Source: an uncultured Bacilli bacterium | Lineage (GTDB): Bacteria; Bacillota_I; Bacilli_A; RF39; UBA660 | DNA: 38,505 nucleotides | Assembly (NCBI GenBank): GCA_944332295.1 | Contig: CALVJR010000010.1 | Span: 1 to 38,505, forward strand | Direction of reading: 5' to 3' | Shown: piece by piece, positions 1 to 38,505 of the stretch | Layout of the letters: each line of letters opens with the position of its first letter | Position numbering within the stretch: the first letter of the stretch is position 1 | Made by a program: the position numbers and the translations under genes | Notes under the pieces: model-generated | Told to the model about the DNA's origin: nothing | The model's database searches: none | What the model saw: only the letters and a program-made list of their open reading frames with translations

Positions 1-11
1 AATTTTTTTGA

Positions 12-42
12 TATGGCAGAAAATTATATTAAAACTGCCATA
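12..42. repeat. 8-bp inverted repeat near left edge
   Basis: TATGGCAG at 12-19 and CTGCCATA at 35-42 form a perfect 8-bp inverted repeat with a 15-nt AT-only loop. It lies downstream of the gene ending at 89 on the minus strand. No convincing T-run follows the stem on either strand, so it is not called a terminator, though it could be an RNA 3' end or a protein site. Confidence 0.5.
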
Positions 43-88
43 ATTTACTTATTGACTTTTACCAGATGTTCTTTTAAAAATATATATT

Positions 89-1078
89 TTATCTTTTTTT
101 ATCTATAGAATCATTAAAATATCTTCGACCAATTTTATGATTAGAAAACATTTCATCCAACTGTTCATCCGTTGTTTTAAGACAACTATGATTTAGTGTA
201 TCCACAATATATTGATTCCCATCATACTGAATTAAAATTTCATCAATTACTTCTCTTGGTTCATCAGGCTCATTTACAATCTCACCAATATATTTGTGCT
301 CGAATGGTTCGTTAAAACCATGATTTCTATTAAAAAAACTAAATAGATATATAAACTCTTGTCCTGCAATATTTCTTTTTCTCATATCACTGATAAACAA
401 AGAAAGTCTATCAATACTATTATCCAGCTTATTATTATCTGCATAAGATATAAATTGTTGCAAAAAAGAAGTGGCATCATTGGTATAACCAAATAAATTA
501 TTCATCTTCTGAATTTTTTGATTATAAAAATCCTGATTACCTAAAATAACGTCAATATTGGTTAAAGGAAATCCCATTTTAGCATTAGTTAAATCACTTA
601 GTCTATTTTCATTAATATTAATAGCCATTGGTTCCAATTCAATAATACCATTCGCTGTTGCCATACCAACTCCTATATGTTCATTAAATACATCTTCCTT
701 AGAATCTAATACTACTCCATAGATTTGTTTATCATCCATCATATCGATTAATTTAGTAAATATTCTAGCAAAATCCCAACATACAATAGGTGTATCAATA
801 TTGATAGTTTCTAATTTACTCTTATTAAACTCTCTTTCCATCTTACGATACATATAATTGATATCATAAGAAAACAACTCACACAACTTAAAATAAACAA
901 ATAAACCCTTTTCCTCAGGAGTAAAATCTTTAGGCATATCATGAAATACATAATCACTAATTTGAGGATTTAACTTCCATTCTCCCTCCTCACCATAAAA
1001 ATATATAGTATCATATTTGTTGGATTTCATTCGCCATATTCTCAAAATTCCATTTTTTAATTCATCGTTCGCAACCAT
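89..1078 (-). CDS. Hypothetical protein with possible transglutaminase/papain-like Cys-His core
   Basis: A 329-residue soluble protein with no signal peptide or membrane segment. I do not recognise the family with certainty. Around residue 99 a Cys starts a helix-like segment (VCWDFARIFTKLIDMM), and about 36 residues later comes EHIGVGM followed by a strand. The order Cys-helix, then His-strand, is that of transglutaminase-like and papain-fold cysteine enzymes, so a protease, transglutaminase or deamidase activity is possible but only inferred. The start is supported by GGGAG about 8 bases upstream of the ATG and by an extended -10 box at 1118-1123. It is transcribed alone and separated from the restriction gene by a terminator at 1167-1203. 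It could equally be a non-enzymatic member of that fold. Confidence 0.75.
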   Translation of the reverse strand: MVANDELKNGILRIWRMKSNKYDTIYFYGEEGEWKLNPQISDYVFHDMPKDFTPEEKGLFVYFKLCELFSYDINYMYRKMEREFNKSKLETINIDTPIVCWDFARIFTKLIDMMDDKQIYGVVLDSKEDVFNEHIGVGMATANGIIELEPMAININENRLSDLTNAKMGFPLTNIDVILGNQDFYNQKIQKMNNLFGYTNDATSFLQQFISYADNNKLDNSIDRLSLFISDMRKRNIAGQEFIYLFSFFNRNHGFNEPFEHKYIGEIVNEPDEPREVIDEILIQYDGNQYIVDTLNHSCLKTTDEQLDEMFSNHKIGRRYFNDSIDKKR

Positions 1079-1117
1079 AAATAAACTCCCAAAGATATTT
1101 TATAAAAGATTATTTTT

Positions 1118-1126
1118 ATTATATCA
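1118..1126 (-). promoter_or_regulatory. Extended -10 promoter of the 89-1078 gene
   Basis: The minus strand reads TGATATAAT here, an extended -10 element (TGnTATAAT). No good -35 is visible 17 bases upstream, which extended -10 promoters tolerate. It lies 40 bases ahead of the start codon at 1078. Confidence 0.55.
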
Positions 1127-1162
1127 TAGAGTAATATTTTTTACATAGTCTATCTAAACAAA

Positions 1163-1203
1163 ATAAAAAAGAATTAGTATAAATATAATACACCAATTCT
1201 TTT
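1163..1203 (-). terminator. Terminator of the restriction gene
   Basis: Arms at 1167-1181 and 1189-1203 pair over about 15 positions with G-U wobbles and a 7-nt loop. On the minus strand they are followed by a run of T. It lies 18 bases downstream of the stop of the gene ending at 1221. Confidence 0.75.
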
Positions 1204-1220
1204 ATTACTGAATTCTATCA

Positions 1221-1976
1221 TTAATTTTCAAAATAATAAATTTGATCAAAAAGCTCTTCTAAACTCTTTTTCCTAATAGAAAATTGCATACTCTTATTTT
1301 TATTTTTCCCGAAATCTTTACCACTCTTAGCAAATCTTAATATTAAAGCAACTGATATATCTTTCTCTTCAATACACTTTATAAAAGCTCCGATACCCTT
1401 ATATTTATAGCACTCTAATTTATAATATCTAAAATAAAAATTGTCATTAGAAACAGTCTTACTCGCATAAAACAAAGCAAGATAACGAAGTTTGACACGT
1501 AATCTTTGCTCCAGAGAATCAAAAAAAATAAAAGCTCTATCTTCCAAGAAATTCAACTCATTATCATAGATTCTTATGAAAATCTTTTTACTATCATAAT
1601 CAATCTTTAATTCAAAATAATACTTATCATAAACTAAAACTTTTCTATTTAATTTTAAATTGACAATTAACTTCTTATGTTCTTGGTACATCTCATCTCT
1701 TATTCCATAAGTTTCTAATAAGTAATTACTTTCAAACAAATCAGGACCATCAAATGCTAAAGAGAATAAACTTATATTGTACCTACTAAATCTTTGCGTA
1801 CATTTTACTTCTATACCATAATAATCAGGTAAAAACATACTATCAGGATTTTTACCAAGTTGATTTTCTAATGTAAGCCCAGCAGAATTATATAAATTAT
1901 TATTAATGCCTTTCATATATCCTTTCATATTTATTTTTTTAAATTCTTCAATTATTGTTTCAAATTCTTTTTCCAT
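1221..1976 (-). CDS. MvaI/BcnI-family restriction endonuclease, apparently orphan
   Basis: A 251-residue protein of the MvaI/BcnI type II restriction family, monomeric PD-(D/E)XK enzymes that cut CCWGG or CCSGG sites. Residues 33-58 show the family signature: GLTLENQLG, then PDYYGIEVK, which gives a complete catalytic triad Asp51, Glu56, Lys58. Length fits the family (about 230-260). The start has the Shine-Dalgarno AGAGGTGG 5 bases before the ATG. No partner DNA methyltransferase is encoded on either side: the left neighbour is unrelated and tRNA genes lie to the right. The cognate methylase must therefore lie elsewhere, or the enzyme is a solitary selfish or decaying element, or it acts on unmodified foreign DNA. 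The exact recognition site cannot be told from sequence. Confidence 0.85.
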   Translation of the reverse strand: MEKEFETIIEEFKKINMKGYMKGINNNLYNSAGLTLENQLGKNPDSMFLPDYYGIEVKCTQRFSRYNISLFSLAFDGPDLFESNYLLETYGIRDEMYQEHKKLIVNLKLNRKVLVYDKYYFELKIDYDSKKIFIRIYDNELNFLEDRAFIFFDSLEQRLRVKLRYLALFYASKTVSNDNFYFRYYKLECYKYKGIGAFIKCIEEKDISVALILRFAKSGKDFGKNKNKSMQFSIRKKSLEELFDQIYYFEN

Positions 1977-1997
1977 ATTCCACCTCTTTTAGAGGGT

Positions 1998-2075
1998 TAT
2001 GCTATCAGTTGGTTAGAGCGATATTTGTTGATTCTTGGAATAAAAATTATATTTTGGATAAGTTCGGGCGGTCAC
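1998..2075 (+). repeat. Broken inverted copy of tRNA-Ile in the restriction gene leader
   Basis: On the plus strand CAGTTGGTTAGAGC (2006-2019) is identical over 14 bases to the D-arm of tRNA-Ile encoded on the minus strand at 2210-2286. CGGGCGGTCAC (2065-2075) is identical over 11 bases to its anticodon-stem/variable-loop junction. The weaker TTA-GCT match at 1998-2004 extends it to the left. In the real tRNA 14 bases separate the two blocks, and here 45 unrelated bases do. The acceptor and T arms are missing, so this is a tRNA remnant in the opposite orientation, not a functional tRNA. Confidence 0.7.
2046..2051 (-). promoter_or_regulatory. Likely -10 box of the restriction gene
   Basis: TATAAT on the minus strand, 70 bases ahead of the restriction gene start, with no strong -35. 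A transcript starting near 2038 would carry the reverse complement of the tRNA D-arm in its leader, followed by a short hairpin (CCTCT-AAA-AGAGG, 1980-1992) that pairs the Shine-Dalgarno. Confidence 0.4.
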
Positions 2076-2080
2076 AAAGC

Positions 2081-2106
2081 AAAAAAAAAGACCAGCAGGG
2101 TCCTTT
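2081..2106 (-). terminator. Terminator of the tRNA-Ile/tRNA-Leu transcript
   Basis: The minus strand reads AAAGGACC, loop CTGCT, GGTCTTTT followed by a run of nine T. It lies 11 bases beyond the CCA end of tRNA-Leu and is a textbook intrinsic terminator. Confidence 0.8.
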
Positions 2107-2116
2107 TGTTTCATAA

Positions 2117-2200
2117 TGGTGCGGGTAACAGGAGTTGAACCTGCACGTCTGGGACACTAGATCCTAAGTCTAGCGCGTCTGCCAATTCCGCCATACCCGC
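2117..2200 (-). tRNA. tRNA-Leu(TAG)
   Basis: An 84-nt class II tRNA with encoded CCA at 2117-2119. The acceptor GCGGGTA pairs with TACCCGC. The anticodon stem CTAGA/TCTAG carries the loop CTTAGGA, giving anticodon TAG, which reads CUA leucine codons. A long variable arm (GTGTCCCAGAC region) and T-arm GTTCAACTC are present. It lies 9 bases downstream of tRNA-Ile on the same transcript. Confidence 0.95.
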
Positions 2201-2209
2201 AACTGATAA

Positions 2210-2286
2210 TGGTGGACCCTACTGGACTCGAACCAGTGACCGCCCGGTTATGAGCCGGATGCTCTAACCAACTGAGCTAAGGGTCC
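2210..2286 (-). tRNA. tRNA-Ile(CAT), lysidine type (or elongator Met)
   Basis: A 77-nt tRNA with encoded CCA. The acceptor GGACCCT pairs with AGGGTCC, the D-arm contains CAGTTGGTTAGAGC, the anticodon loop is CTCATAA, and the T-arm is CTGGTTCGAGTCCAG. The CAT anticodon on a GGACC-type body with GGCTCATAACC closely resembles the Bacillus and Mycoplasma tRNA-Ile whose C34 is changed to lysidine by TilS to read AUA. It lacks the first-pair mismatch of the initiator tRNA. Elongator tRNA-Met is the alternative. Confidence 0.85.
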
Positions 2287-2297
2287 ATGACTCCTTA

Positions 2298-2326
2298 ATC
2301 ATAACACATTTAGGGCGGTCACGCAA
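2298..2326 (-). promoter_or_regulatory. Promoter of the tRNA pair
   Basis: -35 TTGCGT (2326-2321) and -10 TATGAT (2303-2298) are separated by 17 bases, with the -10 box 11 bases ahead of tRNA-Ile. The sequence GTGACCGCCC, also found inside tRNA-Ile and at 2066-2075, overlaps the -35/spacer. Confidence 0.65.
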
Positions 2327-2344
2327 GAGATATTGTAAAAAAAA

Positions 2345-2446
2345 TTACTTTTTATCATCATTATCGTATCTACTAGATAATTTTAAAGCACAAAACAAAA
2401 ATAAAACTAAAATAAATAAGATAATTCCAAGGATAATATACCACAT
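2345..2446 (-). CDS. 33-residue single-pass membrane peptide
   Basis: A small gene encoding 33 residues. It starts MWYIILGIILFILVLFLF, a clean transmembrane helix at residues 2-20, and ends with a polar, charged tail (SSRYDNDDKK) that would lie on one face of the membrane. AAAAGGGG lies 10 bases before the ATG, in an otherwise untranslated gap between the tRNA genes and the toxin-antitoxin pair. The hydrophobic start and charged tail resemble DUF3789-like and other short membrane proteins of Bacillota, but the match is only general. It could also be a type I toxin-like peptide. The function is not known. Confidence 0.6.
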   Translation of the reverse strand: MWYIILGIILFILVLFLFCALKLSSRYDNDDKK

Positions 2447-2504
2447 ATTATCTTTTCCCCTTTTCTTTTAGTATATCAACTTTTTCAAAATATTAGTCCA
2501 AAAA

Positions 2505-2536
2505 CCAGAAAAAAACTATACAAAAATGTATAGTTT
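2505..2536 (-). terminator. Terminator of the toxin-antitoxin operon
   Basis: Perfect 10-bp stem AAACTATACA/TGTATAGTTT (2513-2522, 2527-2536), 4-nt loop, then T-run on the minus strand. It lies 16 bases downstream of the antitoxin stop. Confidence 0.85.
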
Positions 2537-2551
2537 ACTTATACATAATCC

Positions 2552-3580
2552 CTATATATTCACTAAAGGATTATACTTTTGATATAGACTATCACTATAT
2601 TTAATTATTTTATCTCTAGCTAACCGGTAAACAAAAAATGATTTAACAACATCTAATTCTTCAATATTTTCGTAATTAATCTTTATTTTATCATATATTT
2701 TATTAGGAACCATCCAATCTAATGCTTGCATATTTGCTTTTATCTCATAATCTTCTGTTTCTTTATCATCTAACATTGTAATGATACTTCCACTTTTTGC
2801 TCGATTATAATCACTTTTACAATGAGCAAGCTCATGTAATAAAGCAAAATAAATATCAGCATATCTTTTATGTTTTCTCGTTATATATATTGCAGGTTTA
2901 TCATTTAATACTTTAAATGCACCTCTTACCTTAGTACCTCTTAAATCATCTTGGATAGCTAAAAAAATACCATTCTTATTAAATTCCATGATTAATTTAT
3001 TCTCATCAAAAGAATGATTACTTGCTTCCATTTTAATAAATTCCACCAATTTATTAATATTTTCTTTTGTATATTTTTCAACTTCTTGATTTTCAATAAT
3101 TCTATTACATCTTTCTAACCATAAAGCTAATAATTCTGGTTTATCATTTTTACTTTTATAAAAAATCACATTATTTTCTTTTGTTAATGAATTAGGATTA
3201 GTAATTCTTAAATATTTTAATATATCTTTTGCGATAGCATAATCATTTCTAGAGTCGCTATATTTTACCTGATACTCATTAGCTAATTCTTTATAACTAA
3301 ATCTATTAATATAATTTCTAATAGATAAATGATTCTCATCCAGATAATTTTTAATTACTTTATCCATTTTATAATTTTGTTCAGTATTTTCAATATAACT
3401 TACTGGAATACCAGTAATAAAAGAAATGTTATATATCATATTTTGAGACAATTCAACGTTACCCTTTATAATATCTATTAAGTTTTTAGAGGTTGTATTA
3501 ATTCGATCAGCAAATTCTTTTATACTAATATTCTTGTACTCTAAAAATTCACCTAATTCTCTACCAAATTTATTCATCAT
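2552..3580 (-). CDS. HigA-like antitoxin: XRE helix-turn-helix plus ImmA/IrrE metallopeptidase domain
   Basis: About 342 residues. The N-terminal 65 residues form an XRE-type helix-turn-helix (NISIKEFADRINTTSKNLIDII). The C-terminal half is an ImmA/IrrE-type zinc peptidase domain with LLHELAH at about residues 247-253. It is the second gene of the pair: the chosen ATG at 3580 (with another at 3577) overlaps the toxin stop in the string ATGATGAATAA, which implies translational coupling; a longer reading frame to 3622 has no ribosome site. The helix-turn-helix should bind the palindrome at 3955-3970 and repress the operon. The peptidase may process itself or a partner, as ImmA does, but that is inferred. 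Most HigA antitoxins are near 100 residues, so the added domain is notable. Confidence 0.85.
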   Translation of the reverse strand: MMNKFGRELGEFLEYKNISIKEFADRINTTSKNLIDIIKGNVELSQNMIYNISFITGIPVSYIENTEQNYKMDKVIKNYLDENHLSIRNYINRFSYKELANEYQVKYSDSRNDYAIAKDILKYLRITNPNSLTKENNVIFYKSKNDKPELLALWLERCNRIIENQEVEKYTKENINKLVEFIKMEASNHSFDENKLIMEFNKNGIFLAIQDDLRGTKVRGAFKVLNDKPAIYITRKHKRYADIYFALLHELAHCKSDYNRAKSGSIITMLDDKETEDYEIKANMQALDWMVPNKIYDKIKINYENIEELDVVKSFFVYRLARDKIIKYSDSLYQKYNPLVNI

Positions 3581-3908
3581 AAAATCTGAGTTTAGCAGGA
3601 GTAAAGTCATTATAATGATCATAACTTACATACACAAAAATTATTTCTCTTTCGTCTGTTGATGGCATTACTATTAATCTTATTACTCCACCATTTTTTT
3701 CTAAATTAAAAGACCAAAAACCACTATTTTGATATCTTAACGGTCCAAATTTATAAATTGTCGTCATAATTGGATTGTTTTGTAATTCTTTAAATGAATT
3801 GTGATTCGTAATCTTTTCCGTTATGTCTTCTAAATTAGCTAATTCCTTTCTATGTTTTTTTAAGTTTTTTACTGAGTTATCAAAACTTTTTGTATATGTT
3901 ATGTGCAT
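3570..3908 (-). CDS. RelE/HigB-type mRNA interferase toxin
   Basis: 112 residues of the RelE/ParE superfamily, HigB-like branch. It shows a basic N-terminal helix pair (SFDNSVKNLKKHRKEL) and the C-terminal beta-sheet IRLIVMP...REIIFVYVSYDHYND, where the final His-Tyr is typical of the family. Such toxins cut mRNA on the ribosome and stop growth unless bound by antitoxin. It is the first gene of the pair, the order seen in higBA. AAGGAGG lies 11 bases before its ATG. A stronger, closer Shine-Dalgarno (AAGGAGGTGT) further upstream serves an 18-codon reading frame that overlaps the toxin start. Assignment to HigB rather than another RelE branch is from gene order and the partner. Confidence 0.85.
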   Translation of the reverse strand: MHITYTKSFDNSVKNLKKHRKELANLEDITEKITNHNSFKELQNNPIMTTIYKFGPLRYQNSGFWSFNLEKNGGVIRLIVMPSTDEREIIFVYVSYDHYNDFTPAKLRFYDE

Positions 3909-3936
3909 TTTTTCTTGTTCCTCCTTCTTTTCTCAT
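3880..3936 (-). CDS. Possible 18-residue leader peptide overlapping the toxin start
   Basis: A short reading frame begins with ATG at 3936, has AAGGAGGTG 3 bases before it, and ends in TGA at 3880. It encodes MRKEGGTRKNAHNIYKKF, rich in Lys and Arg. It overlaps the toxin start in another frame and contains the toxin's own ribosome site. It may tune toxin translation, or it may be a chance frame in purine-rich leader DNA. Confidence 0.3.
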   Translation of the reverse strand: MRKEGGTRKNAHNIYKKF

Positions 3937-3954
3937 ACACCTCCTTATCTCATT

Positions 3955-3990
3955 TGTTAATATATTAACATATACGTTAACATATGTAAA
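3955..3990 (-). promoter_or_regulatory. Promoter and operator of the toxin-antitoxin operon
   Basis: -35 TTTACA (3990-3985) and -10 TAATAT (3967-3962) are spaced by 17 bases. A perfect 16-base palindrome, TGTTAATATATTAACA (3955-3970), covers the -10 box. A second imperfect dyad with the same TTAACA half-site (TTAACATATGTAA, 3978-3990) covers the -35. This is the expected layout for autorepression by the helix-turn-helix antitoxin. Confidence 0.8.
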
Positions 3991-4000
3991 TGATATTTCC

Positions 4001-4030
4001 AAAAAAAATAAAAGATTTTCATCTTTTATT
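4001..4030 (-). terminator. Terminator of the capsule locus
   Basis: A perfect 10-bp stem AATAAAAGAT/ATCTTTTATT (4007-4016, 4021-4030), 4-nt loop, then a T8 run on the minus strand. It overlaps the last codons of the second LCP gene. Confidence 0.9.
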
Positions 4031-5471
4031 CTTTCTCCAAAACTTCATTTATTTTATTTCTTGCATTAACAACATCATTCATATTAGGTTGCATTGCATA
4101 ACCTTTTCCGTTCAATATAGCAATATCTGCATCCCATAAATCAGATCCATCCACCGATTGAGTAATGAACCTCCATTCCGCACCATCAATCGTATCTTTA
4201 GCAATATCAGTAATTACACTTCTTGGAATAGTTGTTGTATATAAATTACTTAAAGAATCTAATATTTCTTTATAATTAACAAAAGAATTGGTACTCTTTA
4301 GCTTTTCAAAGATAGCAATAATAATCTTTTGACAATTCTGCTGTCTTACTCTATCTCTTCCAACGAAAGCATTTCTTTCTCTTGCAACAGTTAAAGTTTC
4401 TATTCCATTTAACTCTTGGCATCCTTTTTTTACATATAACTTTTTCTTACCACGATCATCATAGGAATTTAAAATCAATGCATGAGTCGTCGTAAAACTT
4501 TGATCAGAACAATAAGTAATACCACCAACTTTATCTACTAACTCTACTAAACTCTCTGTTGTAATATGAATATTATAATCAATTGGTACTTCAAAAAACT
4601 CAGCAACAGATTTCTCTGCTTTATCTAACCCGAAAGCATACATATGGGATAAAGAATCTTTTTTACCATTCATTCCAGAAATATTCATATAATAATCCCT
4701 TGGAATACTAGTCATTAATATTTCATGAGTATTCATATTAACAGTAACAATAGTATTATAATCAATTAGGCCATCAAAATCCCTACCAGCAATATAAATA
4801 TTAAAACTACTCTTCTTCTCCTCTTCTTCCTTCTTTTCAACATCGGTTGCAATATCAAACTCATAAACTATTTTAAAAGAATCTTTATCAAGACTATCAT
4901 TAACATTTAATAAAACATCATAACTAGCTTTATCAATCAACATAAAATCAATATCTTTATTTAATACATCACTTACCATAGTAGTAACATTATCATAAGA
5001 AGAACTCTTAATAGAAAACTCACTTTCTACCTCTTTTAAAGCCTTCTTAATATTACTACTATTCTTATAATAATAAATAGTACCTTTAATATCTTTCTTC
5101 TTATATTTATTCTCTTTATTAGTAACAATATAATAAGTAGATATCTCTTTTTTTACATTACTAAAAGACTCATTTAAAAACTCATTTCCATAATATAAAT
5201 AATAACTACCTACACCACTTAATACAATGGAAATAAGTATTAAACCAACACCAATTATCTTAACTACTTTCTTCTTTAAATTAATAAATACAATAGATAA
5301 AACAATAAGTATAGAAATTACTAAAATAATAAGTATTAAGTATTTAGTAGGTAAAATATTAATACTAAATAAGAAATATAAAAATATACTAAATACAATA
5401 ACTACAATAATACTTAATATATTTAATTTACTAATATGATATTTCTTAGTCTTATCCTTAGTCTTTTTCAT
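4026..5471 (-). CDS. LytR-CpsA-Psr (LCP) family ligase, second copy
   Basis: 481 residues from the ATG at 5471, which has GGAGAAGG 8 bases upstream and overlaps the preceding LCP gene by 14 bases; an earlier in-frame ATG lacks a ribosome site. LCP enzymes move undecaprenyl-linked polysaccharide onto peptidoglycan. The layout is a short basic cytoplasmic start, three membrane segments, an accessory extracellular domain of about 110 residues, then the LCP domain with MTSIPRDYYMNISG, GLDKAEKSVAEFF, ELVDKVGGITY and the Arg-rich LTVARERNAFVGRDRVRQQ that binds the pyrophosphate. It pairs with the LCP gene just upstream, as last genes of the capsule locus. The two are paralogues with the same layout, perhaps with different acceptors. 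Confidence 0.9.
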   Translation of the reverse strand: MKKTKDKTKKYHISKLNILSIIVVIVFSIFLYFLFSINILPTKYLILIILVISILIVLSIVFINLKKKVVKIIGVGLILISIVLSGVGSYYLYYGNEFLNESFSNVKKEISTYYIVTNKENKYKKKDIKGTIYYYKNSSNIKKALKEVESEFSIKSSSYDNVTTMVSDVLNKDIDFMLIDKASYDVLLNVNDSLDKDSFKIVYEFDIATDVEKKEEEEKKSSFNIYIAGRDFDGLIDYNTIVTVNMNTHEILMTSIPRDYYMNISGMNGKKDSLSHMYAFGLDKAEKSVAEFFEVPIDYNIHITTESLVELVDKVGGITYCSDQSFTTTHALILNSYDDRGKKKLYVKKGCQELNGIETLTVARERNAFVGRDRVRQQNCQKIIIAIFEKLKSTNSFVNYKEILDSLSNLYTTTIPRSVITDIAKDTIDGAEWRFITQSVDGSDLWDADIAILNGKGYAMQPNMNDVVNARNKINEVLEKE

Positions 5472-6888
5472 TTGACACCTTCTCCAACAATTCATTAATT
5501 CTATTAGATGCATCTTTTCTACTTTCTTCATCAGGTATCGTTACATATAATCTCATACCTGGCATAGAATAAGTTTCCATATAAGTAGAAGCAGCAGTAC
5601 CAGTAACAGCTTCTCTATAAACACTCCATTTACTCATAGTATCTATTTGATTTCTAACATATTTTTTTATAGTATCAGTAGGAATATTAGTTTGAAATAA
5701 ATCTTTTAAATCATCTAAGATATTACCATAATCTTTAAGTAATTCCTTACTACTAGAAATCTTAGTAATAATAGCTTCAATAATTCTTTCTTGATGTTCT
5801 CCTCTAGTATTATCTCCATTAGGCATCTTCTTACGTTCTCTAGCATATTCTAAAGCTTCTTTACCATTTAAATGAATCATACCTTTTTCAAAGTATCTAG
5901 TTCTACCTTGGAATGCTACATCATTATTAACATCAACACCATCAATAGTATCTACTAGTTTAATAACACTATCAAAGTTAACTCTAATGTAATAAGGAAT
6001 ATCAATCTCTAAGAAATCTTCTATTGTATTAATAGACATATCAATACCATAAATTCCCGCATGAGTTAATTTATCTTTAAGACCAGTAGTACCATGAAGT
6101 TGTACATACATATCACGAGGAATATTAGTAAGTAAAACTTCATGAGTATAAGGATTAATCGTTACTACAATATTAACATCACTTCTAGATACACTATCAA
6201 TATGACCATTCGTATCAATACCACTAATTAAAATATTCATAGGTCCATATTTTTTCTCTTCTTCTTGTTCTTTTTTCTGAATCACATCTATCGATAACTC
6301 AGCAATAACCCTAGTATTAGACTGAAAAGAATCCATATTTTCATCTAATATCTCTTTATTAGTAGAATTAATCAATAAACTATCTACATCACCATTTAAT
6401 AAATCTTTAACGATAGTATTCATATTCGTATATTCCTTATCATGAATAGTAATACTATCACGAACTTCCTCTAATACTTTTTTATAATTATTAGACTGTC
6501 TTTCAAAAATAGCCATAGTTTTATCTTCTAAATCATCTAACTCTTTATATTTACTATCTTTCTTTACTACAACATAATAAATCTTCTTCTCTTTTACTTC
6601 TTCTATCGTATCAAAAAAAGAATTTGTAGTCCAAACATAATAAATACCAATAAAAGACAATGTACCAAAAAGTAACATAAAAACAAGTAAAATAATAGAC
6701 AAAACAAATCTTTTAACCTTAAAAGAAAAAATAGTAAAGAAAATACCAAGTACTACAACCAATACACTAAGTATAACTAAATATTTAACAGGTATTAATC
6801 CCATTCTATATACACTAACTAATAATAGAATAAATACAATATCTAAAACAATACTAATCACTCTATTAATATATTTAAATACTCTCAT
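5458..6888 (-). CDS. LytR-CpsA-Psr (LCP) family ligase, first copy
   Basis: 476 residues from the ATG at 6888 (AGAAGG 9 bases upstream; the ATG at 6906 has no ribosome site). Three N-terminal membrane segments (about residues 9-80) are followed by an accessory domain that looks like a small solute-binding module (residues 95-205), then the LCP catalytic domain with SDVNIVVTINPYTHEVLL, TNIPRDMYVQLHG, LVDTIDGVDVNNDV and EYARERKKMPNGDNTRGEHQ. The IPRD and RER/R residues are those that hold the polyprenyl pyrophosphate in Cps2A and TagT. It should attach the capsule polymer to cell wall. A 43-bp gap separates it from the flippase gene, so it belongs to the same transcript. Confidence 0.9.
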   Translation of the reverse strand: MRVFKYINRVISIVLDIVFILLLVSVYRMGLIPVKYLVILSVLVVVLGIFFTIFSFKVKRFVLSIILLVFMLLFGTLSFIGIYYVWTTNSFFDTIEEVKEKKIYYVVVKKDSKYKELDDLEDKTMAIFERQSNNYKKVLEEVRDSITIHDKEYTNMNTIVKDLLNGDVDSLLINSTNKEILDENMDSFQSNTRVIAELSIDVIQKKEQEEEKKYGPMNILISGIDTNGHIDSVSRSDVNIVVTINPYTHEVLLTNIPRDMYVQLHGTTGLKDKLTHAGIYGIDMSINTIEDFLEIDIPYYIRVNFDSVIKLVDTIDGVDVNNDVAFQGRTRYFEKGMIHLNGKEALEYARERKKMPNGDNTRGEHQERIIEAIITKISSSKELLKDYGNILDDLKDLFQTNIPTDTIKKYVRNQIDTMSKWSVYREAVTGTAASTYMETYSMPGMRLYVTIPDEESRKDASNRINELLEKVSNEKD

Positions 6889-6931
6889 ATAACCACGCCT
6901 TCTCATTGTTTGTAAGATAATTTATAAATTA

Positions 6932-8362
6932 TTATGAGCTTAATACTTTATTTAATCTCTTTTTCTTTCTATTTAGTATTATTTGCTTTAATGCAATAAG
7001 AATATAACGGTTTAATATTATTGATGAAATTATCATTATTATTATGTTCATAATATTTAAGTAACTGTTATTAACGTAATATAAGATTATTGATATTGCA
7101 AATTGTAATATTATAACAGCATAATTTTTCCAACCGATTTTTAATTTTACATACTTTTGGACATCTACCATTCTATATATACACATAATCAAAAAAGCTA
7201 ATATGATACTAATGGCCGAAGCCCGAACACCAATTATTTTAACAAATAATAAATTAATAGCTATGTTTATAACTCCGGACCAAAATGAGGTCTTTGCAAC
7301 AGCCTCGGTCTTTTTTAATGCAATATATATTCCGCCAACAAAAGATATAATAATATTAAAAAAAGAGCCAATTACTAATGGTGGAATATAAATATAAGCT
7401 TCATGATAATTATGACTAATTATGATATTGAAGCATAATGGTAGCACACTTATCATGCAACAGCATACAGCCGATGAAAAGAAGAGCACTTTTTTTAATG
7501 TATCAGAAAAGAATTCATCTTTATCATCCTCATTTATATGTAAAGATGACGACTCTGTCCAAGATAAATTAAAAATATTGTATAAGCTTGCAACTATTGT
7601 TGCAAACTTATGAGAAACTGCAAAAATCCCATTTGCTGTTGCACCTATAAATATCGTAATTATTGTTCGATCAGATGCATTTATAATCCACCACATAATA
7701 CTGTTTGGTACCAGTGGGGATGAATATTTTAAATATTTTTTTACACTATTTTTATTTATTTCATTAAAATCAACTAACGTATATAATTTGTTCGATATAA
7801 AAAGATAAAATGTACAAAATAAATTTGATAATGCCGTTGCTACTAATACGCCGTTCCCCTGCATTTTAAATCCAAGTATAAATATTAAATTGAAAACAAT
7901 ATTACTAACTCCAGCAATTATACATCCAGCGGAATATTTAATATTATTACCTAATCCTCTAGCACTTTGTAAAAACAAATTTGATAAAATAGTTGCAATA
8001 ATACAAGTATATAAACTCATTTTATATGGAAACTTAAATATTAATGATACAATTAAATAAATAATTGAAAAAATAACAATTAATACTAAAACTACACTAA
8101 ATATATTTGTAAAAACTCCCGTTTTCTTTTTATTATTATCACGGCAATCTATCAGAAATCGAAACATTGACATTTCTAATTGTATTGTTATAACAGGTAC
8201 AAAAAGGCCTATATATGTTATTATCAAGTCAACTTGACCATATTCTTTGGTTGATAAAAAATATGTATAAAATGGAATAAGTAAAAAAGATATAAATTGT
8301 GTACATATTTTTCCAAGCATAATAATTAATGTGTTTTTTGCTAATTCTTTACCCTTTGACAT
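6932..8362 (-). CDS. Wzx-like polysaccharide flippase (MOP superfamily)
   Basis: 476 residues, almost wholly hydrophobic, with about 12-14 predicted membrane helices. The start MSKGKELAKNTLIIMLGKI and the TFYLFISNKL and PLVPNSIMWWIINASDR segments are typical of RfbX/Wzx exporters, which flip undecaprenyl-linked repeat units to the outer face. AGGAGG lies 7 bases before the start. It stands between the pyruvyltransferase fusion and the LCP genes, the expected place in a Wzx/Wzy locus. The gap upstream (8363-8509) is AT-rich and holds a TATAAT, but no firm promoter. Codon use is very AT-rich, as in the other serotype-specific genes here. Confidence 0.9.
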   Translation of the reverse strand: MSKGKELAKNTLIIMLGKICTQFISFLLIPFYTYFLSTKEYGQVDLIITYIGLFVPVITIQLEMSMFRFLIDCRDNNKKKTGVFTNIFSVVLVLIVIFSIIYLIVSLIFKFPYKMSLYTCIIATILSNLFLQSARGLGNNIKYSAGCIIAGVSNIVFNLIFILGFKMQGNGVLVATALSNLFCTFYLFISNKLYTLVDFNEINKNSVKKYLKYSSPLVPNSIMWWIINASDRTIITIFIGATANGIFAVSHKFATIVASLYNIFNLSWTESSSLHINEDDKDEFFSDTLKKVLFFSSAVCCCMISVLPLCFNIIISHNYHEAYIYIPPLVIGSFFNIIISFVGGIYIALKKTEAVAKTSFWSGVINIAINLLFVKIIGVRASAISIILAFLIMCIYRMVDVQKYVKLKIGWKNYAVIILQFAISIILYYVNNSYLNIMNIIIMIISSIILNRYILIALKQIILNRKKKRLNKVLSS

Positions 8363-8509
8363 TTTATCCTCCTATTTGAATTGATTTTTGTCATAAACAA
8401 ATAAATATAATTACTATAAAATAAAATTATATAAATCAACATAACAATCCGTTCTATCTAGAAATTATAACACCAGATTCATTTTATAAATTATAACTTT
8501 ATATATTTA

Positions 8510-10708
8510 TTAATAATTTTTAAATTGTGATTTCCATGCGTTAATTTTTTCTTCATCAATATGTACTTTGGTCTCAAATTCTGAATTTATAACCTTTTCA
8601 ATTTTGTCAATTTCTGTTCTTAAGAAACAATTAATATTATATTTTTCACGAATATCAAGAGCTCTATTGTCTACTGCAATAATAATACTTCTACATTTAT
8701 GTTGCATAGCAAATATTCCTGCATGCAATCTGGTTCCAACATAATCAATATCCATATTTAAAATATTATCATAGCTTTTTAAGTTTGGATTAACCATTTT
8801 TATATTATCGATATTTTCAAATGATTTAATATACTGATAATCACGAGACCCTTGTATCCAAAAATATACATTTTTATAATTACGCTGCAATACATCTATT
8901 AATTTTTGATCATTTTCCTTATCAGGGCAATAATCGGTTAATGTAAATATTACATTTTCACTTTTTTTAGTAGGTATTTCTTTACAAAAATCACGTGTAA
9001 GCATCCACATTGTTGCACATCCTGTATTAATTGCTTTGATCCCAATGCTCTCTAAAAATTTTTTTGTTCTTTCGTCTCGTGTAGAGTGAATATACTTCTT
9101 AGAGAGTGTTTTTTTGTAAAGTAATTTTGTGTACCAATTAACTTTTTTAGCATTAGGATTTATACCAACACCAACAAGAATTGATTTTTTATATGGCCTG
9201 TAATTAAATATATTTACATTCCAATTATTCCACGGTAAACACATATTATAATTTAACAGATTTGTACCAGCTATAAATTTATATTTTGCTTTTTCTAAAT
9301 ATTTTATTGTAGCATTTCTATAAATATTTTGATAAAAGTGGGTAATAGGTGTGTGTGTTCCATATTTAACCAAAAAATTATTACTTAATATATCACTTAA
9401 CTCTCGTTCAACAGAATTAACTATAATATAGTCTCCCATGTTTTGACTGCCAGAAGATGTATCAAATAATACGTTGAAATAAAAATCTTCTGATAAGGTA
9501 TTTAAAAAATTATTATAATATTTTTTTGTTGTTAAATTTTTTGAAATTTTTAAACTTTCTGCTTTCATTGCCATTCTTTTCTCCTTATCATTCAATAATT
9601 TTTCTATACTTTTTGCAAGATTGATTTCAAATTTATTATTTTTTTTATCCAAAATAATTGCACATTTATTATTAACATATTCTGGAATCCCACCAGAGTT
9701 TGTTGTTATAATTGGTAGGCCACATGTAAGCGATTCTATTATTGTGAGTGGTGCTGGATCATCCCAAATTGAAGGCAAAACAGCAATATCAGCCAACTGA
9801 TACAATTCATAGATTTTATCATAATCAATATATCCAGTAAAAACAACTTTTTTTTCTATAGATTTTACTTTTGATTCTACTTCCAATTCATATTTAGTTT
9901 TGGCATTTATACTATTTAATGATGCTCCAACAATCAATAATTTATATTTTCCTTTTACATAATTTAACGCATTTAATAATTCAAGAACTCCTTTTTCTGG
10001 AACGATTCTACCAGTAAACAATAAAACTTTATCATCATGCTCTATTTTATATTTTCTTAGAAGCAAACCCTTTCTTTCCTTGGAGATATTTTGGTGAAAT
10101 TTATCTTGATTAATGGCATTTTTCAACACAACAAATTTCTCTGAGCTTAATTTTAAATAATTTTGTAATGATTTTGAAATGTAATTACTTACACATATAA
10201 ACTTTTTTGTTTCTTTTATTATTTTTTCACAACCATACAATCCCGGGAATTCGTTGTGACAATGGTAATAATATCTTCCTTCATATTTTCTATAGTTTTT
10301 TCTCCATTTTAATGCCAAAAATTGTGTTGGATGATTTTCTAATAATACCTTATCATAATTATATTTCTTTAAATATTTACTTACTTTATTAAGATAGTAT
10401 AATCTTTTTAAAATAAATCTATAACTTTGACTATTTGTTTTTTTTAACCAATTTTTTGCTACAAAAAATAATGCCTTATCTAAAAAATTAATAATTTTGG
10501 GTGTCTTTATAAAAACAAAATTTGATTGTGTATACACTTTAGAGCTTTGTTTTGCAATTTCATCATAATCAGAATATACTATTATGTTTAATGGATTTTT
10601 TTTGTTTAATTCATTTTCATTTAATAGATTTACAATTAAATTTTCTACTGCTCCACCTTTAGATGCTGGTACAGGTAAAAAACCACTTGTTATGATTGCT
10701 AATTTCAT
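8510..10708 (-). CDS. Glycosyltransferase (GT4) fused to polysaccharide pyruvyltransferase
   Basis: 732 residues with two complete domains. Residues 1-400 are a GT-B fold GT4 glycosyltransferase: KGGAVENLIVNLL near the start, LLFTGRIVPEKGVLELL at 229-245, and the donor-site motif DIAVLPSIWDDPAPLTIIES at 307-326 with GLPIITTNSGGIPE following. Residues 412-732 are a polysaccharide pyruvyltransferase (WcaK/CsaB family): DTSSGSQNMGDYIIVNS at 416-432 and YVGTRLHAGIFAMQ at 656-669. The fusion could add a sugar and then put a pyruvate ketal on it or on the growing repeat, from phosphoenolpyruvate. The start overlaps the Wzy stop as ATGA, so the two are translationally coupled. The two activities are usually separate proteins. 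Base runs give no sign of an assembly join; the frame is open throughout. Confidence 0.9.
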   Translation of the reverse strand: MKLAIITSGFLPVPASKGGAVENLIVNLLNENELNKKNPLNIIVYSDYDEIAKQSSKVYTQSNFVFIKTPKIINFLDKALFFVAKNWLKKTNSQSYRFILKRLYYLNKVSKYLKKYNYDKVLLENHPTQFLALKWRKNYRKYEGRYYYHCHNEFPGLYGCEKIIKETKKFICVSNYISKSLQNYLKLSSEKFVVLKNAINQDKFHQNISKERKGLLLRKYKIEHDDKVLLFTGRIVPEKGVLELLNALNYVKGKYKLLIVGASLNSINAKTKYELEVESKVKSIEKKVVFTGYIDYDKIYELYQLADIAVLPSIWDDPAPLTIIESLTCGLPIITTNSGGIPEYVNNKCAIILDKKNNKFEINLAKSIEKLLNDKEKRMAMKAESLKISKNLTTKKYYNNFLNTLSEDFYFNVLFDTSSGSQNMGDYIIVNSVERELSDILSNNFLVKYGTHTPITHFYQNIYRNATIKYLEKAKYKFIAGTNLLNYNMCLPWNNWNVNIFNYRPYKKSILVGVGINPNAKKVNWYTKLLYKKTLSKKYIHSTRDERTKKFLESIGIKAINTGCATMWMLTRDFCKEIPTKKSENVIFTLTDYCPDKENDQKLIDVLQRNYKNVYFWIQGSRDYQYIKSFENIDNIKMVNPNLKSYDNILNMDIDYVGTRLHAGIFAMQHKCRSIIIAVDNRALDIREKYNINCFLRTEIDKIEKVINSEFETKVHIDEEKINAWKSQFKNY

Positions 10709-11982
10709 AAGCTTACTCCTCTCTTATAATTTAATCTATTTGCTTTTAATCCTAAACCAAGTATCATAAAAATATTTAATGCTGCTGGAGGTAACCAATA
10801 TCCTCCTTCAATAAGTCCAACAATTAACCAAATAATTATAGCTAAATGTGTTGCCTTTGATATATAATTTTCATTTTTTGACAATTTTAAAAACACAAAA
10901 AATACAGAATAAAGCAAAAGCAAGCCGATGATTCCTGTTTGGACAAAAACTGCCAGTGGTAACATTTCATATGCTAAGCCAGAAAATTGAATTATACCAT
11001 AAGGTCCTATAATATATGCTAAAATACTATTTGAATATTTTAATGAATTGAAAACTTCTATTAATCCTTCCGTTCTTCCACTCATACTTAACCAATTAGA
11101 CGTTCCGAAGAAACGACTTGAAACAACTGGAAATAATTGAAATACTATAATAAATGATACACCACAAAGTAAAATTGTCATAATTTTCAATGCTAATGAT
11201 TTTTTTGTTTTATCGTTTTCCATTAAAACGCCCAAAAATATAAAGAGAACTATTCCCAACCAACATGATCTAGATAACGTTAAAAAAGTAGTTATTACAA
11301 ACAAGAATAGCGAAATTAATTGTTTTTTCGGTTGATTTGTATGTCTATAAAAGTAATATACAATTGGATATATTAAAATTAAACTTATGCCAAATAAATT
11401 ACCATTTTGATAAGTTCCTACAATTTTTGCATTATTTACATCAGTCCCATTAGCTTTAGTCATATACCATAATGGTCCTAACTCTTGATAATCAGTTAAA
11501 TTCACTGTGAGCCCTGGAATGGCAACAGTTTCTATTTTAAATATATATTGCAGAATTGCATATATACATAAAAAGAAAAATCCATAGATAATAGTTCTTA
11601 TAATCTTATCCATTTTTTCTTTAGTATCTACTAAATCATATACTATAAAAAATATTAATGGATAAATACATAATGGAATTATATATCCAATTACAGAAGT
11701 AATAGTAACATTTTTTACAAGAATAATATAGAAATATTTTAAGAAGAAATAAGCAATTCCTAGCAAAATTAATCCGCCTAAAGGAATCTTCTTAATTTTT
11801 CCTTCCTTAATAACTTTGGCACACCAAATGACAAAAGTAATAGCAAAAATTACATTTCCTAATGTTAAAGGAATTCCGCCTAATTTTATTCCTGCTTTGG
11901 GAAACCATAGATTCCAAAAAATAGTTATTAATAATAAATTAAATAATGTTTCTGTTTTTTTCTTAATGGATATATCTTCCAT
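10705..11982 (-). CDS. Wzy-like polysaccharide polymerase / O-antigen ligase family
   Basis: 425 residues with about 10-12 membrane helices and one long extracytoplasmic loop in the middle (about residues 150-200, PGLTVNLTDYQELGPLWYMTKANG), the hallmark of the Wzy/WaaL (O-antigen ligase-like) superfamily. GTYQNGNLFGISLIL and TFLTLSRSCWLGIVLF match the conserved N-G-N and SRS segments that flank that loop. In this setting it should polymerise repeat units on the outer face of the membrane. The Shine-Dalgarno AGGGGGAG precedes the ATG. It ends in the ATGA overlap with the glycosyltransferase-pyruvyltransferase fusion. Confidence 0.85.
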   Translation of the reverse strand: MEDISIKKKTETLFNLLLITIFWNLWFPKAGIKLGGIPLTLGNVIFAITFVIWCAKVIKEGKIKKIPLGGLILLGIAYFFLKYFYIILVKNVTITSVIGYIIPLCIYPLIFFIVYDLVDTKEKMDKIIRTIIYGFFFLCIYAILQYIFKIETVAIPGLTVNLTDYQELGPLWYMTKANGTDVNNAKIVGTYQNGNLFGISLILIYPIVYYFYRHTNQPKKQLISLFLFVITTFLTLSRSCWLGIVLFIFLGVLMENDKTKKSLALKIMTILLCGVSFIIVFQLFPVVSSRFFGTSNWLSMSGRTEGLIEVFNSLKYSNSILAYIIGPYGIIQFSGLAYEMLPLAVFVQTGIIGLLLLYSVFFVFLKLSKNENYISKATHLAIIIWLIVGLIEGGYWLPPAALNIFMILGLGLKANRLNYKRGVSL

Positions 11983-12004
11983 AATTTTACTCCCCCTAAA
12001 AAAA

Positions 12005-13123
12005 TTAAATGCTTTTTAGATATTTTGCTTTCAAATTTTTTGCTTCTTTATTGATATTATAATTATTTAATTTTATTGTTTTTAAAATTAATTTTCTTAT
12101 ATCTTTATCAGTAAGTAAATTTATACACTCATGTGACCATAACTTCGCATTTTTACTTAATGGTATAAATTCTACGCCGTTTGATATTTTTGCAATTTTA
12201 GGAACTTCTGTAGAAGCTACGCATGGTAACCCAGCACATTGAGCTTCAATTAATACCATTCCTAGTCCTTCATACAAGGATGGAAATAAAAACAAATCCA
12301 TAGCTTGATACAATTCATTAGCATCACTTCTTTGACCTAAGAATTTTACATTTTTATCTAATCTTAACTCATCTACCTTATTTTGTATTTCTTCTTTTAA
12401 AGGGCCTTCTCCTATTAATAAAAGAATTGCATTTTTGTCCTGTTTATAAATTTCATTAAATATATCAATTAGAAATTCATGATTTTTCTGTTGTACAAAT
12501 CTACCAATATGTCCTATAACTAATTGATTATCTTTTATATTTAATTCTTTTCTTTTTTCTTTTCTTATCTTTTCATCATATTTAAACTTATCTACATCAA
12601 TAGCATTATTTAATAAATATACTTTTCCTTGATCATAAGTTTTGTTTCCAAATAACCATCTTCCTGCTAATTCACTGCAGCAAAAATAGTCTGTTGCGAA
12701 AACTTTACTAAATGGTCTTAATATATTTTTTAATAATGTTTTCTTCCATTCTTTTTTATTCGAAGTAGAATGGCTATGTGCAATTCTTACTGGAACTTTA
12801 GCACTTTTAGCTGCCCAAAGTGAAAATACACTTAATGCATTAATATGAGAATGCACAATTTTATATTGTCCATCTTGTAATACCTTTTTTAAAGTCTTAT
12901 GATACTTAAATACTTTTTGATAAGGTGGTATCAAAATTACTTTACCACCTAACTTTTCTATTTCCTCTGTAGGAATACGAGTAGAATCATCATCACAAAT
13001 AAAATCAAACTGGATTTTATCTCTATCTATATGACGATAATAATTCATCACTACCGCTTCTACTCCTCCACCTACCCATTTACCCATGATTTGAGCAATT
13101 CTTATAGGTTCATTCTTCTCCAT
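12005..13123 (-). CDS. GT4 family glycosyltransferase (EpsF-like)
   Basis: 372 residues from the ATG at 13123, chosen because AAAGAGGTG lies 6 bases upstream; the longer frame to 13168 runs through a hairpin and has no ribosome site. It is a GT-B fold GT4 enzyme: RIAQIMGKWVGGGVEAVVMN at the start (acceptor side), VIGHIGRFVQQKNHEFLI in the middle, and the donor-site motif DLFLFPSLYEGLGMVLIEAQ with GLPCVASTEVP following. It has no membrane segment and would act at the inner membrane face, adding a sugar to the lipid-linked primer made by the transferase upstream. Sugar specificity cannot be told. A 135-base gap ahead of it holds a hairpin and a possible internal promoter. Confidence 0.9.
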   Translation of the reverse strand: MEKNEPIRIAQIMGKWVGGGVEAVVMNYYRHIDRDKIQFDFICDDDSTRIPTEEIEKLGGKVILIPPYQKVFKYHKTLKKVLQDGQYKIVHSHINALSVFSLWAAKSAKVPVRIAHSHSTSNKKEWKKTLLKNILRPFSKVFATDYFCCSELAGRWLFGNKTYDQGKVYLLNNAIDVDKFKYDEKIRKEKRKELNIKDNQLVIGHIGRFVQQKNHEFLIDIFNEIYKQDKNAILLLIGEGPLKEEIQNKVDELRLDKNVKFLGQRSDANELYQAMDLFLFPSLYEGLGMVLIEAQCAGLPCVASTEVPKIAKISNGVEFIPLSKNAKLWSHECINLLTDKDIRKLILKTIKLNNYNINKEAKNLKAKYLKSI

Positions 13124-13142
13124 ACAACACCTCTTTACAACA

Positions 13143-13171
13143 AAAGTGTCTATGCAAAACATAGGCACTTT
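13143..13171 (-). promoter_or_regulatory. Hairpin just ahead of the GT4 gene, possible attenuator
   Basis: Arms AAAGTG and CTATG (13143-13148, 13150-13154) pair with CATAG and CACTTT (13160-13164, 13166-13171), with one mismatch and a 5-nt loop. On the minus strand it is followed by TTGTTG and then the ribosome site of the GT4 gene. A TATAAT (13181-13176) with a weak GTTAAA 17 bases upstream lies directly before it. It could be an internal promoter with a 5' stabilising stem, or a leaky terminator. Confidence 0.4.
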
Positions 13172-13258
13172 AATTATTATATTACCGCACTCACTGTTTT
13201 TAACGCATACTTAATATTTAACTACAAACTTATATACATCTATCTTATTTGATTAAAA

Positions 13259-14017
13259 TTATTCTGCACCTTTACCAAATAATACTGCTGTAAAAGTCTT
13301 AAAGAATATTTTAATATCAAGTATTAATGAATAATTGTTAGAATAATATTTTTCTAATTTTAGTCTCTCTTTAAAACTTGTCTTACTTCTTCCATTTACT
13401 TGCCAATATCCTGTGATACCTGGCTTTGTTTTAATAATATCTTCGTAGTATTCTTCCATATCTTCTTTTTCTCTAGGTAAATATGGTCTATTACCAATAA
13501 TAGACATATCCCCTTTTAAAACATTAATAAGTTGAGGTAATTCATCAATAGAAAGTTTTCTAATGACTTTTCCTACTTTTGTAATTCTAGGATCATTTTT
13601 AAATTTCTTATTTTTCTTATATTCTTCCGCAGCAACCTTATCCATCTCTAAAGTACGAAATAATACTTCATCTGCATTTGGTACCATAGAACGAAATTTA
13701 TAAAATTTAAATTCTTTTCCATTCTTGCCAATTCTATTTTGTGTAAAAATAATAGGATGAAAATCTCCAGTTGCCATAGTTATAATCTTTAAAATAATAC
13801 CAACTGGTATTAATATAACAACACCAATCAAACCACACACAATATCAAATACTCTTTTTACGAATAAATATCCTAATTTTCTAACAGATACTTTATTCAC
13901 TCTTTCTAACTCTTCTTGCTCCTTCTGATAAGCATCTAAATCCATAATAATTTCTTTTGTCTTAATAATTTCTTCTTCACTACTATTTTCTTGTTCTTTT
14001 ACTAATACCTCATCCAT
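13259..14017 (-). CDS. Initiating sugar-phosphate transferase (undecaprenyl-phosphate)
   Basis: 252 residues of the bacterial sugar transferase family (WbaP/EpsL/PglC-type monotopic phosphoglycosyl transferases). These start polysaccharide synthesis by moving a sugar phosphate to undecaprenyl phosphate. After a 40-residue charged N-terminus comes one hydrophobic segment (FDIVCGLIGVVILIPVGIIL), then KFYKFRSM, ITKVGKVIRKLSIDELPQL, GDMSIIGNRP and KPGITGYWQVNGRS, all conserved in the catalytic domain. It lacks the extra N-terminal membrane helices of full WbaP, which is normal for the short form. AAGGAG precedes the ATG. It follows the regulatory kinase/phosphatase genes, as in streptococcal and staphylococcal capsule loci. 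Confidence 0.92.
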   Translation of the reverse strand: MDEVLVKEQENSSEEEIIKTKEIIMDLDAYQKEQEELERVNKVSVRKLGYLFVKRVFDIVCGLIGVVILIPVGIILKIITMATGDFHPIIFTQNRIGKNGKEFKFYKFRSMVPNADEVLFRTLEMDKVAAEEYKKNKKFKNDPRITKVGKVIRKLSIDELPQLINVLKGDMSIIGNRPYLPREKEDMEEYYEDIIKTKPGITGYWQVNGRSKTSFKERLKLEKYYSNNYSLILDIKIFFKTFTAVLFGKGAE

Positions 14018-14071
14018 ACCTATACTCCTTAACTTCTCTACTTATTTACTACTACAATTACTACTACAAAC

Positions 14072-14800
14072 TTATCTTCTAATACCAAAGTTTTCATTCG
14101 CTACTACTTTGTTAAAGTTATTCTCTAATAAGTCCTCTATCATGTTATCACTTTTTACTATTGATTTCAATTTCTTTTTTAACTTTTTTATCTTAAAATC
14201 TTTCTCATGATGACAATCACTACCTAAAAAGGTAATTTGATGTTTCTTTAAAAAATAAATTAATGTCTTCTTAGCTTGACTACCATATTTACCAAACAAA
14301 CTCTTATAGTTTCCTTGTAATAATACTCCCATTCTTAGATATTCTTCTATATGATCTGGATGTCTTTGAAAAATTCTATATCTTTCTGGATGAGCAAGTA
14401 CTGGTACATACCCTGCTACTACAAGTTCATAAATAATATCTTTTGTATTATATAACATATTACCTAATGGAAATTCTAATAATATGTATTTAGAATTATT
14501 TAAAGTAGTTATTTCTTTCTTTTTTAATAACTTAATAAAATTATCATTAATAAATACTTCATTACCTAAATATAATTTAATATTTATACCTTCATCTTTT
14601 ACTGCTTGAACTAGTTGATCAAATCTTTTTTTCTTATCCTCATTATTACAATTATATTTACTCTCTTCTATATAATGAGGTGTGATCATTAATTCTGTTA
14701 TCCCTTGTTTTTCTGCTTCTTTTAATAAAGATATACTCTCACTTATATCTTTACTTCCATCATCTATCCCAAAAAGCAGATGTGAATGTAAATCTTTCAT
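14072..14800 (-). CDS. cpsB: CpsB/CapC-type PHP tyrosine phosphatase
   Basis: 242 residues of the PHP-type manganese-dependent protein tyrosine phosphatases (CpsB, CapC, YwqE). Metal-site motifs are DLHSHLLFGIDDG at residues 3-15, ITPHY near 40, AHPERY near 137 and GSDCHH near 195. It removes phosphate from the Tyr-rich tail of the kinase encoded just upstream and so sets capsule chain length and output. Its ATG overlaps the kinase stop as TAATG, indicating coupled translation. Confidence 0.92.
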   Translation of the reverse strand: MKDLHSHLLFGIDDGSKDISESISLLKEAEKQGITELMITPHYIEESKYNCNNEDKKKRFDQLVQAVKDEGINIKLYLGNEVFINDNFIKLLKKKEITTLNNSKYILLEFPLGNMLYNTKDIIYELVVAGYVPVLAHPERYRIFQRHPDHIEEYLRMGVLLQGNYKSLFGKYGSQAKKTLIYFLKKHQITFLGSDCHHEKDFKIKKLKKKLKSIVKSDNMIEDLLENNFNKVVANENFGIRR

Positions 14801-15513
14801 TATCTTCTTTTCTTCTTTTTCTTCTCGCCATAATATTCACTTGAATAATAACTATAATAGCTATTATCTTTTACAGAAGCTTTATTGATCACTACACCTG
14901 CTATCTTAGCATTTGCTTGAGCAAATACTTTTTTAGCTTTATCTAGGCTTTCTACTTTAGTCTTTTTATTACTTACTACAATAATATTAGCATCACTATA
15001 CTTAGTCATTATCATAGTATCACTTAATCCTAATACTGGAGGGCAATCTAATAAAATAACATCATATATTCCCCTTAATTCTTCCATTAACTTTTTATTA
15101 TTCTCAGACGCTAACAACTCTACTGGATTAGGAGGAGTTGGTCCTGTAGGTAATAAATCTATATTTTTATTACTAGTACCTACAATATATTTTTTTAACT
15201 TAATATCGTCTTTATAATTTAGAATTAAATTAGAGTAACCACCACTAGTTAAATTCATAACTTCAAAAATTTCATGTTGTCTACCTTTACGTAAATCACA
15301 ATCTACAACCAATACTTTTTTACCTTCTTGTGCATAAGCAACTGCAAGATTAGCGGTAATAAAACTTTTTCCATCTCCTGATTGAGGTGAAGTACTTAGT
15401 ATTACTTTCATTTCTCCATCAATTGCTTGAAATGCTAAATTAGTACGAATTGTTTTAATAGCTTCACTAAAAATAGATTTAGGGTTTACATTAATAATTA
15501 AATCTGTTGACAT
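14800..15513 (-). CDS. cpsD: CpsD/CapB-type bacterial tyrosine kinase
   Basis: 237 residues of the BY-kinase family. Walker A is SPQSGDGKS (42-50), Walker A' is VLVVDCDLRKG (67-77), and VILLDCPPVLG follows as Walker B. The C-terminus is a Tyr cluster (SYYSYYSSEYYG) followed by a Lys/Arg tail; these tyrosines are the autophosphorylation sites. The kinase is cytoplasmic and needs the membrane activator encoded just upstream (CpsC), with which it forms the split Gram-positive pair. AAGGAG lies before the ATG. Confidence 0.93.
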   Translation of the reverse strand: MSTDLIINVNPKSIFSEAIKTIRTNLAFQAIDGEMKVILSTSPQSGDGKSFITANLAVAYAQEGKKVLVVDCDLRKGRQHEIFEVMNLTSGGYSNLILNYKDDIKLKKYIVGTSNKNIDLLPTGPTPPNPVELLASENNKKLMEELRGIYDVILLDCPPVLGLSDTMIMTKYSDANIIVVSNKKTKVESLDKAKKVFAQANAKIAGVVINKASVKDNSYYSYYSSEYYGEKKKKKRR

Positions 15514-15519
15514 AACTCA

Positions 15520-16185
15520 CTACTCCTTACTTTCTTTAGGAACTATACCAATTACAGTTAAACCTAATTTTTCTTCTACAGTTTCACTTGATTTAATAGT
15601 AGTATCAAAATAATACATAACAAATACTACACCAAAAGATAATACTACTCCAATCATTAAATAAATAACATTATCTTTTACATAATTAATATTATATGGA
15701 GCATCTGCTTCTTCTGCTTTATCGATAATTGCTACATTCTCTAAGTTATAAATATCTTGTATTTCATCAGAAAACACATCAGCTACTTCATTAGCTATTT
15801 CAGCAGCCATTTTTTTCTTTTCATTATTTACTGTAATACGAATAATTTCTGTATCTTCAACAGAAGATGTAGTAATATTTTTAGATAACTCATCTACAGT
15901 CATTTTTAATTTTAAATTATCAATTACTTGTTGTAATACTTTTCTACTAGTAATAATCTCACTATAAGTACCAATTAAGTTCTGATTTAATTGAGAATCA
16001 GTTTGACTATATTCTTTTTTACTCTCACCAACTAGTACAATCGTAGTATTACTTTGATACATTGGAACTCTTGTTAATATGGTATATACATTACCAATAA
16101 TTACAATCACAACTATCGCAAGTATCATCCAAAGCAATCTAGATTTAAAATAACTATACACTTCTTTTAAATTTATCTCTTCCAT
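15520..16185 (-). CDS. cpsC: CpsC/Wzz-type chain-length regulator and kinase activator
   Basis: 221 residues from the ATG at 16185 (GGGAGGG 6 bases upstream). It has a membrane segment near each end (about residues 16-38 and 170-192) flanking an extracytoplasmic domain, and the short charged C-terminus that contacts the kinase. The N-terminal MEEINLKEVYSYFKSRLLW and VPMYQSNTTIVLV are typical of the Wzz/CpsC/YwqC family. It is the first gene of the capsule operon, 35 bases from the -10 box; the in-frame ATG at 16248 lies inside the -35 element and so cannot be the start. Confidence 0.92.
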   Translation of the reverse strand: MEEINLKEVYSYFKSRLLWMILAIVVIVIIGNVYTILTRVPMYQSNTTIVLVGESKKEYSQTDSQLNQNLIGTYSEIITSRKVLQQVIDNLKLKMTVDELSKNITTSSVEDTEIIRITVNNEKKKMAAEIANEVADVFSDEIQDIYNLENVAIIDKAEEADAPYNINYVKDNVIYLMIGVVLSFGVVFVMYYFDTTIKSSETVEEKLGLTVIGIVPKESKE

Positions 16186-16219
16186 ACGAACCCTCCCTAA
16201 ACGTGTATAAATCGTGCTT

Positions 16220-16270
16220 ATTATAACATTTTTTATACCATTCGTCAATTTATTTTGTCATATTTTGTCA
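16220..16270 (-). promoter_or_regulatory. Capsule operon promoter with tandem repeat upstream
   Basis: -35 TTGACG (16248-16243) and -10 TATAAT (16225-16220) with a 17-base spacer make a near-consensus sigma-A promoter. Directly upstream, TGACAAAATA occurs twice in tandem (16251-16260 and 16261-16270), and TTGACG repeats its core at about the same phase. This could be a regulator site or alternative -35 elements. Confidence 0.85.
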
Positions 16271-16284
16271 AAAAACAAAGCTAG

Positions 16285-16315
16285 AACAAAAAAAACTAGG
16301 AGCAACTCCTAGTTT
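16285..16315 (-). terminator. Terminator of the sortase gene
   Basis: Perfect stem AACTAGGAG/CTCCTAGTT (16294-16302, 16306-16314), 3-nt loop, then T8 on the minus strand. It isolates the sortase gene from the capsule promoter. Confidence 0.9.
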
Positions 16316-16344
16316 ACACTTAATGCTAAAACTAAATATTAATT

Positions 16345-17043
16345 TTAATCTTCTACTTTCTTAGCGGCAATAATTAAATAAGAATTTTCTGGATTATAAA
16401 AACAAGTTTGTAGTATTAAAATATCTTCATCAGGAATAGATACTCCTGTATCATAAATAGATTCTTCTTTTAACCATTGTAAATGTCTCTTATATTCTTT
16501 ATTAGTTAAATTTAAATTAACATGTGATACATTACTAGTAGCAATATAAACAGAAAACATTTGATAATGATATCTAGTATAATCTGTTTGTAAATAAATA
16601 TTATTATGAGTAGAATAATAATCAGAATTTAAATATTGTTCCAATCCTTTAAAAAGAGTATCCACATTAGGGGAATTATGTCCATAAATAATTAACTTTC
16701 TATCATTTAATTCATTTCTATAATCTAAAAAAACACTTCCTAAAGAGTTTTCTTGTTTATCTGGTAAGTGATTCAAATAAAACTCATTATCTTCTCCTCT
16801 AGGTACAACAGTATTAATATCAGTATTTGGTATATCTAATAAAGCAACAATATCCGAATTATTATATTGTATCCTATATTGTTCCATAACATTTACTGCA
16901 ACATCTTCTACTTTTTCTTTTTTTACAGCAACATCTCTTGGTTGCTCTATTTCTATTTCTTTTTTATTAACTGGTACCAGTAATAACACAATACAAATCA
17001 AACAAATACCTGAAAGAACAATAACTAATCCCTTTCTCATCAT
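16345..17043 (-). CDS. Class B-like sortase, catalytic Arg not visible
   Basis: 232 residues: one N-terminal membrane anchor (residues 5-24), a charged linker, and a sortase domain. IPNTDINTVV, GSVFLDYRN, LIIYGHNSP (His122) and LILQTCFYN (Cys214) match class B sortases, which cut a sorting signal and join the protein to peptidoglycan or to another subunit. The usual third residue, an Arg 7-10 residues after Cys in the next strand (as in ERYVV), is replaced: here the strand reads NSYLIIAAKK. That may weaken or change activity, or Lys may substitute. No LPxTG or NPxTN substrate is encoded in the window. It has its own promoter and terminator. Confidence 0.88.
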   Translation of the reverse strand: MMRKGLVIVLSGICLICIVLLLVPVNKKEIEIEQPRDVAVKKEKVEDVAVNVMEQYRIQYNNSDIVALLDIPNTDINTVVPRGEDNEFYLNHLPDKQENSLGSVFLDYRNELNDRKLIIYGHNSPNVDTLFKGLEQYLNSDYYSTHNNIYLQTDYTRYHYQMFSVYIATSNVSHVNLNLTNKEYKRHLQWLKEESIYDTGVSIPDEDILILQTCFYNPENSYLIIAAKKVED

Positions 17044-17076
17044 AATAATCTTCCCCTTTTGTTATAGTACTTTTTT

Positions 17077-17104
17077 ATTGTATTGGATATTTAGTATTTG
17101 TCAA
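17077..17104 (-). promoter_or_regulatory. Promoter of the sortase gene
   Basis: -35 TTGACA (17104-17099), 16-base spacer, -10 TACAAT (17082-17077). It lies 34 bases ahead of the ATG, which has GGGGAAG as ribosome site. Confidence 0.75.
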
Positions 17105-17172
17105 TATTAATAACATTTCAATTTAATATATATATTAATGAATATTATCACTCCTTAAATATATTTAATCAG

Positions 17173-17219
17173 AAAAAATCTAGCAACCATTTCCGGTTTT
17201 TTTGAAAATGTTACTAGAT
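17173..17219 (-). terminator. Terminator after the glf/TPR-like gene pair
   Basis: A long hairpin with arms starting ATCTAG and ending CTAGAT (17178-17219), about 16 bp with few mismatches and an A-rich loop, followed by a T-run on the minus strand. It lies 51 bases downstream of the stop at 17270. Confidence 0.75.
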
Positions 17220-17269
17220 ATCGTCATAATAGAAAGAAAACTATGAGTTTATCTGTTTTTAAGTAGCTA

Positions 17270-18556
17270 CTATGATTGTGTAGATGGTAAGTTTAACTCT
17301 TTTACTTTATTTTTATTAATTGTCAAATAACTATAATTTAATTTATATGTTTGGACAATTCTTGCCTGTTCCAATTCTTTTTCACTGGCTTGCTCAAGTC
17401 TTGATGTTTTACAATCTAGGCTTTTTAATAATGTCAAAGTTTCTAGCAATTTTTCTCCTCCATGTTCTTTATAACTAGATAGTATTTGGTAAGCTTCTTC
17501 ATCGTGGTAAGTTTTAAAGAAACAATATCCAATATAGTAATCAAATATAGGATGGTTTGTGACATATTTTCCATATAAGAAATAATCATAGGCTGTTTCA
17601 TAATCTTCATAGTGTAGATGACCTATTCCTTTTTCTAAAGCATTATTATAAGCTTCTTTTCTTACTTCCGGAAGATTTTCTTCTAATTCTTTTTCTCTAA
17701 TACAGTTTTTTAAGTATGCTACCTCTACATCATATAAAATTGGAGTTGACTCTTCTAGCTCTTTTAATAATTCTTTTGCAATTTTATAATCTGATTTCAT
17801 AGTATGCTGTATTAATACTAATTTTGCCTCTTCCGGTAATTCTTTTATTCTTTTGATTTTTATATTTAATACTTCTTCTTGTTGAGGAGTTAAGAACTCT
17901 TCTTTTCTTTCACTTTCCTCTCTTCTATCTTTTAATTCTTCTTGTTTTCTTTCTAATACTCTAGCAAGTTCTAATAATGCCTTAGTTTCTATTAAATAAG
18001 GTTCATTTTTTGTTGTCATTCTTAATCTTTTTAATTCATGTATCATTTTGGTATACTCTCTTGTATTAAAAAAATCTATTATTTTATGGTATCTTGGTAA
18101 ATAGAATACTTTATTAAATTGAAAATCAAATAGTTTGTCTGTTTTTTCAATAGTATAGTCTGCATTTAAATATAGATTAGGATTATTTTCTATATCAATT
18201 ATTTGTTCTAACATTGTTATTGGTAAAGAAATGTCTATATCTGGTAACAATTCTTTATATTTAAATAGATCTAGATAAGCATCTATGTAATTACCTTCCA
18301 TAACATTTATTTTATATGAATTATAATAGTCTATTGGAATTTTTGAAGGTTCTTGAAACAATTCATTTACGTATACTTTGGCAGAAGAGGTTCTGCCTTT
18401 TTTTACTAGTAATTTGCTCATTGTTCGAAGATAAAACTCTCGGTTTTCTTCTTTTACTTCTTCTAATTCTTTAAAGAATTTTTCTAATGTTTCATCTTTT
18501 AATTTAGGACTTCTCCACATATATTCTACTTTTTTTCTTAGTTCTCTAACATCCAT
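17270..18556 (-). CDS. Cytoplasmic helical protein with C-terminal TPR-like repeats
   Basis: 428 residues without signal peptide or membrane segment. It is rich in Glu, Lys and Leu and helical throughout. Residues 205-245 look like a coiled coil (ELARVLERKQEELKDRREES). Residues 300-375 resemble paired tetratricopeptide helices (YNNALEKGIGHLHYEDYETA, then HPIFDYYIGYCFFKTYHDEE). It overlaps the 3' end of glf by 19 bases and has the Shine-Dalgarno AGAGGTG, so it is coupled to UDP-galactopyranose mutase. A scaffolding role in polysaccharide assembly is possible from context only. I do not recognise a named family. Confidence 0.8.
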   Translation of the reverse strand: MDVRELRKKVEYMWRSPKLKDETLEKFFKELEEVKEENREFYLRTMSKLLVKKGRTSSAKVYVNELFQEPSKIPIDYYNSYKINVMEGNYIDAYLDLFKYKELLPDIDISLPITMLEQIIDIENNPNLYLNADYTIEKTDKLFDFQFNKVFYLPRYHKIIDFFNTREYTKMIHELKRLRMTTKNEPYLIETKALLELARVLERKQEELKDRREESERKEEFLTPQQEEVLNIKIKRIKELPEEAKLVLIQHTMKSDYKIAKELLKELEESTPILYDVEVAYLKNCIREKELEENLPEVRKEAYNNALEKGIGHLHYEDYETAYDYFLYGKYVTNHPIFDYYIGYCFFKTYHDEEAYQILSSYKEHGGEKLLETLTLLKSLDCKTSRLEQASEKELEQARIVQTYKLNYSYLTINKNKVKELNLPSTQS

Positions 18557-19665
18557 AACTGCTTCACCTCTACCTTATGATAAGTATCCATGGCACTCCT
18601 AATAACATCATCCATATCATAATATTTATATTCCGCTAATCTTCCACCAAAGATTACATTTTTTTCTTTAATTGCTAGTTCTTGATATTGTTCCTTTAAA
18701 TTATTATTTTTATCGTCATTAATTACATAATATGCTTCCTTTTCTTCTGTCCAATCATCAGGATATTCATAAGTAACAACCGTCTTTTTACTTGATGTAG
18801 AGTCAAAGTGTTTATGTTCAATCACTCTAGTGTAGTCCACTTCTCTTCCGGTGTAGTTTACTACAGCATTTCCTTGGAAGTTTTCCATATCCAATACTTT
18901 CGTATCAAATCTTAGAGAGCGATACTCTAATCTTCCTAATTTACAATCAAAATATTCATCTAGCATTCCTGTATAAATAACCTTTTTACCAAGTTTTTTA
19001 TAATAGTCTTTTTTTTCTAAAAAGTCTTCTTCTAGTTTTACCTCTATTCCTTCTAACATCTTTTCTACTAATTTTGTATAACCACCTATTGGAATTCCTT
19101 GGTATTTATCATTAAAATAATTATTATCATAGATAAATCTTACTGGTAGTCTTTTGATAATAAATGCTGGTAATTCAACACAGTCTCTATTCCATTGCTT
19201 TTCAGTATAACCTTTGACTAATTTTTCATAGATAGTTCTTCCTACCAAAGAAATAGCCTGTTCTTCCAAATTCTCAGGAGTCTTACCTTCCATTTCTTTC
19301 CTTTCTTCTTCGATATGTCTTTTAGCATCCTCTGGAGTAATAACATCATCCCAGATTTTAGCAAAAGTATTCATATTGAATGGCATATTATAAATCTCAT
19401 TTTTATAACGTGCTACTGGTGAGTTGGTATAACGATTAAACTCTACAAAACTATTTACATAATTCCAAACCTCTTTATCATCAGTATGAAAAATATGTGC
19501 TCCATATTTATGTACCTGAATTCCTTCCATTTCTTCGGTATAAACATTTCCTGCAATGTGATTTCTTTTTTCAATTACTAAAACTTTCTTTCCATCTTTT
19601 TTTGCAAGATTTGCGAACGTTGCTCCAAAAAGACCAGCCCCTACTATTACATAATCATATTTCAT
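18538..19665 (-). CDS. glf: UDP-galactopyranose mutase
   Basis: 375 residues. This flavoenzyme interconverts UDP-galactopyranose and UDP-galactofuranose, the donor for Galf in surface polysaccharides. The FAD-binding start DYVIVGAGLFGATFANLA (4-21) is followed by VIEKRNHIAGN and KYGAHIFHT, all diagnostic. IPIGGYTKLVEKML, GRLEYRSLRF and the closing IFGGRLAEYKYYDMDDVI with the Arg/Tyr pair that contacts the UDP-Gal phosphates are also present. It suggests that the capsule made by the nearby locus, or another glycan, contains galactofuranose. It follows gltX with a terminator between and is coupled to the gene downstream. Confidence 0.95.
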   Translation of the reverse strand: MKYDYVIVGAGLFGATFANLAKKDGKKVLVIEKRNHIAGNVYTEEMEGIQVHKYGAHIFHTDDKEVWNYVNSFVEFNRYTNSPVARYKNEIYNMPFNMNTFAKIWDDVITPEDAKRHIEEERKEMEGKTPENLEEQAISLVGRTIYEKLVKGYTEKQWNRDCVELPAFIIKRLPVRFIYDNNYFNDKYQGIPIGGYTKLVEKMLEGIEVKLEEDFLEKKDYYKKLGKKVIYTGMLDEYFDCKLGRLEYRSLRFDTKVLDMENFQGNAVVNYTGREVDYTRVIEHKHFDSTSSKKTVVTYEYPDDWTEEKEAYYVINDDKNNNLKEQYQELAIKEKNVIFGGRLAEYKYYDMDDVIRSAMDTYHKVEVKQLWMLEN

Positions 19666-19679
19666 ACAAAATCCTTTCT

Positions 19680-19711
19680 AAAAAAAGAAGTATACATAAA
19701 GATATACTTCT
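19680..19711 (-). terminator. Terminator of gltX, abutting the glf ribosome site
   Basis: Stem AGAAGTATA/TATACTTCT (19686-19694, 19703-19711) with an 8-nt loop and a T-run on the minus strand. It begins inside the gltX stop codon and ends just before AGAAAGGA of glf, leaving no room for a separate glf promoter downstream of it. Confidence 0.8.
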
Positions 19712-21368
19712 ACTTGTTACTATATTTTCTATATAATTCAATTCGTTTATTAATTCTATCTTTACCTAGTATTTTCATAATAGAGAACAAATCAGGAGAT
19801 TTCGTTCTTCCAGTAATCATAACACGAATTGCTTCGCAGATATCTCCAACATGTCCTTTATAATCGTCCGGATTTTTCTTATAGTCTTTTGGACTTGCTG
19901 CATAACCATGACTACTTGCAAATTCTTTTGTAGCGTTAAACCATTCTTCGTTCGTTGTGTTTAAATCTAGTCCTTCTACATATTCTTTAATTAATTCTAT
20001 ATCATATGTTTTATCACCATCATATTTAGAGTAAAACTCATCCTCAAACATAGAATCAATCGCATAAGAGAACTCTTCTTTCACATCAGAGTATTTACTA
20101 ATATCTTTTCTAGGTCTTGGACCATCTTTTTCGATACTTAAGAACTTAATCATATCTTCTCTATTATTTTCTAATAATTTTGCATATTCTTTATCATGTT
20201 TTAAAGACCATTGATATGTTTCATTATATACTTCTTCACCACGTTTACGTGAAAAATAAGTTTTACATAAATTTATTAACTTAGCTTCATCAAAAGATGT
20301 TCCACCGATTGCTTGTTTATCAAATGAGAATTCAAAATCATAAATTGTTTTATCCTGATTATTTAAATACCATTCTTCAAAGTTAGTATTAGTAATCGTT
20401 GCTAGATAAAGATGTAATGCTTCGATTGGAATTCCGTTTTCTTCATAGTATTTTGCACCAAACCAAGGATCTTTTCTTTTACTAATTTTTCTGATATTAC
20501 CAGTTTCTTGATCTTTGATAGTAATTGGTGCGATATGAGCATATTTTACTGGCTCGAATCCTAAAATTTCAAATAATTGAATATGTAACGGTATACTAGA
20601 TACCCATTCATCGCCACGAATAACATGTGTTGTATGCATTAGGTGATCATCAATTACATGAGCAAAATGATAAGTAGGTGTACCATCTTTCTTTAATAAA
20701 ACTGTATCCATATCATGTTCTGGGAATTTCATTTTTCCTTTGATACAATCTATTACTTCTATTTGATTATTTGCATTTCCTGGAGATTTTAATCTAATAA
20801 CATATTCTTCGTTGTTTGCTAATTTTTCTTTTACTTCTTCTAAAGATAAATCTCTATCTACTGCATACATCCCGTAAATACCAATTTTAGTTTTATTAAT
20901 AGCTTGTTCTTCTTTAATATTATTTTGTTCTTCTTCTGTCATAAAGCATGGATAAGCAAGACCTTTTACAATTAAATCTTTTATATAAGTTTGATAGATT
21001 TCTGTTCTTTCACTTTGAATATAAGGTCCATAATTACCACCAAAAGAATATCCTTCAGTAGGTAAAATATCAAAATCATGTAAAATACTTGTGATATTTT
21101 CAATTCCGCCATCAATTTTTCTTTTTTGATCTGTATCTTCAATTCTTAAAAAGAAACTTCCTTTTGTTTGCTTCGCATATACCATATCTGCAAAAGCACT
21201 AAGTAGGTTTCCTAAATGAACACTACCTGTTGGACTTGGTCCATATCTTGTTACCATAGCTCCCTCTGGCAAATCTCTTTCAGGATACATTTCTTCATAT
21301 TCTTCTCTAGTTTTTGTTATATTTGGAAAAAGTAGTTCTGCTAACTCTATACGTTCTTTTTCAGTCAT
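19710..21368 (-). CDS. gltX: Glutamate--tRNA ligase
   Basis: 552 residues of class I glutamyl-tRNA synthetase, charging tRNA-Glu (and in many Bacillota tRNA-Gln, later amidated by GatCAB). The HIGH-type motif is GPSPTGSVHLGNL (43-55) and the KMSKS-type motif is RKISKRKDP near residue 296. FLRIEDTDQKR and IRGDEWVSSIPLH are family signatures. It is longer than the usual 470-500 because of an N-terminal extension of about 35 residues before the HIGH region, a form found in some clostridia and related groups. The ribosome site GAGGTGAG precedes the ATG. It diverges from the wall-peptidase gene. Confidence 0.95.
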   Translation of the reverse strand: MTEKERIELAELLFPNITKTREEYEEMYPERDLPEGAMVTRYGPSPTGSVHLGNLLSAFADMVYAKQTKGSFFLRIEDTDQKRKIDGGIENITSILHDFDILPTEGYSFGGNYGPYIQSERTEIYQTYIKDLIVKGLAYPCFMTEEEQNNIKEEQAINKTKIGIYGMYAVDRDLSLEEVKEKLANNEEYVIRLKSPGNANNQIEVIDCIKGKMKFPEHDMDTVLLKKDGTPTYHFAHVIDDHLMHTTHVIRGDEWVSSIPLHIQLFEILGFEPVKYAHIAPITIKDQETGNIRKISKRKDPWFGAKYYEENGIPIEALHLYLATITNTNFEEWYLNNQDKTIYDFEFSFDKQAIGGTSFDEAKLINLCKTYFSRKRGEEVYNETYQWSLKHDKEYAKLLENNREDMIKFLSIEKDGPRPRKDISKYSDVKEEFSYAIDSMFEDEFYSKYDGDKTYDIELIKEYVEGLDLNTTNEEWFNATKEFASSHGYAASPKDYKKNPDDYKGHVGDICEAIRVMITGRTKSPDLFSIMKILGKDRINKRIELYRKYSNK

Positions 21369-21494
21369 TATCTCACCTCATTCGTTTTCTATTTAATGAT
21401 AAACTAAAATAGGTAAAATTGCAAGAAAAAAGCCTTCTTTCGAGCTCTTATTATATTATAGTTTAATATTCTTAATTTAAACTTGAAAAAAAAC

Positions 21495-21522
21495 TTGAAA
21501 AATTATTATTTTATGATATTAT
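21495..21522 (+). promoter_or_regulatory. Promoter of the VanX-like surface peptidase gene
   Basis: -35 TTGAAA (21495-21500), 16-base spacer, -10 TATTAT (21517-21522) with an extended TG at 21514-21515. ACTTGAAAAA is repeated twice (21481-21490, 21493-21502). The ATG at 21548 has GAGGGAG upstream. Confidence 0.6.
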
Positions 21523-21547
21523 AGTAATCATTTAAGAGGGAGTTTGT

Positions 21548-23260
21548 ATGAATAAAGTTTTAAAGAATTTACTTATTATTTTTGTATTATGTGTCATAGG
21601 AGTTGGTGTTACACTTTTTATTATTAATTATCGTAGTAGTAATACTACTAGTAAGACCAATAATACTAATGGTGAAACAGTTGTCACTGAGAAAGAAGAT
21701 GTAGTAAACCAAGAAGTTGTTAAGAACGAAGTACAAGAAGAGCCAATAAATAATGATACTTCTGAAAGTAGTCAAGTTTCTAGCGAAAATAGTTCTACTA
21801 CTTTGAATCAACAAGAGGAAAGTAATTCTGTTGCTGTGACTAAACAGGCGGAAATTACTTATATTCCTGTTACAAAGTTTGTTGTTAGAATTCAAAATAG
21901 TGATTTATATGTTGGAGATACTACTTCTTTAATTACAACTATTTATCCAGCAAATGCTACTAGTCCAAATCTATCATATTCTTCTAGCAATCCTAGTGTT
22001 GCAACTGTATCTAGTGATGGTACTGTCACTGCTCTTAGCCCAGGGGAATGTTATCTTACTGTTACTGTTAATAACCTTGCTACTGGACAAGTTTATGTTA
22101 CAATATCAAGTCGAAATAATACTATATATCTTAATGATAATGTGGAAGAACAAAAACAAGAACAACAGCAACAACAGAAACCACAACAACAACAGCAACA
22201 AACAGAACAAAAAAATAATAACTCTAATTCCAACTCTTCTAATCAAACAACAAATAAACCATCTGATTCTGATAAGAAAAAAGAAAACAAAAAGAATGGC
22301 TGGTATACTATAAACAATAAAAAATACTATTACAAGAATAATGTTTTAGTAAAAAATTCTTATGTTGATTATATCTATTTAGATAATAAAGGTGTGGCTC
22401 AAGAGAAGATTGGTGACTTTAGTGCTACTTTATATGGAGCTGTTGCCTGGGCTAACCAAGATCTTAACATAAGAGAAAAAGCAACTCAAAATAGTAAAAA
22501 GATAGGAACTGTTGCAACTGGTGATAAAATGATTATTTTATCTAGTGAAAACTCTTCTACAAAATATATAAAAATTAAATACAATGATCAGGTTGGCTAT
22601 GTTTATTCTAATTTTATTTATATTAATCTACCTGATGTTATCCCTGATATGATTTATAATATTAGTAATGCAGAGAAGTCTATCTATAAGACATCTGGGA
22701 AAAACATTCCTAATGTAACAGGATCTAACTTATATGGTTTTACTAAAAAATATAATGAAAAGATTGGTAAAACTACCTATTATGCTCCATTATTATATCC
22801 TGTTGCGAAACAATTACAGAAAGCCTATGATACTGCTATATCACAGGGCTATAATTTAAAGATTTATGATACTTATCGACCTTATGATGTATCTGTAAAA
22901 ATAAATAAAGAGTTTAAAGCTCTATATAATTCTGATAGAACTGTAAAAAATGGAATTGATTATGATAAAGACGGATATTATTGGGGAACTGGATGGTTTT
23001 TGGCAAACAGTATCTCTCTTCATAATCGAGGTGTCGCTATTGATTTAGCATTGACGGATGGCTGGGGCAATGAATTAGATGCTCAAACACCAATGCATAC
23101 TTTAGATACCCGTTCTGTTAGAAAATATAATAATTCTGTAGCTAATGTATTAAGTGATATTATGACGTCTGTAGGTTTTGAAACGTTAAATTCTGAATGG
23201 TGGCATTTCCAAGAAAATAGTTATAAAAAAAGTGCTGCTAACTCATTTAAGTTAAGTTAA
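21548..23260 (+). CDS. Surface BIG2-SH3-VanX-like D-Ala-D-Ala dipeptidase
   Basis: 570 residues with four parts. An N-terminal membrane anchor (6-26) is followed by a Ser/Thr/Asn-rich linker. Residues 104-187 are a BIG2-type immunoglobulin-like domain (YVGDTTSLITTIYP, SSDGTVTALSPGECYLTV). Residues 198-250 are a Gln/Asn low-complexity spacer. A glucan-binding-like GWYTINNKKYYYKNN is followed by a bacterial SH3 domain (296-360, DLNIREKATQNSKKIGTV). Residues 370-565 are a peptidase M15 domain of the VanX type, with Arg444 (YRP), His492 and Asp499 in SLHNRGVAIDL, Glu550 and His553 in EWWHF, so zinc ligands and catalytic Glu are intact. It likely trims peptidoglycan stems or free D-Ala-D-Ala outside the cell. 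A wall-remodelling role is more likely than vancomycin resistance, as no vanHA genes are near. Confidence 0.9.
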   Translation: MNKVLKNLLIIFVLCVIGVGVTLFIINYRSSNTTSKTNNTNGETVVTEKEDVVNQEVVKNEVQEEPINNDTSESSQVSSENSSTTLNQQEESNSVAVTKQAEITYIPVTKFVVRIQNSDLYVGDTTSLITTIYPANATSPNLSYSSSNPSVATVSSDGTVTALSPGECYLTVTVNNLATGQVYVTISSRNNTIYLNDNVEEQKQEQQQQQKPQQQQQQTEQKNNNSNSNSSNQTTNKPSDSDKKKENKKNGWYTINNKKYYYKNNVLVKNSYVDYIYLDNKGVAQEKIGDFSATLYGAVAWANQDLNIREKATQNSKKIGTVATGDKMIILSSENSSTKYIKIKYNDQVGYVYSNFIYINLPDVIPDMIYNISNAEKSIYKTSGKNIPNVTGSNLYGFTKKYNEKIGKTTYYAPLLYPVAKQLQKAYDTAISQGYNLKIYDTYRPYDVSVKINKEFKALYNSDRTVKNGIDYDKDGYYWGTGWFLANSISLHNRGVAIDLALTDGWGNELDAQTPMHTLDTRSVRKYNNSVANVLSDIMTSVGFETLNSEWWHFQENSYKKSAANSFKLS

Positions 23261-23271
23261 TTTTATAATAT

Positions 23272-23302
23272 AAAAAACCAATCTATTAGTGATTGGTTTT
23301 AT
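23272..23302. terminator. Bidirectional terminator between the VanX-like gene and tRNA-Gln
   Basis: Perfect 10-bp stem AAAACCAATC/GATTGGTTTT (23274-23283, 23291-23300) with a 7-nt loop. T-runs follow on both strands, so it can end both the peptidase mRNA and the tRNA-Gln transcript. Confidence 0.85.
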
Positions 23303-23336
23303 TAAACTCAAATTCTATTATTGAGTTATTTTTATA

Positions 23337-23411
23337 TGGTTGCCCTAGTTAGATTCGAACTAACGCATCGTGCGGTCAGAGCGCACTGCCTTACCGCTTG
23401 GCTATAGGGCA
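23337..23411 (-). tRNA. tRNA-Gln(CTG)
   Basis: 75 nt with encoded CCA. The acceptor TGCCCTA pairs with TAGGGCA, the D-arm is AGCCAAGCGGTAAGGC, the anticodon stem GTGCG/CGCAC carries the loop CTCTGAC, giving anticodon CTG, which reads CAG. The T-arm is TTAGTTCGAATCTAA. The U1-A72 pair and the D-arm are typical of tRNA-Gln. No separate promoter is clear; it is probably transcribed with the small membrane protein gene upstream. Confidence 0.95.
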
Positions 23412-23461
23412 ATTTATCTGACAAAATTAATTTTACTACAAAAACAACAAAAAAGAAAGAG

Positions 23462-23797
23462 CTAACTTGCTGTTTTTGCATTTTCTGCATTCTCACCTTC
23501 GTTAGTAGCCATATCTGCATAATAAATATTACCACTTAATGATACACGCTGGTTAGAGCCTAACACACTTCCAGCAGTTTCTGCAGTAATATTTACCGTT
23601 TCATCTTTTGTAGGACCACCTAGTAAACTTAATTGTTCTACTCTTTGTTGATATGTCACTGTCTCTTTCTGACTAGGTATCAAACTTAGAAACTCATTTG
23701 TTTCTTTATAAATTAATACAAAAGAAAAAATATTTACAATAACTAAGGCTACTACACAAGAAAAAGTCATGTATCTTTGTCTAACTTTATTTTTCAT
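23462..23797 (-). CDS. Small single-pass membrane protein of unknown function
   Basis: 111 residues: a basic N-terminus (MKNKVRQRY), one membrane helix (residues 11-30, FSCVVALVIVNIFSFVLIY), and an extracytoplasmic part of about 80 residues. The latter starts with a helical stretch (KETVTYQQRVEQLSLLGGP) and ends in a Thr/Ala/Gly-rich region. No Cys, no enzyme motif. The start is supported by GAGGAG 9 bases upstream and an extended -10 promoter at 23848. I do not recognise the family. Its stop lies 50 bases before tRNA-Gln on the same strand. Confidence 0.75.
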   Translation of the reverse strand: MKNKVRQRYMTFSCVVALVIVNIFSFVLIYKETNEFLSLIPSQKETVTYQQRVEQLSLLGGPTKDETVNITAETAGSVLGSNQRVSLSGNIYYADMATNEGENAENAKTAS

Positions 23798-23847
23798 TAA
23801 CTTATACTCCTCTACACCAATACTTTCCTATTCTTTGTATCATAATC

Positions 23848-23856
23848 ATTATAGCA
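23848..23856 (-). promoter_or_regulatory. Extended -10 promoter of the small membrane protein gene
   Basis: TGCTATAAT on the minus strand, an extended -10 element, 50 bases before the ATG. No clear -35 is visible. Confidence 0.55.
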
Positions 23857-23908
23857 TATTCATTTTCACATCACTAGATATTTTGTTATATTTTTAATGT
23901 ACTAGACT

Positions 23909-23941
23909 AAAAAACAATGCTAATAACTTATCAGCATTGTT
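23909..23941 (-). terminator. Terminator of the DUF1848 gene
   Basis: Stem AACAATGCT/AGCATTGTT (23913-23921, 23933-23941), extendable inward by further pairs, followed by T on the minus strand. It lies about 95 bases downstream of the stop at 24035. Confidence 0.75.
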
Positions 23942-24034
23942 AGATTATAAAAAACTTATACTATTTTTTTTATTACATTATCTTGATGTTGTTAGATAGT
24001 TTTAACTTTTATATTTCTTATTACTTTATATTTT

Positions 24035-24922
24035 TTATTTACGAACTTTGATAATATCATCTGGCTCTAAATTACCAATAATTAAAGAAGAAGTTATATC
24101 ATGTTTATTCATATTTTCCATTACTTTTTTCTCATCATAATTAGCATAACAATATTTACAAAAATGGCTACAAGTATTATAAACACCGATATCTACCATC
24201 TCTACACAATTACATTTTCCGCCAGTTCTTGCCTTCCATTTTTTAAATTTTTCTTTTCCAGTTAACTTTTTCGCCATAGCAGCACTTAAACAATCCTCTT
24301 TAATAAAACCATACTCTACTAAATTTTCTTCTTCGAAACAAGTTTGGACTGTCATATGATGTTCTTTAGCAACCTTCGCAAAATTTTCTCCTATTTTCTT
24401 ATAGTCTTCCCTGGTAAGTACCTTAGGATTTAATATTTTTAAATTTTTTCTAACATTCTTATAGTCGTCCAAAAAAGAGATAATGATATGAGTAATATAT
24501 CCTTCTAACTGTTTACACATTCTTTCAAACATTTTAATATGATAATCTATCGTATATTTATCATTAATAAATACTGGATCATAACGAACATAAGTATATT
24601 CAGATCCTAACATAGTAGATACTTGTTTGATGGCTTCTATAATTTTTACTTTATCTGGTACACGGGTCTCTATATCTTTTAGATATGGTGTTAAGGTAAT
24701 ATGAAATATTTTAGGCTTATCAATTTTTTCTAAATATGGAAGAATTGGTATCGGATTTTTAGTACAAAACATAATAGCGTCCACATCCGAAAAATAAATT
24801 CTACTAACTAATTTAGGATAAAAGGGATTTCTAACATCTACAAATCCTTCATGATATCTATTCATAAACCAAGGTGTATAAAAAGCAACAATATCAGTTC
24901 TACCACTTACATTTAAAATCAT
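24035..24922 (-). CDS. DUF1848 protein, radical-SAM-like with C-terminal CxxxCxxC
   Basis: 295 residues of the DUF1848 family. The start ILNVSGRTDIVAFYTPWFMNR and VDVRNPFYP are its signature. The C-terminal part has KCNCVEM and then TCSHFCKYCYANYD, in which CSHFCKYC has the CxxxCxxC spacing of radical SAM enzymes and would bind a 4Fe-4S cluster. In classical radical SAM proteins this motif is N-terminal, so the fold appears rearranged. The reaction is unknown. The gene stands alone on the minus strand with its own terminator. Confidence 0.88.
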   Translation of the reverse strand: MILNVSGRTDIVAFYTPWFMNRYHEGFVDVRNPFYPKLVSRIYFSDVDAIMFCTKNPIPILPYLEKIDKPKIFHITLTPYLKDIETRVPDKVKIIEAIKQVSTMLGSEYTYVRYDPVFINDKYTIDYHIKMFERMCKQLEGYITHIIISFLDDYKNVRKNLKILNPKVLTREDYKKIGENFAKVAKEHHMTVQTCFEEENLVEYGFIKEDCLSAAMAKKLTGKEKFKKWKARTGGKCNCVEMVDIGVYNTCSHFCKYCYANYDEKKVMENMNKHDITSSLIIGNLEPDDIIKVRK

Positions 24923-24949
24923 ATTACCACCATATCCATTGTATCACAA

Positions 24950-25975
24950 TTATATCTTTTCTAAAGCATCTTTTTGATACCAGCCTAAAGGAGAAGAAGT
25001 AGAAACAAGATACGGATATTTTGCATCCGGTAAAATCCTAGTAATGACTCCTTCTATACCGCTTCTAGCTGTATTACTACTTCCATCAGATGATCCATTT
25101 CCCTTTTTAGTCGTTTTTACCCTAGTTCCAATCGTAAAATCATTCGTATTTGCTGTTAATATTAAGTCATTAGAAAGCCATCCTGTACCACGGTTAATTA
25201 AATAAGGTGCATATCTTCCAGGAATTACCCTAGTAATTGTTCCACTATGAATAAGAGAAGATACTTTACCATCACCATAACTATTTTTATATAAGTAATT
25301 AAAAGAAACAACATCGCCTACTTCATATTCTGCTACTTCTGGTGGTGTAGGCTCAGGTACTACTTCTGTTCCATCAGGATTAGCATATTTATCCCAGGCT
25401 TCTTTTGTTCCATAAAAATAATCTAAATCTAGATTACCAGAATAACCATTAATATATCCTTTTGAGGTATATTGCCATAAAATATAAAAAGGCCAATACT
25501 TATTTTCTGGTGGAGTTCCAGGAGCTCCAGTATTTGCACCATAACTTGCTATCCAAAGACCAAAATTACCATTTACGACTCTACTCCAATCATAATTATT
25601 AGCAGGATAAGCACTCATATAAATAATTGGTCTAACACCAGTTTTCTCGTAGACAGCTTTTAAAAAATTATATGCCCAGTCTGTATTACTAACATCCACT
25701 TCCCAATCTAAAACAAGAATAGCCTGTTTAATATAATTTTTTGCTTTAGAGACAAACCAAGTTGCTTCATCTTCCGCTGTATTTCCCAAATCTGGTCTAG
25801 CATAATGATAAATTCCTATCTTTTTATTACTACTCTTTGCTTGCGTTAAATATTCTATATAATTAGGATCTGTATAACCAACACCCTCTGTTGCTTTTAC
25901 TATTACAAAATCTATTGCTAAAGCATTAATATTAATACCTGCTTGGTATCTAGAAATATCAATTCCTTTTAACAT
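24950..25975 (-). CDS. GH25 lysozyme with two C-terminal wall-binding repeats
   Basis: 341 residues from the ATG at 25975, which has AGGAGGTGAG 4 bases upstream; the longer frame to 26023 lacks a ribosome site at its ATG. Residues 1-200 are a glycoside hydrolase family 25 muramidase: GIDISRYQ at the start, FVIVKATEG, IGIYHYARP and ILVLDWEVD (catalytic Asp/Glu), then YMSAYP and WIASYG. Residues 212-341 hold two related SH3-like modules (EVGDVVSFNYLY...WLSNDLI and TIGTRVKTTKKG...WYQKDAL). There is no signal peptide, as in phage endolysins released through holins. No holin or phage structural gene is near, so it may be a domesticated lysin or leave by another route. Confidence 0.9.
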   Translation of the reverse strand: MLKGIDISRYQAGININALAIDFVIVKATEGVGYTDPNYIEYLTQAKSSNKKIGIYHYARPDLGNTAEDEATWFVSKAKNYIKQAILVLDWEVDVSNTDWAYNFLKAVYEKTGVRPIIYMSAYPANNYDWSRVVNGNFGLWIASYGANTGAPGTPPENKYWPFYILWQYTSKGYINGYSGNLDLDYFYGTKEAWDKYANPDGTEVVPEPTPPEVAEYEVGDVVSFNYLYKNSYGDGKVSSLIHSGTITRVIPGRYAPYLINRGTGWLSNDLILTANTNDFTIGTRVKTTKKGNGSSDGSSNTARSGIEGVITRILPDAKYPYLVSTSSPLGWYQKDALEKI

Positions 25976-26112
25976 TTTCTCACCTCCTATCATATTATAT
26001 AAACAAGACAAAAAAGTAATCATTTTAGGTACCTACGATTCTTATATTTACTTAATCAAAACATTCCTGCATGAATTTATCTTATTTATGTTAAAATAAG
26101 ATTGGTGATATT

Positions 26113-27630
26113 ATGAAAAAAATAAAAGAATTAATAAAAGAATACAAACTAATAATTATTTTTAGTATCCTTGCCTGTACTATACTACATCTTCCATTAT
26201 TTACAAAAACACTATTAACAGGTGATGTATTACTAAATACCAATTATTATTCCGGATATGCCTGGGAAATTTCACTGGGTAGATTTGGACTATATTTTTA
26301 TGGATTATTAAAAGGATTTATTGTAGTACCAGAACTAGAAATCATACTTAGTATGTTTTTTATAACCGGAAGTATTATTTTAATGTTAGACTTATTGGAA
26401 ATAAAAAAGAGATATTTACAAATACTTAGTTGTCTACTAATTATTCTATCTCCTATCATCTCTTGCACTCTTCTTTTCCATTATTGTTCTCTTCCCTATA
26501 GTCTAGCATTTTTTGCTACTACATTAGCAGTCTATCTTTTAATAAATAGTAAAAACAAAATATGGAAATACATTTTACCATGTATTTTAACAACACTAGC
26601 ACTCAGTATGTATCAAGCCTACCTTGCTATCGGTCTTACTTTATTATTACTATACTGGATGATACAAATTATAAAAAAGAAGTTTAACTGGAAAAAATTC
26701 TTTATTTCTTTTCTTATTATCTTACTAGGAACAGTTTTCTACTATATATTAATGAAACTATCGTTACTAATAACTCATGTAGAACTAAGTACTTATAAAG
26801 GAGCAAATACAGTAGGAATAAAATCGCTACTAGAAATACCTGAAGGCTTACTTCATTCCTATCAAACATTTTATGACTTCTACTTTACCGATAACATTGT
26901 AAATACTACTAATATTGGTATGAACTATCTAAATTTTATTTTTCTATTATTACTAATAACTGCATCTATCGTTCTTATTCTTAGAAAAAAAGTATCTATA
27001 AAATATGTTTTACTATTCTATCTATTCTTATTTTTACTACCAGTTACTATGAATGTAATTACTATTATTATTCCAGATACTAATATGCAAATATTACAAG
27101 GAACAGCCTATCTCTTATTATTTTTCTTTCTTTGTTACTTAATTAACGATAACAAAGTATTACAAATAATAGCTATTTTTCTATTTGTCTTTATGATTCG
27201 AGGATATTATATTCAAGATAACGCTACTTATAAAGTATTAGAACAGACTTATCATAAAACCTATAGTATTGCGAGTGACATAAAAGAAAAAATAATAGAA
27301 ATCGACTATAATAAACCAGTAATGATTGCTGGTGATATTAGTAAAAATAAATATTATATGAAAAAGCAAACAACAGAACTTAGTCAGTTATCAAATCTTA
27401 CTTATGGATACGTTTCTAATTATCCTCTGTTTTGGAGCGAGTTTACCAATATGAAAAATGGTTGGAGTCGTTTTATGGAACAATATCTAGGTTTTCCAAT
27501 CACATTTGTTGATTTAGATACTTATCAAAAAATATTAGAAACAAAAGAATATAAAGACATGAAAATATATCCTGATAAAGATAGTATCCAAGAAATAGAT
27601 GATGTAATTGTTGTTAAACTTTCAAACTAA
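26113..27630 (+). CDS. GtrII-like membrane glucosyltransferase
   Basis: 505 residues of the GtrII (Glucos_trans_II) family, membrane enzymes that add glucose from a lipid carrier to surface glycans. The N-terminal part matches the family (SGYAWEISLGRFGLYFYGLL, then FFITGSIILMLDLL, with HYCSLPYSLAFFATTLAVYL). About 11 membrane helices run to residue 370, followed by a soluble C-terminal part of about 130 residues. GGTGAT precedes the ATG. It has its own terminator. A divergent 3' remnant of a second such gene lies at 29474-29551. No GtrA/GtrB flippase or bactoprenol glucosyltransferase is adjacent. Confidence 0.85.
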   Translation: MKKIKELIKEYKLIIIFSILACTILHLPLFTKTLLTGDVLLNTNYYSGYAWEISLGRFGLYFYGLLKGFIVVPELEIILSMFFITGSIILMLDLLEIKKRYLQILSCLLIILSPIISCTLLFHYCSLPYSLAFFATTLAVYLLINSKNKIWKYILPCILTTLALSMYQAYLAIGLTLLLLYWMIQIIKKKFNWKKFFISFLIILLGTVFYYILMKLSLLITHVELSTYKGANTVGIKSLLEIPEGLLHSYQTFYDFYFTDNIVNTTNIGMNYLNFIFLLLLITASIVLILRKKVSIKYVLLFYLFLFLLPVTMNVITIIIPDTNMQILQGTAYLLLFFFLCYLINDNKVLQIIAIFLFVFMIRGYYIQDNATYKVLEQTYHKTYSIASDIKEKIIEIDYNKPVMIAGDISKNKYYMKKQTTELSQLSNLTYGYVSNYPLFWSEFTNMKNGWSRFMEQYLGFPITFVDLDTYQKILETKEYKDMKIYPDKDSIQEIDDVIVVKLSN

Positions 27631-27654
27631 AAACTGAGAAATCCTCAGTTTTTT
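27629..27654 (+). terminator. Terminator of the GtrII-like gene
   Basis: Stem AAAAACTGAG/CTCAGTTTTT around the loop AAATC with a T6 tail on the plus strand, overlapping the stop codon. Confidence 0.9.
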
Positions 27655-27660
27655 GGGTTC

Positions 27661-27923
27661 TATAATAAATAGTGTTGGTGAGTAAAATTGCTGACACTAT
27701 TTTGGTCTATCAAAGAGAGTTATTTCAGAAACCTATGATACAATGTAATTGCACAATAAAACATCGAAAGGATCTGATTATATGACTCATACTGACTATA
27801 CTAAAAAATATTAAACTTAAAGATTAGAAATATTTTTTTAATATTTTAGCGTTTCATTCTTTTTGTTTTACCATTATTCATTTTGATTAATAATAATTAT
27901 TTTAGATTCGATTCCCCTTTTTA
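27661..27923. other. Intergenic stretch with a hairpin and a truncated start of a reading frame
   Basis: AATAGTGT and ACACTATT (27668-27675, 27694-27701) form an 8-bp inverted repeat that extends by wobble pairs. An extended -10 box (TGATACAAT, 27736-27744) is followed by AAAGGAT and an ATG at 27782, but the frame stops after 10 codons (27782-27814). This looks like the promoter and start of a lost gene, possibly a transposase or other cassette gene; no family can be assigned. The rest (27815-27923) is AT-rich with nothing I can identify. Confidence 0.35.
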
Positions 27924-28901
27924 TCATTTATCAATTTCTTCTACTTCTTTATTTAACATTTCTAAATAATCTTGTTCAGCAATAGTTAAGTGTTTTTGCA
28001 TATATTTATCAAATTCTCTATGCGCTTTTTCTAAAGCTTCTTTATATGATATGGTGCCTGTTCCTTTCAATATATCTTTTCTAGTCATTTTTAGAAATGA
28101 ATCTAATTCATTTATCCAATCTTTCATAGTCATTGGATTCCTATCTAAAGCATTAATCTCTGCTACATCTAAATAAGCTGAAACCATCCTATTTAAAGTA
28201 TTAAGTTCTTCCTCTGTTAGATAATTTTTAGCGATTTCAGTTTCACTCTTTGTTGGACAATTGCCTTTAAAATTAGTAAGGCCTAAATTGTTTTTTTTCG
28301 AATCAACTCTATAAAATATGATTTCAGCAGCAGTTTGTCCATGTGTAGCATAATGCATCTTATTCTGCACAGTTTTAAAAAATTCTATTGATAATTTATT
28401 TTTAGGATCATAGTCAATTGAAGTTGCATAAATATCTAATACCTTTCTCCAAAATATCTTTTCTGAAGATCTAATATCACGAATTCTAGCAAGCAATTCC
28501 TCAAAGTATGGACTTCCACCATTATTTTTTAATCTTTCATCGTCTAAGACAAATCCTTTAACCATATAATCTTTTAAAACTTTCGTTGCCCATATTCTAA
28601 ATTCAGTTGCTTTTTTAGAATTTATTCTATACCCTACAGCAATAATAGCATCTAAATTATAGTGTAAAACATTATATTTTTTACCATCACTGGCAGTTGT
28701 TAAGAATTTCTTAACAACTGAATCTTTTTCTAATTCACCTTCCTCAAAGATATTTTTTAAATGCATAGAAATATTATTTTTAGTGGTATCATAAAGATTA
28801 GCCATTACATCTTGACTCATCCATATATCTTCATTTTGAATATTAACATCAACTTTTACATTACCATCTTTTGATATATATATAATCATATTATTTTTCA
28901 T
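27924..28901 (-). CDS. RhuM family protein
   Basis: 325 residues from the ATG at 28901 (AAAGGAG 8 bases upstream; the earlier in-frame ATG has no ribosome site and lies next to the -10 box). It matches the RhuM family throughout: IWMSQDVMANLYDTTKNNIS and HLKNIFEEGEL (helix-turn-helix-like), YNLDAIIAVGYRINSKKATE, FRIWATKVLKDYMVKGF, and the C-terminal HYATHGQTAAEIIFYRVDSK and DFSRYMQ-like region (here EFDKYMQK). RhuM was named in a Salmonella pathogenicity island; its biochemical role is unknown, but it is often found on mobile and defence islands. Here it sits beside a broken qatC-like gene between two gtrII-type 3' ends. Confidence 0.9.
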   Translation of the reverse strand: MKNNMIIYISKDGNVKVDVNIQNEDIWMSQDVMANLYDTTKNNISMHLKNIFEEGELEKDSVVKKFLTTASDGKKYNVLHYNLDAIIAVGYRINSKKATEFRIWATKVLKDYMVKGFVLDDERLKNNGGSPYFEELLARIRDIRSSEKIFWRKVLDIYATSIDYDPKNKLSIEFFKTVQNKMHYATHGQTAAEIIFYRVDSKKNNLGLTNFKGNCPTKSETEIAKNYLTEEELNTLNRMVSAYLDVAEINALDRNPMTMKDWINELDSFLKMTRKDILKGTGTISYKEALEKAHREFDKYMQKHLTIAEQDYLEMLNKEVEEIDK

Positions 28902-28932
28902 AGCTAATCTCCTTTCAAAGTTTCTCAATATA

Positions 28933-28941
28933 ATTATACCA
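28933..28941 (-). promoter_or_regulatory. Extended -10 promoter of the RhuM gene
   Basis: TGGTATAAT on the minus strand, an extended -10 element 31 bases before the ATG. It begins in the T-run of the terminator upstream, so ending of one transcript and start of the next are packed within about 10 bases. Confidence 0.6.
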
Positions 28942-28967
28942 AAAAAGTCGAGTTTTTTCTCAACTTT
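28940..28967 (-). terminator. Terminator of the decayed qatC-like gene
   Basis: Arms AAAGTCGAG and CTCAACTTT (28944-28952, 28959-28967), 9 bp with one G-U pair, 6-nt loop, followed by a T-run on the minus strand. It follows the last stop of the qatC remnant by 5 bases. Confidence 0.7.
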
Positions 28968-28972
28968 AGTAC

Positions 28973-29487
28973 TTATTTTAAAGAATTTATATATTCTTTC
29001 ATCCCTCTTACATATATCAATATTTTTTATATTATCACTAATAGACCTGTTTTTTGAATTGACATAAAGGCATGTTTTGAATCACAAATCCTACTAATTC
29101 ATTTTAACAATATCAAAATTATTAAATTTACTATCTCTATATAAGCTACTATCCGTAATTCTAGCTTTCTTAATTGGGACTTGTCTAATTATACACGGCA
29201 AACAGTATCCACAATACTTAGTAGTTTTTTCTCCATAGATTCTACCACTATCAGGGTATAAACATTACGTTGTATTAGAAATATTTTCATCTAAAAAATT
29301 GATGTTTTTACGATTCTCTATCATTTTTTCTTTTGTATAGAATTGATACAGATTTTTTTAATTTAATTTCTAACTGTAAATTATCTAATAATTGTTGCAA
29401 CAGCTTTAGATAATATGGAAGAGTAGTTCTAGTACTACTTATTTCTATTCTAGATAGTGTACTTGGAATATTTAAAAATATAATTCT
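28973..29487 (-). pseudogene. qatC: Remnant of a QueC-like gene, probably qatC of the Qat anti-phage system
   Basis: Reading the minus strand in pieces gives a QueC-like C-terminal half: RIIFLNIPSTLSRIE, then SSTRTTLPYYLKLLQQLLDN (29380-29440), a shift of frame near 29340, YTKEKMIENRKNINFLDENI, an in-frame TAA near 29263, PDSGRIYGEKTTKYCGYCLP followed by CIIRQVPIKKA (29160-29250), more stops, and LYVRGMKEYINSLK just before the terminator. The STRTT segment and the zinc-type CGYCLPC-IRR-like motif are those I associate with the QueC-like QatC protein of the qatABCD defence system; housekeeping QueC has a different Cys pattern. At least one frameshift and two or more stops, plus loss of the ATPase-loop half, make it dead. 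The CBASS-associated QueC-like proteins are an alternative source. Confidence 0.7.
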
Positions 29488-29551
29488 TTACACTAATAAA
29501 AATAGTATCCAATAAATAGATAATGTAATTATTGTCAAATGGGCAAATTAA
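29474..29551 (+). pseudogene. 3' remnant of a second GtrII-like gene
   Basis: The plus strand reads KNIILYTNKNSIQ, stop, IDNVIIVKWAN, stop. This matches the last 25 residues of the GtrII-like protein ending at 27630 (KDMKIYPDKDSIQEIDDVIVVKLSN), and the DNA, including the terminator that follows, is about three-quarters identical over some 85 bases. Only the tail survives, with one internal stop. It meets the end of the qatC remnant at about 29475-29487, which marks a junction. Confidence 0.8.
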
Positions 29552-29577
29552 AACTGGAAATATTTCCAGTTTTTATA
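29550..29577. terminator. Palindromic terminator shared by the GtrII remnant and the 29573-31360 gene
   Basis: A 24-base perfect dyad (29550-29573) with 11-bp arms AAAACTGGAAA/TTTCCAGTTTT. A T5 run follows on the plus strand and T4 on the minus strand. It is homologous in position to the terminator of the intact GtrII-like gene, and now also ends the convergent gene whose stop lies at 29573. Confidence 0.75.
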
Positions 29578-31360
29578 TTTTTTTATGACTTTCTTGGATA
29601 TTTTCTACTGGATGATCTGACAGCAACATATCAGCTGCCATTGTACCTGTTGCTAATCCTAATTCTTTTTCTATAGAAAAAGGAGGAATAAATCTGGTAG
29701 ATTTTTGATTAATACTTTCTATTTTAGAATTTAGTAATATCCAAAAATCAGGATTTTCTTGAACACTTAAACCAATTGCTTTTCCATAGCGCATTTTACT
29801 ACCTCTTATACTTCCAGCAGAAGAACCGAAGAAATCAAAGGTTTTATCATTGGAATTAATAATCAAGTTAGATATAAATTGAAAATCATTTTGAACATTT
29901 TCACCTACATAACAAGTCAATATAGGATGAATACCGTCTTGGGATGCACAATTTCTCATTAACGTCAAATCCTCTCGATACTCTTGAGATACATAACTCA
30001 TATAAGTAGGTTTATTTAATGCCAAAAGTCTAATATTTTCTACATCGTTTATAATTTTACTATCAAATAATCCTATCCAACCATTTAAATATGAACCTGT
30101 CCCAAACTTATCGGTAATTATTGCTTTATATACTGCATCATCTTTCAATATCCTTTTTACTTTCTCTACTTCTTCAACACCATGCTTACTTACCCATTCT
30201 TCTTGACCATTCTCATCTCTTCTTACTGCAATTTTAGAATGAGCTAAGCTCATTAGTTTTTCATGTAAACTTTCATCACTTATATTTTCTGTTTCCTCTA
30301 ACGTTTCTACTACTTGAGGAGAATTAATTTTCTTTATAACCTCACTATATTTAGGCAATTCTATAAACATTGCATCATCTACATTAATTACCTCAGATGT
30401 CTGGCAATCTGTATTACTATTTATATCAAAACAGAGCCCTAATGCATGTTTAATATCATCCCTATAGTAGGGTTCTGTTAACAATTGATTGGTCCAATAT
30501 TCAAAATCATCACTTGCTGAATCGTCGGGAATAATTGCTAACATTGGATTATTATTGGCATATATTTTCCAACTACGATCAAAAAAAGAGAAAACTGTAT
30601 CCTTATCTTGTCTAGTAAATTTTTTATTACTCATTAATATTTCTAAATTATTTTTTGCTGCTGTATAATCTCCTTCTAGAAAAGCTGAACGACTATATTC
30701 TATATTAAAATTATTAAACGGAAACCCTTGGCCTGTAAACTGCGAAAACCATTCAGGAGAATTTTCTGCATAGTAATAAGCAACAGATGGATTATTTGAA
30801 TAATATACTTTTCCAATACAATTTAATTGATGCCAACCAAATATCATACTGACACCATAAGATTCAAAAATCTGATTAATATGATTAATTTCATCATCTT
30901 TCGTTATTTTAAATTTTGAATCAAGACCATGCTCTTTTATACTTTCATAAGATGCCGAATTAAATGCGTGAAATTTATTTTTCCTATTAGCAATATGACT
31001 AACCATATATTGATATAGTTTGATTTTTTTATCATCATCTGTTAGACTTTCTTTTGTCATATTGTTCTTAGCTAAAATCGTACCCAAATATAACTCATTT
31101 ATATATCCATCTAATTTAGAATTACTAAACACAGAAGAAATATTTTCTTTTGACATAAAGTCCGTTATTTTACCAACAAATGAAGATACTTCATTCATAA
31201 TTGATTTATCTCTATTATCAAACATTATAAAATATTGTACCGCTTTACCTACGATATATTCTATTAGTCTAATATTTTGATTAACACTTTGATTTTTTAA
31301 AATAGTCTTTAATGGTCTTAATTCATTTATAAAACTATCAGAATTAAAATGGTTATTCAT
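29573..31360 (-). CDS. Large hypothetical protein with putative ADP-ribosyltransferase-like domain
   Basis: 595 residues, soluble, no signal peptide. I do not recognise a named family. Residues 130-215 contain KFHAFNSASYESIKEHGLD, then about 35 residues later GWHQLNCIGKVYYSNNPSVA followed by YYYAENSPEWF. The order His-x-x-x-Ser...Ile-x-x-x-Gly-Leu, then Tyr-Tyr-Ser-x-x-Pro-x-x-Ala-x-x-Tyr-Ala, is that of ADP-ribosyltransferase/PARP-like folds (compare yHgTs...I...GL and yfs...A..YA), but the catalytic Glu is not clear. The C-terminal 200 residues (KVKRILKDDAVYKAIITDKF, GTGSYLNGWIGLF, FDFFGSSAGSIRGSKMRYGK) form a second domain of unknown kind. It follows the frameshifted Nudix gene by 36 bases; the ribosome site AAGGGTGAG lies upstream of the ATG. 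Confidence 0.7.
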   Translation of the reverse strand: MNNHFNSDSFINELRPLKTILKNQSVNQNIRLIEYIVGKAVQYFIMFDNRDKSIMNEVSSFVGKITDFMSKENISSVFSNSKLDGYINELYLGTILAKNNMTKESLTDDDKKIKLYQYMVSHIANRKNKFHAFNSASYESIKEHGLDSKFKITKDDEINHINQIFESYGVSMIFGWHQLNCIGKVYYSNNPSVAYYYAENSPEWFSQFTGQGFPFNNFNIEYSRSAFLEGDYTAAKNNLEILMSNKKFTRQDKDTVFSFFDRSWKIYANNNPMLAIIPDDSASDDFEYWTNQLLTEPYYRDDIKHALGLCFDINSNTDCQTSEVINVDDAMFIELPKYSEVIKKINSPQVVETLEETENISDESLHEKLMSLAHSKIAVRRDENGQEEWVSKHGVEEVEKVKRILKDDAVYKAIITDKFGTGSYLNGWIGLFDSKIINDVENIRLLALNKPTYMSYVSQEYREDLTLMRNCASQDGIHPILTCYVGENVQNDFQFISNLIINSNDKTFDFFGSSAGSIRGSKMRYGKAIGLSVQENPDFWILLNSKIESINQKSTRFIPPFSIEKELGLATGTMAADMLLSDHPVENIQESHKKI

Positions 31361-31396
31361 ACTTATTTCTCACCCTTCATTTTATTTTTTACTTTA

Positions 31397-31788
31397 TTAC
31401 ATTAAATCTCTTTTAATCAATTCTGGAATAACATAATCTCCTAGAATACTACCTACTTTTATTCCTAACTCTTTATAATTTCTATCAATCCAGAGAGCTT
31501 CTTTTATTTCATTATTACACTGTATTTCTCCTTCTATTTTTACAAGATAAGTAATAACTTGTAATTGTTTATTAGAAAAAACAGCAATATCCTGATAAGT
31601 GCCAAGATATTCTGTATCTATAAGCTGAACACTTAACTCTTCCATTAATTCTCGTTTTAATGTCTCAAAATCAGACTCACTGCCTTCCCTTTTACCACCA
31701 GGAATAATACACTCTTCTCTACCATTATTTTTTCTTTGAACTAATATTTTTTTATCTTTTAAATGACTCCTCCAACTTTATCTATCAT
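31397..31788 (-). pseudogene. Nudix hydrolase with a one-base frameshift
   Basis: A complete Nudix box, GKREGSE...RELMEEL (pattern Gx5Ex7REUxEE), is encoded at about 31625-31695. The gene should start with ATG at 31788, which has AGAGGTG 4 bases upstream and reads MIDKVGGVI, then stops. Adding one T in the TTT run at 31761-31763 would give MIDKVGGVILKDKKILVQRK and continue through the box to the stop at 31397, about 130 residues, the normal Nudix length. The other in-frame start (ATG at 31645) would cut the box in half. It is either a true inactivating deletion, a slipped homopolymer that varies between cells, or a sequence error. Nudix enzymes split nucleoside diphosphates linked to another group. 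Confidence 0.85.
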
Positions 31789-31796
31789 ATACACCT

Positions 31797-32600
31797 CTAT
31801 TGAAACGTAATTTTATTTGCTTCTTCTTGTTGCAATATTTTTGATAGCACCCAGCGATTATCTTTAGTTCTAGTAAACTTCCAAAACTCTACAAAAGAAG
31901 TAGCCTTCATACTTCCACCTACTCGTTCTAAAGTCTCTGTATTAATCATATAATCAACCATTTTTCCTTTAATATAAAACCATATTAAATCTTTTTTATC
32001 ATCAGAATCATCATGAACAGAAATTGGTTTTACATTAACTAGTCTAATTTTTTCTAATACATTTTTTCGTTTCTTTACTTCCATCCATTCTAATTTACTT
32101 TGAAAATTTTCATATAACTCTTTAGTCATATAATCTTTCGCATTTTTCATATCCCCTTCTGCCCAGGCTTCTTGAATAGCATAATAACTATCAATTACTT
32201 GTCTTTCAATATTTTTATAATTCCAAGTAATATCTTTATCATCTAACATACGCATATATCGTTTACTATTAAAAGAAGAACGTAATACTTTGAAATACAA
32301 AACAATCGTTCCAATACAAAGTAAAATAACCATTAAAATTGCACTTAAGATATTAGATATTACTCCACCTGTTCCATAGCTTCTAGCACCAGAAGTATGA
32401 TGCCCACTGCTAGATCCAGAGCTAGAAGAGCCAGTTGAACTTCCTCCTCCACCAGCACGAAGAGTTATTGTCTGATAATCTTCTATATTCTCAGCATTTA
32501 CTACCCTAGGAGAAATAAACACAGCAAGAGATATTATAATTAATATCATTAATACTATTTTACATGTATTGCTTAAAAAGATAGATTCTATATATTTCAT
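31797..32600 (-). CDS. Membrane protein with Tim44-like domain
   Basis: 267 residues from the ATG at 32600 (AAAGGA 9 bases upstream; the ATG at 32609 is too close to it). A signal-like helix (residues 10-32, IVLMILIIISLAVFISPRVV ending VNA) is followed by a Gly/Ser/His-rich stretch, a second membrane helix (about 83-105), and a C-terminal Tim44-like domain on the cytoplasmic side: SYYAIQEAWAEGDMKNAKDY, TKELYENFQSKLEWM, and FVEFWKFTRTKDNRWVLSKI. Bacterial Tim44-domain proteins are of uncertain role, some in membrane or lipid handling. The stop codon is overlapped by the ribosome site of the Nudix gene, so the two are coupled. Confidence 0.85.
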   Translation of the reverse strand: MKYIESIFLSNTCKIVLMILIIISLAVFISPRVVNAENIEDYQTITLRAGGGGSSTGSSSSGSSSGHHTSGARSYGTGGVISNILSAILMVILLCIGTIVLYFKVLRSSFNSKRYMRMLDDKDITWNYKNIERQVIDSYYAIQEAWAEGDMKNAKDYMTKELYENFQSKLEWMEVKKRKNVLEKIRLVNVKPISVHDDSDDKKDLIWFYIKGKMVDYMINTETLERVGGSMKATSFVEFWKFTRTKDNRWVLSKILQQEEANKITFQ

Positions 32601-32616
32601 ATTTCTCATTCCTTTA

Positions 32617-33036
32617 TTAATTCATTAAAAACATACTTTGAAATTCTTCTATAGTATATGTCTTTTTATCATTTGGTAATGTTACATAAGAATAAGCATT
32701 GTTTTTTTCTGCTACCGTAAAGACATCATCTGTCCACATCACAGTTCCTTTACCAGTGATTTTACTAATCCAATTACTACTACCATAAAACTCTGTTGTA
32801 TTTTCTGTATTTATATATTTAAAACCAGAGTTTATATGACCATTATTCTCTTTATATATATAAGTAGAATATGTTTTCTCACCACTTCCACCATGAAATA
32901 CCGCTATATAATTATCTGGTATAACATCACTTTTCTTAGACAAAACAGAAAACATAACAGGAAAAACCACCAGAATAAGTATAACTACAGAAATAATAAT
33001 CTTAATTTTATTTTTCTTTAATTCTTTATTTACCAT
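32617..33036 (-). CDS. Single-pass membrane protein of unknown function
   Basis: 139 residues from the ATG at 33036, with GGAGG 8 bases upstream; two earlier ATGs in frame are too near that site. A Lys-rich N-terminus is followed by a membrane helix (about residues 12-32, IIISVVILILVVFPVMFSVL), then about 105 extracytoplasmic residues rich in Thr, Tyr and Asn (YIAVFHGGSGEKTYSTYIYK, GKGTVMWTDDVFTVAEKN). It overlaps the end of the alkyltransferase gene by 11 bases and precedes the Tim44-like gene by 16, so all are one operon. I do not recognise the family. Confidence 0.8.
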   Translation of the reverse strand: MVNKELKKNKIKIIISVVILILVVFPVMFSVLSKKSDVIPDNYIAVFHGGSGEKTYSTYIYKENNGHINSGFKYINTENTTEFYGSSNWISKITGKGTVMWTDDVFTVAEKNNAYSYVTLPNDKKTYTIEEFQSMFLMN

Positions 33037-33550
33037 TTTCATTTCCTCCATGAATATTAGCCTTTTCTAAAGCAAGTAAATACTCTTTTTTAGCAAGTCC
33101 AGCTGCATAACCAGTTAGGCTACCATCGGTTCCAATTACTCTGTGACAAGGAATAATAATGGAAATAGGATTATGTCCTACAGCACCACCAATTGCCTGA
33201 GATGACATAGAACTTTTACCTAACCTTCTCGCAACTTTTTTTCCTAATTCTTGATAAGTAATGGTATCACCATAGGGAATATTTAATAATTCTTGCCATA
33301 CAATCTGCCTAAAATTAGTTCCCGCTGGTTTTAACAGTAAACTCTTAATACTAGGATTTGCTCCTGCAAAATAAGATTTTAACCATGCCTCTACTATATG
33401 AAATACCTCTAAATCATTATTTTCATATAATTCTTCGGAAAATCCATCCATAAAATACTTCTGACCAAGAATAAAAAGGCCTGTTAAATATTCTCCATCA
33501 CTAACTAAAACTAAATCTCCTACTGGAGACGAAACTGTTTTTGTATACAT
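33026..33550 (-). CDS. ogt: Methylated-DNA--protein-cysteine methyltransferase
   Basis: 174 residues of the O6-alkylguanine-DNA alkyltransferase family (Ogt/MGMT). It takes alkyl groups from O6-alkylguanine onto its own Cys in the motif IIPCHRVIGTDGSLTGYAAG (about residues 131-150). The helix-turn-helix and Arg finger region reads YGDTITYQELGKKVARRLGK, then SSQAIGGAVGHNP, all conserved. A short N-terminal domain precedes it. GAGGGAT lies before the ATG. It is the first gene of the operon with two membrane proteins, the Nudix gene and the ART-like gene. Confidence 0.95.
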   Translation of the reverse strand: MYTKTVSSPVGDLVLVSDGEYLTGLFILGQKYFMDGFSEELYENNDLEVFHIVEAWLKSYFAGANPSIKSLLLKPAGTNFRQIVWQELLNIPYGDTITYQELGKKVARRLGKSSMSSQAIGGAVGHNPISIIIPCHRVIGTDGSLTGYAAGLAKKEYLLALEKANIHGGNENGK

Positions 33551-33571
33551 ATAATCCCTCTATTTAATATT

Positions 33572-33605
33572 AGAATATCATATTTTAAGTTGTTAGTAAA
33601 CTTAA
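33572..33605 (-). promoter_or_regulatory. Promoter of the alkyltransferase operon with an inverted repeat
   Basis: -35 TTTACT (33600-33595), 17-base spacer, -10 TATTCT (33577-33572) with an extended TG. TTAAGTT (33585-33591) and AACTTAA (33599-33605) form a 7-bp inverted repeat around the -35, a possible operator. Confidence 0.5.
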
Positions 33606-33701
33606 CATTTAAACGTCGTTTTTAATATGCTTTCTCTATTTTTAGCAAGTAAATTTATATTTTTTCGCAACCGTCTTCAAACATTTCTTATTTTTCCTAT
33701 T

Positions 33702-33730
33702 TTGACCTAGTTAGAGAAATTTGCTAAAGT
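33702..33730 (+). promoter_or_regulatory. Promoter of the KilA-N gene
   Basis: -35 TTGACC (33702-33707), 17-base spacer, -10 TAAAGT (33725-33730). The ATG at 33758 has AAGGAG 6 bases upstream. Confidence 0.55.
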
Positions 33731-33757
33731 GCCCATAACAAACGAAAAGGAGATACC

Positions 33758-34644
33758 ATGAACAACAATAAAATCATTGTAAATAATATTCAAATATCCA
33801 TTGTACAAACGAATGCTACAGACTATATATGTATTTCAGATATTGCCAAAGCAAAAGAGGGAAATAGCAGTTCAAAAGATATAATTAAAAACTGGATAAG
33901 GAATAGAAAAACTTTAGAATTTATAGGGACTTGGGAAATACTTTATAATGCAAACTTTAATAGGGTCGAATTCGACTCCATTAAAGCAAATGCTGGATTA
34001 CATACATTCACTCCAAATCCAAGTGAATGGTGCGAAAAAACAAACGCCATAGGAATCTATTCTAAGCGTGGTAAATATGGAGGAACCTATGCCCTAAAGA
34101 TATAGCATTTGAATTTGCATCAGCAATTAGTCCAGTTTTTAAATTATATTTAATCAAAGAATTTCAAAGACTAAAAGAAAAAGAAAATAAAGGTATCGAA
34201 TGGAATACAAAAAGAATACTAACAAAAAACAACTATTTAATTCATACCAATGCCATTAAAAATTATATATTACCAAAAACTGATTATTATAAAGATAAAA
34301 CCTGGCTAAAATATGCGGAAGAAGCGGATATATTAAATGTTATTATTTTTAAATCAACTGCAAAAGAATGGAGAAATCTAAATCCAACATTGGTCAAAAC
34401 TACTAATATGAGAGACTACGCCAGTATTTATGAACTTACTGTACTATCAAACTTAGAGTCTCATAATGCAGAACTAATAAAAGAAGGTAAAACCAAAGAA
34501 GAACGATTTCTAATATTATCAAGTATTGCAGATGAACAATTAAAATTATTAAATAAAAAACGATTAGTATTATTTTTTACTAGTCGCTTTTATATTCCTA
34601 TTTATAGAAAATTTTTCTTTATAATAATCAATTGCCTCTGGTAA
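33758..34644 (+). pseudogene. KilA-N domain protein, frameshifted
   Basis: The first 110 codons encode a KilA-N domain (ISDIAKAKEGNSSSKDIIKN, WIRNRKTLEFIGTWEIL, NAGLHTFTPNPSEWCEKTNA, then IGIYSKRGKYGGTYA). At 34093-34095 one base is missing: GTYA should continue HKDIAFEFASAISP, but CCT stands where CAT would be, and the frame stops at 34105. In the next frame the protein continues without a break: PKDIAFEFASAISPVFKLYL, IKEFQRLKEKENKGIEWNTK, and so on to DEQLKLLNKK near 34563, the usual end of this family; that frame stops at 34644. KilA-N proteins are DNA-binding, found in phages and bacterial accessory islands. The strong likeness on both sides of one deletion implies recent damage or a sequence error. 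Confidence 0.88.
34558..34590 (-). terminator. Terminator of the tandem metallopeptidase gene
   Basis: Stem CGATTAGTA/TACTAGTCG (34561-34569, 34578-34586) with one G-U pair, flanked by AAA/TTT pairs, then T6 on the minus strand. It lies at the convergence with the KilA-N gene and includes the stop codon of the metallopeptidase gene. Confidence 0.75.
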
Positions 34645-35937
34645 AATAACCGTTCCTAATTCCAAAGCTTTCTCACTATTTTTAGTTATCTCTGCTATTT
34701 CTTGTTTAGGTTTTGTCTCTAATAAATACCTAACTGTAACATATGATAATGAATATCCATCATAAGAATTATTCATAAATTGTGTTCCATGAACTAAAGT
34801 ATTTATATTCTCTGGTAGATTTTTTGAGATTATCTTTTCTTCAAAGAAATTACGAAATAAAGTATCATCTAACAAATCGTCCCTTTCTCCGGATAAGTTC
34901 ATAGCAAGCCCTTCATCTAACCAGGTGATACGTTTATCTGTTATAGAATTATAAATGATATGAATACACTCATGTAACACACCACTTTTATATCGATTAG
35001 GATTTAAAGATACATCAATAGGACTAAGACTATAATTTACCATGAAATTATCAAAAGTTCCTTTACAATAACTTGGTATTCTTGCACCTTGCCAGCGCAA
35101 ACTTTTTATAAATTTTAAAAACATCTCTTGATTATCAAATAAATTAACCTCTACTTTTCTAAAGTGATCTAGCCCGAAGAAATCTAATATTTTCTGTTTC
35201 TGTTCGGTGATAGTTGCTAAACAATCTGTTGCGAAATCATCCAAATTATCTGCAGCAAAAATCCTAAAATCCTCATTTCCTGCTTTAGGAGATGACGATA
35301 ATGGTAAATATTTTTTACGAAACCATTCTCGCTCTTCTTTAAAAATTGTTTTGGCATCTTTTCTTAATTTATCTGGATTTCTAACATAATCCATAATTTT
35401 TTCGTGAGAATAGGACTCCAATATGAACTTACCTATCGTAAAACAAATTTGATAACTATATGGAACATCATTTAAATGATATATAAGCTCATCACCTTCA
35501 CATTGCATACTAGCAACACAATCAAAAGGATTAGCTAAATTGGTTGCTAAGGCTTCCCAAAACCATTCTACATTCTCAGCATCCGGATTAATTTCTTGTT
35601 GACAAGTATGCACAAATTCGTGAACAATTACTTCTAACATTTCTTCTAAAGTCATATCTTGATGAGCTTTTGTTTTCCTACATTCTTCGATAGAAAGCAT
35701 ATTAATATTTCCATCATGAGTATCTCCATCCATCCACTCATAATATTTATCTACATACTGTTCTAAGTATCTTCGATATTTTTCTCTATCAGTCCATATT
35801 TTTATCTTTTTTTGTTGCTTTAGACCATCTAGTTCAAAAAAACTTAAAATTCTTGATGACTCTTGTTTTAGTTTCTCTTCCAACTCATCTATATAATCCA
35901 ATTTTTTATCACATTCAACCATAAAACTTGCTGCCAT
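34570..35937 (-). CDS. Protein with two tandem HExxH metallopeptidase domains
   Basis: 455 residues from the ATG at 35937 (weak GGTGAT upstream; the longer frame to 36009 would run through the promoter). Two gluzincin-type zinc sites repeat about 216 residues apart. Site one is VIVHEFVHTCQQE with the third ligand Glu in WFWEALATNLA (about residues 106-132). Site two is VLHECIHIIYN with TWLDEGLAMNLSG (about 322-347). Each is preceded by a similar stretch (KQESSRILSFFELDGLKQQK and TEQKQKILDFFGLDHFRKVE), which shows internal duplication. No signal peptide or membrane segment is seen, so it is cytoplasmic or exported unconventionally. Both sites keep HExxH and Glu and may both be active. The substrate is unknown. 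Confidence 0.8.
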   Translation of the reverse strand: MAASFMVECDKKLDYIDELEEKLKQESSRILSFFELDGLKQQKKIKIWTDREKYRRYLEQYVDKYYEWMDGDTHDGNINMLSIEECRKTKAHQDMTLEEMLEVIVHEFVHTCQQEINPDAENVEWFWEALATNLANPFDCVASMQCEGDELIYHLNDVPYSYQICFTIGKFILESYSHEKIMDYVRNPDKLRKDAKTIFKEEREWFRKKYLPLSSSPKAGNEDFRIFAADNLDDFATDCLATITEQKQKILDFFGLDHFRKVEVNLFDNQEMFLKFIKSLRWQGARIPSYCKGTFDNFMVNYSLSPIDVSLNPNRYKSGVLHECIHIIYNSITDKRITWLDEGLAMNLSGERDDLLDDTLFRNFFEEKIISKNLPENINTLVHGTQFMNNSYDGYSLSYVTVRYLLETKPKQEIAEITKNSEKALELGTVILPEAIDYYKEKFSINRNIKATSKK

Positions 35938-35961
35938 ACAATCACCATCCAAACTAAAAAA

Positions 35962-35970
35962 ATTATAGCA
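35962..35970 (-). promoter_or_regulatory. Extended -10 promoter of the tandem metallopeptidase gene
   Basis: TGCTATAAT on the minus strand, 25 bases ahead of the ATG at 35937, with no clear -35. It supports the shorter start. Confidence 0.5.
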
Positions 35971-35982
35971 TATTACCAAAAA

Positions 35983-36011
35983 GAAAAAAAGATGAACATC
36001 TCTATTCATCT
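35983..36011 (-). terminator. Terminator of the acidic unknown gene
   Basis: Stem AGATGAA/TTCATCT (35990-35996, 36005-36011) with an 8-nt loop and T7 on the minus strand, overlapping the stop codon at 36002. Confidence 0.8.
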
Positions 36012-37063
36012 ATAAATTCAATATCATCATCTAAAAAATCTTTTCCCTCATCATAATACTTTTTCATAAACTCATCGTGTCTTTTATAATTTTTAGAAAA
36101 ACTCTCATAAATATCTTCCATATCATTTAATTCTACAATATAAGTTGATTTAGGATCAGCAAGTGTGACCTTTAAACTAACCATAGTATCAAAATAATAA
36201 GGATAATGTTCTCTAATCAAAGAAGTCAAACTATCAAAATCATCACTAGGATAGGAAACATCTAAAAAATCTAACATTTCCATAAATAATTTTCTAAGTT
36301 TTTCTTTCTCTCTATCATATAAATCCTTATAAGTCTCACCATCTTTTAATTCAAAATCGCGATAGTAATTAGCAAACTCCTTATAGTCACCATCTTTATA
36401 AGTTAATAAATCATAAAAAGAATCCAACATAAGAATTACTTCTACACAATCTACATCAACAGAATCATATCTAACATCTTCAAAATTTTTAGTTATAGAG
36501 CCAGTAGAAACCGCATCCAAAATATTTACAAACTCTTCATGATAAAAATGATATTTGCAATCCATCACTTCAATCCATTTAGAGAAATCCCAATCATCTT
36601 CATATCCAACCTTTTTATAGGTTAACATTTCTTTAAACAATTGAATGAGTCTATCTATCTTTTGTTGTTTTAATACATCATATCCTTTTTCACAAATTTG
36701 CTCTTTTGCTTTTTGATACTTCTCAAATGAAGATAAGACTCTATTATATAATCTAACACTTATAGTTACCATACTCTTCTCATCATATAACGTAAACTCA
36801 TTATCAGAATACCAATCTAAAAGCATATCCATAAGTGCCGAAACAGACTCAAAATAAGAATTATTACCATCAAAGCAACGAATGATGGCATAATACTTTT
36901 TTTCTTTATTAGCATTATTTTCTAAAGATAATTCTATATTTTGCTCGGCAGCAATTTCTTTTATTAAATCTAGAGCTCTGCCTTCTATTATATCCATTAT
37001 TTTTTCATAATTTCCCTGCTTTATATCGCTTTGATAATCTTCAATTTTTATATTCTTATTCAT
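36002..37063 (-). CDS. Acidic helical protein of unknown function
   Basis: 353 residues, rich in Asp, Glu, Lys and Tyr, with no signal peptide, membrane segment or recognisable catalytic motif. It has repeated patterns such as LLDWYSDNEF, SFYDLLTYKDGDY and EMLDFLDVSYPSDDF, and ends in an acidic tail (DFLDDDIEFIDE). I do not recognise the family. The ATG at 37063 has no good ribosome site. Thirty bases upstream and in the same frame, AAAGGA precedes another ATG whose frame stops after seven codons (37070-37093), so translation may restart at 37063, or the annotated frame may have lost its first start by a stop mutation. Neighbours are a rhomboid protease upstream and the tandem metallopeptidase downstream. 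Confidence 0.75.
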   Translation of the reverse strand: MNKNIKIEDYQSDIKQGNYEKIMDIIEGRALDLIKEIAAEQNIELSLENNANKEKKYYAIIRCFDGNNSYFESVSALMDMLLDWYSDNEFTLYDEKSMVTISVRLYNRVLSSFEKYQKAKEQICEKGYDVLKQQKIDRLIQLFKEMLTYKKVGYEDDWDFSKWIEVMDCKYHFYHEEFVNILDAVSTGSITKNFEDVRYDSVDVDCVEVILMLDSFYDLLTYKDGDYKEFANYYRDFELKDGETYKDLYDREKEKLRKLFMEMLDFLDVSYPSDDFDSLTSLIREHYPYYFDTMVSLKVTLADPKSTYIVELNDMEDIYESFSKNYKRHDEFMKKYYDEGKDFLDDDIEFIDE

Positions 37064-37106
37064 CTTACATTATATCTTAATCAAAATAATCATGATTAAT
37101 TCCTTT

Positions 37107-37712
37107 CTATTTAATGATACTATGCACTAAATCTATACCATTCATGCTAAGTATTCCAAATACCAATCCGCATAATGCTCCTGTTAAATGTCCTAAATGA
37201 GAAATATTATCACTCTTTTTTCTCTTCAATAATTGAATAATTTCATCTACAACAAAGAATAAAATAATCAAAGCTAAAGTAACGGGAATCTTACCTCCTT
37301 GAATATTAACAAAAGAACTTAAAACAATTAACATATAGGCAATTCCACTTGCACCATATAGTCCGTTTTTACTAAATATTCTATTTATAATTCCAATCAC
37401 TAAAGAAGTGAGAACTAACATAATTAATAAATTAATAGAGCCATACTTTTCTTCCATCATAGGACCAATTAATAATATCTTAACAAAATTATTATACAAG
37501 TGATCCCAATCTGCATGACCTAGAGAATGAGAAATCAATTTAAAATAAGTAAGTGGATTAAGTAGAGAATCTCCTCTATAAGTTGTAAAAAAACAATTAA
37601 TAAACTTACCTTTAAATATTTTATCTATAATTAATATTGCAAGACACAAAAAGAAAAAAGTAAGTATTACTACAGAATTATACTGAAATCTATATATTAC
37701 ATCTTCTAACAT
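37107..37712 (-). CDS. Rhomboid family intramembrane serine protease
   Basis: 201 residues with about six membrane helices. The catalytic dyad is present: Ser122 in GLYGASGIAYM (GxSG) and His175 in ISHLGHLTGALCG. SHSLGHADWDHLYNN in the first loop is the conserved His/Asn region. Rhomboids cut single-pass membrane proteins within the bilayer. AGGAG precedes the ATG. The 30-base gap to the reductase gene upstream and 43 bases to the acidic unknown suggest one transcript. Confidence 0.92.
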   Translation of the reverse strand: MLEDVIYRFQYNSVVILTFFFLCLAILIIDKIFKGKFINCFFTTYRGDSLLNPLTYFKLISHSLGHADWDHLYNNFVKILLIGPMMEEKYGSINLLIMLVLTSLVIGIINRIFSKNGLYGASGIAYMLIVLSSFVNIQGGKIPVTLALIILFFVVDEIIQLLKRKKSDNISHLGHLTGALCGLVFGILSMNGIDLVHSIIK

Positions 37713-37742
37713 AATGAACTCCTATCCATTTGTTACAATATT

Positions 37743-38366
37743 CTAAAGACCATCAGAAAAATTAGTAAACGTACCTTTTTCATTTTTAGGCAAGCTATAT
37801 TTTTCTTTTCCTAACTGAATAGACTTCATTAAAAATGCCATATTACATCCTAAATTTCTCATCGTTTGTAATCCTTCTTTATCTTTTTCTACATCCTCTG
37901 CCTTTGATCCGTGCACTTCATTCCAATAGGTACTTGTTGCAATCGGCATAGAGCAAATTCCAAAATATTTATTAATCTCATCATATGCTGATGTAGAACC
38001 TGCTCGTCTAGAAGAAATAACACAAGCTCCTACTTTCATAGACTTATCAAAATGTGTACTAAAAAATAGTCTATCTAATAAAGATAATATCGTACCATTA
38101 GAACCAGCATAATATACTGGTGTACCAATAATAATTCCATCAGCACTTTCAAACTTTGGAGCAATCTCATTTACTATATCATCAAAAACACATTTTCCAG
38201 TACTTGCACAACTTCTACAAGCAATACAACCTCTAACATCTTTATTTCCAACTAAAACAGTCTCAGTTTCTATTCCCTCTTCGTGTAAAGTTTTTTCCAC
38301 TTCCTCTAAAGCTCTAGCCGTACAACCATGACTTCTTGGACTACCATTTAATATTAATACTTTCAT
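37743..38366 (-). CDS. Flavodoxin-fold NAD(P)H-dependent reductase
   Basis: 207 residues of the flavodoxin-like NADPH-dependent FMN reductase / iron-sulfur flavoprotein group. The FMN phosphate loop is LILNGSPRSHGCTARALEE (residues 4-22). A Cys-rich segment CIACRSCASTGKCVFDD (about 47-63) is typical of the subset with a possible iron-sulfur or redox-active Cys site. GIIIGTPVYYAGSNGTILSL is the second flavin-binding loop. It reduces flavins, quinones or nitro compounds in related proteins; the physiological substrate here is not known. AAGGAGG lies 5 bases before the ATG. Confidence 0.9.
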   Translation of the reverse strand: MKVLILNGSPRSHGCTARALEEVEKTLHEEGIETETVLVGNKDVRGCIACRSCASTGKCVFDDIVNEIAPKFESADGIIIGTPVYYAGSNGTILSLLDRLFFSTHFDKSMKVGACVISSRRAGSTSAYDEINKYFGICSMPIATSTYWNEVHGSKAEDVEKDKEGLQTMRNLGCNMAFLMKSIQLGKEKYSLPKNEKGTFTNFSDGL

Positions 38367-38420
38367 ATAACCTCCTTATTTTCTTATCTTCTAAACCATT
38401 ATATCATAATTTTTCTAAAG

Positions 38421-38444
38421 AAAAAAATAGACAAATCTTGTCTA
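38421..38444 (-). terminator. Terminator of the gene entering from the right
   Basis: Stem TAGACAA/TTGTCTA (38428-38434, 38438-38444) with a 3-nt loop and T7 on the minus strand. The stop codon of the partial gene is part of the stem. Confidence 0.85.
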
Positions 38445-38505
38445 CTTTAAAATTCCATTATACATATCTTGAAATATTCCTGGTGTATTAATCAATTCTT
38501 GATAT
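38442..38505 (-). CDS. Partial gene, C-terminal 20 residues
   Basis: The minus strand from the right edge reads YQELINTPGIFQDMYNGILK and then TAG at 38444-38442. The pattern xxELxxxxGIFxxMY resembles the C-terminus of ABC exporter ATPase subunits (HEELLKxxGIYxEMY), but 20 residues are too few for a firm call. The terminator directly behind it supports a real gene end. Confidence 0.55.
   Translation of the reverse strand, partial: YQELINTPGIFQDMYNGILK

Follow-up and report, generated by a model that had tools for sequence, protein, structure and literature searches.

Two classes of known system place tRNA complementarity in a leader or a nuclease beside tRNA genes. T-box leaders pair with tRNA through a specifier plus the acceptor end. 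The free-standing phage homing endonuclease SegB is a precedent for a lone nuclease beside phage tRNA genes, as described in PMC13096335. Two further processes are relevant: BcnI and MvaI, type II restriction endonucleases, are reported to be monomers that cut one DNA strand and then the other (PMC4081073), and template switching creates reverse-complement copies and restores pairing (PMC8794818). Here we describe a locus that shares features with these systems and differs from them, in a window of 38,505 nucleotides (the whole stretch of DNA analysed) from a 1.71-Mb genome assembly. A solitary nuclease gene follows a tRNA pair on the same strand; its leader contains three stretches that are antisense to the adjoining tRNA-Ile(CAT), and a fourth antisense stretch sits in the promoter of that tRNA (Table 1). 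As in T-box and other tRNA-sensing leaders, complementarity to a tRNA is followed by a hairpin resembling an expression platform; the complementarity here, in contrast, is antisense to the D-arm, variable loop and T-arm, and no T-box was among the covariance-model matches up to E = 1 in positions 1900–2450. SegB belongs to a different protein family from the window nuclease. Both are lone nucleases by tRNA genes, and the gene described here is apparently mobile as well, but it lies on a bacterial chromosome beside an intact tRNA and inverted tRNA pieces. Quasipalindrome or template-switch mutation likewise creates and restores reverse-complement copies, whereas copies of the type in the window are found repeatedly next to a single nuclease family, and this at two tRNA loci. 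Among the search listings of the open-access literature (PMC), we found no description of a nuclease combined with inverted tRNA pieces.

The window nuclease shares sequence family and an intact catalytic motif with the MvaI/BcnI type II restriction endonucleases: it matches PF15515 (Pfam; E = 1.7e-23) and the R.MvaI structures 2oa9/2oaa (E = 1.5e-19), and residues D51, E56 and K58 are invariant in an alignment of 18 sequences. PADLOC returned type II restriction enzymes as most of the names for the three nuclease proteins scanned, together with one weaker match of the L009 protein to a type II methyltransferase model; a search of NCBIfam with the nuclease proteins gave no match. The difference from type II restriction–modification is that no cognate methyltransferase was found beside the gene—none of the 30 window ORFs scanned (nuclease included) matched a DNA-modification methyltransferase, and the only methyltransferase match in the window was an O6-methylguanine repair protein (33026–33550). 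A C5 methyltransferase is absent from 12 of the 19 genomes carrying nucleases of the window's group (group 1), and G000 has two on other contigs. Class-wide, PF15515 was found in 19 of 395 genomes, including three that do not belong to this bacterial family; of the genes in these three, two (L224 and L225) have a methyltransferase-like neighbour (read from motifs), the other (L239) has none and its frame is broken under the standard code, and none of the three fetched stretches contains a tRNA. Tandem MvaI/BcnI genes on the same strand, possibly a two-subunit form, occur in genus g97 (G334:C15, G375:C10, G396:C22 and G423:C14). Elsewhere in the window, an overlapping gene pair resembling a toxin–antitoxin system lies upstream of the tRNA pair (2552–3908, − strand; its matches, of the YafQ and HTH/IrrE types, are weak and fall short of curated cut-offs), and relatives of its larger gene likewise precede the tRNA pair in L002, L005 and L057. 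A capsule-type polysaccharide cluster (4026–16248, − strand) contains two adjacent LytR–CpsA–Psr genes as well as polysaccharide export-type, glycosyltransferase, sugar transferase, CpsB-like and Wzz genes.

Table 1. Features of the nuclease–tRNA locus in window coordinates.
Feature	Position	Strand	Remarks
Solitary MvaI/BcnI-family nuclease gene	1221..1976	-	251 aa; catalytic motif PDYYGIEVK
Hairpin CCTCT-AAA-AGAGG over Shine-Dalgarno	1983..1995	-	read from the sequence
Antisense piece 3, GCTCTAACCAACTG	2006..2019	-	exact complement of tRNA-Ile D-arm, tRNA positions 13-26
Sigma-70-like promoter match GTGACC-18-TATAAT	2046..2075	-	only one in leader; consensus match alone
Antisense piece 2, GTGACCGCCCG	2065..2075	-	complement of tRNA-Ile positions 41-51
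Intrinsic terminator of tRNA operon	2085..2107	-	contains antisense piece 1
Antisense piece 1, GGACCCTGCTGG	2092..2103	-	complement of tRNA-Ile positions 62-73, one mismatch; within terminator
tRNA-Leu(TAG)	2117..2200	-	same strand, upstream of nuclease gene
tRNA with anticodon CAT, source of inverted pieces	2210..2286	-	ARAGORN prints tRNA-Met
Fourth antisense copy, GTGACCGCCC	2313..2322	-	spacer of tRNA promoter
tRNA promoter	TTGCGT 2326-2321, TATGAT 2303-2298	-	read by eye

The preliminary description had reported that the leader contains the exact complement of 14 bases of the tRNA-Ile(CAT) D-arm, encoded 200 bases away. The match is exact (to D-arm positions 2261–2274) and lies in the same neighbourhood, although the spacing is about 240 bases. 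Allowing up to two mismatches, GCTCTAACCAACTG has only two matches in the window, in the leader and in the tRNA, against 0.05 expected from shuffles; together with the genome counts of the pieces and the association of gene and pieces reported below, this rules out a chance origin. By itself the D-arm piece does not single out tRNA-Ile(CAT), because a third genome copy of the 14-mer lies inside a tRNA-Ile(GAT) gene (contig C83; L069). The remaining pieces, absent from that description, are the more telling ones. The 10-mer GGGCGGTCAC has three occurrences only in the 1.71-Mb assembly, all within 257 bases at this locus. The copy in the tRNA promoter is kept whole or in part in several members of the genus, both with and without the nuclease gene, and is lost in L055, L056 and L058. 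We take the anticodon-CAT tRNA to be tRNA-Ile2 on the basis of its sequence.

Of 16 genomes in the genus, 12 have an MvaI/BcnI match and six, counting the window's own, encode the window nuclease or an orthologue of it (59–90% identity). The tRNA-Ile/tRNA-Leu pair is found upstream in the five loci with enough contig (L001, L002, L003, L005 and L006; L004 starts inside tRNA-Leu), and the antisense pieces are among the best-conserved stretches of the aligned genus leaders. Searches of the family and the order gave nuclease matches in 71 of 291 and 127 of 385 genomes, respectively. Group-1 genes of other genera are likewise located behind this tRNA pair (in G124 the pair was found at a contig end, L080), and their pieces differ in step with differences in their own tRNA, as in L019 (CTACGACCGACCGGTT), L021 (TCGAACCTACAACCGATCGGTT; 22 exact), L022 (TATGACCGATCGGTTAT) and L026 (CCTACGACCGATCG). 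Summed matches of pieces to the tRNA of the same locus exceeded those of all 5,000 permutations, which leave shared ancestry in place, both in group 1 (n = 24; 303 versus 210.6 ± 11.4 for tRNA positions 30–60, and 333 versus 270.8 ± 9.0 for the whole tRNA) and in a second, tRNA-Pro-associated group described below (n = 34; 330 versus 294.7 ± 6.4). The 24 group-1 loci include L193 and the gene-less L141 and L173, which were added for having pieces; L193 encodes a C-terminal gene part only (query 131–247), and its piece still matches its unusual tRNA. L018 was considered as a translocated copy without tRNA genes and rejected: its upstream sequence ends like tRNA-Leu, the tRNA pair of G124 is found at a contig end, and an integrase separates a tRNA-Leu 3′ end from the nuclease leader in L277 and L278. 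A search of IMG/VR with a single protein confirmed no relative, and a search with an alignment returned two near-identical ones. In both (L277:1539–3010 and L278:1539–3010), a prophage-type integrase (identified by eye) precedes the 3′ end of tRNA-Leu, after which comes the nuclease leader with antisense tRNA-Ile pieces; phage integration seems to have separated the nuclease gene from the tRNA pair.

The presence of pieces is strongly associated with the gene. We scored matches downstream of the tRNA pair (match +1, mismatch −2) in deduplicated loci that extend at least 150 nt beyond tRNA-Leu, a locus counting as gene-positive when the gene lay within 1,500 bp and as gene-less when the fetched stretch, rather than the whole genome, held no match. 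An antisense score of at least 10 was reached by 20 of the 22 gene-positive loci and by 3 of the 64 gene-less ones (Fisher 2e-14, kinship left in), and a sense-orientation score of at least 10 by 2 of 22 and 0 of 64, respectively. The gene-positive loci below the threshold were L027 (8) and L029 (5), the gene-less loci with a piece were L057, L141 and L173, and L193, with its partial gene, was counted as gene-positive. Six loci with less than 600 bp, for which gene status is unknown (scores of 5–7), were dropped, as were duplicates, loci with less than 150 nt after the tRNA and tRNA-Pro genes with another tRNA within 100 bp. The search for tRNA-Ile loci had matches in 228 of 283 genomes; the gene-less sample comprised genus loci, 29 automatically fetched new loci (among them L134, a gene-bearing duplicate of L024) and 40 regions chosen by hand down the same list. 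Pieces of the 5′ half of the tRNA lie upstream of tRNA-Ile in L113 (18 nt), L029 (14 nt) and L020 (12 nt), and inverted pieces are also present upstream in the gene-less L176, L183 and L186, those of L176 and L183 likewise from the 5′ half.

A second group of nucleases, roughly 30% identical to group 1, is convergent and points towards tRNA-Pro. Where there is an antisense piece, it is found shortly beyond the tRNA-Pro terminator and at the 3′ end of the convergent nuclease gene; it covers tRNA positions of about 28–54, often with small indels; some tRNA-Pro loci with the gene have no piece. Ungapped antisense scores of at least 9 were found in 19 of the 35 gene-bearing loci and 2 of the 29 others (p = 5e-5), and scores of at least 10 in 13 of 35 and 2 of 29, leaving 22 of 35 loci with the gene below 10; one of the two gene-less exceptions is L124, whose nuclease lies 989 bp away, and L015 and L037 score 0 as their tRNA runs off the locus end (12 in the tracking test). 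We also examined tRNA-Pro in 50 genomes chosen for having no match in the genus and family searches: none of 30 loci encodes a nuclease nearby, and their best antisense score was 10 (L204), the others reaching 8 or less. In two genomes without a nuclease match (L196 and L205), integrase-like ORFs (by eye) occupy the nuclease's usual position behind tRNA-Pro. The tRNA-Pro geometry and the controls indicate that the pieces follow the tRNA and not the nuclease leader.

To compare tRNAs, we surveyed the 480 tRNA genes in the loci fetched by then for antisense matches of at least 10. Pieces were concentrated at anticodon-CAT tRNAs (22/92 downstream, 13/104 upstream; the class includes initiator-type tRNAs) and tRNA-Pro(TGG) (14/34 downstream, against 2/34 in the sense orientation, and 4/17 upstream). 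A few others had pieces: tRNA-Arg(ACG) (4/29 downstream, 1/14 upstream), tRNA-Asn (2/11 downstream, both from one locus), tRNA-Ile(GAT) (1/2 downstream), tRNA-Thr(TGT) (1/12 upstream) and tRNA-Leu(TAG) (1/94 downstream, 0/94 upstream). None was found downstream of tRNA-Lys(TTT) (0/16) or tRNA-Glu(TTC) (0/14), and most other surveyed tRNAs had zero or one piece. Downstream of tRNA-Ile(GAT) in L027 is a 24-nt antisense stretch with mismatches, making this a third tRNA with an inverted copy. The preliminary description had allowed that the D-arm match might be simple debris from an inverted tRNA copy. The pieces are indeed inverted with respect to the tRNA, and sporadic copying in which the nuclease has no role, its link to the pieces reflecting a shared preference for tRNA flanks plus ancestry, would account for the gene-less pieces upstream (L176, L183 and L186) and downstream (L057, L141 and L173) and for the few other tRNAs with pieces (tRNA-Arg, tRNA-Asn and tRNA-Ile(GAT)). 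We nevertheless regard such passive debris as unlikely: most surveyed tRNAs have at most one piece, the gene–piece association is very strong, and the conservation seen in the tracking of local tRNAs and in the spacing of the D-arm element in 11 leaders is not what plain debris would be expected to show.

This element, a 13-mer within the D-arm piece, is present in 11 of 27 group-1 leaders, 41–47 nt ahead of the first codon of the alignment (L001–L006, L018, L106–L108 and L110; 300 nt before each gene were scanned, and the 27 include the near-identical L277 and L278). It is invariant in six lineage representatives, with one base different in L002; unselected copies should not hold it at a near-fixed distance in six lineages. 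Alignment across relatives thus bears out the leader complementarity in part, the antisense pieces being conserved and the 13-mer nearly constant in position in these 11 leaders, whereas the other 16 lack it. The hairpin said to mask the Shine–Dalgarno sequence is present, and a stem is predicted over the Shine–Dalgarno in nine of ten clade leaders examined (the exception is L004), formed by different sequences in different lineages. The fixed 13-mer with its constant edges suggests that one piece gained a leader function in the window's clade, where it is most likely now a conserved cis-element of the nuclease gene; its role may be that of a promoter, a protein site or a site of tRNA pairing. 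The GTGACC hexamer of the leader's sigma-70-like match sits in antisense piece 2, such matches number three in the region against 1.4 in shuffles, and this one is not conserved in L004–L006. We considered whether the conserved TGNTANNAT that follows the 13-mer could be an extended −10 promoter and set this reading aside, as it may equally be residual acceptor-stem antisense; we claim no transcription start.

Pairing as RNA was the second proposal of the preliminary description, in which the level of free tRNA sets translation of a dangerous nuclease. In the window's clade, tRNA-Ile2, its precursor or its fragments would pair with the leader at the D-arm 13-mer and set termination or access to the Shine–Dalgarno, read-through RNA pairing also at the two upstream pieces, one of them inside the terminator. 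The 13-mer is fixed just before the Shine–Dalgarno hairpin, the complementarity matches the tRNA of each host, and computed pairing is strong: for the full intergenic RNA with its own tRNA, the gain is −34.6 kcal/mol in the window (shuffle mean, −1.0), using all three pieces, and about −22 to −39 kcal/mol in relatives with several pieces (shuffle mean, about −1). Based on 20 shuffles per locus, these energies are arithmetic rather than evidence of pairing in cells; they beat all shuffles in 23 of 24 loci (not in L029, and in L027 narrowly). A short leader with the D-arm piece alone gains only about −11 (−48.2 versus −37.0). Changes that preserve pairing through G–U are not in excess in group 1 (7/322 versus 4/239, p = 0.77) or in group 2 (5/223 versus 1/119, p = 0.67; few events); a gapped version of this test was set aside, being dominated by alignment edges and base composition. 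Base pairs of the mature tRNA would need opening, no T-box match was found at 1900–2450, the D-arm element is missing from the 16 group-1 leaders noted above, and L029, which has the same gene, has no downstream piece at all; relatives without the tRNA-like sequence, which the preliminary description had named as a refuting case, thus do occur. Because group-2 nuclease genes are convergent and have the piece at their 3′ ends, regulation through the leader was ruled out as a general cause. Confined to the window's clade, where computed pairing is strong, tRNA-level control is possible, and we consider it somewhat unlikely. A more specific form, in which the nuclease would be silenced by leader pairing with tRNA-Ile2 or its cleaved halves, and released through it, seems to us improbable; pieces 1 and 2 would then face the 3′ half of the tRNA and piece 3 the 5′ half, leaving the anticodon arm free. 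If true, such a sensor of tRNA damage would be a leader that arms a nuclease, unrelated to the T-box.

The nuclease and GltX have discordant histories. Between G000 and G015 the nuclease is 60% identical and GltX 96%, between G000 and G124 63% and 48%, between G000 and G002 86% and 100%, and between G000 and G014 90% and 87%. In the nuclease tree, L001–L003 group with other genera, apart from L004–L006 of the same genus (moderate support, 86/81). We infer that the nuclease gene may move between genomes. GltX may itself have been transferred, as suggested by G211, a member of another genus whose GltX (L254) is 73% identical to that of the window (37–53% for the other genera compared), so that the argument for mobility comprises one marker and a moderately supported tree. 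An empty site is seen in L198, in which tRNA-Pro is directly followed by a carboxypeptidase-like gene (named from its sequence) and there is no nuclease gene; in L011 and L016 these two are separated by the nuclease and nothing else. Comparison of these loci showed no integrase and no direct att repeats bounding the nuclease gene, the nuclease being the only gene in the interval and the pieces inverted. Apparent mobility and the occurrence of two paralogue groups near tRNAs, with the SegB precedent, would fit a homing-type nuclease that targets the tRNA gene, the pieces serving as additional binding sites. Orientation is of no consequence for a site on DNA, however, yet the pieces are nearly all inverted, and they follow sequence changes of the host. 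Moreover, if the tRNA is the target, it shows no alteration or interruption: tRNA-Ile is intact and identical in L001–L003, L005 and L006, and the same sequence is found in six of the seven gene-less genus loci read (L052–L057; L058 differs), so that the host would cut itself. We therefore hold homing to be very unlikely.

Nearly always inverted, present on both flanks whichever way the gene runs and matched to the local tRNA, the pieces point to a process based on strand complementarity, be it fold-back synthesis of DNA or pairing of RNA. The explanation that we favour, tentatively and at slightly less than an even chance, is the former. A mobile solitary gene of the MvaI/BcnI type would settle behind tRNA operons, at tRNA-Ile2/tRNA-Leu and, for distant paralogues, convergently at tRNA-Pro. 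The antisense stretches accompanying it would be inverted copies of the adjacent tRNA gene, made and refreshed at the DNA level by fold-back or template-switch synthesis at that gene, perhaps begun by nicks from the resident nuclease if it cuts one strand at a time; the D-arm copy would then have been fixed before the Shine–Dalgarno hairpin in the leader of the window's clade. Template switching at the tRNA would explain the inversion, the use of either flank, the indifference to gene direction and the tracking of the local tRNA. Against a role for nicks, BcnI and MvaI are reported to cut the second strand soon after the first (PMC4081073). The constant edges of the 13-mer look more like selection than refreshing, and the tRNA-Pro gene loci scoring below 10 (22 of 35) and the three gene-less tRNA-Ile loci with a piece also count against template switching beside the nuclease.

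At this locus, a family of restriction-type nucleases that lacks an evident partner methyltransferase is thus tied to particular tRNA genes by inverted copies that evolve in concert with them. If the pieces arise by copying of DNA, they would document template switching in nature, next to a nuclease; if, in the window's clade, they act by pairing as RNA, they would represent a new kind of tRNA-responsive leader. Either way, the arrangement bears on why lone MvaI/BcnI genes are maintained at tRNA loci of these bacteria and provides a simple signature for searches elsewhere.

What the first reader, a model, noticed from the sequence alone, without database searches (positions are those of the whole stretch)
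29573..31360. Large two-domain protein with ADP-ribosyltransferase-like motifs
The series FHAFNSASYESIKEHGL, then VYYSNNPSVAYYYA, recalls the His and Tyr strands of ADP-ribosyltransferases. The protein is intracellular, unlike toxin effectors with signals, and lies at the end of an operon with a DNA alkyl-damage repair gene and a Nudix gene. It might modify a host or phage target, or act on nucleic acid as DarT does.
Basis: inference. Interest (0 to 1): 0.6.

Follow-up and report, generated by a model that had tools for sequence, protein, structure and literature searches.

The report
Soluble cousin of membrane-anchored ADP-ribosyltransferase-like proteins
The gene encodes a cytoplasmic protein from an undescribed family of PARP-like (ADP-ribosyltransferase-like) proteins found so far in one family of uncultured Bacilli, most of whose members are membrane-anchored and encoded at one fixed chromosomal site; this copy lacks the anchor and has a second domain, and whether it is an active enzyme is not shown.

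Summary
In detail: a 595-aa ORF on the minus strand (29573-31360) carries FHAFNSASYESIKEHGL (residues 130-146) and VYYSNNPSVAYYYA (185-198). No curated family matches it, but 69 homologous sequences were collected, all from the host's own taxonomic family. An insert-deleted family profile searched against all PDB sequences puts RNA 2'-phosphotransferases, PARP13, PARP16 and PARP12 in the top nine places; the reversed profile finds none. Spacings agree with PARP16 (His to Gly 14, strand Tyr to Tyr 11). Where motif-I His131 is lost, Tyr197 is usually lost too (about four of five lineages), while most other conserved columns stay, so the two residues probably share one site. No invariant third acidic residue exists. 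Most homologues (51/69) end in a transmembrane segment; 49 of those lie beside fmt. The window copy belongs to a separate soluble clade and has a C-terminal domain related to DUF4116 repeats. Best reading: an intracellular mono-ADP-ribosyltransferase-like protein of the H-Y clade with a DUF4116-like targeting domain. Fold likely (~0.85); catalysis unproven (~0.5). It is not DarT, Tpt1 or a Pfam-recognised PARP. A confident structure model could not be made here.

The parts
29573..31360 (-). Gene for the 595-aa two-domain protein (ART-like domain plus DUF4116-like domain)
   Evidence: ORF list; SD-like AAGGGTGAG 8 bases before the ATG; full-length relative L004, 48% identical
31049..31360 (-). 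N-terminal region, residues 1-104, shared with the anchored family; probably mostly helical (inference)
   Evidence: alignments A1 and A2
30326..31048 (-). ART-like domain, residues 105-345
   Evidence: family of 69; PDB profile search
30917..30979 (-). Motif I, residues 128-148 (NKFHAFNSASYESIKEHGLDS): His131 and, 14 residues on, Gly145
   Evidence: KptA profile-profile match; PARP16 and KptA alignments
30746..30811 (-). Motif II, residues 184-205 (KVYYSNNPSVAYYYAENSPEWF): strand Tyr186 and stacking-type Tyr197, 11 apart
30341..30409 (-). C-terminal strand of the ART-like domain, residues 318-340 (DCQTSEVINVDDAMFIELPKYSE); expected place of the third catalytic residue, no invariant acid
29576..30268 (-). 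C-terminal domain, residues 365-595, with a divergent DUF4116-like unit (about residues 445-476)
   Evidence: window fragment vs DUF4116 E 0.051; relative L014 E 2.1e-4; profile A9 finds true DUF4116 repeat proteins L130 and L131 at E 2.6e-7 and 4.8e-6
31397..31788 (-). Upstream Nudix gene of the presumed operon; frame broken near 31760 in this assembly
   Evidence: NUDIX E 1.1e-9 on the long frame; intact in L002; 36 bases to the ART-like gene

Best explanation
The protein is an intracellular, soluble member of a new family of ADP-ribosyltransferase-like domains of the H-Y (PARP/Tpt1-like) kind. His131 (motif I) and Tyr186/Tyr197 (motif II) would hold the nicotinamide-ribose half of NAD+, and the domain would transfer a single ADP-ribose to a target, more likely a protein of the cell or of an invader than bulk DNA. 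The C-terminal DUF4116-like domain would bind or select the target. Shown: the sequence family, motif register, paralogy and architecture. Inferred: the fold (about 0.85), NAD+ use (about 0.5), the target and the role of the C-terminal domain.
For: An insert-deleted profile of 16 family members (A8) against 177,635 PDB sequences: the nine best are all of the ART superfamily (Tpt1/KptA, PARP13, PARP16, PARP12), with PARP14 and one further ART lower down; the PARP alignments run through both motifs. A profile without the divergent HGT members still puts five Tpt1 sequences on top; the reversed profile gives two unrelated hits. KptA profile match far above shuffles, reversed KptA and eight unrelated families. 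Divergent members carry canonical FHGT/YHGT (L112, L113, L085). H131 to G145 is 14 in 69/69 and column 186 to 197 is 11 in 64/69, as in PARP16. Joint loss: of about 50 conserved columns Y197 tracks loss of H131 most closely (56/60 vs 2/9, p 1e-5), while T188, D189, G145, P202 and R279 do not; placed on the tree this is about four separate joint losses. H-Y without Glu is compatible with mono-transfer: PARP16 is H-Y-Y and active (PMC7955679, PMC3372510). Two ADP-ribosylglycohydrolase-family genes in the genome could reverse the mark.
Against: Individual E-values are weak (0.05 at best) and needed deletion of an insert between the motifs; the full profile finds nothing in the PDB and no Pfam ART model matches. 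Beyond motif I, the comparison with KptA is not distinguishable from chance. No invariant third catalytic residue; column 329 is D/E in only 36/69. Nine members have lost His, so the family tolerates forms that are probably inactive. The window copy departs from residues common in the anchored group (G127, Y128, T188, D189, R279). AlphaFold without an alignment was unusable.
Confidence: 0.55

Rival explanations
1. An ART-like pseudoenzyme: the fold is kept but used to bind a partner, NAD+, ADP-ribose or RNA, as in PARP13, with no transfer reaction.
For: No invariant acidic residue; nine family members have lost His131 and mostly Tyr197 while the rest of the domain stays conserved; the window copy departs from the anchored consensus at G127, Y128, T188, D189 and R279.
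Against: 60 of 69 members keep His131 and all of those have Tyr or His at 197, so the pair is under selection in most lineages; H-Y-Y PARP16 is active (PMC3372510).
Confidence: 0.25
2. A nucleic-acid-directed enzyme: an RNA 2'-phosphotransferase (Tpt1/KptA) or a DarT-like DNA ADP-ribosyltransferase.
For: KptA/Tpt1 is the best single PDB relative; the gene lies near an alkyl-DNA repair gene.
Against: No PTS_2-RNA or DarT match; only motif I aligns with KptA; no macrodomain (DarG-like) in the genome.
Confidence: 0.08
3. Not an ART at all: the two motifs are a chance resemblance in an unrelated fold.
For: No confident fold model; weak single E-values; nothing beyond the motifs matches.
Against: All nine best PDB sequences are ARTs and the reversed control has none; both spacings fit; motif residues are lost together.
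Confidence: 0.12
4. A horizontally exchanged anti-phage effector of a small defence locus, whose ART-like domain acts during infection (this can hold together with the best explanation).
For: RhuM (27924-28928) and KilA-N (33758-34105) genes on either side match PADLOC candidate models; no mismatch to a sister genome over 29780-31350 while flanks mostly differ by 2-6%; variable location of relatives.
Against: No PADLOC match for the protein; no relatives in phage, plasmid or viral collections; PADLOC candidates of this kind are unproven.
Confidence: 0.2

Closest known systems
PARP16/ARTD15 (human tail-anchored mono-ADP-ribosyltransferase)
   Same: Motif I (YAFHGSRLENFHSIIHNGL) and motif II (TYLTSDLSLALIYS) align in register with the family profile; the anchored relatives have a similar layout, an N-terminal part, an ART-like domain and one C-terminal transmembrane segment; it also lacks the usual Glu
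   Different: The window protein has no anchor and has a DUF4116-like domain instead; a longer insert lies between the motifs; no match to PF00644
RNA 2'-phosphotransferase Tpt1/KptA (PF01885)
   Same: Motif I (LYHGT, then GL 14 residues on), best PDB rank
   Different: No family-model match; motif II and the C-terminal part not alignable above chance
PARP13/ZAP ART-like domain
   Same: Aligns over both motifs; its His is replaced by Tyr, as in seven family members
   Different: A zinc-finger antiviral protein of vertebrates; the window copy keeps the His
DUF4116 repeat proteins (PF13475)
   Same: C-terminal domain contains a divergent unit; profile A9 finds true DUF4116 proteins
   Different: About one recognisable unit rather than arrays of 8-18; below the Pfam cut-off
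DarT (PF14487)
   Same: Intracellular ART of bacteria
   Different: No model match, no macrodomain antitoxin in the genome

Membership tests
ART superfamily, H-Y-[EDQ] clade | Motif I: His in strand 1, of the form Hx[ST], followed by a helix and GL | tested here: met
   His131 and Gly145 14 apart as in KptA and PARP16; the window has HAF and divergent members HGT, so the Ser/Thr position is not kept in the window copy
ART superfamily, H-Y-[EDQ] clade | Motif II: strand Tyr and second, nicotinamide-stacking Tyr | tested here: met
   Y186 and Y197, 11 apart, as in PARP16; Y197 is lost with H131; the strand Tyr itself varies in the family
ART superfamily, H-Y-[EDQ] clade | Motif III: Glu, Asp or Gln at the front of the C-terminal strand | tested here: inconclusive
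   Window D329 is a candidate; the column is D/E in 36/69 and Lys or Asn in the two nearest relatives; E323 is shared by these three
ART superfamily, H-Y-[EDQ] clade | ART fold with NAD-binding groove | tested here: inconclusive
   AlphaFold2 without alignment, mean pLDDT 37.8; homologues from the genome search are not on the predictor's list of admitted sequences
ART superfamily, H-Y-[EDQ] clade | NAD+-dependent transfer | not testable with these tools
   needs a biochemical assay
PARP family (PF00644) | Match to the Pfam PARP model | tested here: not met
   No match for the window protein or relatives
RNA 2'-phosphotransferase (PF01885) | Match to the family model | tested here: not met
   only motif I aligns
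DarTG | DarT domain together with a macrodomain antitoxin | tested here: not met
   No DarT match; no Macro family match in the genome
DUF4116 (PF13475) | Match above the gathering score | tested here: not met
   Window 13.6 bits, L014 21.2 bits, cut-off 24.9; remote relation supported by profile A9

The most novel reading that the evidence does not exclude
A family of uncultured Bacilli carries, in its priA-fmt housekeeping cluster, a vertically inherited tail-anchored PARP-like enzyme on the inner face of the membrane, a bacterial counterpart of PARP16; the window gene is a soluble offshoot with a DUF4116-like targeting domain that spreads between lineages.
Probability: 0.35. Interest if true: 0.75.

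Novelty: new variant of a known kind. Interest (0 to 1): 0.55.

Why it matters
Most bacterial ARTs that have been studied are toxins or parts of toxin-antitoxin and defence systems (established knowledge). A chromosomal, syntenic, membrane-anchored ART-like family conserved across many genera would point to an endogenous ADP-ribosylation role in small genomes where little signalling is known. The joint losses of H131 and Y197 give natural, probably inactive forms for comparison, and the soluble window copy offers a tractable protein for assay.

Tried and rejected
Pfam, NCBIfam, PHROGs, PADLOC and PDB searches with the single protein: nothing useful. Viral, phage and plasmid searches: no relatives. 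Whole-family profile against PDB without deleting the insert: nothing. AlphaFold2 on the ART-like domain and on the C-terminal domain alone: pLDDT 37.8 and 35.3, so no fold search was made. I did not hand homologues from the genome search to the predictor because its stated rule does not list them. Motif II and the C-terminal part against KptA: not clearly above shuffles. PDB test of the other N-terminal domain fused to the same C-terminal domain (L014/L016): no hit. PARP and DarT sequences from the phylum for profile comparison: none usable. DarT and Tpt1 identity: rejected (membership test). E323 (CQTSE) as the catalytic residue: not excluded, but invariant only in the three-member soluble clade.

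Full report
What is there. The ORF at 29573-31360 is on the minus strand, starts with ATG behind an SD-like sequence and codes for 595 aa. It has no transmembrane segment and no match in Pfam, NCBIfam or PADLOC and only chance-level ones in PHROGs. The two motifs of the finding are at residues 130-146 and 185-198. Upstream on the same strand lie a Nudix gene, a Tim44-like gene, a 144-aa gene and an MGMT-type repair gene, closely spaced, so transcription as one unit is plausible (inference). A sister genome, L002, has the same block.

Relatives. A protein search of 291 genomes of the host's family found 36 with a match; a profile found 59 of 385 in the order and 9 of 395 in the class, all of them members of the host's own family. 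No relative was found in viral contigs, phages or plasmids. After collection, 69 different homologous sequences were at hand. Only L004 (48% identical) shares both domains with the window protein; L005 shares the ART-like part. These three form a fully supported clade.

An anchored, syntenic main branch. Of the 69, 51 end in a strongly hydrophobic segment within the last 45 residues. Of those 51, 49 have fmt in the short flanks held, 28 of them priA as well; none of the 18 without such a segment has either neighbour. Longer stretches show the order uppS, cdsA, rseP, priA, family gene, fmt, membrane protein, rlmN in many genera, including the host's own genome at G000:C34 (names given by reading the protein sequences). 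In L066 and L067 another large gene takes the place of priA, but fmt still follows. With no signal peptide seen and almost nothing after the segment, these look like tail-anchored proteins with a cytoplasmic ART-like domain (inference). The host genome therefore carries both an anchored paralogue and the soluble window protein, and so does the genome of L004 (L115).

ART-like nature. (a) The conserved core is G[YF]x[FY]H[SGA][FT]xS, GL 14 residues after the His, then an insert, a strand ending in TD, and a Tyr 11 after the strand aromatic. Divergent relatives carry literal HGT (L112, L113, L085). (b) A 16-row profile with the insert left out was run against 177,635 PDB sequences. The nine best are Tpt1/KptA (5), PARP13, PARP16 (2) and PARP12; PARP14 and one bacterial ART follow lower, among unrelated hits such as erbB-4. 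Removing the HGT-type members leaves five Tpt1 sequences on top. The reversed profile has two unrelated hits. Each E-value alone is not significant (best 0.05); the composition of the list is what counts. (c) Against an 11-sequence KptA alignment the profile scores 34.5; 150 shuffles reach at most 19.5, and eight unrelated families from the same genomes at most 21.5. The match is limited to motif I; later parts are not above chance. (d) H131 has been lost in nine sequences, which the tree puts in about five lineages. Y197 is lost with it in seven sequences, about four lineages, while all 60 sequences that keep the His have Tyr or His at 197. Among about fifty conserved columns none tracks the His so closely (tree). 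The rows are related, so the p value is only a guide. The pair corresponds to the motif-I His and the nicotinamide-stacking Tyr of PARPs (PMC7955679).

What is missing. There is no invariant acid at the expected third position; D329 of the window protein is a candidate, but its two nearest relatives have Lys and Asn there. Human PARP16 has Tyr at that place and is an active mono-ADP-ribosyltransferase (PMC7955679, PMC3372510), so this does not settle activity. The fold could not be shown: AlphaFold without an alignment gave a mean pLDDT of 37.8, and the predictor's rule does not list loci from the genome search as admissible.

The second domain. Residues 365-595 are shared with L004, with two proteins that have another N-terminal domain (L014, L016) and with a stand-alone 160-aa protein (L024). 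L014 matches DUF4116 at E 2.1e-4 and the window fragment at 0.051, both under the curated cut-off. A profile of the five finds two long DUF4116 repeat proteins at 2.6e-7 and 4.8e-6. I read it as containing a divergent DUF4116-type module; its role as a target binder is inference.

Recent exchange. Compared with L002 the block differs by roughly 2-6% in most 250-base bins, but there is no mismatch from 29780 to 31350, almost exactly the gene. Synonymous sites are as identical as the others (1 synonymous and 2 non-synonymous codon changes in the whole gene), so this is recent exchange or replacement rather than constraint. Other short stretches are also nearly identical, so the block is a mosaic. 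Together with the unrelated neighbourhoods of L004 and L005 it suggests that the soluble form moves. RhuM and KilA-N genes on both sides match PADLOC candidate models, which makes a defence role a fair rival but no more.

Verdict. A new ART-like family, with the window protein as a soluble, two-domain variant. Fold about 0.85, catalysis about 0.5, target unknown.

Noticed in passing
G000:C34:9236-10372 (L065) and L066-L069, L073-L077, L082: Own-genome paralogue and many relatives are C-terminally anchored and sit just before fmt, usually after priA, in a housekeeping cluster; a conserved, unannotated gene of this family of Bacilli.
   Followed up: yes
window 29780-31350 versus L002: No mismatch over 1.57 kb that coincide with the ART-like gene, while flanking DNA mostly differs by 2-6%: recent exchange of this gene.
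   Followed up: partly
window 31397-31788: The Nudix gene is frameshifted near 31760 relative to L002, so it is either a recent pseudogene or an assembly error.
   Followed up: partly
window 27924-28928 and 33758-34105: RhuM protein matches PADLOC candidate PDC-S05 (7e-150) and a short KilA-N protein matches PDC-S22 over 113 of 281 positions, so it may be a fragment.
   Followed up: no
L103:388-2358: A relative with the ART-like domain fused to a C-terminal region weakly like HipA_C kinases (E 0.016).
   Followed up: partly
L014:622-1941 and L016:610-1938: Another N-terminal domain with a GLHG motif is fused to the same DUF4116-like C-terminal domain; no known family matched.
   Followed up: partly
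G000:C18:166-1002 and G000:C54:5516-5935 (L132, L133): Two ADP-ribosylglycohydrolase-family (PF03747) genes in the host genome, no macrodomain gene; possible erasers of ADP-ribosylation.
   Followed up: no
L010, L031, L032, L057, L091, L092, L096, L100, L101: Anchored members that have lost His131, most of them with Tyr197: probably inactive forms that are still conserved at the same site.
   Followed up: yes
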